From positions 1 through 48,252 of IMG/VR virus record IMGVR_UViG_3300027721_000462: DNA of 48,252 nt; one strand, given 5' to 3'. The notes beneath the pieces were generated by a model. It saw only the letters and a list, made by a program, of their open reading frames with translations. It did not search any database and was not told where the DNA came from. Source of the DNA: a virus. Positions 1 through 48,252 of the stretch are shown piece by piece. Every line of letters starts with the position of its first letter. The stretch's first letter is position 1. The position numbers and the translations under genes were made by a program.

Positions 1-148
1 ATACACGGTTGTCCTGCTGATCCGCGCGGTAAGGTAGTGTAGAGGCTGTGTTATCGTGGGAAACAGCACGTAATGCTGAATGCGGGATTGGGGTGACCCC
101 GGTCGCGACTCAGGGAGCAGTGAGTTCGTTAAATAAGAACTGTTTAAA
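1..148 (+). ncRNA. GC-rich structured RNA, 5' end outside the window
   Basis: This stretch is clearly richer in G and C than the AT-rich rest of the window and carries no convincing reading frame. Several hairpins can be drawn by eye: GCTGT 45-49 with ACAGC 63-67, or alternatively CAGCA 64-68 with TGCTG 74-78; GGG 90-92 with CCC 97-99 closed by a GTGA tetraloop of the GNRA class; and AGTTC 123-127 with GAACT 137-141. It runs straight into the tRNA-like fold at 149-218, so the two may be one transcript on the plus strand. Large structured phage RNAs next to tRNAs (GOLLD, ROOL) and tmRNA are the comparisons that come to mind, but I cannot match any of them by sequence. The strand is inferred from the T-arm of the downstream fold. 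Confidence 0.45.
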
Positions 149-218
149 GAACTAAGTGCTGGGCCTTTTAGGCATGTCACGACCGACGGGTTAGGGGGTT
201 CGATTCCCCTTTTAGTTC
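149..218 (+). ncRNA. tRNA-like cloverleaf, non-canonical
   Basis: The 3' part is an excellent T-arm (GGGGG 194-198, loop TTCGATT 199-205, CCCCT 206-210) followed by an acceptor strand TTTTAGTTC 210-218 that pairs with GAACTAAG 149-156. Between them a 4-bp D-like stem (TGCT 157-160 with GGCA 171-174) and a 4-bp stem (TGTC 175-178 with GACG 185-188) complete a four-arm fold with a five-base variable region. It is not a normal tRNA: the presumed anticodon loop has six bases (ACGACC) and lacks the conserved T33, the D loop lacks the usual AGxxGG pattern, and no CCA is encoded. It could be a tRNA-like domain of a larger RNA, the end of a tmRNA, or a decayed tRNA. No anticodon can be assigned. Confidence 0.5.
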
Positions 219-232
219 CTAAATTAAATATT

Positions 233-391
233 ATGAGCAGAACAGTAAAACAAGTATATAGAAAATCAAGAGCGTTTGACAGATCTTGTAGAAATCATGG
301 AAGTTGCCCTTATTGTAAAAATAATAGACTTCATAATTCTAACAAAAAAATAGAACAATCATCTTACAGTCTTAACACGATCAAAGAATGA
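233..391 (+). CDS. small Cys-rich, zinc-ribbon-like protein (52 aa)
   Basis: A 52-residue frame opens with ATG 15 bases after the tRNA-like RNA. Its N-terminal third is basic, and the middle holds C19, C25 and C28 with H22, in a pattern RSCRNHGSCPYC that looks like a small zinc knuckle. The rest is polar and Asn/Lys-rich. Small proteins of this type are common in phage early regions; a nucleic-acid or protein-binding role is inference. Its TGA stop overlaps the GATAATATA part of the promoter-like motif at 374-398, so the gene ends exactly where the next transcription unit may begin. Confidence 0.6.
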   Translation: MSRTVKQVYRKSRAFDRSCRNHGSCPYCKNNRLHNSNKKIEQSSYSLNTIKE

Positions 392-398
392 TAATATA
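374..398 (+). promoter_or_regulatory. promoter-like motif, copy 1 (AACACGAT-N8-GATAATATA)
   Basis: AACACGAT at 374-381, an eight-base spacer and GATAATATA at 390-398 lie 17 bases before the ATG at 416. The same two boxes with the same eight-base spacing recur at 1981 and 6660, each just upstream of a plus-strand gene. The right-hand box resembles a -10 element. The left-hand box is not a standard -35 or the Bacteroidota TTG box, so a phage-specific factor is possible. Confidence 0.5.
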
Positions 399-415
399 AA
401 TGTAAAACAACAAAT

Positions 416-613
416 ATGAAAGATACAGTAAAAGAAACTGCAAGAGAAAAGATTGAGTCTTGTTTAATACAAGCAACTAGAGAGGCTAATAATCCTAATA
501 TGTATTGGAAAGTTGATAAAGATAGACAACTAGAGTTGAATATTCGTGACAGATTCGAAGTTGAAGTATGGAGTTATATATTAAGTTTAATAGAAAAAGA
601 TAATAAACTATGA
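416..613 (+). CDS. hypothetical protein (65 aa)
   Basis: Acidic-basic mixed helical protein that I do not recognise. It starts 17 bases after promoter-like copy 1 and its TGA stop overlaps the ATG of the next gene in an ATGA junction (610-613). This coupling argues that it is a real translated gene, the first of a tightly linked run that goes on to the metallophosphoesterase. No Cys cluster, membrane segment or catalytic motif is visible. Confidence 0.6.
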   Translation: MKDTVKETAREKIESCLIQATREANNPNMYWKVDKDRQLELNIRDRFEVEVWSYILSLIEKDNKL

Positions 614-783
614 AAATAACAATTGAAAATTACGGTAGAATAATGTCTATTGAAACTAAAAACGAAGACGTCGGTGTAGATGAGTATATTGATTACTTTT
701 ATGGTTTGTTAGTATCTGCTACATTTGAACCATCAACAATTATAAATGGATTTAAGGACTTTATAGAAGAAAAAGAATTATGA
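610..783 (+). CDS. hypothetical protein (57 aa)
   Basis: A 57-residue acidic frame that begins with ATG at 610 and ends with TGA at 783. It is linked by ATGA overlaps to the gene before it (610-613) and to the metallophosphoesterase after it (780-783). The double overlap is the main evidence that it is translated. The sequence has a predicted beta-like start (MKITIENYG) and an acidic, helical end; I see no known domain. It is probably co-translated with its neighbours. Confidence 0.6.
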   Translation: MKITIENYGRIMSIETKNEDVGVDEYIDYFYGLLVSATFEPSTIINGFKDFIEEKEL

Positions 784-1457
784 AAATATGGCACATTTCA
801 GATACTCATGGGTATCACGACTTATTAAAAGTTCCTGAAGGAATTGATTTAGTGATACATTCTGGTGATTGTAGCAATCCACGTGATCCATACAATAATG
901 AACCAGAAGTTAGAGAATTCATTCATTGGTATAAAGAATTACCTATTAAACATAAAATTTATGTAGCAGGTAATCACGATACTAGTATTGAGAAAGGATT
1001 AGTAACTAAAAAAGATTTTGAAGACTACAACATTATATATTTAGAAAATGAATACGTAACTATTGAAGATATTAAAATCTTTGGATCACCACACACGCCA
1101 CAGTTCGGGCAATGGGCGTTCATGAAAGATCGCGTTAAGCTTGAAAGATTCTGGAAGCTTGCTATACACGAGCCATGCGACATAATTGTTGTTCACGGGC
1201 CGCCTAAAGGTTGCTTAGACAAGTCTTTTGACCGCAATAACAATATGGAATCTTGTGGCGATAAGTCTTTGTTGAATTTAGTATTGGAAATGCAGCCAAA
1301 GTATATGATGTTTGGTCATATTCATAACTGCAAAGATATTATTAATGCAGGAATGTTAAAACTAAGTGCTTATGATACTTGGTTTAGTAATGGATCAGTA
1401 GTGACAGATGGTAAGTTTGGAAAATTAACAAGCAATGGTAATATAGTAGAAATATGA
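780..1457 (+). CDS. calcineurin-like metallophosphoesterase
   Basis: Predicted metal-dependent phosphoesterase of 225 residues. The family motifs appear in order: D8 and H10 in ISDTHG, G29-D30 in HSGD, the GNHD block at 64-67, a later HG in VVHGPP and the closing GHIH. These residues bind two metal ions and are all present, so the enzyme should be active. The substrate cannot be read from the sequence; phage relatives act on nucleotides, RNA or DNA ends. It sits in a run of very small early genes with ATGA overlaps at both ends (780-783 and 1454-1457). A part of it, about 1080-1260, looks slightly richer in GC than its flanks. Confidence in the family is high, in the biological substrate low. 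Confidence 0.9.
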   Translation: MKIWHISDTHGYHDLLKVPEGIDLVIHSGDCSNPRDPYNNEPEVREFIHWYKELPIKHKIYVAGNHDTSIEKGLVTKKDFEDYNIIYLENEYVTIEDIKIFGSPHTPQFGQWAFMKDRVKLERFWKLAIHEPCDIIVVHGPPKGCLDKSFDRNNNMESCGDKSLLNLVLEMQPKYMMFGHIHNCKDIINAGMLKLSAYDTWFSNGSVVTDGKFGKLTSNGNIVEI

Positions 1458-1552
1458 AAGAAGAAACTAAATGTTATTGCGGCCATACAACTTATTGTGA
1501 CTGCGGACCTGAAGAACCTAAACAAGAAACAATTAAAAAAGAAAAAAAATGA
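1454..1552 (+). CDS. tiny Cys-rich protein (32 aa)
   Basis: A 32-residue frame lies exactly between two ATGA junctions (1454-1457 with the phosphoesterase, 1549-1552 with the next gene). The N-terminal half reads CYCGHTTYCDCG, four Cys and one His in twelve residues, which could hold one zinc ion. The C-terminal half is a Lys/Glu tail. The precise double overlap makes chance unlikely. I know of no function; a small protein-binding or nucleic-acid-binding peptide is a guess. Confidence 0.5.
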   Translation: MKEETKCYCGHTTYCDCGPEEPKQETIKKEKK

Positions 1553-1821
1553 GTACAACATTTGGAATACCTCAACGACAAGTAGAATTAAGTAAATTAG
1601 TAGATGAGAATGGCGATTTACATGACTATATAGATACTTCATTCTTTGAAAAAGTATTTTTTAGAACAATGCATAATAGTAGGTGGATGAATTCATTAGC
1701 TAGTAGATTACCTGATAATACGCTTGTATTCCCATTAGATAATACAGCCCAGGGTATATACACTATTAAAGACTGTAAAGAAATTTTAAAACGACGAGAT
1801 GAAGCCGATTCACAAGTTTAA
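1549..1821 (+). CDS. hypothetical protein (90 aa)
   Basis: A 90-residue protein that I do not recognise. It starts in an ATGA junction with the Cys-rich peptide gene and its 3' end overlaps the start of the next gene by 23 bases. The sequence is mixed polar and hydrophobic, with a predicted helical centre around FFEKVFFRTMHNSRWMNSL and a C-terminal charged helix. Position and coupling place it in the first early operon. No catalytic motif or membrane segment is visible. Confidence 0.55.
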   Translation: MSTTFGIPQRQVELSKLVDENGDLHDYIDTSFFEKVFFRTMHNSRWMNSLASRLPDNTLVFPLDNTAQGIYTIKDCKEILKRRDEADSQV

Positions 1822-2014
1822 TAATGGTAGAGGGGCAACACTTTGCCATTTATGTAGAACAATTATTACTGTAGGCAAACCTACTAATGATTTATATTGT
1901 GATCGATGCCTTAATGAACGTAACTCAACAGAAAAAGAGTTTAATAAATTAAAAGCTAATCTAAAAAAGCTTACAATAGAAACACGATCAATTAATGATA
2001 ATAATATAAAATAA
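1799..2014 (+). CDS. small zinc-finger-like protein (71 aa)
   Basis: The N-terminal half has two Cys pairs, one in LCHLC and one in YCDRC, about 17 residues apart, which fits one C4 zinc finger of the ribbon type. The C-terminal half is a charged helix. The frame starts within the preceding gene (23-base overlap) and there is no later Met that keeps the first Cys pair, which supports this start. Its last codons contain promoter-like copy 2 (1981-2008). A transcription or nucleic-acid-binding role is plausible but is inference. Confidence 0.55.
   Translation: MKPIHKFNNGRGATLCHLCRTIITVGKPTNDLYCDRCLNERNSTEKEFNKLKANLKKLTIETRSINDNNIK
1981..2008 (+). promoter_or_regulatory. promoter-like motif, copy 2
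   Basis: AACACGAT at 1981-1988, spacer 1989-1996, then GATAATAATATA at 1997-2008, ending 11 bases before the ATG at 2020. The spacing of the two boxes is the same as in copies 1 and 3. The motif lies inside the last codons of the preceding zinc-finger gene, which makes a purely coding explanation for the match possible but less likely given the three identical left boxes. Confidence 0.45.
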
Positions 2015-2019
2015 AACAT

Positions 2020-2253
2020 ATGACAGAATATCAAATGGAACGAATTGCGGAATTAGTATTTCAAAAGATGCTTAAAAAGCAAGAAGAATGGGATAAAAAT
2101 ACTCATTACATTACTACAACAGACCGCGAGGCTGTACTGGCAGAGATAGTTGCGTTGAATTTAGTTAAGGCTGATTATTTAGAAGCAGAGCAATATGAAA
2201 AAATGGCTGAAATACAAGAAAAAATAAATAAACTTAAAACCAGTTTAAAATAA
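2020..2253 (+). CDS. hypothetical coiled-coil protein (77 aa)
   Basis: A 77-residue, strongly helical and charged protein. Residues from about 45 to the end form a probable coiled coil (KADYLEAEQYEKMAEIQEKINK). It begins 11 bases after promoter-like copy 2. I do not recognise a family. Small coiled-coil proteins of early phage regions often bind host proteins, but nothing in the sequence shows that here. Confidence 0.55.
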   Translation: MTEYQMERIAELVFQKMLKKQEEWDKNTHYITTTDREAVLAEIVALNLVKADYLEAEQYEKMAEIQEKINKLKTSLK

Positions 2254-2276
2254 CAACTAGGACTAGAGTAATATAA

Positions 2277-2287
2277 AGTGTGACACT
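2277..2287. promoter_or_regulatory. 11-base perfect dyad, possible operator
   Basis: AGTGTGACACT is a perfect inverted repeat around a central G, in the 63-base gap between the coiled-coil gene and the helix-turn-helix gene at 2317. The site is short and unreplicated in the window, so it is only a candidate binding site, possibly for the protein encoded next to it. Confidence 0.15.
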
Positions 2288-2316
2288 AGCCAATTAATAT
2301 AAAAAATAGTAAGCTA

Positions 2317-2937
2317 ATGTCATACAATCGTAACATAGAATATTTAAACAAGCGAAGAGTGATATATAGACGTGGACCAATTAATGATAAACCAACTGAA
2401 ACATTTGAATGGGGTTCTTTCTATGAAAGTGGTACTACTGAATGTTATGAACTATTTAGAAGCAAGGCTAAGATACCAACATATAAAGCATTGAAATGGC
2501 ATTTGTATGTTATATGGTATTTGAATCCTAATGTAGATCAGGATGAGTTTGAAACAATAGTAAGGCATATATGTGATAAACAAAATGGTTTTGTAACATT
2601 TAATGTTAGTGAACAATTATTGCAGAGCATGATGTATGATGTTTCTTTGAAAGATCTTGATGAACCTCCTCATAATAAAACTCGTAAGATTATATTTAAG
2701 GATAACTGTAAATTAACTTTGAGTGAGAAGTTATCTATAGTAGGAAAAATGATTGGTAAAACTAAGCGTGTTACTGAATCTGATATTTATGATGCGATGC
2801 TATACACTCATGATCTGAATCAAAAGATTACAATTAAGAAATTAGCTGATCATTTTGATTGTACACCAAGAACTATACATCGCAATATGGGTAATGAATT
2901 AAAAAAAGAAAAAGAATTATTAAACCAAAGTTTATGA
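2317..2937 (+). CDS. helix-turn-helix protein (206 aa)
   Basis: A 206-residue protein with a clear helix-turn-helix near its C-terminus, about residues 172-195: ITIKKLADHFDCTPRTIHRN has the spacing of a recognition helix preceded by a turn. The N-terminal 120 residues contain charged and aromatic segments that I do not recognise. It lies between early small genes and the sigma-like factor, which suggests a regulatory or replication-initiation role; this is inference. Its TGA overlaps the ATG of the next gene (2934-2937). Confidence 0.65.
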   Translation: MSYNRNIEYLNKRRVIYRRGPINDKPTETFEWGSFYESGTTECYELFRSKAKIPTYKALKWHLYVIWYLNPNVDQDEFETIVRHICDKQNGFVTFNVSEQLLQSMMYDVSLKDLDEPPHNKTRKIIFKDNCKLTLSEKLSIVGKMIGKTKRVTESDIYDAMLYTHDLNQKITIKKLADHFDCTPRTIHRNMGNELKKEKELLNQSL

Positions 2938-3134
2938 AACAATTTATAACATTTTTTATAACTTGGTTTGCAAGTAATTTAGCAATACCTTTCTGGGTTA
3001 TTGGGCATGTTCATTTAACTATGAATATATATAAAGATATTTATGAAATTATTGTATCGTTTTGGATGAATATAATAGTTGCAATTGGATTTTGGATTGA
3101 ATGGAAAAATAATATAAAACAAAATAGAAATTAA
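2934..3134 (+). CDS. small two-helix membrane protein (66 aa)
   Basis: A 66-residue protein with two hydrophobic stretches, about residues 4-28 and 38-56, separated by a short polar segment, and a short basic C-terminal tail. This is the profile of a two-span inner-membrane protein. It is coupled by ATGA to the helix-turn-helix gene and sits one base before the sigma-like gene. Phage proteins of this kind may act in superinfection exclusion or as holins. The early position argues against a holin; the function is unknown. Confidence 0.55.
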   Translation: MKQFITFFITWFASNLAIPFWVIGHVHLTMNIYKDIYEIIVSFWMNIIVAIGFWIEWKNNIKQNRN

Positions 3135-3135
3135 T

Positions 3136-3900
3136 ATGAAAAGTTACAATATACCAAATTACATTAGATACAAAGAAGATATTAAACAAACTAATAAAGA
3201 TAGTTTAAATAATGATTTTCAATCATACCCAAGGGACCGGCTTATTGCTAAGTTTTTACCTTTGGTAGAGAATATTGCAAAGAAGTTTTCAACTACAACC
3301 CAAGCGTGCGGAGTACTAGATATTACGGATCTTATGCAACATGGATCTATAGGGTTAATACTAGCTGTTGATAAAATTGAATGGGATACATTAAATGCTT
3401 CTACTGATCAAGAAAAAACTATTAAGTCGTTTCTATCAAAAAGAATTAAAGGCTCAATTAGACGCGCTATTGATATTAATAGAGGCTCAATTAAGATTCC
3501 AGAACATAAACTAAATGAAATTAGAAAAGATAATGGCAAAGACCATACGATGGTTGCAATGTTTTTTAATTCCATATTCTTAAGCATCGATGAACAGATT
3601 AATGATGACGACGAAGATAACATGCTTTATCAAATTCCGGATCAAACTGAGCCTTATAATATAAACCTTATGAATTTATATTTAAAGAGTCTATTGACTA
3701 AACACTTAAATGAACGTGAGTATGAAGTATTAAGATTAAGTTATGGATTAGACTGTGATAAGTATTCGGCAAATGAGATAGCGGATAAATTAGGTATCGA
3801 AGGGGCAAGCGCTTATGTAAGAATTTCAGAGATAAAAAAACAAGCAATTAAAAAGTTAATTGACAACGTAGAACCCTCTCAAGTCCTTGATTACCTATAA
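3136..3900 (+). CDS. sigma-70-like RNA polymerase sigma factor
   Basis: A 254-residue protein with the layout of a compact sigma-70 family factor. Residues about 33-115 match region 2: a start like RDRLIAKFLPLVENIAKKF, then DITDLMQHGSIGLILAVDKIE, the core-binding signature, and the following basic helix. A region 3-like piece continues to about 135 (GSIKIPEH). Residues about 190-250 match region 4: NEREYEVLRLSYGL followed by the helix-turn-helix SANEIADKLGI. It should bind host core polymerase and direct it to phage promoters. A natural candidate for its target is the AACACGAT-N8-GATAATA motif, or promoters of the late arm. No phage RNA polymerase gene is in the window, which fits reliance on host core enzyme. 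Confidence 0.85.
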   Translation: MKSYNIPNYIRYKEDIKQTNKDSLNNDFQSYPRDRLIAKFLPLVENIAKKFSTTTQACGVLDITDLMQHGSIGLILAVDKIEWDTLNASTDQEKTIKSFLSKRIKGSIRRAIDINRGSIKIPEHKLNEIRKDNGKDHTMVAMFFNSIFLSIDEQINDDDEDNMLYQIPDQTEPYNINLMNLYLKSLLTKHLNEREYEVLRLSYGLDCDKYSANEIADKLGIEGASAYVRISEIKKQAIKKLIDNVEPSQVLDYL

Positions 3901-3970
3901 GTTAAATGTAAATTAAATAAAAAATACGTAATTATATTAATATAGAAACTAAACAATTAAATCAAATTAT

Positions 3971-4519
3971 ATGGCAAAAACAGAACAAACATTAAATGAA
4001 AAACTAGCGATTATACAGACTGAATTTAAGTCTAAAAAATCTAGGTTTAATTCATTTGGAAAATACAATTTTAGATCGGCAGAAGATATATTGGAAGCAA
4101 CTAAACCATTTTTATTAAGACTCGGCGTATCAGTTATTGTAACCGAAGAACTTGTAGAATCAAATCAATTATTCCCTATACTAAAGTCTACAGCAACAAT
4201 TTCCGATGGAGATAGTGCTATACATGCTGTAGCTATAGTTGGGGTTGATCTTGATCAAAAAGGAATGCAAATGCCCCAGAAGTTTGGTTCAGCGTCAAGT
4301 TATGGTAAGAAGTATGCATTAGGGAATCTATTCTTAATTGATGATACTCAAGACGCGGATCATGGTAAAGCAGAACCTGTTGCAAAAGCAAAACTTGATG
4401 TAAGTGATGCAGCGTTTGACAAAGCATTACAGTTTGTAACTACAGGCGGTAAACTTGATACAATCAAAGCTAAGTATACATTATCTGAAGAGGCAGAATT
4501 AATCTTATCTAAACTATAG
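3971..4519 (+). CDS. erf: ERF-family single-strand annealing recombinase
   Basis: A 182-residue protein with the hallmarks of the ERF superfamily: an N-terminal stretch like FGKYNFRSAEDI followed by the conserved GSASSYGKKYALGNLF and IDDTQDAD segments. ERF proteins form rings on single-stranded DNA and anneal complementary strands during phage recombination and genome circularisation. The C-terminal 50 residues are variable, as usual. It lies one base before a RecE-like exonuclease gene, the classic annealase plus exonuclease pair, and two genes further lies an SSB-like gene. A 70-base AT-rich leader separates it from the sigma gene and contains a weak relative of the promoter motif (AATACGTA near 3925), too divergent to call. 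Confidence 0.88.
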   Translation: MAKTEQTLNEKLAIIQTEFKSKKSRFNSFGKYNFRSAEDILEATKPFLLRLGVSVIVTEELVESNQLFPILKSTATISDGDSAIHAVAIVGVDLDQKGMQMPQKFGSASSYGKKYALGNLFLIDDTQDADHGKAEPVAKAKLDVSDAAFDKALQFVTTGGKLDTIKAKYTLSEEAELILSKL

Positions 4520-4520
4520 T

Positions 4521-5252
4521 ATGACTAAAGAAGAAATACTAGAGAAGTTAAAAAACGATGAAGATTATTATGGAACATTCGGCCGCAATTTTCTAAGCAA
4601 CTCAAACATATCTGCATTGCTTACTAATCCTGCGTTAATGAATGCTCCACAAGATCCTAATCCTAACTTTGTAATTGGCGGTTATTTTCACACCGCCATA
4701 CTTGAACCTGATAAACTAGATAAATACAAAATTATCAAAGCATCAACTAGGAATACAAATATATACAAAGAAGCATCTGGAGGTGAAATATGTCTGCTAC
4801 AACACGAAGCTGACCGAATTGAATTAATGAAGGATACAATGCTTGCGAACAATATTTGTAAAGATCTTATAAGAGGATTTAATGTTGAGTATGAAGTTCC
4901 AGGTATTGTTGAATTATTCGGAGCAATGTGGAAAGGTAAAGCAGATATTATAAATCATGATGAAGGATTGATTGTAGATCTTAAAACAACTTCTAACATA
5001 ACAGACTTTGCTTATTCAGCTAAGAAATATAATTATGATAGTCAAGCATACATTTATAAAAAACTGTTTGGATATGATATGATTTTTATGGCTATAGACA
5101 AAGGTACACATCAGATAGGAATATTTGATTGTTCAGATAAATTCTTACAAAATGGAGAAGACAAAGTTATGCGAGCTGTAGAAGCTTACGACTTATTTTA
5201 TAAAACAGAGGATTTCGATCCTAACCAATTTTTAGTAACTCGAACATTATAA
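4521..5252 (+). CDS. RecE-like PD-(D/E)XK exonuclease
   Basis: A 243-residue nuclease of the PD-(D/E)XK fold, similar to phage exonuclease VIII-type proteins. Visible landmarks are GGYFHTAILEP (H57), GKADI with D142, the core DLKTT with D153 and K155, and the QAYIYKK motif starting at Q175. These match the order of catalytic residues in the family. It should resect double-stranded ends 5' to 3' to give single strands for the ERF protein encoded one base upstream. The pair plus SSB and junction nucleases make up a full recombination module. Length is typical for phage members and shorter than host RecE. Confidence 0.85.
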   Translation: MTKEEILEKLKNDEDYYGTFGRNFLSNSNISALLTNPALMNAPQDPNPNFVIGGYFHTAILEPDKLDKYKIIKASTRNTNIYKEASGGEICLLQHEADRIELMKDTMLANNICKDLIRGFNVEYEVPGIVELFGAMWKGKADIINHDEGLIVDLKTTSNITDFAYSAKKYNYDSQAYIYKKLFGYDMIFMAIDKGTHQIGIFDCSDKFLQNGEDKVMRAVEAYDLFYKTEDFDPNQFLVTRTL

Positions 5253-5253
5253 T

Positions 5254-5613
5254 ATGAAAGCATGCACCTATTGCAAATTAGAATTACCATTAACAGAGTT
5301 CTATAATAGAACAGATACGGGTAGATTAAAATCAAGATGTAAAGCTTGCGAATGTTTATCATCAAGAGCAAGGAATTATAAAATAACATTAGATCAAGCC
5401 CAATCATTGATGGATAGTACTAATTGCCATTGTTGCAGTAAAGAAATACTTGATAAGAGATCAACATATATTGATCATTGCCATGAAACAAATAACATAA
5501 GAGGAATACTATGTATGTCTTGTAATTCTGGTATTGGATTTTTAGGTGATAATCTTGAAGGAGTATTAAAAGCAGTGAACTATTTAACTAATAATAATCA
5601 ATTAAAACTATAA
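5254..5613 (+). CDS. endonuclease VII-like nuclease with extra N-terminal zinc finger
   Basis: The C-terminal two thirds match the recombination endonuclease VII family: CHCC at 58-61, DHCH at 74-77, and RGILCMSCNSGIG with C87 and C90, giving a zinc site and a beta-beta-alpha-metal active site. T4 endonuclease VII resolves branched DNA before packaging. The N-terminal 33 residues form a separate C4 finger (C4, C7, C29, C32) that is closely similar to the one starting the HNH protein at 5951. The gene lies between exonuclease and SSB genes, so it either works with them in junction resolution or is a mobile nuclease that settled there. Confidence 0.85.
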   Translation: MKACTYCKLELPLTEFYNRTDTGRLKSRCKACECLSSRARNYKITLDQAQSLMDSTNCHCCSKEILDKRSTYIDHCHETNNIRGILCMSCNSGIGFLGDNLEGVLKAVNYLTNNNQLKL

Positions 5614-5617
5614 AAAA

Positions 5618-5932
5618 ATGGCTACAATATTGAAAGCATCCATAAATTTAAATCAAATTCCTAAGCACAAAATTATTGATGGTGCTAAAGGAAAGTACTT
5701 ACCAATTACAATTACAATTAATGACGAAGTTGATCAATTTGGAAATCAAGGTCCAATTTTAGTAGAACAATCAAAAGAAGAACGTGACGCGAAAGCAGCA
5801 AAAGTTTATCTTGGAAATGTAAAAGTAGTATGGACGAATGGAGACAACGTTGCAGTTGCTCCAAGAACTGATGGTGGACAATCACAACCTGCACAACGAG
5901 CTCCTGCTCCTGATTTCGATCTCCCTTTTTAA
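5618..5932 (+). CDS. ssb: single-stranded DNA-binding protein (phage SSB-like)
   Basis: A 104-residue protein with a beta-rich body of about 80 residues and a flexible Gln/Pro/Ala linker that ends in DFDLPF. This acidic, Pro-Phe tip is the classic C-terminal tail by which SSBs recruit partner proteins. The body is short for an OB fold but similar to small phage SSBs. It follows ERF, exonuclease and endonuclease VII-like genes, so it probably coats single strands in both recombination and replication. Assignment rests on tail plus context; the OB fold itself is not evident from motifs. Confidence 0.75.
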   Translation: MATILKASINLNQIPKHKIIDGAKGKYLPITITINDEVDQFGNQGPILVEQSKEERDAKAAKVYLGNVKVVWTNGDNVAVAPRTDGGQSQPAQRAPAPDFDLPF

Positions 5933-5950
5933 CTTTAAGTGATTACAAAC

Positions 5951-6481
5951 ATGGAAATAGAATGTATAGGGTGTAAAAATACACTAAGTTTATCTAATTT
6001 TTATAAGCATACATCCGGTGAGCACGGCGTGTTACACAGATGCAAAGTGTGTGTAAAAATACAACGATCTAAAAATTACGAAGAACGTATAGGTGATCCA
6101 CGCTTTGTAAAAGCTGAACAGCAAAGAGGTAGAGAAAAATATGCTAGATTAAACTATAAGGATGCTAATAGAAAAAAAATGCAAGATCCGGCTAGGAAAT
6201 TAAAGCATAGAATAAGAACAGCCGCATATTCTTTATTAAACAAAAGAGTAAATTCTAGTACGTTATTAGGTTGTTCTCATACTGAATTTTTTAAATATAT
6301 AGAATCAAAATTTGTTAATGGAATGAGTTGGGATAACATGAGTGAATGGCATTTGGATCATATAGTTCCTTTAAGTTGGTGTAAAACTAATGAAGAGTTA
6401 TTTATATATTCACATTATTCAAATATCCAACCTTTATTCGCAATAGACAATTTGAGAAAAAGCGATAACTATATAGGATAG
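5951..6481 (+). CDS. HNH endonuclease with N-terminal zinc finger
   Basis: A 176-residue protein. Residues 5-34 form a C4 finger (C5, C8, C31, C34) and the C-terminal part is a HNH nuclease: HLDHIVPL at 134-141, then the HYSNIQPL block with N158 and the later DNLRKSD with N167. ATG at 5951 is preferred over the in-frame GTG at 5939 because it is followed directly by the finger and lies at a normal distance from the SSB stop. The finger resembles that of the endonuclease VII-like protein at 5254. It could be a free-standing homing nuclease or a DNA-packaging or repair nuclease. A strong terminator follows, so it closes the first early operon. Confidence 0.8.
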   Translation: MEIECIGCKNTLSLSNFYKHTSGEHGVLHRCKVCVKIQRSKNYEERIGDPRFVKAEQQRGREKYARLNYKDANRKKMQDPARKLKHRIRTAAYSLLNKRVNSSTLLGCSHTEFFKYIESKFVNGMSWDNMSEWHLDHIVPLSWCKTNEELFIYSHYSNIQPLFAIDNLRKSDNYIG

Positions 6482-6499
6482 TTCTAAAATATAATTGTA

Positions 6500-6542
6500 C
6501 TTATAATGCTTGCCGTAAGATCAGCATATAAGTCTTTTTTTT
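6500..6542 (+). terminator. intrinsic terminator of first early operon
   Basis: CTTATAATGCT at 6500-6510 pairs with AGCATATAAG at 6523-6532, with one bulged A, and is followed by TCTTTTTTTT. The stem of ten pairs and the eight-T run make a convincing rho-independent terminator 19 bases after the HNH stop codon. Confidence 0.8.
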
Positions 6543-6596
6543 AAAGCAGGACGAACTCTAGACAGCGAAAGTAGGATCTAGTCTGGACAGCTTTTT
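6543..6596 (+). ncRNA. structured intergenic segment, possible small RNA or second terminator
   Basis: The 54 bases between two terminators are richer in G and C than the surroundings. AAAGC 6543-6547 can pair with GCTTT 6590-6594, enclosing CTAGA 6558-6562 with TCTAG 6577-6581 and a loop rich in purines (CAGCGAAAGTAGG). The closing GCTTTTT could itself act as a terminator. No reading frame of note is present. It may be a small RNA, a processing site or just a third terminator hairpin. Confidence 0.25.
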
Positions 6597-6606
6597 GTAG
6601 TTAGTT

Positions 6607-6629
6607 AAACCCCATTAATTGGGGTTTTT
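6607..6629 (+). terminator. intrinsic terminator hairpin
   Basis: AAACCCCA at 6607-6614 pairs with TGGGGTTT at 6620-6627 around a five-base loop and is followed by more T. It lies between the structured segment and promoter-like copy 3, and insulates the replication operon from upstream transcription. The symmetry means it could also stop minus-strand transcripts. Confidence 0.8.
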
Positions 6630-6659
6630 CTATCTAGAATAAGTAGTTCTTACAATCTA

Positions 6660-6684
6660 AACACGATTGTAATTTGATAATATA
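6660..6684 (+). promoter_or_regulatory. promoter-like motif, copy 3
   Basis: AACACGAT 6660-6667, an eight-base spacer and GATAATATA 6676-6684 lie 23 bases before the ATG of the primase-helicase gene and just after two terminators. This is the place where a promoter is expected, since a strong terminator separates this operon from the preceding one. It is therefore the best supported of the copies. Confidence 0.6.
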
Positions 6685-6707
6685 TATGTAACAATTAAAT
6701 TAAATAA

Positions 6708-8411
6708 ATGCAAACAACAGAGATAAATGGTTTTTTGATTGACCAATTCAATCAACATAAGCTTGAAGAAGGAAAGTCTCAAGGCATTTGTCCAATATGC
6801 TCGCCAGACAGAAAACCTAAGAATGAGAAAGCAAAGTGTGCTTCTTATGACTGGGAACGTGGTATAGGAACTTGTCACAACTGTAGTAAGACTTTTCAAT
6901 TACATACCTATCAACGTAAAGGAGCAAGCGAAAAAGTTTATGTTAGACCAACATCGCTTTTACTTCCGGCTACTTCAAAAGTTGTTGAATGGTTTAATAG
7001 TAGAGGAATATCAGAGCAAACATTAACAGAGTTACAAGTTACAGAGGGGCCTGAATTTATGCCTCAAACTGGTAAGACTGAAAATGCTATACATTTCAAT
7101 TATTTCATTGGCGATCAACTTATCAATGTAAAATACAGAGATGGACACAAGCATTTTAAATTATTCAAGGGAGCTGAAAAAGTATTCTATAATATTAACA
7201 GCATTGTAGGATTTGAATATTGTGTAATTGTTGAAGGCGAAATGGACGTGTTAGCATTACATGAAGCAGGAATCACTAATGCAATATCTGTTCCAAACGG
7301 CGCAACATTAGGCACAAACAATCTTGAGTACTTAGATAATTGTATTGATTATTTTGAAGACAAAACAAAGATTATTATTGCAGTTGATTCAGACGCGGCT
7401 GGTCAAGCTTTGCAGACTGAATTAGTAAGAAGACTAGGATCAGAAACTTGTTATATTGCAACGTTTGATGATTGTAAAGATGCAAACGAATACTTAATTA
7501 AATACGGCAAAGAAGCATTATCACAAAGAATATCAAGATCAAAGCCTGTACCGCTTGAAAACGTTACCACATTCAGAGACATTGAAGATGAAGTCACGGA
7601 CTTTGTGCGAAATGGTTTTAAACCAGGTTTCCAAGTTGGGTTGGATAATTTTGATAGTATTTTTTCAACTTATACTGGCCAGTTTATTACTGTTACTGGT
7701 ATACCCAGCAGTGGTAAATCTGATTTTGTAGATCAAATGGTTGTTGGTTATAATGAGAAGTATGGTTGGAAAACTGCTTATGCTTCTCCAGAGAATCATC
7801 CAACATATTTGCATGCTCATAAGTTAATGCGTAAAACATGGCAAGGCATGCCGGGAGTTGAAGATATTAAAACTGAAAAGTGGAATCAAGTAGCGGATCA
7901 TGTTAATGATAATTATTTCTTTATTGACATGGAACGTTATACATTAGAATCTGTATTACGTAAAGGAGCTGAGCTAGTTAAACGTAAAGGAATTAAATGC
8001 TTAGTCATTGATCCATTTAACAAAGTAAGATCTGCAGATGCCTCTGGCGATGTCAATGTTTATACATTAGAGTACTTAAGCCAGATAGAAATCTTTGCTA
8101 AGAAGTATGACGTACTAGTTATGATTGTAGCTCACCCTACTAAAATGTACAAAGATTCAAAAGGTAATATTGAAGAGCCTACAATGTACAATATTAAAGG
8201 CGGCGGCGAATGGTACGATGCATCTTATCATGGTTTATTAGTTCACAGAAACTATGAAGACAAAACTGTTAAAGTAAAGATTCTTAAATGTAAGTTTCAA
8301 AACCTAGGTGAGAATGGTGCTGAATGTCATTTTAAATGGGAACCAGCTTCAGGTTGCTTCTTGCCTCATGTTCCAGCTGTAAGTGCAGATTCTAAATTAC
8401 CATGGGAATAA
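6708..8411 (+). CDS. bifunctional DNA primase-helicase (T7 gp4-like)
   Basis: A 567-residue protein, nearly the length of T7 gp4. Domain order: N-terminal zinc-binding domain with C28, C31, C56 and C59; a TOPRIM primase domain with E176 in VEGEMD and D227 in VDSDAAG; a linker; and a DnaB-type helicase with Walker A GIPSSGKS (331-338). The later LVIDPFN is a probable Walker B and IVAHPTKM a probable motif H3. It should make RNA primers and unwind the fork as a hexameric ring on the lagging strand. It leads the second early operon behind promoter-like copy 3. No DNA polymerase lies near it in the window, which is unusual for this kind of replisome. Confidence 0.93.
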   Translation: MQTTEINGFLIDQFNQHKLEEGKSQGICPICSPDRKPKNEKAKCASYDWERGIGTCHNCSKTFQLHTYQRKGASEKVYVRPTSLLLPATSKVVEWFNSRGISEQTLTELQVTEGPEFMPQTGKTENAIHFNYFIGDQLINVKYRDGHKHFKLFKGAEKVFYNINSIVGFEYCVIVEGEMDVLALHEAGITNAISVPNGATLGTNNLEYLDNCIDYFEDKTKIIIAVDSDAAGQALQTELVRRLGSETCYIATFDDCKDANEYLIKYGKEALSQRISRSKPVPLENVTTFRDIEDEVTDFVRNGFKPGFQVGLDNFDSIFSTYTGQFITVTGIPSSGKSDFVDQMVVGYNEKYGWKTAYASPENHPTYLHAHKLMRKTWQGMPGVEDIKTEKWNQVADHVNDNYFFIDMERYTLESVLRKGAELVKRKGIKCLVIDPFNKVRSADASGDVNVYTLEYLSQIEIFAKKYDVLVMIVAHPTKMYKDSKGNIEEPTMYNIKGGGEWYDASYHGLLVHRNYEDKTVKVKILKCKFQNLGENGAECHFKWEPASGCFLPHVPAVSADSKLPWE

Positions 8412-8427
8412 ATTAAAAACAAATAAT

Positions 8428-8658
8428 ATGACACCAAAAGAAAAAGCAAGAGAGTTAGTATTAAAATTTTATGATTATACAATTCAAGAAAGTTGGCAAA
8501 GCAAAAATTATTTTGCAATTGAATGTGCATTAATAGCAGTTGATGAGATAATAGGTCAATGGGAAATTATCGATGTTTATTTAGCCGATGGGAATGGGGA
8601 ATTAAATCAGAATCTAAAGTATTGGTATACTGTTAAAAAAGAAATTGACTTATTATAA
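8428..8658 (+). CDS. hypothetical protein (76 aa)
   Basis: A small helical protein starting MTPKEKARELVLKF. ATG at 8428 is preferred over an upstream ATG at 8383 that would lie inside the primase-helicase gene, because 8428 follows an A-rich leader and gives a compact helical protein. Similar openings are frequent in small proteins of phages of Bacteroidota, but no function is known to me. It has an N-terminal amphipathic helix and a C-terminal Trp/Tyr-rich segment. It abuts the next gene without any gap. Confidence 0.6.
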   Translation: MTPKEKARELVLKFYDYTIQESWQSKNYFAIECALIAVDEIIGQWEIIDVYLADGNGELNQNLKYWYTVKKEIDLL

Positions 8659-8997
8659 ATGGGCAGCGGATCTAAAAAGAAAGGAGCCATAGATATGGGC
8701 AGCTATTCTTGTAAGCTTAGCGAATGTGACGCCAGAGATTGGGGTATAAGAAATGGAATATATATTGCTCCATTTGCTAAAAGTCCTACTGAATGGTATG
8801 TAATGATAAACATCAATGGTAGAAACAGAACCAGTCCTGAAGCTTATGGCAAAGTGGAGATATGGAAGCAGATATATAAATACTATTGTTATTACTACAA
8901 TAAGTACACCAAGAATGAAATAAAAGAAGAAAAGAAAGTTGTTGAAAAACAAACTAAAAAAGAAAATGTAACTAACGATAACTTAACATTATTTTGA
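8659..8997 (+). CDS. hypothetical protein (112 aa)
   Basis: A 112-residue protein with a Gly/Lys-rich start, a central segment containing CKLSECDARDWG and aromatic stretches (WYVMININGRNRTSPEAYG), and a Lys-rich tail after residue 85. I do not recognise it. It starts directly at the previous stop codon and ends one base before the thymidylate-synthase-like gene, so it belongs to the same operon. A second in-frame Met lies at residue 13. The basic tail could allow nucleic-acid binding; this is inference. Confidence 0.5.
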   Translation: MGSGSKKKGAIDMGSYSCKLSECDARDWGIRNGIYIAPFAKSPTEWYVMININGRNRTSPEAYGKVEIWKQIYKYYCYYYNKYTKNEIKEEKKVVEKQTKKENVTNDNLTLF

Positions 8998-8998
8998 T

Positions 8999-9772
8999 AT
9001 GCAAAAGAAAAATTATGAAGAACAATACAGACAAATCCTATTGGATTGTTTGGGCAGCCATACTGTTAGAGATGATAGAACTGGCGTCGGATCTCGCTCT
9101 ATTTTTAATGCCTTACTAAGTATAAATGTTTCAAAGTATTTTCCTATTATAACTGGCAGAAAAATGTCACAAAAGATATTTGATACGGAGTTTGAATGGT
9201 TTATGACTGGACAAACAAATATTAAAATGTTTAAAGATGCTGGTGTAAAAATATGGGATGCTTGGGCAGATGAGAATGGAGATCTTGGCCCCGTTTATGG
9301 GCATCAAATGCGCAATTTTAACGATCAAAATATAGATCAGATGCAAATGCTTATTAAAAATTTAATTGACGATCCAGACAGTCGTAGACACATCATAAGT
9401 TTATGGAATCCTGCTCAATTAGATCAAATGCGATTGCCTCCATGTTATTTATATTTCCAATTCTTTGTGAATAACGGCAAACTTAATATGTTTGTTGTAC
9501 AAAGATCGGGGGATTTATTTTTAGGCATACCTTATGATATTGCTTTGTTTACTAAGATACTTTTGTATGTTTCTGAAAAAGTAAACTTAAAAGCTAATTT
9601 ATTGGAAGTTCAGATTGTAGATGCACATATTTATGACAATCAACATGATGCTATACGCAAATATTTTGAACAAGAAACTTTTGACCTTCCAGAGTACATT
9701 TACGAAAACGGAGCATTAACACTGCTTAATTATAAACACGGCCCTATTATTTCAGCAAAAGTGGCTATTTAA
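8999..9772 (+). CDS. thymidylate-synthase-family enzyme, probable dCMP (hydroxy)methylase
   Basis: A 257-residue ThyA-fold protein with nearly all active-site residues: R27 in DRTGVG, E64, W86 in IWDAWADENGD, R129-R130 in DSRR, the catalytic C149 in PPC, R169-S170 and D172 in QRSGD, H210 and Y212 in DAHIY, and the VAI C-terminus. The residue equal to E. coli N177 (GLPFNIA) is D180 here (GIPYDIA). In this family Asn selects dUMP, while Asp is found in T4 dCMP hydroxymethylase, and the Asn-to-Asp change in Lactobacillus casei enzyme favours dCMP. So this enzyme more likely makes 5-methyl- or 5-hydroxymethyl-dCMP than dTMP. It uses methylene-tetrahydrofolate and sits beside two MazG-like genes and a ribonucleotide reductase. 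Confidence 0.88.
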   Translation: MQKKNYEEQYRQILLDCLGSHTVRDDRTGVGSRSIFNALLSINVSKYFPIITGRKMSQKIFDTEFEWFMTGQTNIKMFKDAGVKIWDAWADENGDLGPVYGHQMRNFNDQNIDQMQMLIKNLIDDPDSRRHIISLWNPAQLDQMRLPPCYLYFQFFVNNGKLNMFVVQRSGDLFLGIPYDIALFTKILLYVSEKVNLKANLLEVQIVDAHIYDNQHDAIRKYFEQETFDLPEYIYENGALTLLNYKHGPIISAKVAI

Positions 9773-9780
9773 TCTAATAT

Positions 9781-10659
9781 ATGTATTTTCTCTATCACAT
9801 TTTTGGTAAAAAGATCGGCGTTACACGTAATCTTAATAAAAGGGTTACGCGTGAGCAAGGCTATAAAGAACATGAATATGAAGTTTTAGAGACTAGTGAT
9901 GATATAAATTATATATCAGATCGAGAACTAGAACTTCAATCTATCTACGGTTATAAAATAGATAGGCAATCTTATAAGAATTTAACTCAAAAACAATTAA
10001 ATAAAATGGTATTAAACGTAACAGAACAAACAACAACTTTTCCATGTCCAGTTAATAAACTTAAGGGCAATCTAATGGACAACAAAGGAATTAAAATAGA
10101 AACTGGTTTTGGCAAATATGTTTTAACAGATGATTTGGCAGAATGGATAACTAAAAATGCTAGTACTTCTATGTTTAACCCGGCTAGATCTTACGTATAT
10201 AATAAAGCATTAGATGAATTTGCACAATCATTAGGCAAAAAATCAATGGCTATAGAGCATAAGCCTCAACCCGAAAAAGATAATAGTTATTTTGATCCTG
10301 GCAATGTTTATGATCTTATTAGATTGTGGGCTGAAACTAGAGGTATATATAAAAATGGCGATACTAAAACGCAATATATAAAACTATTAGAAGAATCTGG
10401 CGAACTAGCAAGAGCAATCTTAAAAAATGACAAACCAGAATTCATTGATGCTATTGGCGATATGGTTGTTGTATTAACTAATCTAGCTGCGTTAGAAGGA
10501 TTAAAAATTGAAGACTGTGTTACATCAGCTTATTCAGTAATTTCAAGCCGTAAGGGCAAAATGGTTAACGGTACATTTGTAAAAGAAAATTCTCCAACAA
10601 TTACGCCAACAAATTATAATACAAATCCATCCGAATATAAATTAATGAAAACACTATAA
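9781..10659 (+). CDS. MazG-like NTP pyrophosphohydrolase fused to GIY-YIG-like domain
   Basis: A 292-residue fusion. Residues 1-65 look like a divergent GIY-YIG domain: FLYHIFGKKIGVTRNLNKRV followed by a possible acidic residue in DRELELQ. Residues about 100-155 are an unknown linker domain. Residues about 172-265 match MazG: E204-E205-x-x-E208, then E220-x-x-D223 and D227, the metal-binding pattern EExxE...ExxD. The MazG part should cut a nucleoside triphosphate to monophosphate and pyrophosphate; T4 dCTPase belongs to the same all-alpha group as far as I recall. Next to a putative dCMP-modifying enzyme, the likely substrate is dCTP or dUTP. Whether the nuclease-like domain is active is uncertain because key residues are hard to place. 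Confidence 0.75.
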   Translation: MYFLYHIFGKKIGVTRNLNKRVTREQGYKEHEYEVLETSDDINYISDRELELQSIYGYKIDRQSYKNLTQKQLNKMVLNVTEQTTTFPCPVNKLKGNLMDNKGIKIETGFGKYVLTDDLAEWITKNASTSMFNPARSYVYNKALDEFAQSLGKKSMAIEHKPQPEKDNSYFDPGNVYDLIRLWAETRGIYKNGDTKTQYIKLLEESGELARAILKNDKPEFIDAIGDMVVVLTNLAALEGLKIEDCVTSAYSVISSRKGKMVNGTFVKENSPTITPTNYNTNPSEYKLMKTL

Positions 10660-10660
10660 T

Positions 10661-11137
10661 ATGAAACAAGAAATTGAATTTAGAGATCCTGTTGTACAAT
10701 CTGTAGTAAACAAATTTGTAGATAGATCTGATGTTGGATTTAAAAAGTATGGTAAAACATTACGTGATGATCCATCTGATGTGTTTGTATGGCTAAACCA
10801 TTTACAAGAAGAGTTAATGGATGCTACATTGTATCTTCAACGTTTAAAAGAAGAAATATCTACGTTACGTGAAGAAAAAGCATTGCTAAAAGAATTAAAT
10901 GACATTGATGTTATAGACGCTTTTGAACTTCTTAGTGATAAAAAAAAACAATGGAAAGATTCAAAGAAGCTCAAGAAGCCTGGAACTGGCCGGGGTGATC
11001 ATTATTCATTTACTATAGATGAACCCGATCATAAAGATTGGAAAGACGTATTAGATGAAAGTCCGTTATTAAATTTTGCAGAATTCTTTCGGCCATATTG
11101 CGCAACAACAACTATGCCAGATGCGCAAAATAAGTAG
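10661..11137 (+). CDS. MazG-like helical protein (158 aa)
   Basis: The N-terminal 65 residues read like a phage all-alpha NTP pyrophosphohydrolase relative: VGFKKYGKTL followed by WLNHLQEELMDATLYLQRL, in which the acidic residues E51, E52 and D55 are placed as a metal site. A coiled coil and a Lys-rich linker follow, and the C-terminal 50 residues (from about GDHYSFTIDEPDHKDWKD) are of unknown kind. It lies one base after the MazG fusion gene, so it probably works on the same nucleotides. The second half of the MazG metal site is not obvious, so it may be a structural or inactive partner. Confidence 0.55.
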   Translation: MKQEIEFRDPVVQSVVNKFVDRSDVGFKKYGKTLRDDPSDVFVWLNHLQEELMDATLYLQRLKEEISTLREEKALLKELNDIDVIDAFELLSDKKKQWKDSKKLKKPGTGRGDHYSFTIDEPDHKDWKDVLDESPLLNFAEFFRPYCATTTMPDAQNK

Positions 11138-11567
11138 AAAAAAAGGACCAGTTGTAGCTAAAAAAGCGACGTATAATGGCGTCACTTTTGCATCTGGATT
11201 AGAAAAGTATATGTACAAAGCATTAAAAGATGCTAATATAGACTTTGAGTATGAAGGTAGAACATTTGAACTTATACCTTCATTTACTTTTGAAAACGCT
11301 TCAATAGAAAAACAATCAAATGGTAAAGGTGATTTTATAAATAGAGGCAACAAAAAAGTTTTAAATCTAAAGTATACACCAGATTTTATTGGTAAAGATT
11401 TTATAATAGAAACTAAAGGGCGTGCAAATGAATCATTTCCATTACGTTGGAAACTATTTAAAAAGTGGATGATGGATAACAATGATACAAGAACATTGTA
11501 TAAACCCCAAAAACAATCAGAGTGCGATATTACAATTGAATTAATTTTAAAAACCAAAAACAAATGA
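11121..11567 (+). CDS. T7 endonuclease I-like Holliday junction resolvase
   Basis: A 148-residue protein, almost the length of T7 gp3 (149). The signature residues line up: SGLE with E28, then YTPDF with D88, then ETKG with E97 and K99. This is the PD-(D/E)XK core of T7 endonuclease I, and the FEYE segment between them also fits. It should cut four-way and branched DNA before packaging. ATG 11121 is chosen over ATG 11076 because it gives a basic start (MRKISRKK) of the right length and only a 17-base overlap with the preceding gene. The longer Lys-rich insert at about 55-80 is not in T7. The phage thus has two unrelated junction-cutting enzymes. Confidence 0.75.
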   Translation: MRKISRKKGPVVAKKATYNGVTFASGLEKYMYKALKDANIDFEYEGRTFELIPSFTFENASIEKQSNGKGDFINRGNKKVLNLKYTPDFIGKDFIIETKGRANESFPLRWKLFKKWMMDNNDTRTLYKPQKQSECDITIELILKTKNK

Positions 11568-11749
11568 CAAAAAAGAAACAAGTACTAGTTCCAGAACCGG
11601 AAAATCAAAAAGACGACAGATATTGGAGTATAACAATTGGATTTTATCCAGGTATACTGTTAGGATTTAGAACATATGTTGAGAAAGACTTTTCAACGCA
11701 TGTATTTTATTTACCATTCATGGATTTTGCATTAGAAATAGATAATTAG
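11564..11749 (+). CDS. hypothetical protein (61 aa)
   Basis: A 61-residue protein coupled to the resolvase gene by an ATGA overlap (11564-11567). The first twenty residues are charged, and the rest is aromatic and hydrophobic (YWSITIGFYPGILLGFRTY, then HVFYLPFMDFALEI), suggesting a small beta-rich or membrane-associated protein. I do not recognise it. It probably belongs to the nucleotide-metabolism operon by position only. Confidence 0.5.
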   Translation: MTKKKQVLVPEPENQKDDRYWSITIGFYPGILLGFRTYVEKDFSTHVFYLPFMDFALEIDN

Positions 11750-11750
11750 T

Positions 11751-11933
11751 ATGGAAGAATTAGTAAATCAACTTACCATAGAAAAAGCGATGAACGGTTA
11801 TCAAGTACGTTTAAAAGATCATACACCACCAGGGACCGCGAGACCGGTTCCTTATGTGTTTGAAACAATGGATAACCTATTAGAATTTATAAAAACCAAA
11901 TTAAAAGAACCAAATGAGTTTAACTTTAGATAA
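11751..11933 (+). CDS. hypothetical protein (60 aa)
   Basis: A 60-residue protein with a beta-like N-terminus (LTIEKAMNGYQVRLKDHTP) and a short C-terminal helix that ends in KLKEPNEFNFR. It starts one base after the previous stop and overlaps the ribonucleotide reductase gene by 20 bases, which suggests translational coupling to it. No family is recognised. Confidence 0.5.
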   Translation: MEELVNQLTIEKAMNGYQVRLKDHTPPGTARPVPYVFETMDNLLEFIKTKLKEPNEFNFR

Positions 11934-13782
11934 ACAAATCTTATCCGATATAACCGTATATACAAAATATGCGAAGTATATACCAAGTAAAGAAAGAAGA
12001 GAAACCTGGAATGAATTAGTAACACGTAATATGGAAATGCACGTGGCTAAATTTCCAACAATGAAAGAATCAATAGAATCCATTTATGAAAATTTTGTAT
12101 TCACTAAAAAGGTTTTACCTTCAATGCGAAGCTTACAGTTTGGTGGTAAAGCTATTGAGCTTAATAATGCTCGCATTTATAACTGTGCTTTCCTACCTAT
12201 TGATAGTATTCATAGTTTTTCTGAGACTATGTTTCTATTGCTTGGAGGTACTGGCGTTGGTTATTCGGTCCAACAACATCAAATTGAGAAGTTGCCTGAA
12301 ATTAGAAAACCTAATTATGATCGCAAGAAAAAGTATGTAGTTCAAGATTCTATTATTGGTTGGGCAGATGCAATTAAAACTTTGTTTAAATCTTATACAG
12401 GAGCAATGACTTCTCATATCGAGTTTGATCTTTCTGATATAAGACAGAAGGGAGCATTGCTTGTAACGGCCGGCGGTAAAGCTCCAGGACCAGAACCATT
12501 AAGAATTGCATTAGTAAAGATTGAAGCTATCTTAAGAACGAAAGAAGATAGATCTAAACTTACAGATATTGAGTGCCATGATATTCAGTGTCATATTGCC
12601 GATGCTGTTTTAGCTGGTGGTATTCGTAGAGCAGCGATGATCTCGTTGTTTGACTTAGATAGTAATGCAATGTTAAATTGTAAAGCTGGTAATTGGTGGG
12701 AAGACAATCCACAAAGAGGTAGATCAAATAATTCAGTAGTACTTTTAAGACATAAAATTGATAAGAAAACATTTGACAAAGTTTGGGAAAGGATTGAAGC
12801 TTCTGGATCGGGCGAGCCAGGCATTTACCTTACTAATGATAAAGATTGGGGTACTAATCCTTGCTGTGAGATTGCTTTACGTCCTTATCAGTTCTGTAAC
12901 TTAACGGAAATTAATATGTCTAATATTGAAAACCAAGAAGATTTTAATGCAAGATCATCAGCAGCATCATTCTTAGGCACATTACAGGCATCGTATTCAG
13001 ACTTCCATTACTTACGTGATATATGGAGAAAACACACAGAAAAAGACGCATTACTTGGTGTATCAATGACGGGTATTGCATCAGAATCAAACTTAAAATT
13101 AAATTATGAAGAAGCAGCACAAACTGTTAAGGAAACAAATAATATTATTGCAGCGGCTCTTAATATCAACAAAGCAGCCAGAACCACCGCAGTTAAGCCG
13201 GCAGGAACTACTAGCCTTGTCCTTGGCACTTCTAGCGGTATTCATGCTTGGCACAATGACTATTATATTCGCCGCATGCGCTTAGGTAAGAATGAAGCAA
13301 TCTATTCTTATCTTGCAATAAATCATCCAGAATTGCTTGAAGATGAATATTTTAATCCAACATTGCAATCAGTCATATCTGTTCCACAGAAGGCTCCTAA
13401 TGGCGCCATAACGCGATATGAATCTACATTAGATTTGTTAGAACGTGTTAAATTAATTTCTAAGGATTGGGTTAAACAAGGGCATACTAAAGGTAACAAT
13501 ACCCACAATGTTTCTTGTACGGTTTCAGTGAGAGACGATGAATGGAAAATCATTGGTGAGTGGATGTGGGCAAATAAAGATTACTATAATGGATTGTCCG
13601 TATTGCCATATCACGGTGGAACATATAAGCAAACGCCATTTGAAGATTGCACTAAAGAAGTATACGAAGAAATGATGTTAAAACTTAAAGATATTGATTT
13701 GTCTAAAGTTATAGAGATCCAAGATAATACTAATTTTAGCGAGTCAGTTGCGTGCGGGCCATCTGGTTGTGAAATAACTTAA
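11914..13782 (+). CDS. nrdJ: class II (B12-dependent) ribonucleoside-triphosphate reductase
   Basis: A 622-residue protein matching the monomeric adenosylcobalamin-dependent reductases of the Lactobacillus leichmannii type. The redox and radical residues keep the known spacing: C91 in IYNC, the radical C317 and E319 in NPCCEI, C328 in FCNL, and the C-terminal shuttle pair C614 and C619 in ACGPSGC. KPAGTTSL is also present. The C317-E319-C328 spacing equals C408-E410-C419 of the Lactobacillus enzyme. It makes dNTPs directly from NTPs and needs B12 from the host. It is about 115 residues shorter than the 739-residue reference, with much of the loss between C91 and C317, so allosteric parts may be reduced. 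Confidence 0.92.
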   Translation: MSLTLDKQILSDITVYTKYAKYIPSKERRETWNELVTRNMEMHVAKFPTMKESIESIYENFVFTKKVLPSMRSLQFGGKAIELNNARIYNCAFLPIDSIHSFSETMFLLLGGTGVGYSVQQHQIEKLPEIRKPNYDRKKKYVVQDSIIGWADAIKTLFKSYTGAMTSHIEFDLSDIRQKGALLVTAGGKAPGPEPLRIALVKIEAILRTKEDRSKLTDIECHDIQCHIADAVLAGGIRRAAMISLFDLDSNAMLNCKAGNWWEDNPQRGRSNNSVVLLRHKIDKKTFDKVWERIEASGSGEPGIYLTNDKDWGTNPCCEIALRPYQFCNLTEINMSNIENQEDFNARSSAASFLGTLQASYSDFHYLRDIWRKHTEKDALLGVSMTGIASESNLKLNYEEAAQTVKETNNIIAAALNINKAARTTAVKPAGTTSLVLGTSSGIHAWHNDYYIRRMRLGKNEAIYSYLAINHPELLEDEYFNPTLQSVISVPQKAPNGAITRYESTLDLLERVKLISKDWVKQGHTKGNNTHNVSCTVSVRDDEWKIIGEWMWANKDYYNGLSVLPYHGGTYKQTPFEDCTKEVYEEMMLKLKDIDLSKVIEIQDNTNFSESVACGPSGCEIT

Positions 13783-13791
13783 TAAATAAAT

Positions 13792-14010
13792 ATGAAAGAA
13801 CAATCTTTAGTTGAAATGAAAAACAAAGTAGATGCTCTTATTAGAGTTCTACAACAAGTGATGGAAGAACAAAAACATTTAACTGTTCTTGCAGCCGGAA
13901 CTTTAGAAACTGTAAAGCTTATGCCTGGATATGACGATGCTATTAAAGCAATGACCGATAGAGCTAAAGAAGAAATACAGAAATCTGAAGAACCCAAATT
14001 AGAAATTTAA
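13792..14010 (+). CDS. hypothetical coiled-coil protein (72 aa)
   Basis: The last plus-strand gene, nine bases after the reductase. It encodes a 72-residue, helical, charged protein (SLVEMKNKVDALIRVLQQVMEE) with a more hydrophobic centre and an acidic tail. I see no known motif. It is followed by a bidirectional terminator. An overlapping minus-strand frame of similar size exists but lacks context and is taken as a shadow. Confidence 0.55.
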   Translation: MKEQSLVEMKNKVDALIRVLQQVMEEQKHLTVLAAGTLETVKLMPGYDDAIKAMTDRAKEEIQKSEEPKLEI

Positions 14011-14019
14011 TTAAATAAA

Positions 14020-14052
14020 AAAAAGGGGCACTAATTAAAGTGTCCCTTTTTT
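14020..14052. terminator. bidirectional terminator between converging arms
   Basis: AAAAGGGGCACT at 14021-14032 pairs with AGTGTCCCTTTT at 14039-14050 around AATTAA, one pair being a G-T wobble. The A-run on the left and T-run on the right give a T-run after the stem on both strands. It lies between the last early gene and the end of the late arm, so it stops transcription from both sides. Confidence 0.88.
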
Positions 14053-14086
14053 ATTTATGGATTGCTAGGTATGGTGCCTATTCTTA

Positions 14087-17000
14087 TTAACCCATTTTTC
14101 TTTTTCTTTTTTTAATCTTTTCTTCTCTACGCTTTAAAGCAGCTTCTCTTTTTATTCTAACACGTTCCCTAATTGGTAAAGCTCTAATAGAATCTTTTGT
14201 ACGTTGTCTTGTTTCGGCAGATTTTATTTTGCCTTCTTCTTTACGTATTTCTTTTGCTTTTGCTCTAATCTCTATATCACCTTTTGATTCTTCTATACCA
14301 ACCGAGTAAGGGGTAAATCCAACTCCAACTGCTACTCTTTGCCACGCTTGATTCTCAGAGTTCATTGCTTGTGAAACATTTTCAATTTTATTTACAAGCC
14401 TATCCATTGGTAAGTTAGTTGTTGCTTCAACAAGTTTTCCACTTACACCATACATGGGCCCTAGATTAACTCTGCCGTTTTGCATAACACTCCAGCCTCT
14501 TGCTTCTATTAAATCTTTTTCAAATTTAGTTTGTTGAAGTCCTGTATATAGCTTTCTAAGTTTAGATCCAATTGGTGGAGATATATTAGCGCCTTCTAAT
14601 ACTACTTTAGCATAGTCTGCTTTAAAGTTTTTATCTTTTTCATCTAAATACTTTTTAGTCATGTTTTTTAACACTGAAACAATTCCACCAGCAAACCCTG
14701 TTCCTCTAAGTACTGTATCCAATACACCGTCGGCAACATCTATTAATCTATCTTCTGTTGTTTTCTTTTTTGCTTTAGCTTTATCTTTATCAACTTCTTC
14801 ATCGTCTTCATCAAACGCTATAGCAAATAATCCTTGTTGTAACACAGCAAATAAAGTATTCTGTACCGCTAGATAATATGTTATTTTAGCAATATGTGTT
14901 TTTGCATCCCCTCTTCCAGCTTTAAGATCCATATAAGATTTCTTAACAATTCTAGACTGTTGCATTGCGGTGTTTTGGAATGTTAATAACAATCTACCAG
15001 CAGGACTCGCTTGTTGTTTTGATATATCTCTAGGATCACCTGATTGTTGTGTTTCATCAGATACTTTTGTAAAGTCACTCCAAGCCGCGTCTTCTGCTTC
15101 TTGCTCTGTTAAACCTTCTTTCAAATAAGATTTTACTCTATTTCTATAGAACGGCGCACCTCCAGAAGCAATAGCAAAACTATCTGCTAATTGTGTTGGT
15201 GTGTACCCAATTTTTAATAAGTAAGCTATAACAGCGGCTGGTTTATTTTTACTGCCTGCGGCAGCATTTGCGATCTCAGCAGCGGCAACATCTTCTTTTA
15301 ATCCGCCGCGTCTTTCTTTCATTTTATCTGAATTCCAAATACGTGAGAAATCTTTCCAATATTGTGGTTGATTAAGGAATGCTTTACCAGCTGCAACAGG
15401 ATTGTTATCTCTTAAGTTTAAGAAATTGACTGCTCCAATTAATTGTAAGGCAGCGGATCTGGTGTTCAAAAACATGATAGCTCCAGTAGAACCATTCACC
15501 CAATTACTCCAAGCGCTTGTTTCTTTATCCTTACCTTGACCTCTGTTTTTACCAGTTGTCATTCTGTACAATACGTCTTCGATAGCTTCTCTAACATTCG
15601 AACCATATACAGCTTCTACTTTGTTAATGTTAGGGCCAACCAATTTACCTTGAGACCATGTTCCAAACATTTGTTCAGCATTGTCAATAAACTCAGCAAG
15701 AAATTTCTTACGCCCTTCACCTTCTGTTAAACCATGTAGATCCGCAATAATAGTATTTGCGTCCCAGTATTCAGTAGGATTAATCCATCCTTTACCTTGT
15801 CTGCCAGTAACTATTAAGCCTTGTTTGAACGCAGCTAGCTCAGGATCATTGTTTACCAAATCTGTTAATTTTCTTGAATCCCTTTCGGATATACCAGGTA
15901 TTTCAACGCCTTCTTCGTTCCACATTGCAACACGTATTGCTTGATCATAAGTATAATCTCCATCTGGAGTTAATGTTTCCATTTTCTTACGTATATCTGG
16001 GAATGAATCTAACAATGCTTTATAGTCTTTCTTAATAGATTGCCTTGCAGCGTCCATCAAATCATTACCATTTGCATATGGTTTAAGTAAAGCTTCGTTA
16101 AAGAACCTTTGTTGTTCTTCTCCTCTTTCGCCTTTACCTAAGAAGTTATACAATAATAATTCAAAATCAGCGGCGGATGGTGGAACATAAAAATCAAACT
16201 TGTTTTTAGACTTACCTCTTCTTCTAGCGACAATATCTGAGAACACTTTGTAATGTTCCATACCTTTATTCTCTTCAATAATCTTATTGAATTCTGGAGA
16301 TATAGTTTTACTAAATTTAATTCTTGCTTGTTGTATTTTAGATTTTACATCAAGAACAGCTAAAGCATTTTTAACAGCTTCAACATTTTGTATTGCATCG
16401 TCAGAAAAGTAAAAATCATTATATCCTTCTGCTGCTTTTGCTGTCATCCAATCCGCTTTTGATTGCGCTAAGCTGCTTCCTAGACCAGTTATATTTTCTA
16501 ATGGTATATCAATACCAATAGAAGATAAAAACTCATGAATTGGACCCGCAGCATTAGCAGGACGAGCCGTAAGTATAAAGAAGTTTTCAGGACCAAACTT
16601 GCCAATCATCTTCTTCATCTTTTCAACCATTGGACCTGGTTTACCATCAACAACTTTACTGAATTCAGAGAAATCAAATACTGCTCCGGCATCTAGCATA
16701 TTACCGCCTTCTTTAGCAAACTCTTCTGCATTCAATTTACCTTTAGCGCCATTAGGCATTGTGTATAGCACGCTCCCTGAAGTTAAACCAACGGTGTCAT
16801 CAAAATCAAAAACTGAAATGCCTTTAGTGGTTTTAGAAGGCTTTAATGATGCACCTACAGCTTTTTCATTATTTATATTTTGAATATTTTCATTAGAAAT
16901 AACATTTGATTTAGCTAATTTTACTAGAGCATTAAACTTGGTTTTTGAGCCATATTCCGCCTCTAAATTTAATATTGTATGCCCTTTATCTATTAATACT

Positions 17001-20000
17001 TGCATATATAACACTACTCTTGGATCGTGCATTCTATTTTCACCCTCTTTGTACGCCGGTAAAAAATCATTTAATTCTTTTGGCACTAAATTTACCTTTG
17101 AATTTTCAATAAATTTTCTTAATTGCTTTTCGGTAATTTTTTTATTAAAATAGTCGATCACCTTCTCCATTATATCGTAATTTGGAGCGTTATGTTCTAA
17201 GTATGGCTTTTGGCTTGCCTTCATGCCTAAAACCCCTAAGCCTGCTTTTGAGACTTTACGAGCTAGTCCTCTTTGATCATATTTCAATACAGCAAAATAC
17301 GAACGTAAATCTTCTTCTGTTTTTTTTCTTTTTCTAAATGAATCCGCAATACCAATAAGTCTATTTGCGGCTTCAATAGCTTCAGAATTTATGGTTTCAA
17401 TTTCTCTCTGCCAATTCTTTTTTATTACTTCTGTATCTTTCCATAATGGAACTTTATCTTCGCCTAAATATATAGAGTAACCTCTAGGCCCAATTTTTAC
17501 AGTATAAGAATCTTTAGTTAAAAAACCGCCAAATTTAGAATTAACTTCTATTATTGGTAAAATAATTTTTTGAAACAAACCTAAATTAGTGGTTAATGGA
17601 TCGTTTTTACCAAATATAGTATAGGCTAATGTCCTTATTGATCTTCCGTCACTTGCAATCCAATCATTAATAATTTTTATTTCTGATTCTAAATCTACAG
17701 CATTAAATAAATCTTCACCTAATTTATCTTCAGATAATCTTATACCATCTATTATAGTTTTAGAAGCTTTAATATTACCTCTTTCCGATTGTTTAGCTAT
17801 TTCAGTAGCCATATTACCTAAATCCGCAGCGCCTAACCTTTCTTGATTAGTTCGTACAGTGTCATGAATAGGCCCTTCATTTTGCAAATCATTATTGATA
17901 ATATCAAACGCTCCTTCTTCAGCCATTGCTTTTGATAAAGATTCTTTTCTACCACGAATAGGATTACCATCAGGACCAATTATTTGAGCTAAAAATACTT
18001 CGTCTGATATATTATTAGCGACATTAGGTAATCTTCTAACTAATTCAGCCCCTGAAGTTCTACCCGCTTGGTCAGTAGTTGTTTTTTCTCTATCAATTTT
18101 TTGTCCAACCCAATCCGGAAAGCTAACCCACCTACCATTAATTTGCTTTTGAATAGCCATAGGAATTCCCCCTTGCCCATCTTTACCCATTAACCAAGTA
18201 GTGGTCATATTCTCAAGGACATACCGTTTGGTTCTTAGTAATTCTTTTACTAATACGCCATCTTTTTTACCTCCTAGCATTGTTTTTACATCAATGTCAA
18301 GTTGTTTACCCACCTCATCCCTTATTTCAGCAATTAAAGGCGTAACAGTTCTGTTTAATGTAATTGGCGCATCTATCCTAGTCTTTAATGTTCTAGCAAT
18401 AGTTATAATCTTTTTTACGGCAGTTTCTAGCACTTCTGATGGAAAAACTTTTGCTTCCAATGCATTCTTATACTTTGGCTTTTCTTTAACCGTTTCAGCA
18501 AATCCCTGATCAGCCGTTTCATCTGCCATTAAACCTTTTTCTTCAGCAGCGTCTTTCTTAATGCCTCCTTTAGTAGCTCCTTCAATCCCCAGTTCATATG
18601 CTAAAGCATTAGCCCTAAGGTTTAAACGAGAACTAATAAATCTATCTAATGTTTGTTTAGATGGATCAAATTCATTATTAATTAACAATGCAGCACTTTG
18701 AATTAAGGCGTCTTTATATTCATCCCTAGCTACGCTACGTTTAGCATCGGCAGCAATAGGATCGTATAGTCTTCTTGTTATAGTTTCAACAGTACCTCCT
18801 AATTCTTTACCTATTACAGATTTTGAAAAGTCATTGGTGACGCCTCCAGACGGAGTCTTTCTTAATCCTTCAGAAGCTAATTTTTTAGGATTTCCTTCAT
18901 ACTTAGTATCTAATAAATTTTGTAAATTACCTTTACTTTTAAGTTCTTTGTCTGTAACTTCTTTTTTTGCAGGTTCTTTTTTAACTACCTCAGTCGTACC
19001 TACCGCTTCTTTTGCAATCGCTCTTTTTAGTTCTCCTTCTACTCTTTTAACCTCTTGATCATATTCATTTGGATCATAATCGCCTTCGTTTTCTTCAAGA
19101 TCATTAAACTCTGTTTTAAGTTGAGCAATTGTTTTAGATGTTTTATATTTGCTTGTAATACCTTTACCAGCTGCTAATAACTCTTTTTGTCTTTTTGTTA
19201 CTATTCCTTTTTTAGAAGTTTTATGATAATCTTTTATAAAATTGTAAATATCATTTCCGCTTTCAAAATCAAGTTTCTCAAACCCTAAAGCTTTATATAT
19301 TGGGCGAAGAACCCTTTTCCACATGCTATTAAATGTTCCATCAGAAAATGTTATTTCACCCATTTCTAATGCTTCAAAAAATTGCGTTAAATATTCGTCA
19401 GGACTATCCTTAAGGTACTCCTCTGAATAACCTCTATCTGTAAGTCTTTGTTCTACAACTTTATTTTCTTTAGAGCTTAATGTACTTTTAAATTTTTTTA
19501 ATAAATCCTGCCCATTTGCTGGGTCATTGAATTGCGACTTTAATATTTTATGCAATAATTCGTGTCTTCCTGCGGAAGCCCCTTCATCAACATTTTTAGC
19601 CACCGCTTTATTTATTATAATTTGGCCATTTGGTAATTCAGCAGCTACATCACCTGCAAAATTTATTTTTTTTCTTTCCCCATTAATGTCTAATAGCACA
19701 TTGCCTTCTTTATCCTTCTCATATAAGTTAGATTCCAAGCCATTATCTATATACCATTTTTCTATTTGAGATTGCATATCGCTTGTGCTTTCTATAACAT
19801 GGTATTGTCGGCCCTCCCCTATAGCATTTTCACCATAATTTTTTTCTTCAGCATTTCTAGTTAAAGTTTCTAATGTTTCAAGTTCTTTGTTTAAACGATT
19901 AGAATAATATTGCTCCCTTGATGTTCTAATTAATTGACCTTGTATTGCTTTTATCCTTTCAAGTTCTGGAGCAACTAAATCTTTATCCTTACCTTCTATA

Positions 20001-22408
20001 TTTTTTTCAATGTTTGCTTTTTCTAATATTAAATTCAAAGACTTTTCTTTTGCCGCAGCTGAAAAATCAGATGGTATTTTAGCCCCTGAACTTCTTATTG
20101 TTCCAAGTGTTTCTAATTCTGTTTGTTTTTGATCTTGTGTAATATCGCCAACTTTAAATCTTTCGTCTATGTTCTTTATTGCAGCTTTAAAAAAGTTATC
20201 CACTTGCGCTAGATTTCCCATGTTTTTATTAGACAAATCAAATGTAGTCGCAACTGTAGTAGCCGCAGCCCTTAATTCAACTCCTGTTTGAGTAGCAATA
20301 GTTCCTGCAAACGGAAATACAAAACCTACAATTCCGCCGGCTTTACCAGCTTCATTTATTTCAGCGGGGTTTATATATTTAGCAGCATCGTTGTGTAACT
20401 GAGTCCCTTTACTCGCTTGATCAAATCCTTGCTGAACACTTTCAGTTAAGTATTCTCCAAAAGCAGACTTGGACATATTAGTTCCTTTCTGAATAACTGA
20501 TTTACCAAAGTTTTTAACTTCACCACGGAATAAAGACCCTAGTACCGTTTTAGCATCATTGCCAAACCCAAGGGCTCTTCCTGTATTCTTAAGCATATTT
20601 AATTCAGATGCATATTCTAATCCAGCAGACAATGCAGACCATGCTGCGGCTTCTGCTCTATTAGCATATTCACCTTTACCAATAGCTTCTGCAATTTCTT
20701 TTTTAGTTGGCTCTCTACCGATGTCTTTTTTTAAACCTGTTTCTATTGTATCATAGTATTGGGAACCGTATGTTTGAGTAAACATACTAGCCGCACTCAA
20801 ACCAATAAGTAATGGGTTACCTGTTATAGACCCAGCAGCAGTTAATGCAAGGTTAGGGGTTTGCTCTCCTACTAGTTGAAAAACGTCGTTTAATTGTACC
20901 CCGTCTTTTAGATCAGCTTCGTTAAATAATCCTAAATATTCTTTTGTATCAGCTATCTTATTTACTTTAGCTTCTATTTCAGTATTTATTTTATTAACAC
21001 CTTCTTTTATTCTTTTCTTTGCTTCACCAAACGTTTTTGGTACATCTGTTCCAAATAATGATTCTGTTTGTCCAATGCCTTCAGCGCCGGCCATAACGTC
21101 ATTCCAAGTTTCTGGCAAATTAAATTTTTCATTATCGGGTTTATCCTTATATTTATTATAAAAGTCATTAAGAGTATTTACTTCTCCATGCTTTGTTGAT
21201 ATTCCGGTTTGTAAGGCTGACACTCCTAAATTTATAACTCCTTTTTGAGCCCCTTCTTGCAACCTACTTACCCCTTGAATAGTTTTACCAACGACTCCAG
21301 TCACTCCACCTTGTTTTTCTAAAACTTTACCAAATTTTTCTTGTATATCAAAAATAGCTAAAGAACCTTCTTTGCCTCTTTCATATTCTTTCGTTAATGT
21401 GGTTTTTACTTGGTCTTCAATAGAAGCAAATGTTTGGTTTAAATGTTGAAATCCAGAAGAATTAACTAAGAAATCTGTTGTAGTTTTAGCAGCATAATCT
21501 TGTAATTCTTTTGTAGCTTTATTTACAGACTCAGCGGTATCTAACTTATATTTCTTTTTTATTTCAGCAATTTTACTATTTATTAAAGGAGCAGCCTTTG
21601 CTTTAGCATATTTTTGTTCAAACTCAAAAGAACTATCCTCGGACGCTAATTTTTTAACATTCAGGGAAATAGCATTGTCAAGTTGAGCTTTTGTTTTAAA
21701 TTTACTAGGATCAATATCCTGCATTACATAATCCATTGCTTCTTGTTTAGTGGCAATATCATATTGATTAGTAATTTGATTGTATTTTTTTTCTGTATAA
21801 CTAGTTTTAGGAACCAATTTAGACACAAATAGTGCTCTATCCTCAGCTGAATAGTCTTTAAGAAATTCAAACTTACCAGTAGCCTCTAAGGCATCTTTAG
21901 AGTCTAATTTAAAAGATTTTTGTTGTTCTTTTATTGGTGTTTGATCATAATAAGATAACTTACCATCAGTATCGGGGGTTTTATCAGCGAATAAATTTTT
22001 AGCAAAATCAACAGTATCATCCCACAAAGAAGGCTCTTTAGTTGTTTTAGGAACTAAATATCCTCTTGAATCATATTTATATCCAGGTCTAGTAATAGGC
22101 GCTACCTTTGCTTGAGCAGCATCTTGTAATTTTGCAACAAATTCTGGTTGCGATTTATCTTCACCCCAAAGATTAGTTCGAGACGCCGATGAAGGTTTTA
22201 CCGATTTGGATGCCGTACTTTTTACTGCTGCAGGCGCACCCTTTTTTGCAACAGGTTTTGGCTTTCCCGGCTCCTCAGCAATTTTATCTTCTTCTTTATT
22301 TATACCAAATTTATTAATATAAGCCTCCAGATCAAGTCCTTTTGCTTCTGCTTTACTAATTACTTCTTCTTCAGTAAATGTTGCTCCATTATAAGTATAT
22401 ATAGGCAT
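14087..22408 (-). CDS. giant multi-domain internal virion / ejected protein (2773 aa)
   Basis: The 2773-residue frame is the last late gene. Its small start domain (MPIYTYNGATFTEEEV) is followed by long helical, charged regions. HELLH at 949-953 in GRHELLH, with an acidic PDEY motif about 60 residues later, is a zincin-type metallopeptidase site. A HAD-like phosphatase set follows: D1868 and D1870 in DFDDT, T1947 in LTARP, and D2003-D2004 in SDDA, with QSKADW between. Around 1230-1270 a segment with EFDPSKQTLDRFISSRL resembles sigma region 2. The C-terminal third holds the QQSGDPRDIS, GRLLLTFQNT and MQQSR segments that I associate with large phage polyvalent proteins, and ends in a very basic tail. 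It is probably packed in the capsid and injected with DNA. Domain activities are inferred from motifs only. Confidence 0.8.
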   Translation of the reverse strand: MPIYTYNGATFTEEEVISKAEAKGLDLEAYINKFGINKEEDKIAEEPGKPKPVAKKGAPAAVKSTASKSVKPSSASRTNLWGEDKSQPEFVAKLQDAAQAKVAPITRPGYKYDSRGYLVPKTTKEPSLWDDTVDFAKNLFADKTPDTDGKLSYYDQTPIKEQQKSFKLDSKDALEATGKFEFLKDYSAEDRALFVSKLVPKTSYTEKKYNQITNQYDIATKQEAMDYVMQDIDPSKFKTKAQLDNAISLNVKKLASEDSSFEFEQKYAKAKAAPLINSKIAEIKKKYKLDTAESVNKATKELQDYAAKTTTDFLVNSSGFQHLNQTFASIEDQVKTTLTKEYERGKEGSLAIFDIQEKFGKVLEKQGGVTGVVGKTIQGVSRLQEGAQKGVINLGVSALQTGISTKHGEVNTLNDFYNKYKDKPDNEKFNLPETWNDVMAGAEGIGQTESLFGTDVPKTFGEAKKRIKEGVNKINTEIEAKVNKIADTKEYLGLFNEADLKDGVQLNDVFQLVGEQTPNLALTAAGSITGNPLLIGLSAASMFTQTYGSQYYDTIETGLKKDIGREPTKKEIAEAIGKGEYANRAEAAAWSALSAGLEYASELNMLKNTGRALGFGNDAKTVLGSLFRGEVKNFGKSVIQKGTNMSKSAFGEYLTESVQQGFDQASKGTQLHNDAAKYINPAEINEAGKAGGIVGFVFPFAGTIATQTGVELRAAATTVATTFDLSNKNMGNLAQVDNFFKAAIKNIDERFKVGDITQDQKQTELETLGTIRSSGAKIPSDFSAAAKEKSLNLILEKANIEKNIEGKDKDLVAPELERIKAIQGQLIRTSREQYYSNRLNKELETLETLTRNAEEKNYGENAIGEGRQYHVIESTSDMQSQIEKWYIDNGLESNLYEKDKEGNVLLDINGERKKINFAGDVAAELPNGQIIINKAVAKNVDEGASAGRHELLHKILKSQFNDPANGQDLLKKFKSTLSSKENKVVEQRLTDRGYSEEYLKDSPDEYLTQFFEALEMGEITFSDGTFNSMWKRVLRPIYKALGFEKLDFESGNDIYNFIKDYHKTSKKGIVTKRQKELLAAGKGITSKYKTSKTIAQLKTEFNDLEENEGDYDPNEYDQEVKRVEGELKRAIAKEAVGTTEVVKKEPAKKEVTDKELKSKGNLQNLLDTKYEGNPKKLASEGLRKTPSGGVTNDFSKSVIGKELGGTVETITRRLYDPIAADAKRSVARDEYKDALIQSAALLINNEFDPSKQTLDRFISSRLNLRANALAYELGIEGATKGGIKKDAAEEKGLMADETADQGFAETVKEKPKYKNALEAKVFPSEVLETAVKKIITIARTLKTRIDAPITLNRTVTPLIAEIRDEVGKQLDIDVKTMLGGKKDGVLVKELLRTKRYVLENMTTTWLMGKDGQGGIPMAIQKQINGRWVSFPDWVGQKIDREKTTTDQAGRTSGAELVRRLPNVANNISDEVFLAQIIGPDGNPIRGRKESLSKAMAEEGAFDIINNDLQNEGPIHDTVRTNQERLGAADLGNMATEIAKQSERGNIKASKTIIDGIRLSEDKLGEDLFNAVDLESEIKIINDWIASDGRSIRTLAYTIFGKNDPLTTNLGLFQKIILPIIEVNSKFGGFLTKDSYTVKIGPRGYSIYLGEDKVPLWKDTEVIKKNWQREIETINSEAIEAANRLIGIADSFRKRKKTEEDLRSYFAVLKYDQRGLARKVSKAGLGVLGMKASQKPYLEHNAPNYDIMEKVIDYFNKKITEKQLRKFIENSKVNLVPKELNDFLPAYKEGENRMHDPRVVLYMQVLIDKGHTILNLEAEYGSKTKFNALVKLAKSNVISNENIQNINNEKAVGASLKPSKTTKGISVFDFDDTVGLTSGSVLYTMPNGAKGKLNAEEFAKEGGNMLDAGAVFDFSEFSKVVDGKPGPMVEKMKKMIGKFGPENFFILTARPANAAGPIHEFLSSIGIDIPLENITGLGSSLAQSKADWMTAKAAEGYNDFYFSDDAIQNVEAVKNALAVLDVKSKIQQARIKFSKTISPEFNKIIEENKGMEHYKVFSDIVARRRGKSKNKFDFYVPPSAADFELLLYNFLGKGERGEEQQRFFNEALLKPYANGNDLMDAARQSIKKDYKALLDSFPDIRKKMETLTPDGDYTYDQAIRVAMWNEEGVEIPGISERDSRKLTDLVNNDPELAAFKQGLIVTGRQGKGWINPTEYWDANTIIADLHGLTEGEGRKKFLAEFIDNAEQMFGTWSQGKLVGPNINKVEAVYGSNVREAIEDVLYRMTTGKNRGQGKDKETSAWSNWVNGSTGAIMFLNTRSAALQLIGAVNFLNLRDNNPVAAGKAFLNQPQYWKDFSRIWNSDKMKERRGGLKEDVAAAEIANAAAGSKNKPAAVIAYLLKIGYTPTQLADSFAIASGGAPFYRNRVKSYLKEGLTEQEAEDAAWSDFTKVSDETQQSGDPRDISKQQASPAGRLLLTFQNTAMQQSRIVKKSYMDLKAGRGDAKTHIAKITYYLAVQNTLFAVLQQGLFAIAFDEDDEEVDKDKAKAKKKTTEDRLIDVADGVLDTVLRGTGFAGGIVSVLKNMTKKYLDEKDKNFKADYAKVVLEGANISPPIGSKLRKLYTGLQQTKFEKDLIEARGWSVMQNGRVNLGPMYGVSGKLVEATTNLPMDRLVNKIENVSQAMNSENQAWQRVAVGVGFTPYSVGIEESKGDIEIRAKAKEIRKEEGKIKSAETRQRTKDSIRALPIRERVRIKREAALKRREEKIKKRKRKMG

Positions 22409-22426
22409 ATTTTATTATATTTTTAA

Positions 22427-23878
22427 TTAAGGTAATTCAACTTTTTTTGCTGCTTTTTTCTTTGCGCTTCCACCTAAGAATGTAGCTAACACAGTAGGGT
22501 TTGTTATATTTTCAGAACCCGCAACAGGTAATCCATCACTTCCTATTACAGACCATTTGCCATCTAATTTAGTAAGCGTTCTTCCGCCTTTACCAATAAC
22601 AGCTCCTTTTCCTGTGGTAATAAGATCTTTAACTTTTTGATCTAATGTTTTTTGACTAATTTGTGCAGCCGTTTCTTTTGCTCCCGCCGCTCCTTTTGCT
22701 TTGCTAGGTTTTGGGGTTGTATATGTAGTTGTAAATGTATCTTCACCTGGTTTAATTACATCTTGCGTTTTAGTAACTTGAGTTTGTATAAAATATTCTT
22801 TATAATCATCTATAAATTTCTTTTTACCAGCATCGTCTAAAGGCTGTCTAGGATCAAAATTAAAACCAGTACCTTTGTATAATCCTTTATCATCACTAAT
22901 TATATCATTGTAAAAATCTATAGCAGAGGTTTGATCAGCAAGTAATCCTTCAGCCTGCGCTTGTAAAGTTGTATTTAAATTACCATCCCTACGAACCATA
23001 TCTAAATCAACTTCTTGAACCATCTTAGTTATCTTCTTGCCTTCACTTTGCATTACAACAACTTCTTTTTGATCTGGTTTTAAAAACTCAGGATTAACTT
23101 GTCCATTAGGTATTGTTACTTCTTTGCCACCAACTTTAGATTGCGTAGTTCCAAATATACCAGTATTAGTAGTCTTTAAAGTATCAAATGCTTCTATTTG
23201 ATTGGGTATTGTTTTTATTAACCCTTGTCCTTTAGATATTTTATCCAGTTGGGAGGCATCGAACTCATATAATAATCCTCCTTTGTCATCCGTAACCCTC
23301 CACATTAATTTTGATGGGTCATTATCTTTAAAAAATGGTTCTTTATTCCCGGGCACTCTCTGAGTTAATACATCTAATGCCGATGCAACTTTAGGATCAT
23401 TCCAAGAAGACAATCCACCTTGAGCACTTATCCCTTTAACTAATGCATCTTTATATGTAGTGCCAGCTGCTGATAAATTAGCCAAACTACCAGTTACTCC
23501 GTCAACTGACGCTTGTATTTGCGCCAACCTTTTTACCGCTGTCTGCTTATCCGGCAATGTCCCATTCAATAAACCTGAACGTAAAGTAACAGATTCTTCT
23601 ATTAATGGATTAAATGTTTTTGCCCAATCAATAGACTTATCTCCTTCCCCGGTTTTTGCTAAATCAGTATATAAAGAAAACGAATATTCTTGGGCTTTCA
23701 TATCGTTAGCCTTCAATATTTTTTGATTTTCTTCTTTTTCTTTTTTTAACATTTGTTGCCTTGACGCATAAGACTCTGCTACTTTTGCAAATGATCCAGC
23801 TATAGTAGACTGTAGATTTTGCAAATGTTGAGCGGATTGGGTATCAATGTATGTTTCAGGATTTGTATATGCACTCAT
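22427..23878 (-). CDS. probable internal virion protein (483 aa)
   Basis: A 483-residue protein encoded directly before the giant protein. The first 110 residues are helical, with a charged coiled coil (QQMLKKEKEENQKILKAND). The middle is mixed alpha-beta, and a Lys/Ala-rich linker (about 400-430) precedes a small beta-rich C-terminal part ending in a KKKAAKK tail. I do not recognise a family. Position between a gp14-like protein and the giant protein, and the basic coiled-coil nature, fit an internal core or ejection protein comparable in place, not in sequence, to T7 gp15. Confidence 0.6.
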   Translation of the reverse strand: MSAYTNPETYIDTQSAQHLQNLQSTIAGSFAKVAESYASRQQMLKKEKEENQKILKANDMKAQEYSFSLYTDLAKTGEGDKSIDWAKTFNPLIEESVTLRSGLLNGTLPDKQTAVKRLAQIQASVDGVTGSLANLSAAGTTYKDALVKGISAQGGLSSWNDPKVASALDVLTQRVPGNKEPFFKDNDPSKLMWRVTDDKGGLLYEFDASQLDKISKGQGLIKTIPNQIEAFDTLKTTNTGIFGTTQSKVGGKEVTIPNGQVNPEFLKPDQKEVVVMQSEGKKITKMVQEVDLDMVRRDGNLNTTLQAQAEGLLADQTSAIDFYNDIISDDKGLYKGTGFNFDPRQPLDDAGKKKFIDDYKEYFIQTQVTKTQDVIKPGEDTFTTTYTTPKPSKAKGAAGAKETAAQISQKTLDQKVKDLITTGKGAVIGKGGRTLTKLDGKWSVIGSDGLPVAGSENITNPTVLATFLGGSAKKKAAKKVELP

Positions 23879-23902
23879 ATATTATATTTATTATATTTCA
23901 TC

Positions 23903-24718
23903 TTATTTTTTCCCCCATGCCGGTATATTGCCACTCCTGCCACTAAATGACCCCGCAGCAGATGCCCCTGTTCCACTGTTTGCCGCAGCAGATGGGCCTT
24001 TAGCACCCATATAAGAACTTGCCATAGAGGTAACGCCTCCAATCATACCGGTTAATGCACCCATATAGTTAGCATTAGCTTGTCCTTCTTGAGCAGCAGC
24101 ACCGCCTAATTGACCAGCAACTCTTTCAATTTTTTGTTGCTCCCTATTTTCTGTAGCTCCAAACATAAATTGTTTACCAGCGGCCCCAGCTTGTTGCATT
24201 CTTTGGCCTTCAGATAACTGTATGCCTTGAATTCTTTGAGCTTCTGCCATTTGCATTTGCTCCATTTGTTGTTCCCCTTGAGCTCTTAATTTTTCATTAG
24301 AAGCCTCTTGTTGTTCAATATTAGCAGAAATACCTTGTTTAGATTTTAAAGCCGCTTGAGCTAAAGCAGTTGCTCCACCAGCGCTTGCTCCGGTTTCTTT
24401 TAATGTATCTAATGTATTTGCCAAAGACATATCTATTTGCTCAGCTTCAAATTTTGATGCTTGAGTAGCTACACCTAAGTTTGCATAAGGATTAGAAATC
24501 ATGCCAGATAGGTTTGTTGCTAAACCACTAATATCCTTGAAGTCTGCATATGGGTTTATAACAGCTTGGCGACTATTCTCCAAACTATCTAATTGTTTTT
24601 GTAATCTTGCTTTTTCTCTCGCGGCTGCTCTTGCTGCTGATTTAGAAGCTCCCATTCCTATAATTCCACTAACTATACTTCCGGCTGCTCCAATACATCC
24701 GGCTACTACCATTGACAT
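23903..24718 (-). CDS. probable internal virion protein with hydrophobic N-terminus (271 aa)
   Basis: A 271-residue protein rich in Ala, Gly and Gln. The N-terminal 25 residues are hydrophobic and small (MVVAGCIGAAGSIVSGIIGM), followed by an Ala/Arg/Lys helix, a long Gln-rich coiled coil (about 130-200) and a Gly/Ser/Ala-rich end. This layout resembles T7 gp14 and P22 gp7, ejected proteins that insert in the host outer membrane or make a channel. Its location next to two other putative core proteins supports this. The family match is by composition and position rather than by a conserved motif. Confidence 0.65.
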   Translation of the reverse strand: MSMVVAGCIGAAGSIVSGIIGMGASKSAARAAAREKARLQKQLDSLENSRQAVINPYADFKDISGLATNLSGMISNPYANLGVATQASKFEAEQIDMSLANTLDTLKETGASAGGATALAQAALKSKQGISANIEQQEASNEKLRAQGEQQMEQMQMAEAQRIQGIQLSEGQRMQQAGAAGKQFMFGATENREQQKIERVAGQLGGAAAQEGQANANYMGALTGMIGGVTSMASSYMGAKGPSAAANSGTGASAAGSFSGRSGNIPAWGKK

Positions 24719-24721
24719 AGG

Positions 24722-25192
24722 CTATTCTTTTAAAAATTTATATTCTTCGTATTCTTTATATGAGGAGCATGTTAATATCTCCTCTAATTTATCTGTATCT
24801 GTTATATTTTCGGGATTAGGGTATACATTGACAAATATTACATCTGATACCGCGTGTAACACCCTTTTTGTCCCCTCTGGCGCATTAACGTAACAAGGGC
24901 CTATATAATACTCAGTTCCTTCATCTGTTGCAACCTCGAGTTCCCCAGATAACAAAAACCACGTGTGTGATATTTTGTATAATTTACCAATTACTAATCC
25001 TCCTTGTGGCATAAACATTTCACGTATGTATACTCCTTCTGAAAATGAATGCTTTAATGGAAACATATCGGAATTACCTTTAGCGATTCTAACATCGTCA
25101 CTAGCAAGCATTGCGTTTTCTAATGTTTCAACCTTATTAATAAAGTCTTTGCTTATTATACGATGCTCCTTGTATACCTCTAGTTTATCCAT
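24722..25192 (-). CDS. cupin-like protein (156 aa)
   Basis: A 156-residue protein whose residues about 45-125 form a cupin-like beta barrel: FPLKHSFSEGVYIREMFMP, then GLVIGKLYKISHTWFLLSGE, then a closing strand with PEGTKRVLHA. H82 in ISHTW and H115 in VLHA could bind a metal. The protein begins with a helix (YKEHRIISKDF) seen in other small phage cupin-like proteins. It stands between a tail gene and internal virion genes, so it may be a minor virion part or an enzyme carried in the late operon. A catalytic role cannot be shown. Confidence 0.65.
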   Translation of the reverse strand: MDKLEVYKEHRIISKDFINKVETLENAMLASDDVRIAKGNSDMFPLKHSFSEGVYIREMFMPQGGLVIGKLYKISHTWFLLSGELEVATDEGTEYYIGPCYVNAPEGTKRVLHAVSDVIFVNVYPNPENITDTDKLEEILTCSSYKEYEEYKFLKE

Positions 25193-25197
25193 TTAAT

Positions 25198-26748
25198 TTA
25201 ATATGAAGACATTACATAATTTGATGATACAGAATATAATTCTGCAGCGGTTGGCGTTAAAGGATTTACAAACACCATTTTAACTGTAGAGTAAAACCCT
25301 TTTATTCCATTCATTGAATTACCATAAATAACTTCACCATATGTTGGAGGGGTTATATTTATAATAGTACCAAAATATTTGTTTTCTTTTCTTTTGAAAT
25401 TGTTTGTAAACAATTGATTTTCTATTTCCGCTAACGTCAATGCATTTGATGATTTAAAGATTTGGGTGGCTATATCAGAATTTGAATACAACTCTGTTAA
25501 GGCCCATCCCGAGGATCCTTCGTAATTCAATGTATTAAAGTTTTTAGACATTGAAACCTCAGGATTAAATATTAAAGTAACTGTTGCGTCATATGGTATT
25601 GGATTATCATAAAATTGGCAATAGTTTATACCGGTTGTAGCTGGATCAGCATAATGTTTCCATATATTACCTTGTTTAAAAGTATAAAAGTTATTTCTTA
25701 AACTTCCTGATAAATCCGGTTTAAATGAAAATCTACTTGTCCAACCTGTACAATCTTCATCAAATGACAATGTTTGATATTCCACTGTATTAGGCGGTTG
25801 CAATGATAAAACATATTGCTTGTTATACATATCCCATCCACCAACTACACTACCAGAACTACCAATTGATGATAAATTATCTCTAAAGTAATCTAACATT
25901 CCATATGCTGATATTTCAGTTATACCATCTTGGGATAATCTTAATACAGAACCTTGGTTTTTATCTACAAAATATTTTCTATACCCATAAACAGCAAAGC
26001 TTTCCGGATTAGTGCTTATACCATAATTACCAGCATACTGTTGAATTTGACCAATAACCATTGCGCCGGAAGTAGTCATCGCTTGACCCTCCGCTGAATA
26101 AATTGCATCTTTATCAATCAATGCTCTACTGACTTTAGCTTCTTGGAATATAATTAAGTTTGTGTCTTCAGCATATAATTTTTGTATTGATCCAACAGAT
26201 GGATCTACACTTCTAGTTATATCTTCACCAACTGAAAATTGATTTGTATTGTTTACTCCAGTTCTAGAATTAAATACTCCGGAATATATTAAAGAACTTT
26301 TTCTATGCTGCTGATTAATATTATCTTCAACAATATAAGCTTTAACACCAAGATCTACGTTTGTATTATTGTATCCCCCGCGTATTCTAGCTTCTTCTAT
26401 ATACCAATCTGTTAATCCCGGTTCATATGCAGCAGGTATGTATGTAAAATCTTGTATTGGACCGAATGATAATTCTGTGGCATCATCAATTGTTACTGAT
26501 TCACTTAATATAAATTCATGATCGTTAATTTTTTTATAAACTGTTGGGAATGGATTTGGCAACGGAGCGGGGACAACCCAAGAAACAGTTTGCCCTACCC
26601 CTATGTTTACATTATCCTCAGTCAAGACTATAGTTGTACCACTAGCCGCAACGTCTAAAATACCTTTAGTATTTTCTACCTCTACTATTGTATCGAGTTT
26701 CTTTAACCAAAAAGAGTTAAAGTATTTTAATTCTAATATTGCAGCCAT
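25198..26748 (-). CDS. tail structural protein (516 aa)
   Basis: A 516-residue, beta-rich protein. From about residue 120 on it contains repeated aromatic strand patterns (IRGGYNNTNVDLGVKAYIVE, then LYAEDTNLIIFQEAKVSRAL) of the sort found in tail hub or stabilisation proteins of Bacteroidota phages with crAss-like gene order. The N-terminal 115 residues form a separate strand-rich domain. It follows the giant tail protein gene closely and probably binds it in the tail. The name is inferred from order and recollection of similar phage proteins; no catalytic motifs are seen. Confidence 0.65.
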   Translation of the reverse strand: MAAILELKYFNSFWLKKLDTIVEVENTKGILDVAASGTTIVLTEDNVNIGVGQTVSWVVPAPLPNPFPTVYKKINDHEFILSESVTIDDATELSFGPIQDFTYIPAAYEPGLTDWYIEEARIRGGYNNTNVDLGVKAYIVEDNINQQHRKSSLIYSGVFNSRTGVNNTNQFSVGEDITRSVDPSVGSIQKLYAEDTNLIIFQEAKVSRALIDKDAIYSAEGQAMTTSGAMVIGQIQQYAGNYGISTNPESFAVYGYRKYFVDKNQGSVLRLSQDGITEISAYGMLDYFRDNLSSIGSSGSVVGGWDMYNKQYVLSLQPPNTVEYQTLSFDEDCTGWTSRFSFKPDLSGSLRNNFYTFKQGNIWKHYADPATTGINYCQFYDNPIPYDATVTLIFNPEVSMSKNFNTLNYEGSSGWALTELYSNSDIATQIFKSSNALTLAEIENQLFTNNFKRKENKYFGTIINITPPTYGEVIYGNSMNGIKGFYSTVKMVFVNPLTPTAAELYSVSSNYVMSSY

Positions 26749-26796
26749 ATTTTATAATCACTTGTTTTATAATGTTTTTAGTTTAATTATAGTCTT

Positions 26797-29700
26797 TTAC
26801 GGTGTGGATATATAATACATGTTGTAACTATAATTTTCAACAGGAACTATTAGTCCTGAATTTTCTGGGTTTTGTCCCTCCCAAGATGTTTGAACGTTTG
26901 GCATAGGTGCTATTTGATCTATAACTTCTCCGTACGCATTAAATTTAGCGCAATAATATGGATATTTACTGTATCTTAATGGTGTCATACCACCAAATGT
27001 AACATCGCCAGGGTTATAATCTTTAATAGTTTGGAAATTATAAAATCTATCTGCCACAGGCGGTATCCATTTTTGAGTAAACGCAGAATCTGTATACAGT
27101 CTTTTTATCTCTGTTCCTTCTACTGTGTTTGCATATAATACACCTATCGACGGAGGATCAGTTTGAAGCACTGTTTCAACCTTAATATTACCACCTGCTA
27201 AATCACCAGGCACGCTTCCACTATAAGGGAATAATAATTGTAAAGCAATTTTATTAGGATTGTTATCAATATTTATTCCAGCAACATATCCATTAAATGT
27301 AGAAATAGTTGAAGAAGTAAAAGTGTAAAACAGACCTGGCACAATTTGTTCATTAGCTGTGGTTAAAATAATTTTAACTGATTCGTCTAAAGGCAATATT
27401 GTACCAGAACTAACGTCGTTTATAAGCGAATTAAAATCTGTACCACGTATTGCGTCTTGTGTTGTATAAGGAACGGCAGAAGTTTCACCTGGAATTAAAG
27501 GGTTAATACTGTATTCCGCTATACCAGTATAAAAAGGGTAGGCGGTTGTTATTGGCGGTCTTGGTGGAGTAAACGGCAATGTTTGGTTGTAACTGTAATT
27601 CGCATCGTTGCCATATATTCTAAGCCATGGGTTTGCCAGATCAGCATTTGAGCGCTCCTGCATTAATTTAACCCCTACTGCATATTCATAAATGGCTGGG
27701 AAGATAGATTCGTCTGCTTCTACTGTAAAAGAAGTTGTTAATGTTTGTGGTTGACCAAAAATTATTCCACCACTACCATCATCTATAGTGGACACAACTA
27801 AGGGTCCTATTCTATATATAGGGGGTGTTATTCCATAGTTATTTTCATTAGCACTTAAAACCCATGGATTTGTTCCATCAAGCGTGTATATCCTTTTATA
27901 TAAATATATTTCACCTTCTGCTTTAATTGTGGCAAACCCTAATCCACCGCAAATACTAGGGGCTCCTACTTGTAACTCTATGCTAAATCTATATTCACCT
28001 TTCTTTAATCCTAAAGGTATTGCTGATGGCTCGCTAGAAGCAGTTGCGTTTTTAACCTCTATATTATCAACAAATTGATATATTTTACCAGAAAAAGGAA
28101 TTTCAGGCATATAATCGGAGTTTACTTCAGCATTAGGCCCTATATAAGCCATACCATAAACAGGAGGAGCTATAGTCGGACCACTACAAGGTATTGGGTT
28201 TGTTACAATATTACTTGCGTAATTAGGTCTTAACCAAAATGGAACCGGATCGTCTCCAACATTTATTGTAAATGTTTTTATATTGAATTTTGTACCAAAG
28301 TCTGTTCCTTCAACCGGCAATATTGCGCCTGTGCCAGTATTAACCGCGTCCTGTACTTTTATAACTAAATTATATATACCAAGCGATACGCTAGGGTTTC
28401 TTAATTCTAATTCACCTGAAATAGGATCTATATAAAAAGACGGTATAGGTGTATCACCCCCAACTATAGTCCACCACAATCCTGTTTTTACGCCTGTTGG
28501 AGGAATAGGCGGCGGGCCTAACGGGTCAAAATACGCTCCGTTTACAGCATCTAAAGTTACAATGCTTGTTGTATCTTGGGTTATATTATAAAGCGTCTCT
28601 GTAGTTGTTATCTCAGGCGCAATATTCCGTAGTCTGCCGTTAATAGTTAATTGGGTCGCCGTAGAAGGGTCATCTAAGTCTATTACATTAAACACAAAAG
28701 TATAACTTTCAGCGGTAGCTGCATTGTTATTAAATACAAATCTAGAAAGAATTTTTAATTTAAATTTATTAACCGGTCCAATAATTGTTTCAAGACCAAA
28801 CTCAGCAGACCTGTCTAAACCAGGAGGCCCAGAGTTATCTTTTACAGATAATATAGTAACAGATGTGTTCGGCAAAGGAAATCCGGTTTGATCTAATACG
28901 TAGAATTCACTTGTTATATATTTTGAATTAGGATCCCCGTAATTAGCGGGGTCTAAATCTGTCCCTAAAGGATTTTGATCTTCATAATGACGATATACAA
29001 ACTCTCCAAAACTAGAAGGGCCATCAAAACCAGTTAGTACATCTGCGTTTAAATCAGATATTAATCCTGTTGTAGCAGTTTCCCAAAATAATTCTAATAA
29101 ACTCTGTTCTGGTCTTGTTTCATATACTCCTAAAAACGGTATCATATCAGCAGCAATTACTCCTATTTTATTAACGGTGGAAACTCTACCTATTAGAGGT
29201 TTCGTTTGTAATTGATAAAAATTTAAACCTGCTGTTCCGCTTAAATTATCTTCAGAACTGTCTAAAAAATTAAATTCATCCGCAGACGCAATAGATATTA
29301 CAGTATCTGCTTTCCTAGTAGGAAAATATTGTCTATTTTCTGCTCTAGTAATTATAAAAGTTCTATAATCACCACTCCCCGGCTGAGGGGATGGAATTGG
29401 ATTTTGTGCTGCTTGCAATACCCAGTTAGGTGAAGATATTGTTATAGTTCCTATAGTTCCTACAATTACATTAGACACTACCACTGTATCACCTAGCCAT
29501 CTATAAAGGTTAGGCATTGTACCACCCGTAGTAGTTCCGGAAACTGTATTAGGAGCGGGCGTATTAGCCTCAACACATTGAATACCATCACCTGGCTTTA
29601 TTAATGAAAAATCCCCTTGTCCAACGGTTGTGGTACTATATTCTATAGTTCTTACTTTTGCTGAATAAGCAGGCGGTAATCCTATTATTTCAATATTTGC

Positions 29701-32016
29701 TTCTGCGTTTTCAACACGCCCATATAATTGAACGCTACTTCTATATTGTTTTTGATCCGGCCCAACTTCAGATAAGTCTCTAGGCACTTTATTAATATTG
29801 TCATTAATCAATACAATATGAGATGTATTACCAGTTTCACTTACTGGAAATTGCGTGGTATTTATACCGTTTTCTAATGTTGAAGTTGCAGTAACTCCAC
29901 TGCCTGAATATACGACTTGAGACCCTGAGGTTTGGCTTTTAGGATACCCGTTTAACATACCGGGCAAATATACATTATAGTAATCTTGCTCTTGTTGCTT
30001 TACAACTATTTTATATGAATACCAACCAATAGGATTGTATTCGTAAACAAATTTAATATCTTTTATGCCTCCTGCTTGAGACACATATTTATATATATCA
30101 CCAACTCTACCACTTGTAGTTATTGTGTACTCATTAGGGTTTACTGTAGGTATTGGATTTGATAAAACTTTAACGTAATCTGTATAAAAGCCCCTCATTA
30201 TATTACCATTGGCTGGGGGCGTATTTAATGTAGCCGTTGTATCTAAAGTATATTTATATATTGTATCGGTTATTGTTGACGCTGTAATTGCAAAACCAGA
30301 ATTTGACGTTGCTATTGCATACAAACCTGGCGTACCACTTGGAATAGATCTTGCTTGATCTATCGGGGCGTTTAAATATAATATTAAGGCATCTCCAAAC
30401 CAAGATCGTACATCTGTAAACAAAAGTGTATCTTCATAGCCTGAATATACTGTAGAACCTTTAGCAAAATTACCACCGCCAATATTTGTACTTGTTAAAT
30501 CCACAGTTGATAATATAACCGGGGATTGTCTTCCAAATTTATCAGCCAATACAAATCCTACCTGATAATTTCTATTCTTTTTTAATGTATGATTTGGGTA
30601 TTCTATAAAATTAGTTCCTACGGAAGATTTAGTTTGAACCGACATATTATAATTTATAGAAGATAAACAAGTATATTTATCAAAATAATTACCATAAATT
30701 ATTCTATTCCCAGCGGACTCCTGCGCCTTTGCTCTAACGGGTACTTTATCATATACTCTTACCGTTTGGTCTTCTGGTAATGTTTTATATGGTTTTTGAG
30801 ATTGATATGGTTGTATATAATAATTATTACTAGATATATTTATAGCAGAAATAGGTATTGTTTCAAAAACTTTAATAGCGGTAGAATCTGATTCTTTATA
30901 TAAAATGTCAATCTCTTGTATTTTGTAACTATTAAGTATATTGTTTATTTTATCTGGAAATGGTATTATTAATTCAATATTGTTTATATTGTTTTCAAAC
31001 CAATTTACAATAGTACTTCTATATGCATCGGTTTCGTCCCCCGCAATAAAATAGCCCTTTTGTTTTGGTATATAAGCTATTTGTGTAAATGGAGCCATTA
31101 ATGAATACTCATTATCATCGTATTTAAAACGATAACTAAAGCGAACATATTTATCTTCTAAAAAGGCTGGATCACCAGGCCATGAAGGCACATCTGATTT
31201 GTCCGACATAGTTGATATTAAAAAGGTTAACTCTTCTCCATTTATTATAGTAGCCGTAGGTGCTTCGTATAATGTTATTGTAGTTGTAGACGCTATTGTA
31301 TCAATAGTAACATCTGTAACTATTATATAGTCTGCTCCAGTTATGTTTTCTGATATTATTGTCATTCCTGGAACAATAGCAATTTCCCCCTCTAAAACTA
31401 TAATAGGATTTAAACTAGCGTCATTTACTGTTGCAGTTATTTTTCTATATAATGTTATAGGATCTACCGGAGCATATTTTGCAACTGAAATTTGTTCTTC
31501 AGTCGTATAATATGTTGGTATTGTTAAATTATTAGGATTTGCTAAATTAACATTTATTTTTCTAGGTTGATTTCTATTATCAGTCCAAAATAATAATCCT
31601 TCAACTAAATTTACACCTGTTATTTTAAATTGTTTGTTTTTAGCAAAATTTAAAAATAAACCATCTACTAATGTTATATATGCTGAAGTATCGTCAAAAT
31701 CATATACTACTATTTTCATTGTCCCCGATGTAGGGTATGTAATATTATTAGGGAATTGATCAATATAGTCCGTTAAGAATTGGAATATACGATTATTTTC
31801 ATTATCCATAAAAGTACCGATACATTCCAAATCTGGATTAGTTTCCGATGTAATCTTAACATTCCCATATACGTTTTGTAATACCCCAATATTATTTGTT
31901 TCAGATTTACCTACTTCTATATTTAAGGCATCTCTATATTCACTATTAGGGATAAGTCTATCGTCTAAATCTTTATTCATTTTAGACGATAAAAAACTAT
32001 TTTTTACTTCTGCCAT
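26797..32016 (-). CDS. giant tail protein, stabilisation / hub type (1739 aa)
   Basis: The N-terminus (KNSFLSSKMNKDLDDRLIP, then YRDALNIEVG) matches the start of tail or stabilisation proteins in crAss-like and other Bacteroidota podoviruses. The body is almost all beta, rich in Asn, Thr, Pro and Tyr. Around residues 1120-1260 there is a cadherin- or Ig-like stretch with FYIDPISGELELRN and VIKVQDAVN patterns, typical of adhesion modules. The C-terminal 450 residues hold more Thr/Pro-rich strands. It is likely the main tail surface protein and may carry receptor binding. The large size for a short tail suggests several stacked domains. Confidence 0.7.
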   Translation of the reverse strand: MAEVKNSFLSSKMNKDLDDRLIPNSEYRDALNIEVGKSETNNIGVLQNVYGNVKITSETNPDLECIGTFMDNENNRIFQFLTDYIDQFPNNITYPTSGTMKIVVYDFDDTSAYITLVDGLFLNFAKNKQFKITGVNLVEGLLFWTDNRNQPRKINVNLANPNNLTIPTYYTTEEQISVAKYAPVDPITLYRKITATVNDASLNPIIVLEGEIAIVPGMTIISENITGADYIIVTDVTIDTIASTTTITLYEAPTATIINGEELTFLISTMSDKSDVPSWPGDPAFLEDKYVRFSYRFKYDDNEYSLMAPFTQIAYIPKQKGYFIAGDETDAYRSTIVNWFENNINNIELIIPFPDKINNILNSYKIQEIDILYKESDSTAIKVFETIPISAINISSNNYYIQPYQSQKPYKTLPEDQTVRVYDKVPVRAKAQESAGNRIIYGNYFDKYTCLSSINYNMSVQTKSSVGTNFIEYPNHTLKKNRNYQVGFVLADKFGRQSPVILSTVDLTSTNIGGGNFAKGSTVYSGYEDTLLFTDVRSWFGDALILYLNAPIDQARSIPSGTPGLYAIATSNSGFAITASTITDTIYKYTLDTTATLNTPPANGNIMRGFYTDYVKVLSNPIPTVNPNEYTITTSGRVGDIYKYVSQAGGIKDIKFVYEYNPIGWYSYKIVVKQQEQDYYNVYLPGMLNGYPKSQTSGSQVVYSGSGVTATSTLENGINTTQFPVSETGNTSHIVLINDNINKVPRDLSEVGPDQKQYRSSVQLYGRVENAEANIEIIGLPPAYSAKVRTIEYSTTTVGQGDFSLIKPGDGIQCVEANTPAPNTVSGTTTGGTMPNLYRWLGDTVVVSNVIVGTIGTITISSPNWVLQAAQNPIPSPQPGSGDYRTFIITRAENRQYFPTRKADTVISIASADEFNFLDSSEDNLSGTAGLNFYQLQTKPLIGRVSTVNKIGVIAADMIPFLGVYETRPEQSLLELFWETATTGLISDLNADVLTGFDGPSSFGEFVYRHYEDQNPLGTDLDPANYGDPNSKYITSEFYVLDQTGFPLPNTSVTILSVKDNSGPPGLDRSAEFGLETIIGPVNKFKLKILSRFVFNNNAATAESYTFVFNVIDLDDPSTATQLTINGRLRNIAPEITTTETLYNITQDTTSIVTLDAVNGAYFDPLGPPPIPPTGVKTGLWWTIVGGDTPIPSFYIDPISGELELRNPSVSLGIYNLVIKVQDAVNTGTGAILPVEGTDFGTKFNIKTFTINVGDDPVPFWLRPNYASNIVTNPIPCSGPTIAPPVYGMAYIGPNAEVNSDYMPEIPFSGKIYQFVDNIEVKNATASSEPSAIPLGLKKGEYRFSIELQVGAPSICGGLGFATIKAEGEIYLYKRIYTLDGTNPWVLSANENNYGITPPIYRIGPLVVSTIDDGSGGIIFGQPQTLTTSFTVEADESIFPAIYEYAVGVKLMQERSNADLANPWLRIYGNDANYSYNQTLPFTPPRPPITTAYPFYTGIAEYSINPLIPGETSAVPYTTQDAIRGTDFNSLINDVSSGTILPLDESVKIILTTANEQIVPGLFYTFTSSTISTFNGYVAGINIDNNPNKIALQLLFPYSGSVPGDLAGGNIKVETVLQTDPPSIGVLYANTVEGTEIKRLYTDSAFTQKWIPPVADRFYNFQTIKDYNPGDVTFGGMTPLRYSKYPYYCAKFNAYGEVIDQIAPMPNVQTSWEGQNPENSGLIVPVENYSYNMYYISTP

Positions 32017-32022
32017 TTAATT

Positions 32023-33240
32023 TTAGTGTTTAATCCATTTAGATTTTCCTCTCATAACCTGAGTGATTTCTTCTAACTTGATATTAGATAATCTTATTTT
32101 TGTATTCCGTAACATTGCGGAACGTTCACGCTTAAATCTTTGAACTATATATTCTTGCACATTACTTCTAGTAGAAAGTATACTATATAAAATATGTAAG
32201 TACATAGCCTCTTCTGCCATCTTAGGTATCTTAGTATCTAGATCATAAGCTAATCCGTCAGATATATATTCTAATATAATCAATGAGCCCACAAGATCAC
32301 TGCTAAATGAAAACTTGTTTTCTCTTTCATTAATTGTAAAACTACCATTAGCATTTGCATATTGAGGATCCAATCCATATCGTTCTCCAAATCTGCCATA
32401 ATTGTTTCCGTAAGAATAACCGCCATTTATACCTTGTATAAAATTAAGATTATTAACAATTATTCCATTGTTTTGTGTTTTCCAACGTTCATCAGTTAAT
32501 GATGTGCCATCTATATTATCATCAAAGTTACTCTGAATTGGTATACCTAAATTATCCTGTATAGGTAATTGCGTAGGATTACTTGTTAATGTTGTTGGGT
32601 ATATAATGTGTTTTACTCCGGAACTATCAACCCACGACATTTTAACATAGTTAACATAATCTTGTGGTATTGCTAAACTTAAGCTTGGCGGTATTGTTAA
32701 TTCTTGAGACTTAACACTTTTTAATGTATCATAACTAAACTCTTGTAATCCTCTTTTTGCATGAAATATAACATCTGTTCTTTTAACATCTGCTATTAAT
32801 TTACCAGATCCTACGTAAGCAACTAAAAAATTATTTATAATATCGTTTAAAGATATATAAGCATAACTGCCATAGTTTTCTTCTACGGTAAGGCCATATG
32901 CATCTTTATCGCCATACATCCCGCCATCTAAACTTTTTAATTGTACAACTATAACATCTCCTGGGTCTATATCATAAGGGAATGTTATTGTATTTTTATT
33001 TAAAGTATATGCGGTAATGTATTCAGTATATATTAAACCATCTACGCTAATATATAATTTAAAATTGTTTAGCGCATATTCAGGTGTCGATGGGTTCCAT
33101 GCTAATGCATTACCTAAAATTAAATCGGTATCAAAAGTAAAAGTAAATGAGGCCGTAACTCCATCGGCTTGAAACCCTTGAGACCCTGCGTAATACTGTC
33201 TATTTGTTTCGGTGATTAAACCATTGTTTGGGAATGACAT
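32023..33240 (-). CDS. tail tube / head-tail connector protein (405 aa)
   Basis: A 405-residue protein. The first 130 residues are a beta domain (YYAGSQGFQADGVTASFTFT, then GDVIVVQLKS), probably a surface Ig-like or carbohydrate-binding-like fold. From about 130 on a helical segment (SLNDIINNFLVAYVGSGKL, then IFHAKRGLQEFSYDTLK) is followed by strands; this matches tail tubular proteins of podoviruses of the T7 gp11 / P22 gp4 type in this group of phages. It lies between the connector gene and the giant tail gene, as expected for a protein that joins the head to the tail. Confidence 0.72.
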   Translation of the reverse strand: MSFPNNGLITETNRQYYAGSQGFQADGVTASFTFTFDTDLILGNALAWNPSTPEYALNNFKLYISVDGLIYTEYITAYTLNKNTITFPYDIDPGDVIVVQLKSLDGGMYGDKDAYGLTVEENYGSYAYISLNDIINNFLVAYVGSGKLIADVKRTDVIFHAKRGLQEFSYDTLKSVKSQELTIPPSLSLAIPQDYVNYVKMSWVDSSGVKHIIYPTTLTSNPTQLPIQDNLGIPIQSNFDDNIDGTSLTDERWKTQNNGIIVNNLNFIQGINGGYSYGNNYGRFGERYGLDPQYANANGSFTINERENKFSFSSDLVGSLIILEYISDGLAYDLDTKIPKMAEEAMYLHILYSILSTRSNVQEYIVQRFKRERSAMLRNTKIRLSNIKLEEITQVMRGKSKWIKH

Positions 33241-33246
33241 ACTTTA

Positions 33247-33942
33247 TTAGCTTTTTGAATTAATGGTTTCCGCTTGTACTTGTTGAGCAGCTATTTGTAT
33301 AATTTGAGGATCTTTAATAACGATGCCCGAATATAAAAGTATCCTGGTTACTAAGTTTGTTTGCTCTATTGGGTGCAAATCAAACGGAACAGAGGAAGCG
33401 CTATCATATATATATTGCTGGTTTGTGCCTAGAACAAAATTCCATACTGGATTAGCCGGCTTTCTAACATAAGTACAAGAAATACCAGAAGTTATAGTTG
33501 TTGGGTATACTTTAATTATAAAATCTTTATAAGTATATACTGGCCAATAATAAGAAGGTTTGGTTATTGGAGATAGATTCAATTCTAATAATTCATTTGG
33601 TTGAACATATTGAATTTCTTTGTCATCATTATAAATGACTGTACCTAACTTATAAAAGTCAGTTACTGCTGGAATGTTAAATCCGCCTGTAGTAGGCAAA
33701 CAAGTTCCATCTGTTTGGAAAATAGCAATTTTTTGTTGTAAATTTTTAACACGATCGCTATACTCTGTATCATTATCCGGTATACGGATTTGCTGATTTA
33801 GATTTTCAAAATATTCATTGAATATTTCTAGTTGAACTTGCGTTGCTGTTTTATTAAATTCATCAGGGGTTATATAACCTCGTTGTTCCTTATTGATAAT
33901 TAATAAAACGGTTCTATAAACCGTATCTACATTTATTGCCAT
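33247..33942 (-). CDS. head-tail connector (ring) protein (231 aa)
   Basis: A 231-residue protein with an N-terminal helical part (INVDTVYRTVLLIINKEQRG, then FNKTATQVQLEIFNEYFENL) and a beta-rich C-terminal part ending in another helix. This arrangement is common to connector or ring proteins that bind below the portal in crAss-like phages. It sits after a hairpin terminator, before the tail-tube gene. The name follows gene order and general similarity. Translation begins at ATG 33942 after a short AT-rich leader. Confidence 0.7.
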   Translation of the reverse strand: MAINVDTVYRTVLLIINKEQRGYITPDEFNKTATQVQLEIFNEYFENLNQQIRIPDNDTEYSDRVKNLQQKIAIFQTDGTCLPTTGGFNIPAVTDFYKLGTVIYNDDKEIQYVQPNELLELNLSPITKPSYYWPVYTYKDFIIKVYPTTITSGISCTYVRKPANPVWNFVLGTNQQYIYDSASSVPFDLHPIEQTNLVTRILLYSGIVIKDPQIIQIAAQQVQAETINSKS

Positions 33943-33965
33943 CTGTTATTTTTATTATAATATTA

Positions 33966-33989
33966 AGGCGGTAACCAAAGCCACCGCCT
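33966..33989 (-). terminator. hairpin between capsid-accessory and connector genes
   Basis: AGGCGGT 33966-33972 pairs with ACCGCCT 33983-33989 around a ten-base loop. On the minus strand it lies 18 bases after the stop of the 254-residue gene and is followed by an AT-rich run with only short T stretches, so it may be a weak terminator or an mRNA-end stabiliser. Confidence 0.5.
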
Positions 33990-34007
33990 ATATATTAATA
34001 TTACGTA

Positions 34008-34772
34008 TTATTCAAATTTTTTCGCTATTGATTGGTAGATCTCAACGCCTTCATCGGTCTTGAAGAATGCTGCCATAGCGGAATAAGGATTTTCATCAAA
34101 TGGAACGGTCATTAATTTCTTGCCGTTACTTGCCCATTTAAAATCTCTTTGATCTTGTGATAGTTTGATAATATTTGCCTCGCATGCTTTAATCGCAAAA
34201 TTACGAAGTTGTACATTTTCATCATTAGCCAGTTCTAAGAACAAACTAGGATTACTTCTGGCAAATAGTAACAAATCTCTTTTTATCTCCTTAGAAGTCA
34301 TCTTAGACGCCTTAGATCCAACCTCAACACGTATAATCGCTTCAGCTTGATCTATATCCATACCCATTGCAGCTGTCATTGCTTCAACTTGTAATTCTAA
34401 AATATCCAATTCGTTTGTTGCTTTTTGAACAGCGCTAAACTCACGATATTTTTTATTTAACATTGGGTGATATAAAGATAATAATTTTTGTAAGTTTTGT
34501 TTCTCTTTTGGCACAAACAAAGTACCATTTTTAAACATAATATGACCTAATGTAGCTTCTCCTTTTTGTTCTTCAATAAATGGAGTATTCATATTAGTTG
34601 CATATCTTAATTCTTTTTGCTCTCCTGTTGTAGCGTCAAACCATAATAATGGAAATCTTGCTGAATGCCTTGAAGAGATTGTGTATGTTAATGGACTATG
34701 AGTACCGGTTAACAAATATGTTCTATCTTTTTGTTCCCATGCTTCCGCGATAGGGGCTTGTGTTTTTGACAT
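34008..34772 (-). CDS. capsid-associated protein, unknown type (254 aa)
   Basis: A 254-residue protein encoded right after the major capsid gene and between two hairpins. The N-terminal 100 residues look beta-rich (RTYLLTGTHSPLTYTISS), the rest is helical with an acidic-basic pattern and ends in a helix. Phages with the same gene order often have a conserved gene here; it is thought to be a head component. I do not recognise a specific fold. A cement, head-completion or assembly role is a guess from its place. Confidence 0.55.
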   Translation of the reverse strand: MSKTQAPIAEAWEQKDRTYLLTGTHSPLTYTISSRHSARFPLLWFDATTGEQKELRYATNMNTPFIEEQKGEATLGHIMFKNGTLFVPKEKQNLQKLLSLYHPMLNKKYREFSAVQKATNELDILELQVEAMTAAMGMDIDQAEAIIRVEVGSKASKMTSKEIKRDLLLFARSNPSLFLELANDENVQLRNFAIKACEANIIKLSQDQRDFKWASNGKKLMTVPFDENPYSAMAAFFKTDEGVEIYQSIAKKFE

Positions 34773-34808
34773 AATATAATATAATTAATTGTTTTTAAAA
34801 AGTAAAAG

Positions 34809-34834
34809 TCGCCCTCGTAATTTAACAAGGGCGA
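34809..34834 (-). terminator. intrinsic terminator after the major capsid gene
   Basis: On the minus strand TCGCCCT pairs with AGGGCGA (34828-34834 with 34809-34815) around a twelve-base loop, 17 bases after the capsid stop codon, and is followed by ACTTTTACTTTTT. It probably allows only part of the transcripts to run on to the next gene, giving the capsid gene the highest output. Confidence 0.75.
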
Positions 34835-34850
34835 AATTTACAATAAATAT

Positions 34851-36296
34851 TTATACTGTTACCGAAGTAAACAATACAAAGTTGTTAGCTCCTTGAACAC
34901 ATAAACATCTTTCAGACAAGAAGTTTACCTCCATTGCATCAAGATCAGATGTGTAAGCACCTCCAACAGATCCAGTTACCCATGATTTCATTCTTCTATC
35001 GTCAGCTTGTGCAGCTCTATAACGAACATGTAAGAATGGTCTACGGATATTAGTTCCTAAGATTTGATCGTAAACTGTAGAAGTTCCAGCAGGAACCAAG
35101 ATACCATCAATACCAGAATTTGCAACAGCTCCACGAGTAGACGCATCATTTAAGTATTTCCAGTCAGTTTTGTAGAAATCGTAAGAACCTCTACGGAATC
35201 CAGAGAAACCTAAGTTCAAAGCCATTTCTTCAGAGTTTTCAAACAAACCGTAAGCAACCCCACCCGCAGATCCAGCAGATAATTTAGCAAGCATATCATC
35301 AAAGTCTAAAGATGTTTGACGATTTAAGAATAACATGTTTTCTTCAATTGCTCCTTGAGTATCTAAGTTTTTAAGGATTGAATCAAAATCATTTAAACCT
35401 CCTGTAGCAGTAAAGTTATTCAATACATTACCTCTATCTTGAACAGCAGAGAATAAACCTTGAGTACCTTTTTTACCAGCAGTTGCAGCAGCAGAACCAG
35501 TTGCAGCTAATTCACCCTCAACAACAGACATTTCAAGATAATCTTCAAAACGTAATCTTGTTTCAGACTCAGCTTTCAAATACCAGTAGAATCCACCAGC
35601 ACCATCTTCAGTTGCAATTTCTACCCATCCTACTTGTGCAGTGTCAGAACCATTAACAACATATTTGTTACGGATAATGATTGGAGAGTTAGAAAATTGA
35701 GTGAAAGAAGGTGTAATTGATTGGTAATCATCTCCAGCCAAAGTAGAACCTTTAGCATACTCAGAACCAAAAACGAAGATTTTAACTAAATCACCAGCAG
35801 TGAATGTTGGAGTCAAAGCAGCAGTAGTATAAGAAGCTACATCTACAGTCCCATTATCAGCAGTTGGTTTGTTAGTTACAATTGCTTTTAATTCAACACC
35901 TGTAGCAGGGTTCATAATAACGATTGTTTGGTTGATAGAAAGCACGTTAGCTACATAATCAGCAGGATTTGCCGGAGTAACGTCTACAGGAATACTAATG
36001 GTATTACCATCGATAATCTCAACATCATTGTAAGCAACGTGTAATCTATTTTGTTCTGACCAGATAACTTGATCAGAAGACATTGGCATTTCTGCTCCTA
36101 CCATACGTAAGAATCCAGAAAGAGTTCTGTTTCCGTAACGCTCTACTTCAGCTTCGTAGATTTCAGGTAAGTATTGCTGCGCGAAAGATGAAAAATCAGG
36201 ATTAGTTGGATCCGTGAAATTCAAATAATTTGTGTTTAAAGCTTGTTGCTTCTGAGAAGGAACTATACTTCCAAACGTAGGCGTAATTGCTGCCAT
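34851..36296 (-). CDS. major capsid protein
   Basis: A 481-residue protein in the expected place after portal and acidic protein genes. It has a helical N-terminus (FAQQYLPEIYEAEVERYG) and an alpha-beta body with many Ala, Gly and Thr. The FLRMVGAEMPMSSDQVIWSE stretch is reminiscent of capsid proteins of crAss-like phages, which have the HK97 fold at about this length. Codon use looks more biased (frequent GCA, GTA, GAA and AAC) than in neighbours, in line with high expression, though I could not measure it. The terminator right behind it also supports a separate high-level message. Confidence 0.88.
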   Translation of the reverse strand: MAAITPTFGSIVPSQKQQALNTNYLNFTDPTNPDFSSFAQQYLPEIYEAEVERYGNRTLSGFLRMVGAEMPMSSDQVIWSEQNRLHVAYNDVEIIDGNTISIPVDVTPANPADYVANVLSINQTIVIMNPATGVELKAIVTNKPTADNGTVDVASYTTAALTPTFTAGDLVKIFVFGSEYAKGSTLAGDDYQSITPSFTQFSNSPIIIRNKYVVNGSDTAQVGWVEIATEDGAGGFYWYLKAESETRLRFEDYLEMSVVEGELAATGSAAATAGKKGTQGLFSAVQDRGNVLNNFTATGGLNDFDSILKNLDTQGAIEENMLFLNRQTSLDFDDMLAKLSAGSAGGVAYGLFENSEEMALNLGFSGFRRGSYDFYKTDWKYLNDASTRGAVANSGIDGILVPAGTSTVYDQILGTNIRRPFLHVRYRAAQADDRRMKSWVTGSVGGAYTSDLDAMEVNFLSERCLCVQGANNFVLFTSVTV

Positions 36297-36309
36297 AATT
36301 GTTTAAGTT

Positions 36310-37485
36310 TTAATTGTTAAATTTTTTAATTTTTAATTTTGTAGAATCTACGCCGTTAATTGCTTTTACTTTTAATCCATTAATAAATATCTCACCTGTT
36401 GACGTTTGTCTTGGGGTAGTTGTAGTATTATTAGATTTTGCAACAACCTCTTTAATCGCATCGGCTTTACCTTGTTCATAAAAATGACTTGCAATAGTAT
36501 CTATATTCTCAGCGCCATACATAGCTTTGTGATATCCTTTCAAATCTGTAACTTCACCTTTATCGTTTAAGAACTTCTTAACCAGGTTTGTAATGTTTGA
36601 TTGTTTATCTGCCACAACTTCTGCATTCTGTACGCCATATCTAAAATTCTTTTCTCCTATCTTGAAATCAAAACCTTTGAAGTCTTGAGAGAAAAAACCC
36701 TTAGTGTCGTCTTTAAACTTAGAGTGTTGTGTTTCCACGTATGTTTGTTCTTCATTGTATCGGTTAAAAAAGTCTGTAGCTTTTTGTTGTTCTTTGGTAA
36801 CTCCAGGTCTCAACTTGATTTCCTCGTAATATTTACCTTTAAGATCTTCTAAAAAGTTTTTAGCTTTTGCAACTTCTTCTTTGAATGCGAGTTTCTTTTT
36901 TCTGATGTCTCGCTCATCATCTTCGTCTTCGTCATAACTAAATTCATCTTCCATTAAGAAATCAATCTCTTCGGCGTCTAAATGTGGTCTCGACTTTTTA
37001 TAATATTCTTTTAATAATTTTTCACTACTAATAGAAGAATAATCGGCGTTTAATCTGACATAGTCTTCAACCGTTCCACCAGTCTCTTCCATAAAAGAAA
37101 CTAATTTTTCAACGTTTTCTGGCAATGGTTTACCGGTTATTTCAGCCTTTTCAATAGCTTTGTTTGTTTCTTCAATCAATGTTTCAGCAGCAGTATTAAC
37201 TTCTTCCTGAGTTATCTCTTGAATTACAGTAACTACTTCTTCTTGATTAACTTCATTGGCAACTTGGATGTTGACGGAGTTTCCTTCGCCCACTTCTTGC
37301 AATCCCACTTTGGGCTCTTGATTGACCAACACGCTTTCATTTGTGCTTTGCTCTTGAACGGCATCTATAATTGGTTTAGTTGTTAAATCTACTTTTGAAA
37401 CTACATTAGGTTTATCTAACTTTTTCATAGGAGCTTTTTTCTTTTGAAGTTTAAACTCCCCTTCTTGTCTTACTTGTTCTGACAT
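36310..37485 (-). CDS. acidic scaffold-like protein (391 aa)
   Basis: A 391-residue, strongly charged protein just before the capsid gene. It has a Lys-rich start, a Val/Glu-rich unstructured part to about residue 130, a helical middle with a dense acidic patch (EDEFSYDEDEDDERD, about 180) and a small C-terminal segment ending in a basic tail. Charged, helical, low-complexity proteins in this position serve as scaffold for capsid assembly. No protease gene is seen next to it. The function is inferred from composition and place. Confidence 0.6.
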   Translation of the reverse strand: MSEQVRQEGEFKLQKKKAPMKKLDKPNVVSKVDLTTKPIIDAVQEQSTNESVLVNQEPKVGLQEVGEGNSVNIQVANEVNQEEVVTVIQEITQEEVNTAAETLIEETNKAIEKAEITGKPLPENVEKLVSFMEETGGTVEDYVRLNADYSSISSEKLLKEYYKKSRPHLDAEEIDFLMEDEFSYDEDEDDERDIRKKKLAFKEEVAKAKNFLEDLKGKYYEEIKLRPGVTKEQQKATDFFNRYNEEQTYVETQHSKFKDDTKGFFSQDFKGFDFKIGEKNFRYGVQNAEVVADKQSNITNLVKKFLNDKGEVTDLKGYHKAMYGAENIDTIASHFYEQGKADAIKEVVAKSNNTTTTPRQTSTGEIFINGLKVKAINGVDSTKLKIKKFNN

Positions 37486-37519
37486 AATATAATAATATAA
37501 AATTGGTTAATAAAATTCT

Positions 37520-39919
37520 TTACATTCCGAACCCTGATAAATCATCATAAGAAGATTCAAAATCCTTAGGCATAGAATTATTTTTTCTTTGGTCTATTAA
37601 TTCCGATTGTTGTGTTGCTTGTATTTTTGTTCTTTGATCTTTACGATCTTCTGCCTGTGTTTGTTTTTGCTGAGCAATACCTAACTGTACTTGGGCAAGT
37701 TGCATATCATACTCAAACTTCTGAGCCATCTTTTGTTTCTCAATCAATAACTCCTGTTGCATTCTTTGTATTTCAAATTGAGATTTTGATTGTAATATTT
37801 GAATCTCGGTTTGCGCTAACGCTTGTTGCTTTTGTACCTCTGCTAATGCAGCGGCTTCAGATGCTTGAGCGTTTGCTTGCGCTTGTGCTTGTATATTCGC
37901 TTGTTGATTTGCTTGTACTTGTTCTTGTTTTTTCTTTCTTTTATATTTTAAAGATTGATTAGCAAGTTTAAGATTTTTAATTTCTCTTAAATCAATAGCA
38001 TCCTCTAGATCTATACTGCCTGTCTGTAAAGACATTTGTATGTTTTGTTCTAGCTGCGCTTTTTCTTCATCTTCTGGTTCCAACTCTAAGAAGATACCAA
38101 AGTCATGTAAGTTTAAGTTTACAATTTCTTTTAGTGTTTCCACATTAGATATAGATATACTTTCAATTAAAGATTGTCTTGTTAAAGGAAAGTTTAAAGA
38201 ATCACTAATCCTTAAGGATACATTCTCACATACTCTTAATGTTAAGAATAGACTAGCGTCTTTAATATGACGAGTTGATGTATTTGAATTTGCGGCAGCC
38301 ATTTTTTGTAATCCTACTAACGCGTCTCTATCTGGTGAACTACCATCTCTTGCTTCATTCAATCCGGTTACATCACGAATCATTTGTAAGTAATACTGGT
38401 AAGTAGATATTAAAGAACTTATCTTAGCGTTACCTGACGATGTTTGTAATTCTTGAATTGGCACTTTGCCCGGATTCATTCCGCCATCTTGCGATTGCGA
38501 TCTACCAACAATACTACCAGTTTGAAAATACATATTTAAAGCTTCAGCAGCATTGTAATTTGTACCATTCCCTAAATCAACTTCCGCTAAGCCATCTACA
38601 TCTACAAAAACTCCATCTGGCACCATTCTAGATAGTACTTGTTGTAGTTTTAAATGTGTTAACTGAATCATATCGGCAAATGTAGTAATTCTACTTACTA
38701 AAGATTCAATCTTACCTTTATACATTCTAGGTGCACAAATAGCATAATTCATTTCTACTTTAGTAGTATCAGCATAGGGCCTAGTCATATTCTCGGCTAA
38801 TTTCCATTCTAGCATTTTTTCAAATCCTAAAATCTTTGCTCCTGAATATAATACCTCAATTGTTCTGGATACTCTTTCAAAGTTATCACTTGTTGGCGGA
38901 TTAAAAGTATCAGGTTTCTCTAATGCTTTCTCTAATCCTTGCTCTGTTTGTTTAATCTTAAATACCTGGTTTGAATAAGTTTTATATTCAAAGTAAAGTA
39001 CTTGTACTGTATTATCACTTTGGTCCTGTCCATAATAATTACGAGTGTAATTAACATCTCCAGGATATTTTTCTATTTCTTTTAAATCTGCATCAGATAA
39101 ATGTGGAAATTGTTTTTTTAATTCTTCTAAACTAATAGACTTAACCTCCCCAACATAATAAATATCTTCAAAGTTTGGATCTTCTGTATAAGAATAAACT
39201 AATGTCGCGGGATCTACCCAGTCAATTGTAATACCATTTGCCGGGTTCCAATTTGTTTTTGCAGCTGCAATACCTAATACTGTTAAATCATAGTTTAGCC
39301 TTTTACTAACTAAATCATATTTATTAGTATCTAATATTTGATTAATTACTTCTTCTTCTGCGATTTCAATAGATTGTTTATAATCTAATTGCAAATGTAT
39401 TTCAAGTTCTTCAGTAGTCTCTGGTAATTTGCTTGGATCAAGCGTATTATATAAGTTAGCTCCTAATTTTGATTGGATCTCATCCAATAACTCTTTAGCC
39501 ATCATGTCTCTTAATATACCAGCGGCATAGTCTGTTTTTTGTTTTGTTGCTTCAGGATCTTGAGCATAAGCTTTAATCTCATAACTCTTATTACTTAATC
39601 CATTAACGACAATATCTACAAATTTAGGTATAATAGGAATAGGTTTCCAATCTAAATTAAGATATGATAAATCACCATTTATAGATAATTCATCTTTATA
39701 TTTTTGTACAGGTTGCTCGCCCCTTGCGTAAAGTCTAAGTCTATGAAAGTTTTGCCAGTTAGATCCCCAACGGTTTCCAACTCCACCGCCAACGCGATCT
39801 CCTCTAAACCATTCGTTTTCAATAGCTCTGCCAACTAAAGCACCATATTCATAACTTTGTTTTTCTTCATCAGGTACCACCTGGCTAGGGAAAGAACTAT
39901 TACTATTTGTATAAATCAT
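37520..39919 (-). CDS. portal protein (799 aa)
   Basis: A 799-residue protein between terminase and capsid genes. The N-terminal part has RLYARGEQP and the PIPIIPKFVDIVVNGL block (93-108) seen in portals of crAss-like and related phages. A long alpha-beta body with a conserved Trp/Asp region follows (about 200-260). The C-terminal 150 residues form a Gln/Ala-rich coiled coil (about 655-770), the probable barrel or an appendage inside the head. Twelve copies should form the DNA channel at one vertex. It is longer than most portals, as in crAss-like phages. Confidence 0.85.
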   Translation of the reverse strand: MIYTNSNSSFPSQVVPDEEKQSYEYGALVGRAIENEWFRGDRVGGGVGNRWGSNWQNFHRLRLYARGEQPVQKYKDELSINGDLSYLNLDWKPIPIIPKFVDIVVNGLSNKSYEIKAYAQDPEATKQKTDYAAGILRDMMAKELLDEIQSKLGANLYNTLDPSKLPETTEELEIHLQLDYKQSIEIAEEEVINQILDTNKYDLVSKRLNYDLTVLGIAAAKTNWNPANGITIDWVDPATLVYSYTEDPNFEDIYYVGEVKSISLEELKKQFPHLSDADLKEIEKYPGDVNYTRNYYGQDQSDNTVQVLYFEYKTYSNQVFKIKQTEQGLEKALEKPDTFNPPTSDNFERVSRTIEVLYSGAKILGFEKMLEWKLAENMTRPYADTTKVEMNYAICAPRMYKGKIESLVSRITTFADMIQLTHLKLQQVLSRMVPDGVFVDVDGLAEVDLGNGTNYNAAEALNMYFQTGSIVGRSQSQDGGMNPGKVPIQELQTSSGNAKISSLISTYQYYLQMIRDVTGLNEARDGSSPDRDALVGLQKMAAANSNTSTRHIKDASLFLTLRVCENVSLRISDSLNFPLTRQSLIESISISNVETLKEIVNLNLHDFGIFLELEPEDEEKAQLEQNIQMSLQTGSIDLEDAIDLREIKNLKLANQSLKYKRKKKQEQVQANQQANIQAQAQANAQASEAAALAEVQKQQALAQTEIQILQSKSQFEIQRMQQELLIEKQKMAQKFEYDMQLAQVQLGIAQQKQTQAEDRKDQRTKIQATQQSELIDQRKNNSMPKDFESSYDDLSGFGM

Positions 39920-39922
39920 CTA

Positions 39923-42142
39923 TTATATTATTTTTGAACTATGACCATCATTATTATATCTTTTGAACCCTAAAGAAACCGCGTCTTTTTGAAAGGTACT
40001 TGTTGGGGTATACATATGCTTATTACATGCCATTATGGCCAATCCTGAACTAATAGAAGCATCATGTTTTGTTCTATCATTTATATTAAATCTGGCCCAG
40101 TCTTCTAATGTTTTTTGAAAATACATATCCCCATGAGAATCAGTATTATAACCTACAAAGTTTTCTATATAAGTTTCTATTGCCGCGGCATGCGCTTGTA
40201 TAATATCTTGGCCCGAGTTTGGTATACCTCCAATTTCTTTTTCTGCTGGCGATAATTTATTCCAAATTTTATCAGGTCTATTCATTGAAAACCCTCTATA
40301 GCCTCTTCTTTTAAAATGATACAACAATCTTGCTTTGTTATTCTCTGCCAAAATTGGCATACCATAAAATACACAAGCCATTAATATTTCTTCAAAAAAG
40401 ATTTCTGCTGTTTGAGGTCTAGCTATATATTCTAAAAAGAAATGGTTAGGCGGTACATCTTCCATAGAGAATTTTGTCAACCCATGTAATGCACCATTAG
40501 AACCTCTATTGTCTACAGTCCCAGATATATCATAACTATCGCATCCAAATGCGCCACAGTGTTCATTACCTGGATATTTGTATCCATCCTTTATTATTAC
40601 GCGGTTTTGCAAATGCTTAGGAGGTACCCAAGATATTAGAAATCTACCATCTTTATTTGGATAAAAATCTACCTTAGAATCAAGTATACCATTTGACCAT
40701 TGGAAACTACCTTTAGTTAGAACACCGGTATTTCTTAAATCATCATTATAATCAATCTGTTCGTATATCTTAGTAAGATTAAACAATGATTGTTTTGTTT
40801 CGTCTCTAAACGCATGTTGTTCTGTTCTTGGAAACTGTCTGTAGTATTCGTTTAATCCATCAGAATCTGATTTTAAACCATCTACTTCATTTTGCCAATG
40901 CTCAATAACTCCACAATCTATTTCATTCCCGTCAACTCCTTTGATTGGTTTTTCTGGCGTATCGAATACAGGTAGGCCATAAGTATCAATGAATCCCTCG
41001 AACGACCATTCCATAGGTATGAACAAACTATATAATCCTGAGCTAGTCTGTCCATTGCGGTTTCTTTTCTCAACATCTGAGTCATAATATAGTTTTTTAT
41101 AATTAGATCCCCCTTTGTCTAATGCATTTGAGGTAGACCCCATCATACATTTACCAACAATCTTGCTACCTAATCTTAAACAAGTCTTAGTAACACGCCA
41201 GTTGTTAAGAATATTATCAGGTTTCAACCATTTAGCGGCCTCATCCTGAACTAATATTTTTAATTTTTCACCATCATAACTATTGTCTCCAGTATTCTTC
41301 CAGTCAATAGTCGTGTCTAATCCTGCTAATTCATCCGCAGATTCGCTGTTATCTAACTTTCTTCTTGTAAACTTTGAAGCAGGTACTCGATATGCAAGTT
41401 CTGTTTTAGGTCTATCCATACCATCTTGGATAGGTTTAAAAAAGAAAGGGTAGTTAAGTGAGATAGGCACAACCTTATCTGTAAACATTGTCTTAGCATC
41501 GGATCCAGTCTTTGATAATATACCAAATCTTGAATCGCTAGACATCGTAGCTATATTAACTAATTCAGCAGATGACATAAATGAAAATCCAGAACGTCTA
41601 TTCTTTAAATAGCACATACCATAACACCTAGTATCCGCCTTGCAAGCTTCCCAAAATATAAAGAATAATCTATTAGATTCTCTAAAATCTGGCGCACCTA
41701 CATCAATCTTACTCCATTGCAAGTACATGTAATGTGTACCTGTTATATATGTTGGAGAACCATTGCTATAAAATGAGAAACCCTCGTCCCTATATTTAAA
41801 CTCATTGTCTATATAGTCGTAATACTTCTCTTTAAATGTATCAGGATATTTATTCCAATCAAATACATTCTTTATTTTTTCTAATTCTTTAGGAACCTCT
41901 AATTGCTTCCAGTATTGTTGTTCTCTTTTATCAGATTTTTTATATGAATTTTCTAATAATGGTAATGCTATTTTTAGATTTTGGATTTCAATAATTTCAC
42001 CAATCTTTCCAGTCTTACTAATAACAACCACATCATGGTCTTTATTATACCCATACTTCCAATTGTTATAACGATTTGTTTTCTTTATGACACCAGGTTT
42101 TATATGATCTGGCAGCACTCTGTAAAGTGTTTGCTCGTACAT
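39923..42142 (-). CDS. terL: terminase large subunit
   Basis: A 739-residue packaging motor with an ATPase and a nuclease part. The N-terminal 150 residues contain a segment like GSPTYITGTHYMYLQW, then the Walker A variant KNRRSGFS (180-187) and Walker B LVQDE with D300-E301. The C-terminal half carries a nuclease of the RNase H fold, with acidic residues in the GCDSYD segment (about 530) and further on in the chain. Length and the Walker A variant fit crAss-like large terminases. Its ATG shares bases with the stop codon of the small gene before it (42142), and the portal gene follows after three bases. Confidence 0.9.
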   Translation of the reverse strand: MYEQTLYRVLPDHIKPGVIKKTNRYNNWKYGYNKDHDVVVISKTGKIGEIIEIQNLKIALPLLENSYKKSDKREQQYWKQLEVPKELEKIKNVFDWNKYPDTFKEKYYDYIDNEFKYRDEGFSFYSNGSPTYITGTHYMYLQWSKIDVGAPDFRESNRLFFIFWEACKADTRCYGMCYLKNRRSGFSFMSSAELVNIATMSSDSRFGILSKTGSDAKTMFTDKVVPISLNYPFFFKPIQDGMDRPKTELAYRVPASKFTRRKLDNSESADELAGLDTTIDWKNTGDNSYDGEKLKILVQDEAAKWLKPDNILNNWRVTKTCLRLGSKIVGKCMMGSTSNALDKGGSNYKKLYYDSDVEKRNRNGQTSSGLYSLFIPMEWSFEGFIDTYGLPVFDTPEKPIKGVDGNEIDCGVIEHWQNEVDGLKSDSDGLNEYYRQFPRTEQHAFRDETKQSLFNLTKIYEQIDYNDDLRNTGVLTKGSFQWSNGILDSKVDFYPNKDGRFLISWVPPKHLQNRVIIKDGYKYPGNEHCGAFGCDSYDISGTVDNRGSNGALHGLTKFSMEDVPPNHFFLEYIARPQTAEIFFEEILMACVFYGMPILAENNKARLLYHFKRRGYRGFSMNRPDKIWNKLSPAEKEIGGIPNSGQDIIQAHAAAIETYIENFVGYNTDSHGDMYFQKTLEDWARFNINDRTKHDASISSGLAIMACNKHMYTPTSTFQKDAVSLGFKRYNNDGHSSKII

Positions 42143-42417
42143 TATCTAGATCTCCCTTCTGCAAATCCTTTGAATACTTTAGTATTAGGATCCTTTTCGC
42201 TCTCTTCTAACATTCTCTCCTCTTCTTCTATTCTATTAAGAATTTCAAAAGCATCAAAGATTGCTAGCTTTTTAGTTGCAGCGGCATTCTTTAATTTGTC
42301 TGCGCTCAAATCATCTTCTCCGTTATTTAATATTGCTTCTTCCGCGACTTTAATTAACTCAAGAACTGCTTTATGTCCCGCGGCCACAATACTCCTCTTC
42401 GTCTCCTTTATATCCAT
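42142..42417 (-). CDS. probable terminase small subunit (91 aa)
   Basis: A 91-residue, all-helical, charged protein directly before the large terminase and sharing one base with it. It begins MDIKETKRSIVAAGHKAVLE and ends in a coiled coil with many Glu. ATG at 42417 is preferred over 42435 because the longer form adds only hydrophobic residues with no support and more overlap. Small helical proteins here usually bind the packaging site. No helix-turn-helix is clear, so the assignment rests on place and shape. It overlaps the tandem GroES-like gene by 47 bases. Confidence 0.55.
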   Translation of the reverse strand: MDIKETKRSIVAAGHKAVLELIKVAEEAILNNGEDDLSADKLKNAAATKKLAIFDAFEILNRIEEEERMLEESEKDPNTKVFKGFAEGRSR

Positions 42418-42967
42418 ACTTAATAACAATATCATTAGATTTCATACAATATAATCTCTGGTTGTCTATAATGAATTCGTATTCTCCGAAAGGAGTATAA
42501 CCCACTAAGTCCCCAGGATTGATTTTTAACTCTTTTAAAGAGTCATTACCATATTTTAATATACCAATAAGTTTACGCTCTTTATCAAGCTTTAAATGGT
42601 CTATATTTTTTAATGGTTTAACAAAACATCTATCTCCAAATGATCTCCAATGTGTATCTGTTTTATATAAGTAGATTTGATCCGCGCTACAAAAGTACAA
42701 ATCCTCTTTGAAGTATGCTCTACTATTTTTTTGTTTACCTTTTATATCATAAAATCTTCTAAAAACATTATGATGTATAATTACGGTATCACCTACTTTT
42801 ATATCTGTTTTATATGCTAATGGAATTGAAATCACTTCAGCTATATTGTTAACAGATTTGAAAGTTTCTATCTTAGTATTAAGAATTAATTCTTTACCTT
42901 CAACCTCAATACTATTTTCATATCTAGACCCCACAGGTTTAACTATGAAATCGAAGACACCTCTCAC
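42371..42967 (-). CDS. tandem GroES-like protein (two co-chaperonin-like domains)
   Basis: A 198-residue protein composed of two GroES-like beta barrels. Domain 1 (about 5-102) has IAEVISIP, then IKVGDTVIIHH and a closing SADQIYLYK, with a probable mobile loop that contains the hydrophobic LIL at 27-29 (EGKELILNT). Domain 2 (about 112-185) has CFVKPL, then IGILKYG, INPGDLVGYTPFGEYE and a close match to the GroES end in the IDNQRLYCMKSNDIVI segment. It lacks an obvious mobile loop. The protein could cap a chaperonin ring like T4 gp31 or use the fold in another way. It stands beside the terminase genes, while a normal GroES is encoded at 45867. Confidence 0.65.
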   Translation of the reverse strand: MRGVFDFIVKPVGSRYENSIEVEGKELILNTKIETFKSVNNIAEVISIPLAYKTDIKVGDTVIIHHNVFRRFYDIKGKQKNSRAYFKEDLYFCSADQIYLYKTDTHWRSFGDRCFVKPLKNIDHLKLDKERKLIGILKYGNDSLKELKINPGDLVGYTPFGEYEFIIDNQRLYCMKSNDIVIKYGYKGDEEEYCGRGT

Positions 42968-42968
42968 C

Positions 42969-43196
42969 TTAATACTCTAAATCGTATTCAACGGATATTG
43001 CCATGTTAGAATTAAACTTCTTCCATGGCATTACCTCATTGTCTTTTTTAATATATATATTATATGAACGATCTTCTTCTTCTAATAGTATATGTGAAAT
43101 TTCGTGCCCGCCATAAACATTTTGCCCTACAGAATAATGCATTGCCTCATTCTTATAGTCTGCTCCAATACTTATCTTGCGAATAATTGAATTCAT
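42969..43196 (-). CDS. hypothetical protein (75 aa)
   Basis: A 75-residue beta-rich protein with MHYSVGQNVYGGHEISHILL followed by strands and an MPWKKFN motif. I associate this pattern with small conserved proteins near packaging genes of Bacteroidota phages, but no function is known to me. It shares one base with the coiled-coil gene before it and is one base apart from the tandem GroES-like gene. A role in packaging or assembly is inferred from place only. Confidence 0.55.
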   Translation of the reverse strand: MNSIIRKISIGADYKNEAMHYSVGQNVYGGHEISHILLEEEDRSYNIYIKKDNEVMPWKKFNSNMAISVEYDLEY

Positions 43197-43447
43197 TATT
43201 CTACTACTTCTGAAGTTTCAATTTCAGTATAAGACCCATCCTCTAAATTAATATTGATTGGCCCATATTCTGTTTCTAATTCAGCTTTGAAATCCTCAAC
43301 TAGTTTATTTAAATCTGCTAATTGATGTAATAGGGAATGCTTTTGCGATTCTAATACACCAATGTTTGTTAAGATTGCTGACAAATCTTTTTGTCCCGCT
43401 ACGATTTTCTCTAATTGCTCCGCTGTAATTTGTTTTGTAATTTCCAT
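43196..43447 (-). CDS. hypothetical coiled-coil protein (83 aa)
   Basis: An 83-residue protein, mostly a single coiled coil from about residue 5 to 60 (ITAEQLEKIVAGQKDLSAIL, then HQLADLNKLVEDFKAELE), with a short acidic C-terminal tail. It resembles small phage coiled-coil proteins in the late operon. There is no catalytic or membrane motif. It ends at the start codon of the next gene. Confidence 0.55.
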   Translation of the reverse strand: MEITKQITAEQLEKIVAGQKDLSAILTNIGVLESQKHSLLHQLADLNKLVEDFKAELETEYGPININLEDGSYTEIETSEVVE

Positions 43448-43480
43448 TTTATTTAATTTAATTGTTTATTTATTTATTTT

Positions 43481-43942
43481 TTATTTATTTCCTGCTAATT
43501 TTAATCTATAATTTTGAGCAACTACATTTGCTTTTCTAGCATCTTTAGTAGAAGATTTTTCAGACTCATATTTTTTCTTTAATGCTTCTACTTCTTTATT
43601 TCCATGAGGATTAAACTTTGCTGAAGCAATTGTTTTTCCACCGCTAGTTGTAATAAAAGTATCTCCACTTGGTTGAGTAACTAATTTCTTTTCATACTCT
43701 TTTGCTTTAGTCATTCCTGATTGAATATCAGTTTCAGTACCGCCCATTAATCCAGTCCCTGGAGCTTTGCTTGCAAATTTTTCAGCAGCTGTTTGTTCTT
43801 TGTAAGTTGGCCCAACTGCTTCTTTCTTAGCTACTTGAGCTTTCATTTTAGCTGTTTTTGGTTCTTCTTGTCTTAAAGGGGAAGGAAGTCCATGACCTGT
43901 TTTTGCGTAGTTGCCTCTACCTGGAGATTGTTTAAATGCCAT
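43481..43942 (-). CDS. basic, low-complexity protein, possible virion component (153 aa)
   Basis: A 153-residue, Lys-, Gly- and Ala-rich protein with an opening MAFKQSPGRGNYAKTGHGLP and a Lys/Glu-rich C-terminal helix. It is likely mostly disordered. Proteins with similar openings occur in late regions of Bacteroidota phages. A head or internal DNA-associated component would fit the composition, but no motif shows it. Confidence 0.5.
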   Translation of the reverse strand: MAFKQSPGRGNYAKTGHGLPSPLRQEEPKTAKMKAQVAKKEAVGPTYKEQTAAEKFASKAPGTGLMGGTETDIQSGMTKAKEYEKKLVTQPSGDTFITTSGGKTIASAKFNPHGNKEVEALKKKYESEKSSTKDARKANVVAQNYRLKLAGNK

Positions 43943-43964
43943 TTTGTTTTATTTTTTTTGTTAG

Positions 43965-44324
43965 TTATTTTATTTTTGTATATACTATTGTACCATTTAT
44001 AGGCCCTTTAACGATGCATTGTAAGGTGTCTTTACCAATAAATGTATAGGAACTTTCAACTTCCCATTTATTCTCGTCTCTAATTGTTTTAACAACTAAA
44101 GTATCATTTACAATCTTCATAGAAATAAGTCTTAATATACCTCCATCTACAGTGCTAAACTGTACTAGTTGTAATCTATTCTGAGTATCTTTCCAAAACA
44201 CGGTTTGTGAAGCGTGACGGTTAGGTTCCCAATATCCAATTAAATTATCTATACTAATTTTAGATTGAGCCGAAATTGTTAGACTTAATAAAGCAAACGC
44301 CGTAATCAAAAGTAATTTTTTCAT
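43965..44324 (-). CDS. secreted protein with Bacteroidota-type signal peptide (119 aa)
   Basis: Residues 1-19 form a typical Sec signal peptide (MKKLLLITAFALLSLTISA) with cleavage likely before Q20; the SAQ end is common in Bacteroidota. The mature 100 residues are beta-rich with Trp and Gly at the start (LIGYWEP) and a closing INGTIVYTKIK, as in small lipocalin-like secreted proteins. The target is the periplasm, not the membrane, as there is no lipobox Cys. A phage-made periplasmic protein could take part in exclusion, envelope change or lysis. It may have been acquired from a host. A promoter-like motif lies upstream. Confidence 0.6.
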   Translation of the reverse strand: MKKLLLITAFALLSLTISAQSKISIDNLIGYWEPNRHASQTVFWKDTQNRLQLVQFSTVDGGILRLISMKIVNDTLVVKTIRDENKWEVESSYTFIGKDTLQCIVKGPINGTIVYTKIK

Positions 44325-44341
44325 AATTAAATAATATTAGA

Positions 44342-44369
44342 TTTATATAATATTATTATTACGCGTGTT
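44342..44369 (-). promoter_or_regulatory. weak minus-strand relative of the promoter-like motif
   Basis: On the minus strand AACACGCG (44369-44362) is followed after eight bases by ATATTATATAAA (44353-44342), 17 bases before the ATG of the secreted-protein gene at 44324. Six of eight bases of the left box equal the plus-strand motif, and the ATATAAA at the right sits at nearly the same distance. Like copy 1, it overlaps the stop codon of the preceding gene. The AT-rich setting makes the right box weak evidence. Confidence 0.3.
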
Positions 44370-44683
44370 TATTGTTTTTTATATGCTTCCATTTCCCAAG
44401 GTAATTTTTTGTTGCCTTCTTCCATAGTTGCTCTAGAATACTTTTTACCTTTCCATGTAACATCATTATCGGTATAAGATAAATCACCTCTTCTCATTTG
44501 GTTTATATGTACCTTTTCATGAGATATAGTTTTACTTTTACGTAATTCTAATGGAGATATATTTTTGTTTATTAAAATGGTCCCATTTGATTGAGCCATG
44601 CCCAATATATTATCTTCCATGTCCATACTATAGATTGGAGTATTATCCATTCCATACGGAGGAGTAACCATTTTAAATGCCAT
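44369..44683 (-). CDS. small zincin-like metallopeptidase (104 aa)
   Basis: A 104-residue protein with HEKVH at 55-59, the HExxH zinc motif in a helical context (TISHEKVHINQMRRGD), and a C-terminal LPWEMEAY in which E97 or E99 may be the third zinc ligand. Such mini-zincins with a PWE(x)EA ending are seen in phages and prophages. Its substrate is unknown; a capsid, tail or host-envelope role is possible. It is just before the Lys/Ala-rich basic protein in the genome and close to the secreted-protein gene in the late operon. Confidence 0.65.
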   Translation of the reverse strand: MAFKMVTPPYGMDNTPIYSMDMEDNILGMAQSNGTILINKNISPLELRKSKTISHEKVHINQMRRGDLSYTDNDVTWKGKKYSRATMEEGNKKLPWEMEAYKKQ

Positions 44684-44932
44684 TTAGCACTTCTTCATTT
44701 TAGCAGGAGTTACCGCTTTACTTTTTGCCGCTGTAGCAATAGACTTAACAGCGGTTTTAACAGCAGACTTAGCAGCGCCCATTGCACCACTAATTTGTTT
44801 TACCGGTGATTTAACCTTGCCATACTCTTTTTTCATTTCAGCTTTAGACTCAGTCTTTTCGTGTTTTGCTTTTGCTCCTTTAGAAGTATATTTTTCTCCT
44901 GTTTTCTTTTCTACAATTTTTTTAGTTGCCAT
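44684..44932 (-). CDS. Lys/Ala-rich basic protein, histone H1-like (82 aa)
   Basis: An 82-residue protein with roughly a third Lys and many Ala, Ser and Thr. Its C-terminal half is a KSAVKTAVKSIATAAKSK type repeat that recalls H1-like tails of bacterial nucleoid proteins, and it ends in MKKC. It is likely to bind DNA or polyanions non-specifically. In the late operon it could help condense phage DNA or be packed in the capsid. This is inference from composition; no globular fold is evident. Confidence 0.5.
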   Translation of the reverse strand: MATKKIVEKKTGEKYTSKGAKAKHEKTESKAEMKKEYGKVKSPVKQISGAMGAAKSAVKTAVKSIATAAKSKAVTPAKMKKC

Positions 44933-44943
44933 ATCTTTTTTTA

Positions 44944-45162
44944 TTATTGTTTTGCTTTTACTCTTTGCATAATAGACCCTCCCTCACAGATTGGCTCATC
45001 AAACCTAAGTTTAATACCATTCTTACCAGAACTAGATCCTTTACCTTTAGGCAATCCTGTTGAATCAAAAGGACCGTCCCATATTGCGGTTGCTCCAACG
45101 CCACTCATAGCGGCTTCTCTATCAAGTGGATGAGATGGATGTTTTTTTGCGTTTATATTCAT
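44944..45162 (-). CDS. hypothetical Gly/Lys-rich protein (72 aa)
   Basis: A 72-residue, low-complexity protein (AKKHPSHPLDREAAMSG, then WDGPFDSTGLPKGKGSSSGK) with one Cys near the end. It is probably disordered and could be a small virion part. It is in the late operon between the Lys/Ala-rich gene and a Pro/Asn-rich gene. I do not recognise it. Confidence 0.5.
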   Translation of the reverse strand: MNINAKKHPSHPLDREAAMSGVGATAIWDGPFDSTGLPKGKGSSSGKNGIKLRFDEPICEGGSIMQRVKAKQ

Positions 45163-45172
45163 TGTTTATTAT

Positions 45173-45427
45173 TTATGTATTATAAAAATTACTTGTTGGT
45201 ACATTTGAATCAATGATAGGTTGAGGAATTGGCACAGGCCCATCCATAGTTCTATCATATGAATTTGCAACAGGATTTCCAAAAGCACTCATAATTGTAT
45301 TTTGTGACTTAGGCGAAAATGCAACCGGTGCTCCAGAAGGTTTAATTCTAGGATTAATTGGCGATTGAGTCTGTACGGCATTCATATCCGTGGCAATTGG
45401 GTTTTGTAAATTTGTATTGTCTATCAT
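45173..45427 (-). CDS. hypothetical Pro/Asn-rich protein (84 aa)
   Basis: An 84-residue, Pro-, Asn- and Ser-rich protein without predicted helices (SPINPRIKPSGAPVAFSPKS, then YDRTMDGPVPIPQPI). It is coupled by an ATGA overlap (45424-45427) to the winged-helix-like gene before it. A disordered linker or virion-associated peptide is likely; the function is unknown. Confidence 0.5.
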   Translation of the reverse strand: MIDNTNLQNPIATDMNAVQTQSPINPRIKPSGAPVAFSPKSQNTIMSAFGNPVANSYDRTMDGPVPIPQPIIDSNVPTSNFYNT

Positions 45428-45870
45428 CTTGTTTTATCTTTATTAACGTGATTAATTGCAACTTGTAATACTTTATCGGTATATGTTTTACCTCGCATTA
45501 TAGTGTTTCTATGATTACTTGTTGGCACATCTTCATCACCAAGCATTATACGATACATTCTACTTATTAGTTGTTTACACTTAAATGAAACTTTATATAT
45601 GTTATACTTTTGGGTTGTATGGTTTCTATTCCGCCATACTACTATCCACCCTTCTTTTAACAAATTGTTCCAGCGTTTATTGTCCCAACTATATGCATAT
45701 GTACCAATCTTATAATCTTGCTTTGTGAAAAACTCCATGCAATCAAAGTATATTAATAACTCCAGATCTGCATCGGTTAAACCATTGTTTCTACAAGCCC
45801 ATCTACGTATTAAACGATAATGTTTTAATAGCCCAAGATTTTTTACATCCCTTGCCTCTAGCTTTCTCAT
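45424..45870 (-). CDS. winged-helix-like DNA-binding protein (148 aa)
   Basis: A 148-residue basic protein. The centre has LTDADLELLIYFDCMEFFTK followed by a turn and YAYSWDNKRWNNLLKEGWIV, then strands (KYNIYKVSFKCKQLISRMYR). This fits a MarR-like winged helix, with a helix pair before a recognition helix and a beta hairpin. It is coupled to groES at 45867-45870 and to the next gene at 45424-45427. It may regulate late genes or take part in DNA packaging, as small terminase proteins do. The family is an inference from the pattern. Confidence 0.55.
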   Translation of the reverse strand: MRKLEARDVKNLGLLKHYRLIRRWACRNNGLTDADLELLIYFDCMEFFTKQDYKIGTYAYSWDNKRWNNLLKEGWIVVWRNRNHTTQKYNIYKVSFKCKQLISRMYRIMLGDEDVPTSNHRNTIMRGKTYTDKVLQVAINHVNKDKTR

Positions 45871-46127
45871 AAAACAATTACAACATCTTGCAATTTTATA
45901 ACCTTGTAATCATTACCTTCAAAATCTATTCCATGACCTGCGCTTTTATCATAATAAATAATATCGCCAACATTTAATGATTTTATCTCTTCGCTTATAG
46001 AAACTATAATAGCTTCTTTATATCTTATATTCTCTTTATCTTTTTCTGCTAAAATTAGACCGCCCTCTGTTTTACTAAGACCTGTTTTCTTCACAGATAT
46101 TATAATGTTGCTACCTATTGCTTTCAT
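45867..46127 (-). CDS. groES: phage co-chaperonin GroES
   Basis: An 86-residue GroES. Landmarks: the start AIGSNIIISVKK, a mobile loop with GGLIL (equal to GGIVL in E. coli GroES), the LNVGDIIYYDKSAG strand-turn and the final DVVIVL. It should cap the GroEL ring encoded just before it (ATGA overlap 46124-46127). It is about ten residues shorter than host GroES, the loss being in the roof region. In bacteria groES comes before groEL, but here groEL is first. Confidence 0.88.
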   Translation of the reverse strand: MKAIGSNIIISVKKTGLSKTEGGLILAEKDKENIRYKEAIIVSISEEIKSLNVGDIIYYDKSAGHGIDFEGNDYKVIKLQDVVIVL

Positions 46128-47668
46128 GATACGCGTAAGTTATTAATTACACAATCAGTTGATAATATTGTAACAGCTACAGACGATGCATTTCTTAATG
46201 CGGATTTGGTAACCAATAATGGGTCAATAATTCCCTCTTCAATCATGTTGACATATTCGCCCGTAATAACATTTAAACCATGTCCATCAGCACTGAGCTC
46301 TATTGCGTAACTAATACCGGCATTGTTTAATATTGTTTTATACGGGGCTTGAATGGCTTTTAACAAAACCTCTCCACCTATATCTGGTACGCCAAAGTTT
46401 TTTGACGCATCTAACAAAGCAATTCCGCCGCCCGGTACAATCCCCTCCTTAATAGCGGCTTTAGTTGCGCAAATTGCATCTTCAACTCTATCTGCTTTTT
46501 CTTTTAATTCTATATCTGAATTAGCACCTACTTTTACAATAGCTACCTTTGCAGATAGTCTAGCTAATCTTTTTTCTAATCTAATAACTTCACCAGGACT
46601 AAGTTTACCTTCTAGTTGTTCTTTAATTGAATCAATTAATACTTGAATTTCTTCAGTAACTCCACCAACCTGAATTATAGTTTCAAAATCGTCTGTAATA
46701 CTTTTTAAGCAAGTGCCTAAGTGCTCTGGCTGGATTAAATCCATATCGTCACCTAAGTCTTCGTTTATAATTGTTGCACCAGTTAATAAAGCAAGATCTG
46801 CTAATGTATCCTTTTTATTAACACCATAAGTTGGCGCATTAATTACATTTACTTTTATATTACCTTTAACTTTGTTCATTGCTAAAGCAGATAAAACATT
46901 TGTTTCTATATCTGCAATAATCAATAAAGAACGGTTTGTTTTAATTACATATTCTAATACTGATTGTATTTGTCTAATACCTTCAACTGGAGACTCAATA
47001 ATTAAAACTACAGGATTATCTAGCTCTGATGTTCTTTTACTAGGATTAGTTATAAAATTTGAATTAACTAAACCTTTATCATATTGAACGCCTTCAATAA
47101 CTTCTATTTCTGTCTCTGCATTTGATGATGTTTCCATCATAACAATACCGGTCTCCCCAACGGATCTAAAAGCATCGGCAATAATTTTACCAAGCACTGG
47201 ATCATTGTTTGTGGATATAGTCGCAATATTGTCAATCATATCTCCTGTAACCGGGACAGCGATAGACTCTAGATAGGCTATAACTGCCTCAGTCATTAAT
47301 TCAATCCCATTCTTTAACTCTCTAGCGTTGGTTTTAGATTGTACTTTATAAGCCTCCTCTAAAATCGCGTGAGCTAATACTGTTGCAGTTGTAGTTCCAT
47401 CCCCGGCTTCTTTAACTGTTTTGCGAGCTGCCTCTTTTAAAAGTCTTGCCCCCATATTTTCTACTGGATCTAACAAGATAATACTATCCGCTACGGTTAC
47501 CCCATCTTTTGTAATAATTGGTCTACCTTGACTATCCTCTAACATTACACATTTACCACCAGCGCCTAAGGTTGAACTTACTGCTTTTGTTAATTTTGTA
47601 ATGCCTTCAAAAACTTTGTTTTGAGCCTCTAACCCAAAACTAAGATTCTTTACTATTGCATCTGACAT
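46124..47668 (-). CDS. groEL: phage chaperonin GroEL
   Basis: A 514-residue chaperonin subunit with intact ATP-site motifs: ITKDGVTV (52-59), GDGTTTATV with D90, and GIVPGGGIALL near the end. The apical domain has the expected length. It lacks the Gly-Gly-Met repeat tail of bacterial GroEL and ends at NNLRVS. The host protein is about 548 residues. Rings of it should fold substrate proteins with GroES help; probable clients are large virion proteins. The gene opens a late run after two small genes, and is coupled to groES. Confidence 0.93.
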   Translation of the reverse strand: MSDAIVKNLSFGLEAQNKVFEGITKLTKAVSSTLGAGGKCVMLEDSQGRPIITKDGVTVADSIILLDPVENMGARLLKEAARKTVKEAGDGTTTATVLAHAILEEAYKVQSKTNARELKNGIELMTEAVIAYLESIAVPVTGDMIDNIATISTNNDPVLGKIIADAFRSVGETGIVMMETSSNAETEIEVIEGVQYDKGLVNSNFITNPSKRTSELDNPVVLIIESPVEGIRQIQSVLEYVIKTNRSLLIIADIETNVLSALAMNKVKGNIKVNVINAPTYGVNKKDTLADLALLTGATIINEDLGDDMDLIQPEHLGTCLKSITDDFETIIQVGGVTEEIQVLIDSIKEQLEGKLSPGEVIRLEKRLARLSAKVAIVKVGANSDIELKEKADRVEDAICATKAAIKEGIVPGGGIALLDASKNFGVPDIGGEVLLKAIQAPYKTILNNAGISYAIELSADGHGLNVITGEYVNMIEEGIIDPLLVTKSALRNASSVAVTILSTDCVINNLRVS

Positions 47669-47722
47669 ATTTGATTTTATTTAATTTGATATAGTATATA
47701 TATTACTTATATTTTGTATTTT

Positions 47723-47857
47723 TTACTTTCCTTGCCCGCTATATGCTTTTTTATATAACTTAGAAGTTTTAAGTTTCGAAGTTTTAGATTTTGAATGAAT
47801 TCCAGGTCTTGATACACTTTTTACAACACGTTGAATACTCGATGTTTGTTTCGCCAT
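47723..47857 (-). CDS. small basic conserved-type protein (44 aa)
   Basis: A 44-residue, Lys/Ser-rich protein, MAKQTSSIQR to KKAYSGQGK, with SRPGIHSKSKTSKLKTSK in the middle. I have seen near-identical basic peptides as small hypothetical proteins in Bacteroidota phages. ATG at 47857 is chosen: the upstream ATG at 47905 would add a hydrophobic start that in fact belongs, in another frame, to the membrane segment of the overlapping gene. It overlaps that gene by 37 bases. The role is unknown, perhaps nucleic-acid binding. Confidence 0.65.
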   Translation of the reverse strand: MAKQTSSIQRVVKSVSRPGIHSKSKTSKLKTSKLYKKAYSGQGK

Positions 47858-48252
47858 AATAAATATAAAATTAATATTAATATTAACCAATAAAATAAAA
47901 ACCAATAGTTTGCTTTTTTGTCTATTACTTTTGTTTTATTAGTTGCTTGTTCTTTTACTTCTACCTTAGTAGTCGCCGCGGAGTCTATACGCCTTGTTTC
48001 TGACTCTTTCTTATTGTTTACGTATAAACTATTAGCTTTAATCTTTTTAATCTTTAAAATAACGTTTTTATAACTTTTGCCGTCAACGATAATTGTTTTA
48101 CTTGAATCAATAGGAGTTATAACAATTTCACTACTATCAATTGTTGTAACTATGTTTGTAGAATCTGTTTTTTCTTTTGTTTCTACAGTTGTAACTATAA
48201 CTTTTGTTTCGGCAATACTATCCTTTTTAATATCTGTTTTCGTAATGTTTGT
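47821..48252 (-). CDS. C-terminally membrane-anchored protein, N-terminus cut by window edge
   Basis: An open frame enters the window at its right edge and runs 143 residues to a TAA at 47821, without a Met in it, so the start lies outside. The visible part is Lys-, Thr- and Ile-rich, with possible repeats of short strands (VIVTTVETKEKTDS, then IVITPIDSSKTIIVDGKSYK). It ends with a single membrane segment of about twenty residues (FLFYWLILILILYLLW) and a short basic tail. This is the layout of a tail-anchored or type II-like phage protein. It could act in lysis (spanin-like) or exclusion, but neither can be shown. It overlaps the 44-residue gene by 37 bases. Confidence 0.6.
   Translation of the reverse strand, partial: TNITKTDIKKDSIAETKVIVTTVETKEKTDSTNIVTTIDSSEIVITPIDSSKTIIVDGKSYKNVILKIKKIKANSLYVNNKKESETRRIDSAATTKVEVKEQATNKTKVIDKKANYWFLFYWLILILILYLLWRNKHRVFNVL

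Follow-up and report, generated by a model that had tools for sequence, protein, structure and literature searches.

Does the thymidylate synthase (TS)-like gene at 8999..9772 of this virus encode an ordinary dTMP-forming enzyme, as the database label thymidylate synthase given to such genes implies, or an enzyme acting on dCMP? The gene lies on the + strand of IMGVR_UViG_3300027721_000462, analysed over its 48,252 bases (the window), which belong to a podovirus-type virus with a G+C content of 33 %. The terminase and portal match those of Flavobacterium phage elemo, Cellulophaga phages (e.g. phi38:1), Maribacter phage Panino and the uncultured MW202828, and the host is a Bacteroidota-type bacterium. 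Besides the TS-like gene and one for a MazG protein, the early strand carries genes for a sigma factor, a primase-helicase, an Erf annealing protein, nucleases (an exonuclease and endonuclease VII-type proteins), a resolvase and a ribonucleotide reductase. The reductase (11914..13782, + strand; phrog_367 5.8e-127; PF02867, PF21995) has a class II insertion domain and is the likely dNTP supply, and it is missing from some viruses carrying related TS-like genes. Elsewhere in the window there are a phage GroEL with a GroES gene (45867-47668), a second GroES-like gene near the terminase (42371-42967) and, on the minus strand inside the structural region, a gene for a protein of 2,773 residues (14087-22408).

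The protein of 257 amino acids matched thymidylate synthase families only (Pfam PF00303 6.9e-70, phrog_160) and was 38 % identical to E. coli TS in an end-to-end alignment. Its AlphaFold model (pLDDT 94.8) had E. coli TS as the closest solved folds, with TM 0.93 over 263 columns, compared to TM 0.66 with a phage gp42. The original prediction of a TS-like protein was thus borne out in translation and full-length fold. It had further claimed that D180 (codon 9536..9538, + strand) takes the place of the Asn which holds the uracil ring, and in alignments with E. coli TS D180 corresponded exactly to N177, where Asp indicates cytosine and Asn uracil (PMC8670742, PMC5175136, PMC6400193). The claim that all other core residues are kept was correct for R27, C149, R169, D172, H210 and Y212 (E. 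coli R21, C146, R166, D169, H207 and Y209), but it did not hold at three positions: E. coli K48 is Arg, H51 is Ser and H147, beside the catalytic Cys, is Tyr (Y150, codon 9446..9448, + strand). This last change had been overlooked. In the MetaGPA study, positions 177 and 147 were the two highest-ranking ones for phage contigs with modified cytosine (PMC8670742). Residue mapping also showed that the catalytic Cys, the phosphate-binding Arg, Trp80 and the C-terminal tail of TS are kept: L146 corresponds to E. coli L143, W86 and W89 to W80 and W83, V99 and Y100 to V93 and Y94, and the C-terminal isoleucine to I264. E. coli numbering is used below for positions 143, 147 and 177.

Asp177 was invariant in all 63 viral homologs forming the clade of the window protein, which are 35-100 % identical to it, and it is therefore not a chance or sequencing difference; the Asn of E. 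coli was found in none of them. Tyr147 accompanied Asp177 throughout (63/63), and position 143 was Leu in 62 and Ile in one. The pair Asn177/His147 was present in 80 of 80 cellular homologs, which are the nearest cellular relatives of the clade and not a census of all life, and in 41 others (40 viral sequences and the E. coli reference). When cellular sequences were scanned with only the window protein as query, no match was obtained, and the alignment-based scan gave Asn/His enzymes only. Among 50,697 phage records, no cultured relative carrying the gene was found above about 41 % identity. When columns 147 and 177 were removed, the 25 sampled Asp/Tyr proteins still formed one group (94/86), which, together with an Asp/His protein (L085), stood apart from the cellular and viral Asn/His enzymes; another Asp/His protein (L118) was placed inside the ordinary TS enzymes. 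The branches to T4 gp42, SPO1 gp29 and AXL1, the last a relative of Xanthomonas phage Xp12, were deep and long, and their placement in the TS tree is unsure. Two of the checks proposed originally thus gave the expected result: compared with ThyA, T4 gp42 and the phage enzyme AXL1_63, the window clade has Asp at E. coli position 177, and it lies outside ordinary TS even without the two columns, no cellular TS in the sample having Asp.

The next gene (9781..10659, + strand) encodes a protein whose C-terminal domain is a MazG pyrophosphohydrolase (PF03819/PF01503, phrog_1992/715), predicted to convert dCTP to dCMP. The domain covers residues ~176-270, scores over the PF03819 cut-off and has the metal-binding motif EExxE...ExxD as EESGE...EFIDAIGD. 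In the window it is fused to an N-terminal domain, and some relatives are without this part; in L085 (1639-2406) the N-terminal part matches T5orf172 (GIY-YIG-like). A MazG gene followed the TS gene in 59 of 59 clade loci, some of which are near-duplicates, and the most seen between the two was an HNH-like gene (L003, L021 and L026). The catalytic domain was readable in 58 of the 59, the exception being L055. Even in three divergent loci with few other shared neighbours (L056, L058 and L059) the partner was present, as a bare MazG domain of 100 residues. As a control, 136 genes adjoining other TS genes, nearly all with Asn177, were analysed: MazG was absent from their 25 commonest families, DHFR occurred nine times and PRA-PH twice, once beside the Asp177 gene of L118. 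In elemo and MW202828, relatives without the TS gene, this MazG is absent as well, and MW202828 has ThyX. The Asp/His gene of L085 adjoins MazG. MazG enzymes accept broad substrates. A cyanophage MazG prefers dGTP and dCTP (PMC6850273), and by analogy a dCTPase role for the MazG of the clade is plausible. The small protein encoded next (10661..11137, + strand; phrog_11184 and other uncharacterised families) often accompanies the TS-MazG pair, and it was considered as part of a methylation module but dropped because TS-less relatives carry it as well.

The D177/Y147 pair, the separate clade and the linked MazG pyrophosphohydrolase together give good support to the earlier view that an annotation as plain ThyA is wrong, and dCMP is very likely the substrate of the window enzyme. 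A dTMP synthase, methylating dUMP and merely tolerating Asp, would have the same ordinary TS fold and the same catalytic residues, all those checked being kept except 147 and 177. This reading is, however, quite improbable, as Asp was found in none of the cellular TS sampled, the clade is separate, its Asp always occurs with a changed position 147, and the neighbour is MazG and not DHFR.

If the base is cytosine, the product may be 5-methyl-dCMP or 5-hydroxymethyl-dCMP, between which the original prediction did not choose; it drew a parallel with T4 dCMP hydroxymethylase. The parallel holds for the Asp, since D180 matches the base-recognising D179 of T4 gp42, but finds no support beyond it. 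The mark of hydroxymethylation described for T4 gp42 is an acidic residue at -3 relative to the catalytic Cys, with Ser or Thr as residue 94; the single change D145N abolishes activity, and the C-terminal tail is missing (PMC6400193). The window protein has Leu146 at -3 (L146-P-P-C149, 9434..9445, + strand), Val99 at T4 position 94 and the TS-type tail AKVAI (9755..9769, + strand; APVAI in E. coli TS), which speaks against membership of the hydroxymethylases. SPO1 gp29, a dUMP hydroxymethylase (L039:4101-5252), likewise has Asp at -3 of its catalytic Cys, and the acid shared by gp42 and gp29 in the alignment suggests that it marks a hydroxymethyl product whichever the base. Leu at -3 does not mark all dCMP methylases, as AXL1_63, the enzyme of the Xp12 group, combines Asp177 with Asn at -3. 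It is unlikely that the window enzyme is a gp42-like dCMP hydroxymethylase giving phage DNA with 5-hydroxymethylcytosine or a derivative: Asp177 is common to both and MazG could stand in for the dCTPase gp56 of T4, but the residue at the position where D145N alone inactivates gp42 is Leu, Val replaces Ser, Trp83 and the tail are kept, identity to gp42 is 23.7 % compared to 38 % with E. coli TS, and a carbamoyltransferase was found in none of 27 clade records. The Leu, the Val, the full tail and a model matching E. coli TS better than gp42 favour methylation, with 5-methyl-dCMP as the predicted product. Of the two modified bases first proposed, the methyl form is thus the predicted one, the hydroxymethyl signature being absent; with Asp177 and a TS fold in which the reduction apparatus is retained, the protein has the sequence and fold features expected of a dCMP methylase of the Xp12 or N177D-like type.

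Other genes of nucleotide metabolism were sought in the window and 26 relatives. These 27 records, which may be incomplete, each contained a single TS, and no DHFR, ThyX or second TS, no thymidylate kinase or dedicated dNMP kinase and no dCMP deaminase was found in them. DNA polymerases of family A or B were likewise not found in any of the 27, although a primase-helicase is present, and the phages may use the host polymerase. The host would thus have to provide for replication, folate recycling and the phosphorylation of 5-methyl-dCMP. The base composition and CpG content of the window, compared to relatives, gave no signal either way.

Asp177 enzymes also occur in other gene settings. In the Votkovvirus AP013540.1 (L037:7164-9185) an Asp177/Tyr147 enzyme is clustered with a pyrophosphohydrolase, a thymidylate-kinase-like protein and a dCMP deaminase. 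The first two belong to the same families as the genes flanking the Asp177/His147 TS of L118 (IMGVR_UViG_3300035698_004379, 5482-7298), namely a PRA-PH pyrophosphohydrolase and a thymidylate-kinase-like gene; Asp177 of L118 probably arose as an independent change to dCMP use. The AXL1 enzyme lies beside a pyrophosphohydrolase, a deaminase and DHFR. Two D177/Y147 genes (L112 and L121) are exceptions with no recognised pyrophosphohydrolase adjoining, the DUF6378 gene beside them not being counted as one. The cultured Microbacterium phage Huwbert (L122:5135-6780) has adjacent TS homologs, gp67 with Asp177 and the ordinary gp68, accompanied by dUTPase, kinase and dCMP deaminase genes.

The Votkov cluster, with a deaminase and a thymidylate-kinase-like gene beside the D177 enzyme, raises the alternative that 5-methyl-dCMP is made and then deaminated to dTMP, providing a phage of 33 % G+C with another thymidylate route and leaving its DNA unmodified. 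For the window this is very unlikely; a deaminase was found neither in it nor in the 26 relatives, so that a host deaminase would be needed, and dTMP could be had more simply from an ordinary TS using dUMP. More broadly, it is possible, and proposed here only tentatively, that a large group of aquatic Bacteroidota-type podoviruses and Votkov-type relatives evolved TS-derived dCMP methylases separately from Xp12, mostly paired with NTP pyrophosphohydrolases, and that in Votkov-like phages 5-methyl-dCMP may be deaminated to dTMP in a cytosine-first thymidylate route.

On balance, the gene probably encodes a dCMP 5-methylase on a TS scaffold, fed by MazG and giving 5-methylcytosine phage DNA. From the residues, the clade and the gene linkage seen in the sequences, a route can be predicted that includes the substrate, the product, the specificity of MazG and the modified cytosine of the virion. 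The adjacent MazG would convert dCTP, from the phage ribonucleotide reductase or from host DNA breakdown, to dCMP, feeding the methylase and lowering the pool of unmodified dCTP. D180, with Y150, would select cytosine and protonate N3, C149 would attack C6, and methylene-tetrahydrofolate would supply the one-carbon unit. As the hydride-transfer apparatus of TS is intact, 5-methyl-dCMP and dihydrofolate would be the products. Host enzymes would phosphorylate 5-methyl-dCMP, and the replicating polymerase would insert the 5-methyl nucleotide into phage DNA, where 5-methylcytosine, as in phage Xp12, would protect against restriction by the host. Incorporation into DNA would be the most economical purpose of the enzyme, and the dCMP-methylase-type residues combined with a constant nucleotide-cleaving gene neighbour make it probable that the widespread, uncultured viruses of the clade put 5-methylcytosine in their own DNA.

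If this is true, an entire set of aquatic, uncultured phages would have 5-methylcytosine DNA, with consequences for restriction and for sequencing and bisulfite data. A simple and testable reannotation rule for viral TS genes would follow: position 177 for the base, position -3 of the Cys for methyl or hydroxymethyl, and the neighbouring pyrophosphohydrolase. Natural 5-methyl-dCMP synthases have been little studied, and the enzymes of this clade, being TS-like and small, are likely to be easily expressed.

Compared to E. coli ThyA (PF00303), the window enzyme shares the fold, the catalytic Cys, Glu, Arg and Asp, Trp80/Trp83, Leu143 and the C-terminal tail, and differs in Asp for Asn177, Tyr for His147, its separate clade and an adjoining MazG instead of DHFR. 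With T4 gp42 it has in common the Asp at the base-recognising position, whereas Asp at -3, Ser94 and Val85 of gp42 are absent from it and the tail that gp42 lacks is present. The dCMP methylase of Xp12, a phage whose DNA cytosine is all 5-methylcytosine (PMC9206674), was compared through AXL1_63. Asp177, an adjoining pyrophosphohydrolase gene and the predicted product 5-methyl-dCMP are shared, but identity is only 25.9 %; AXL1_63 differs at -3 (Asn) and at 147 (Pro), carries a long insert and ends in a different C-terminus, and its gene, unlike those of the window clade, is accompanied by genes for dCMP deaminase and DHFR. Asp177 on a methylating TS frame is also found in the engineered N229D/N177D enzymes (Liu and Santi 1992; Hardy and Nalivaika 1992), Asn-to-Asp mutants which, as far as cited in PMC8670742, produce 5-methyl-dCMP; the window enzyme is natural, has Tyr147 and belongs to a viral clade in which the change is fixed. 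The MetaGPA cytosine-modified contigs contain TS homologs likewise altered at 177 and 147, but that study followed a pairing with carbamoyltransferase (PMC8670742), which was not found in the window clade. The use of Asp177 for calling cytosine-modifying TS homologs of phages is thus already published, and the present finding adds a variant and not a new principle: a clade of TS-like proteins, separate from ordinary TS, that are predicted to methylate dCMP and are constantly partnered by MazG, apparently a lineage distinct from that of Xp12.
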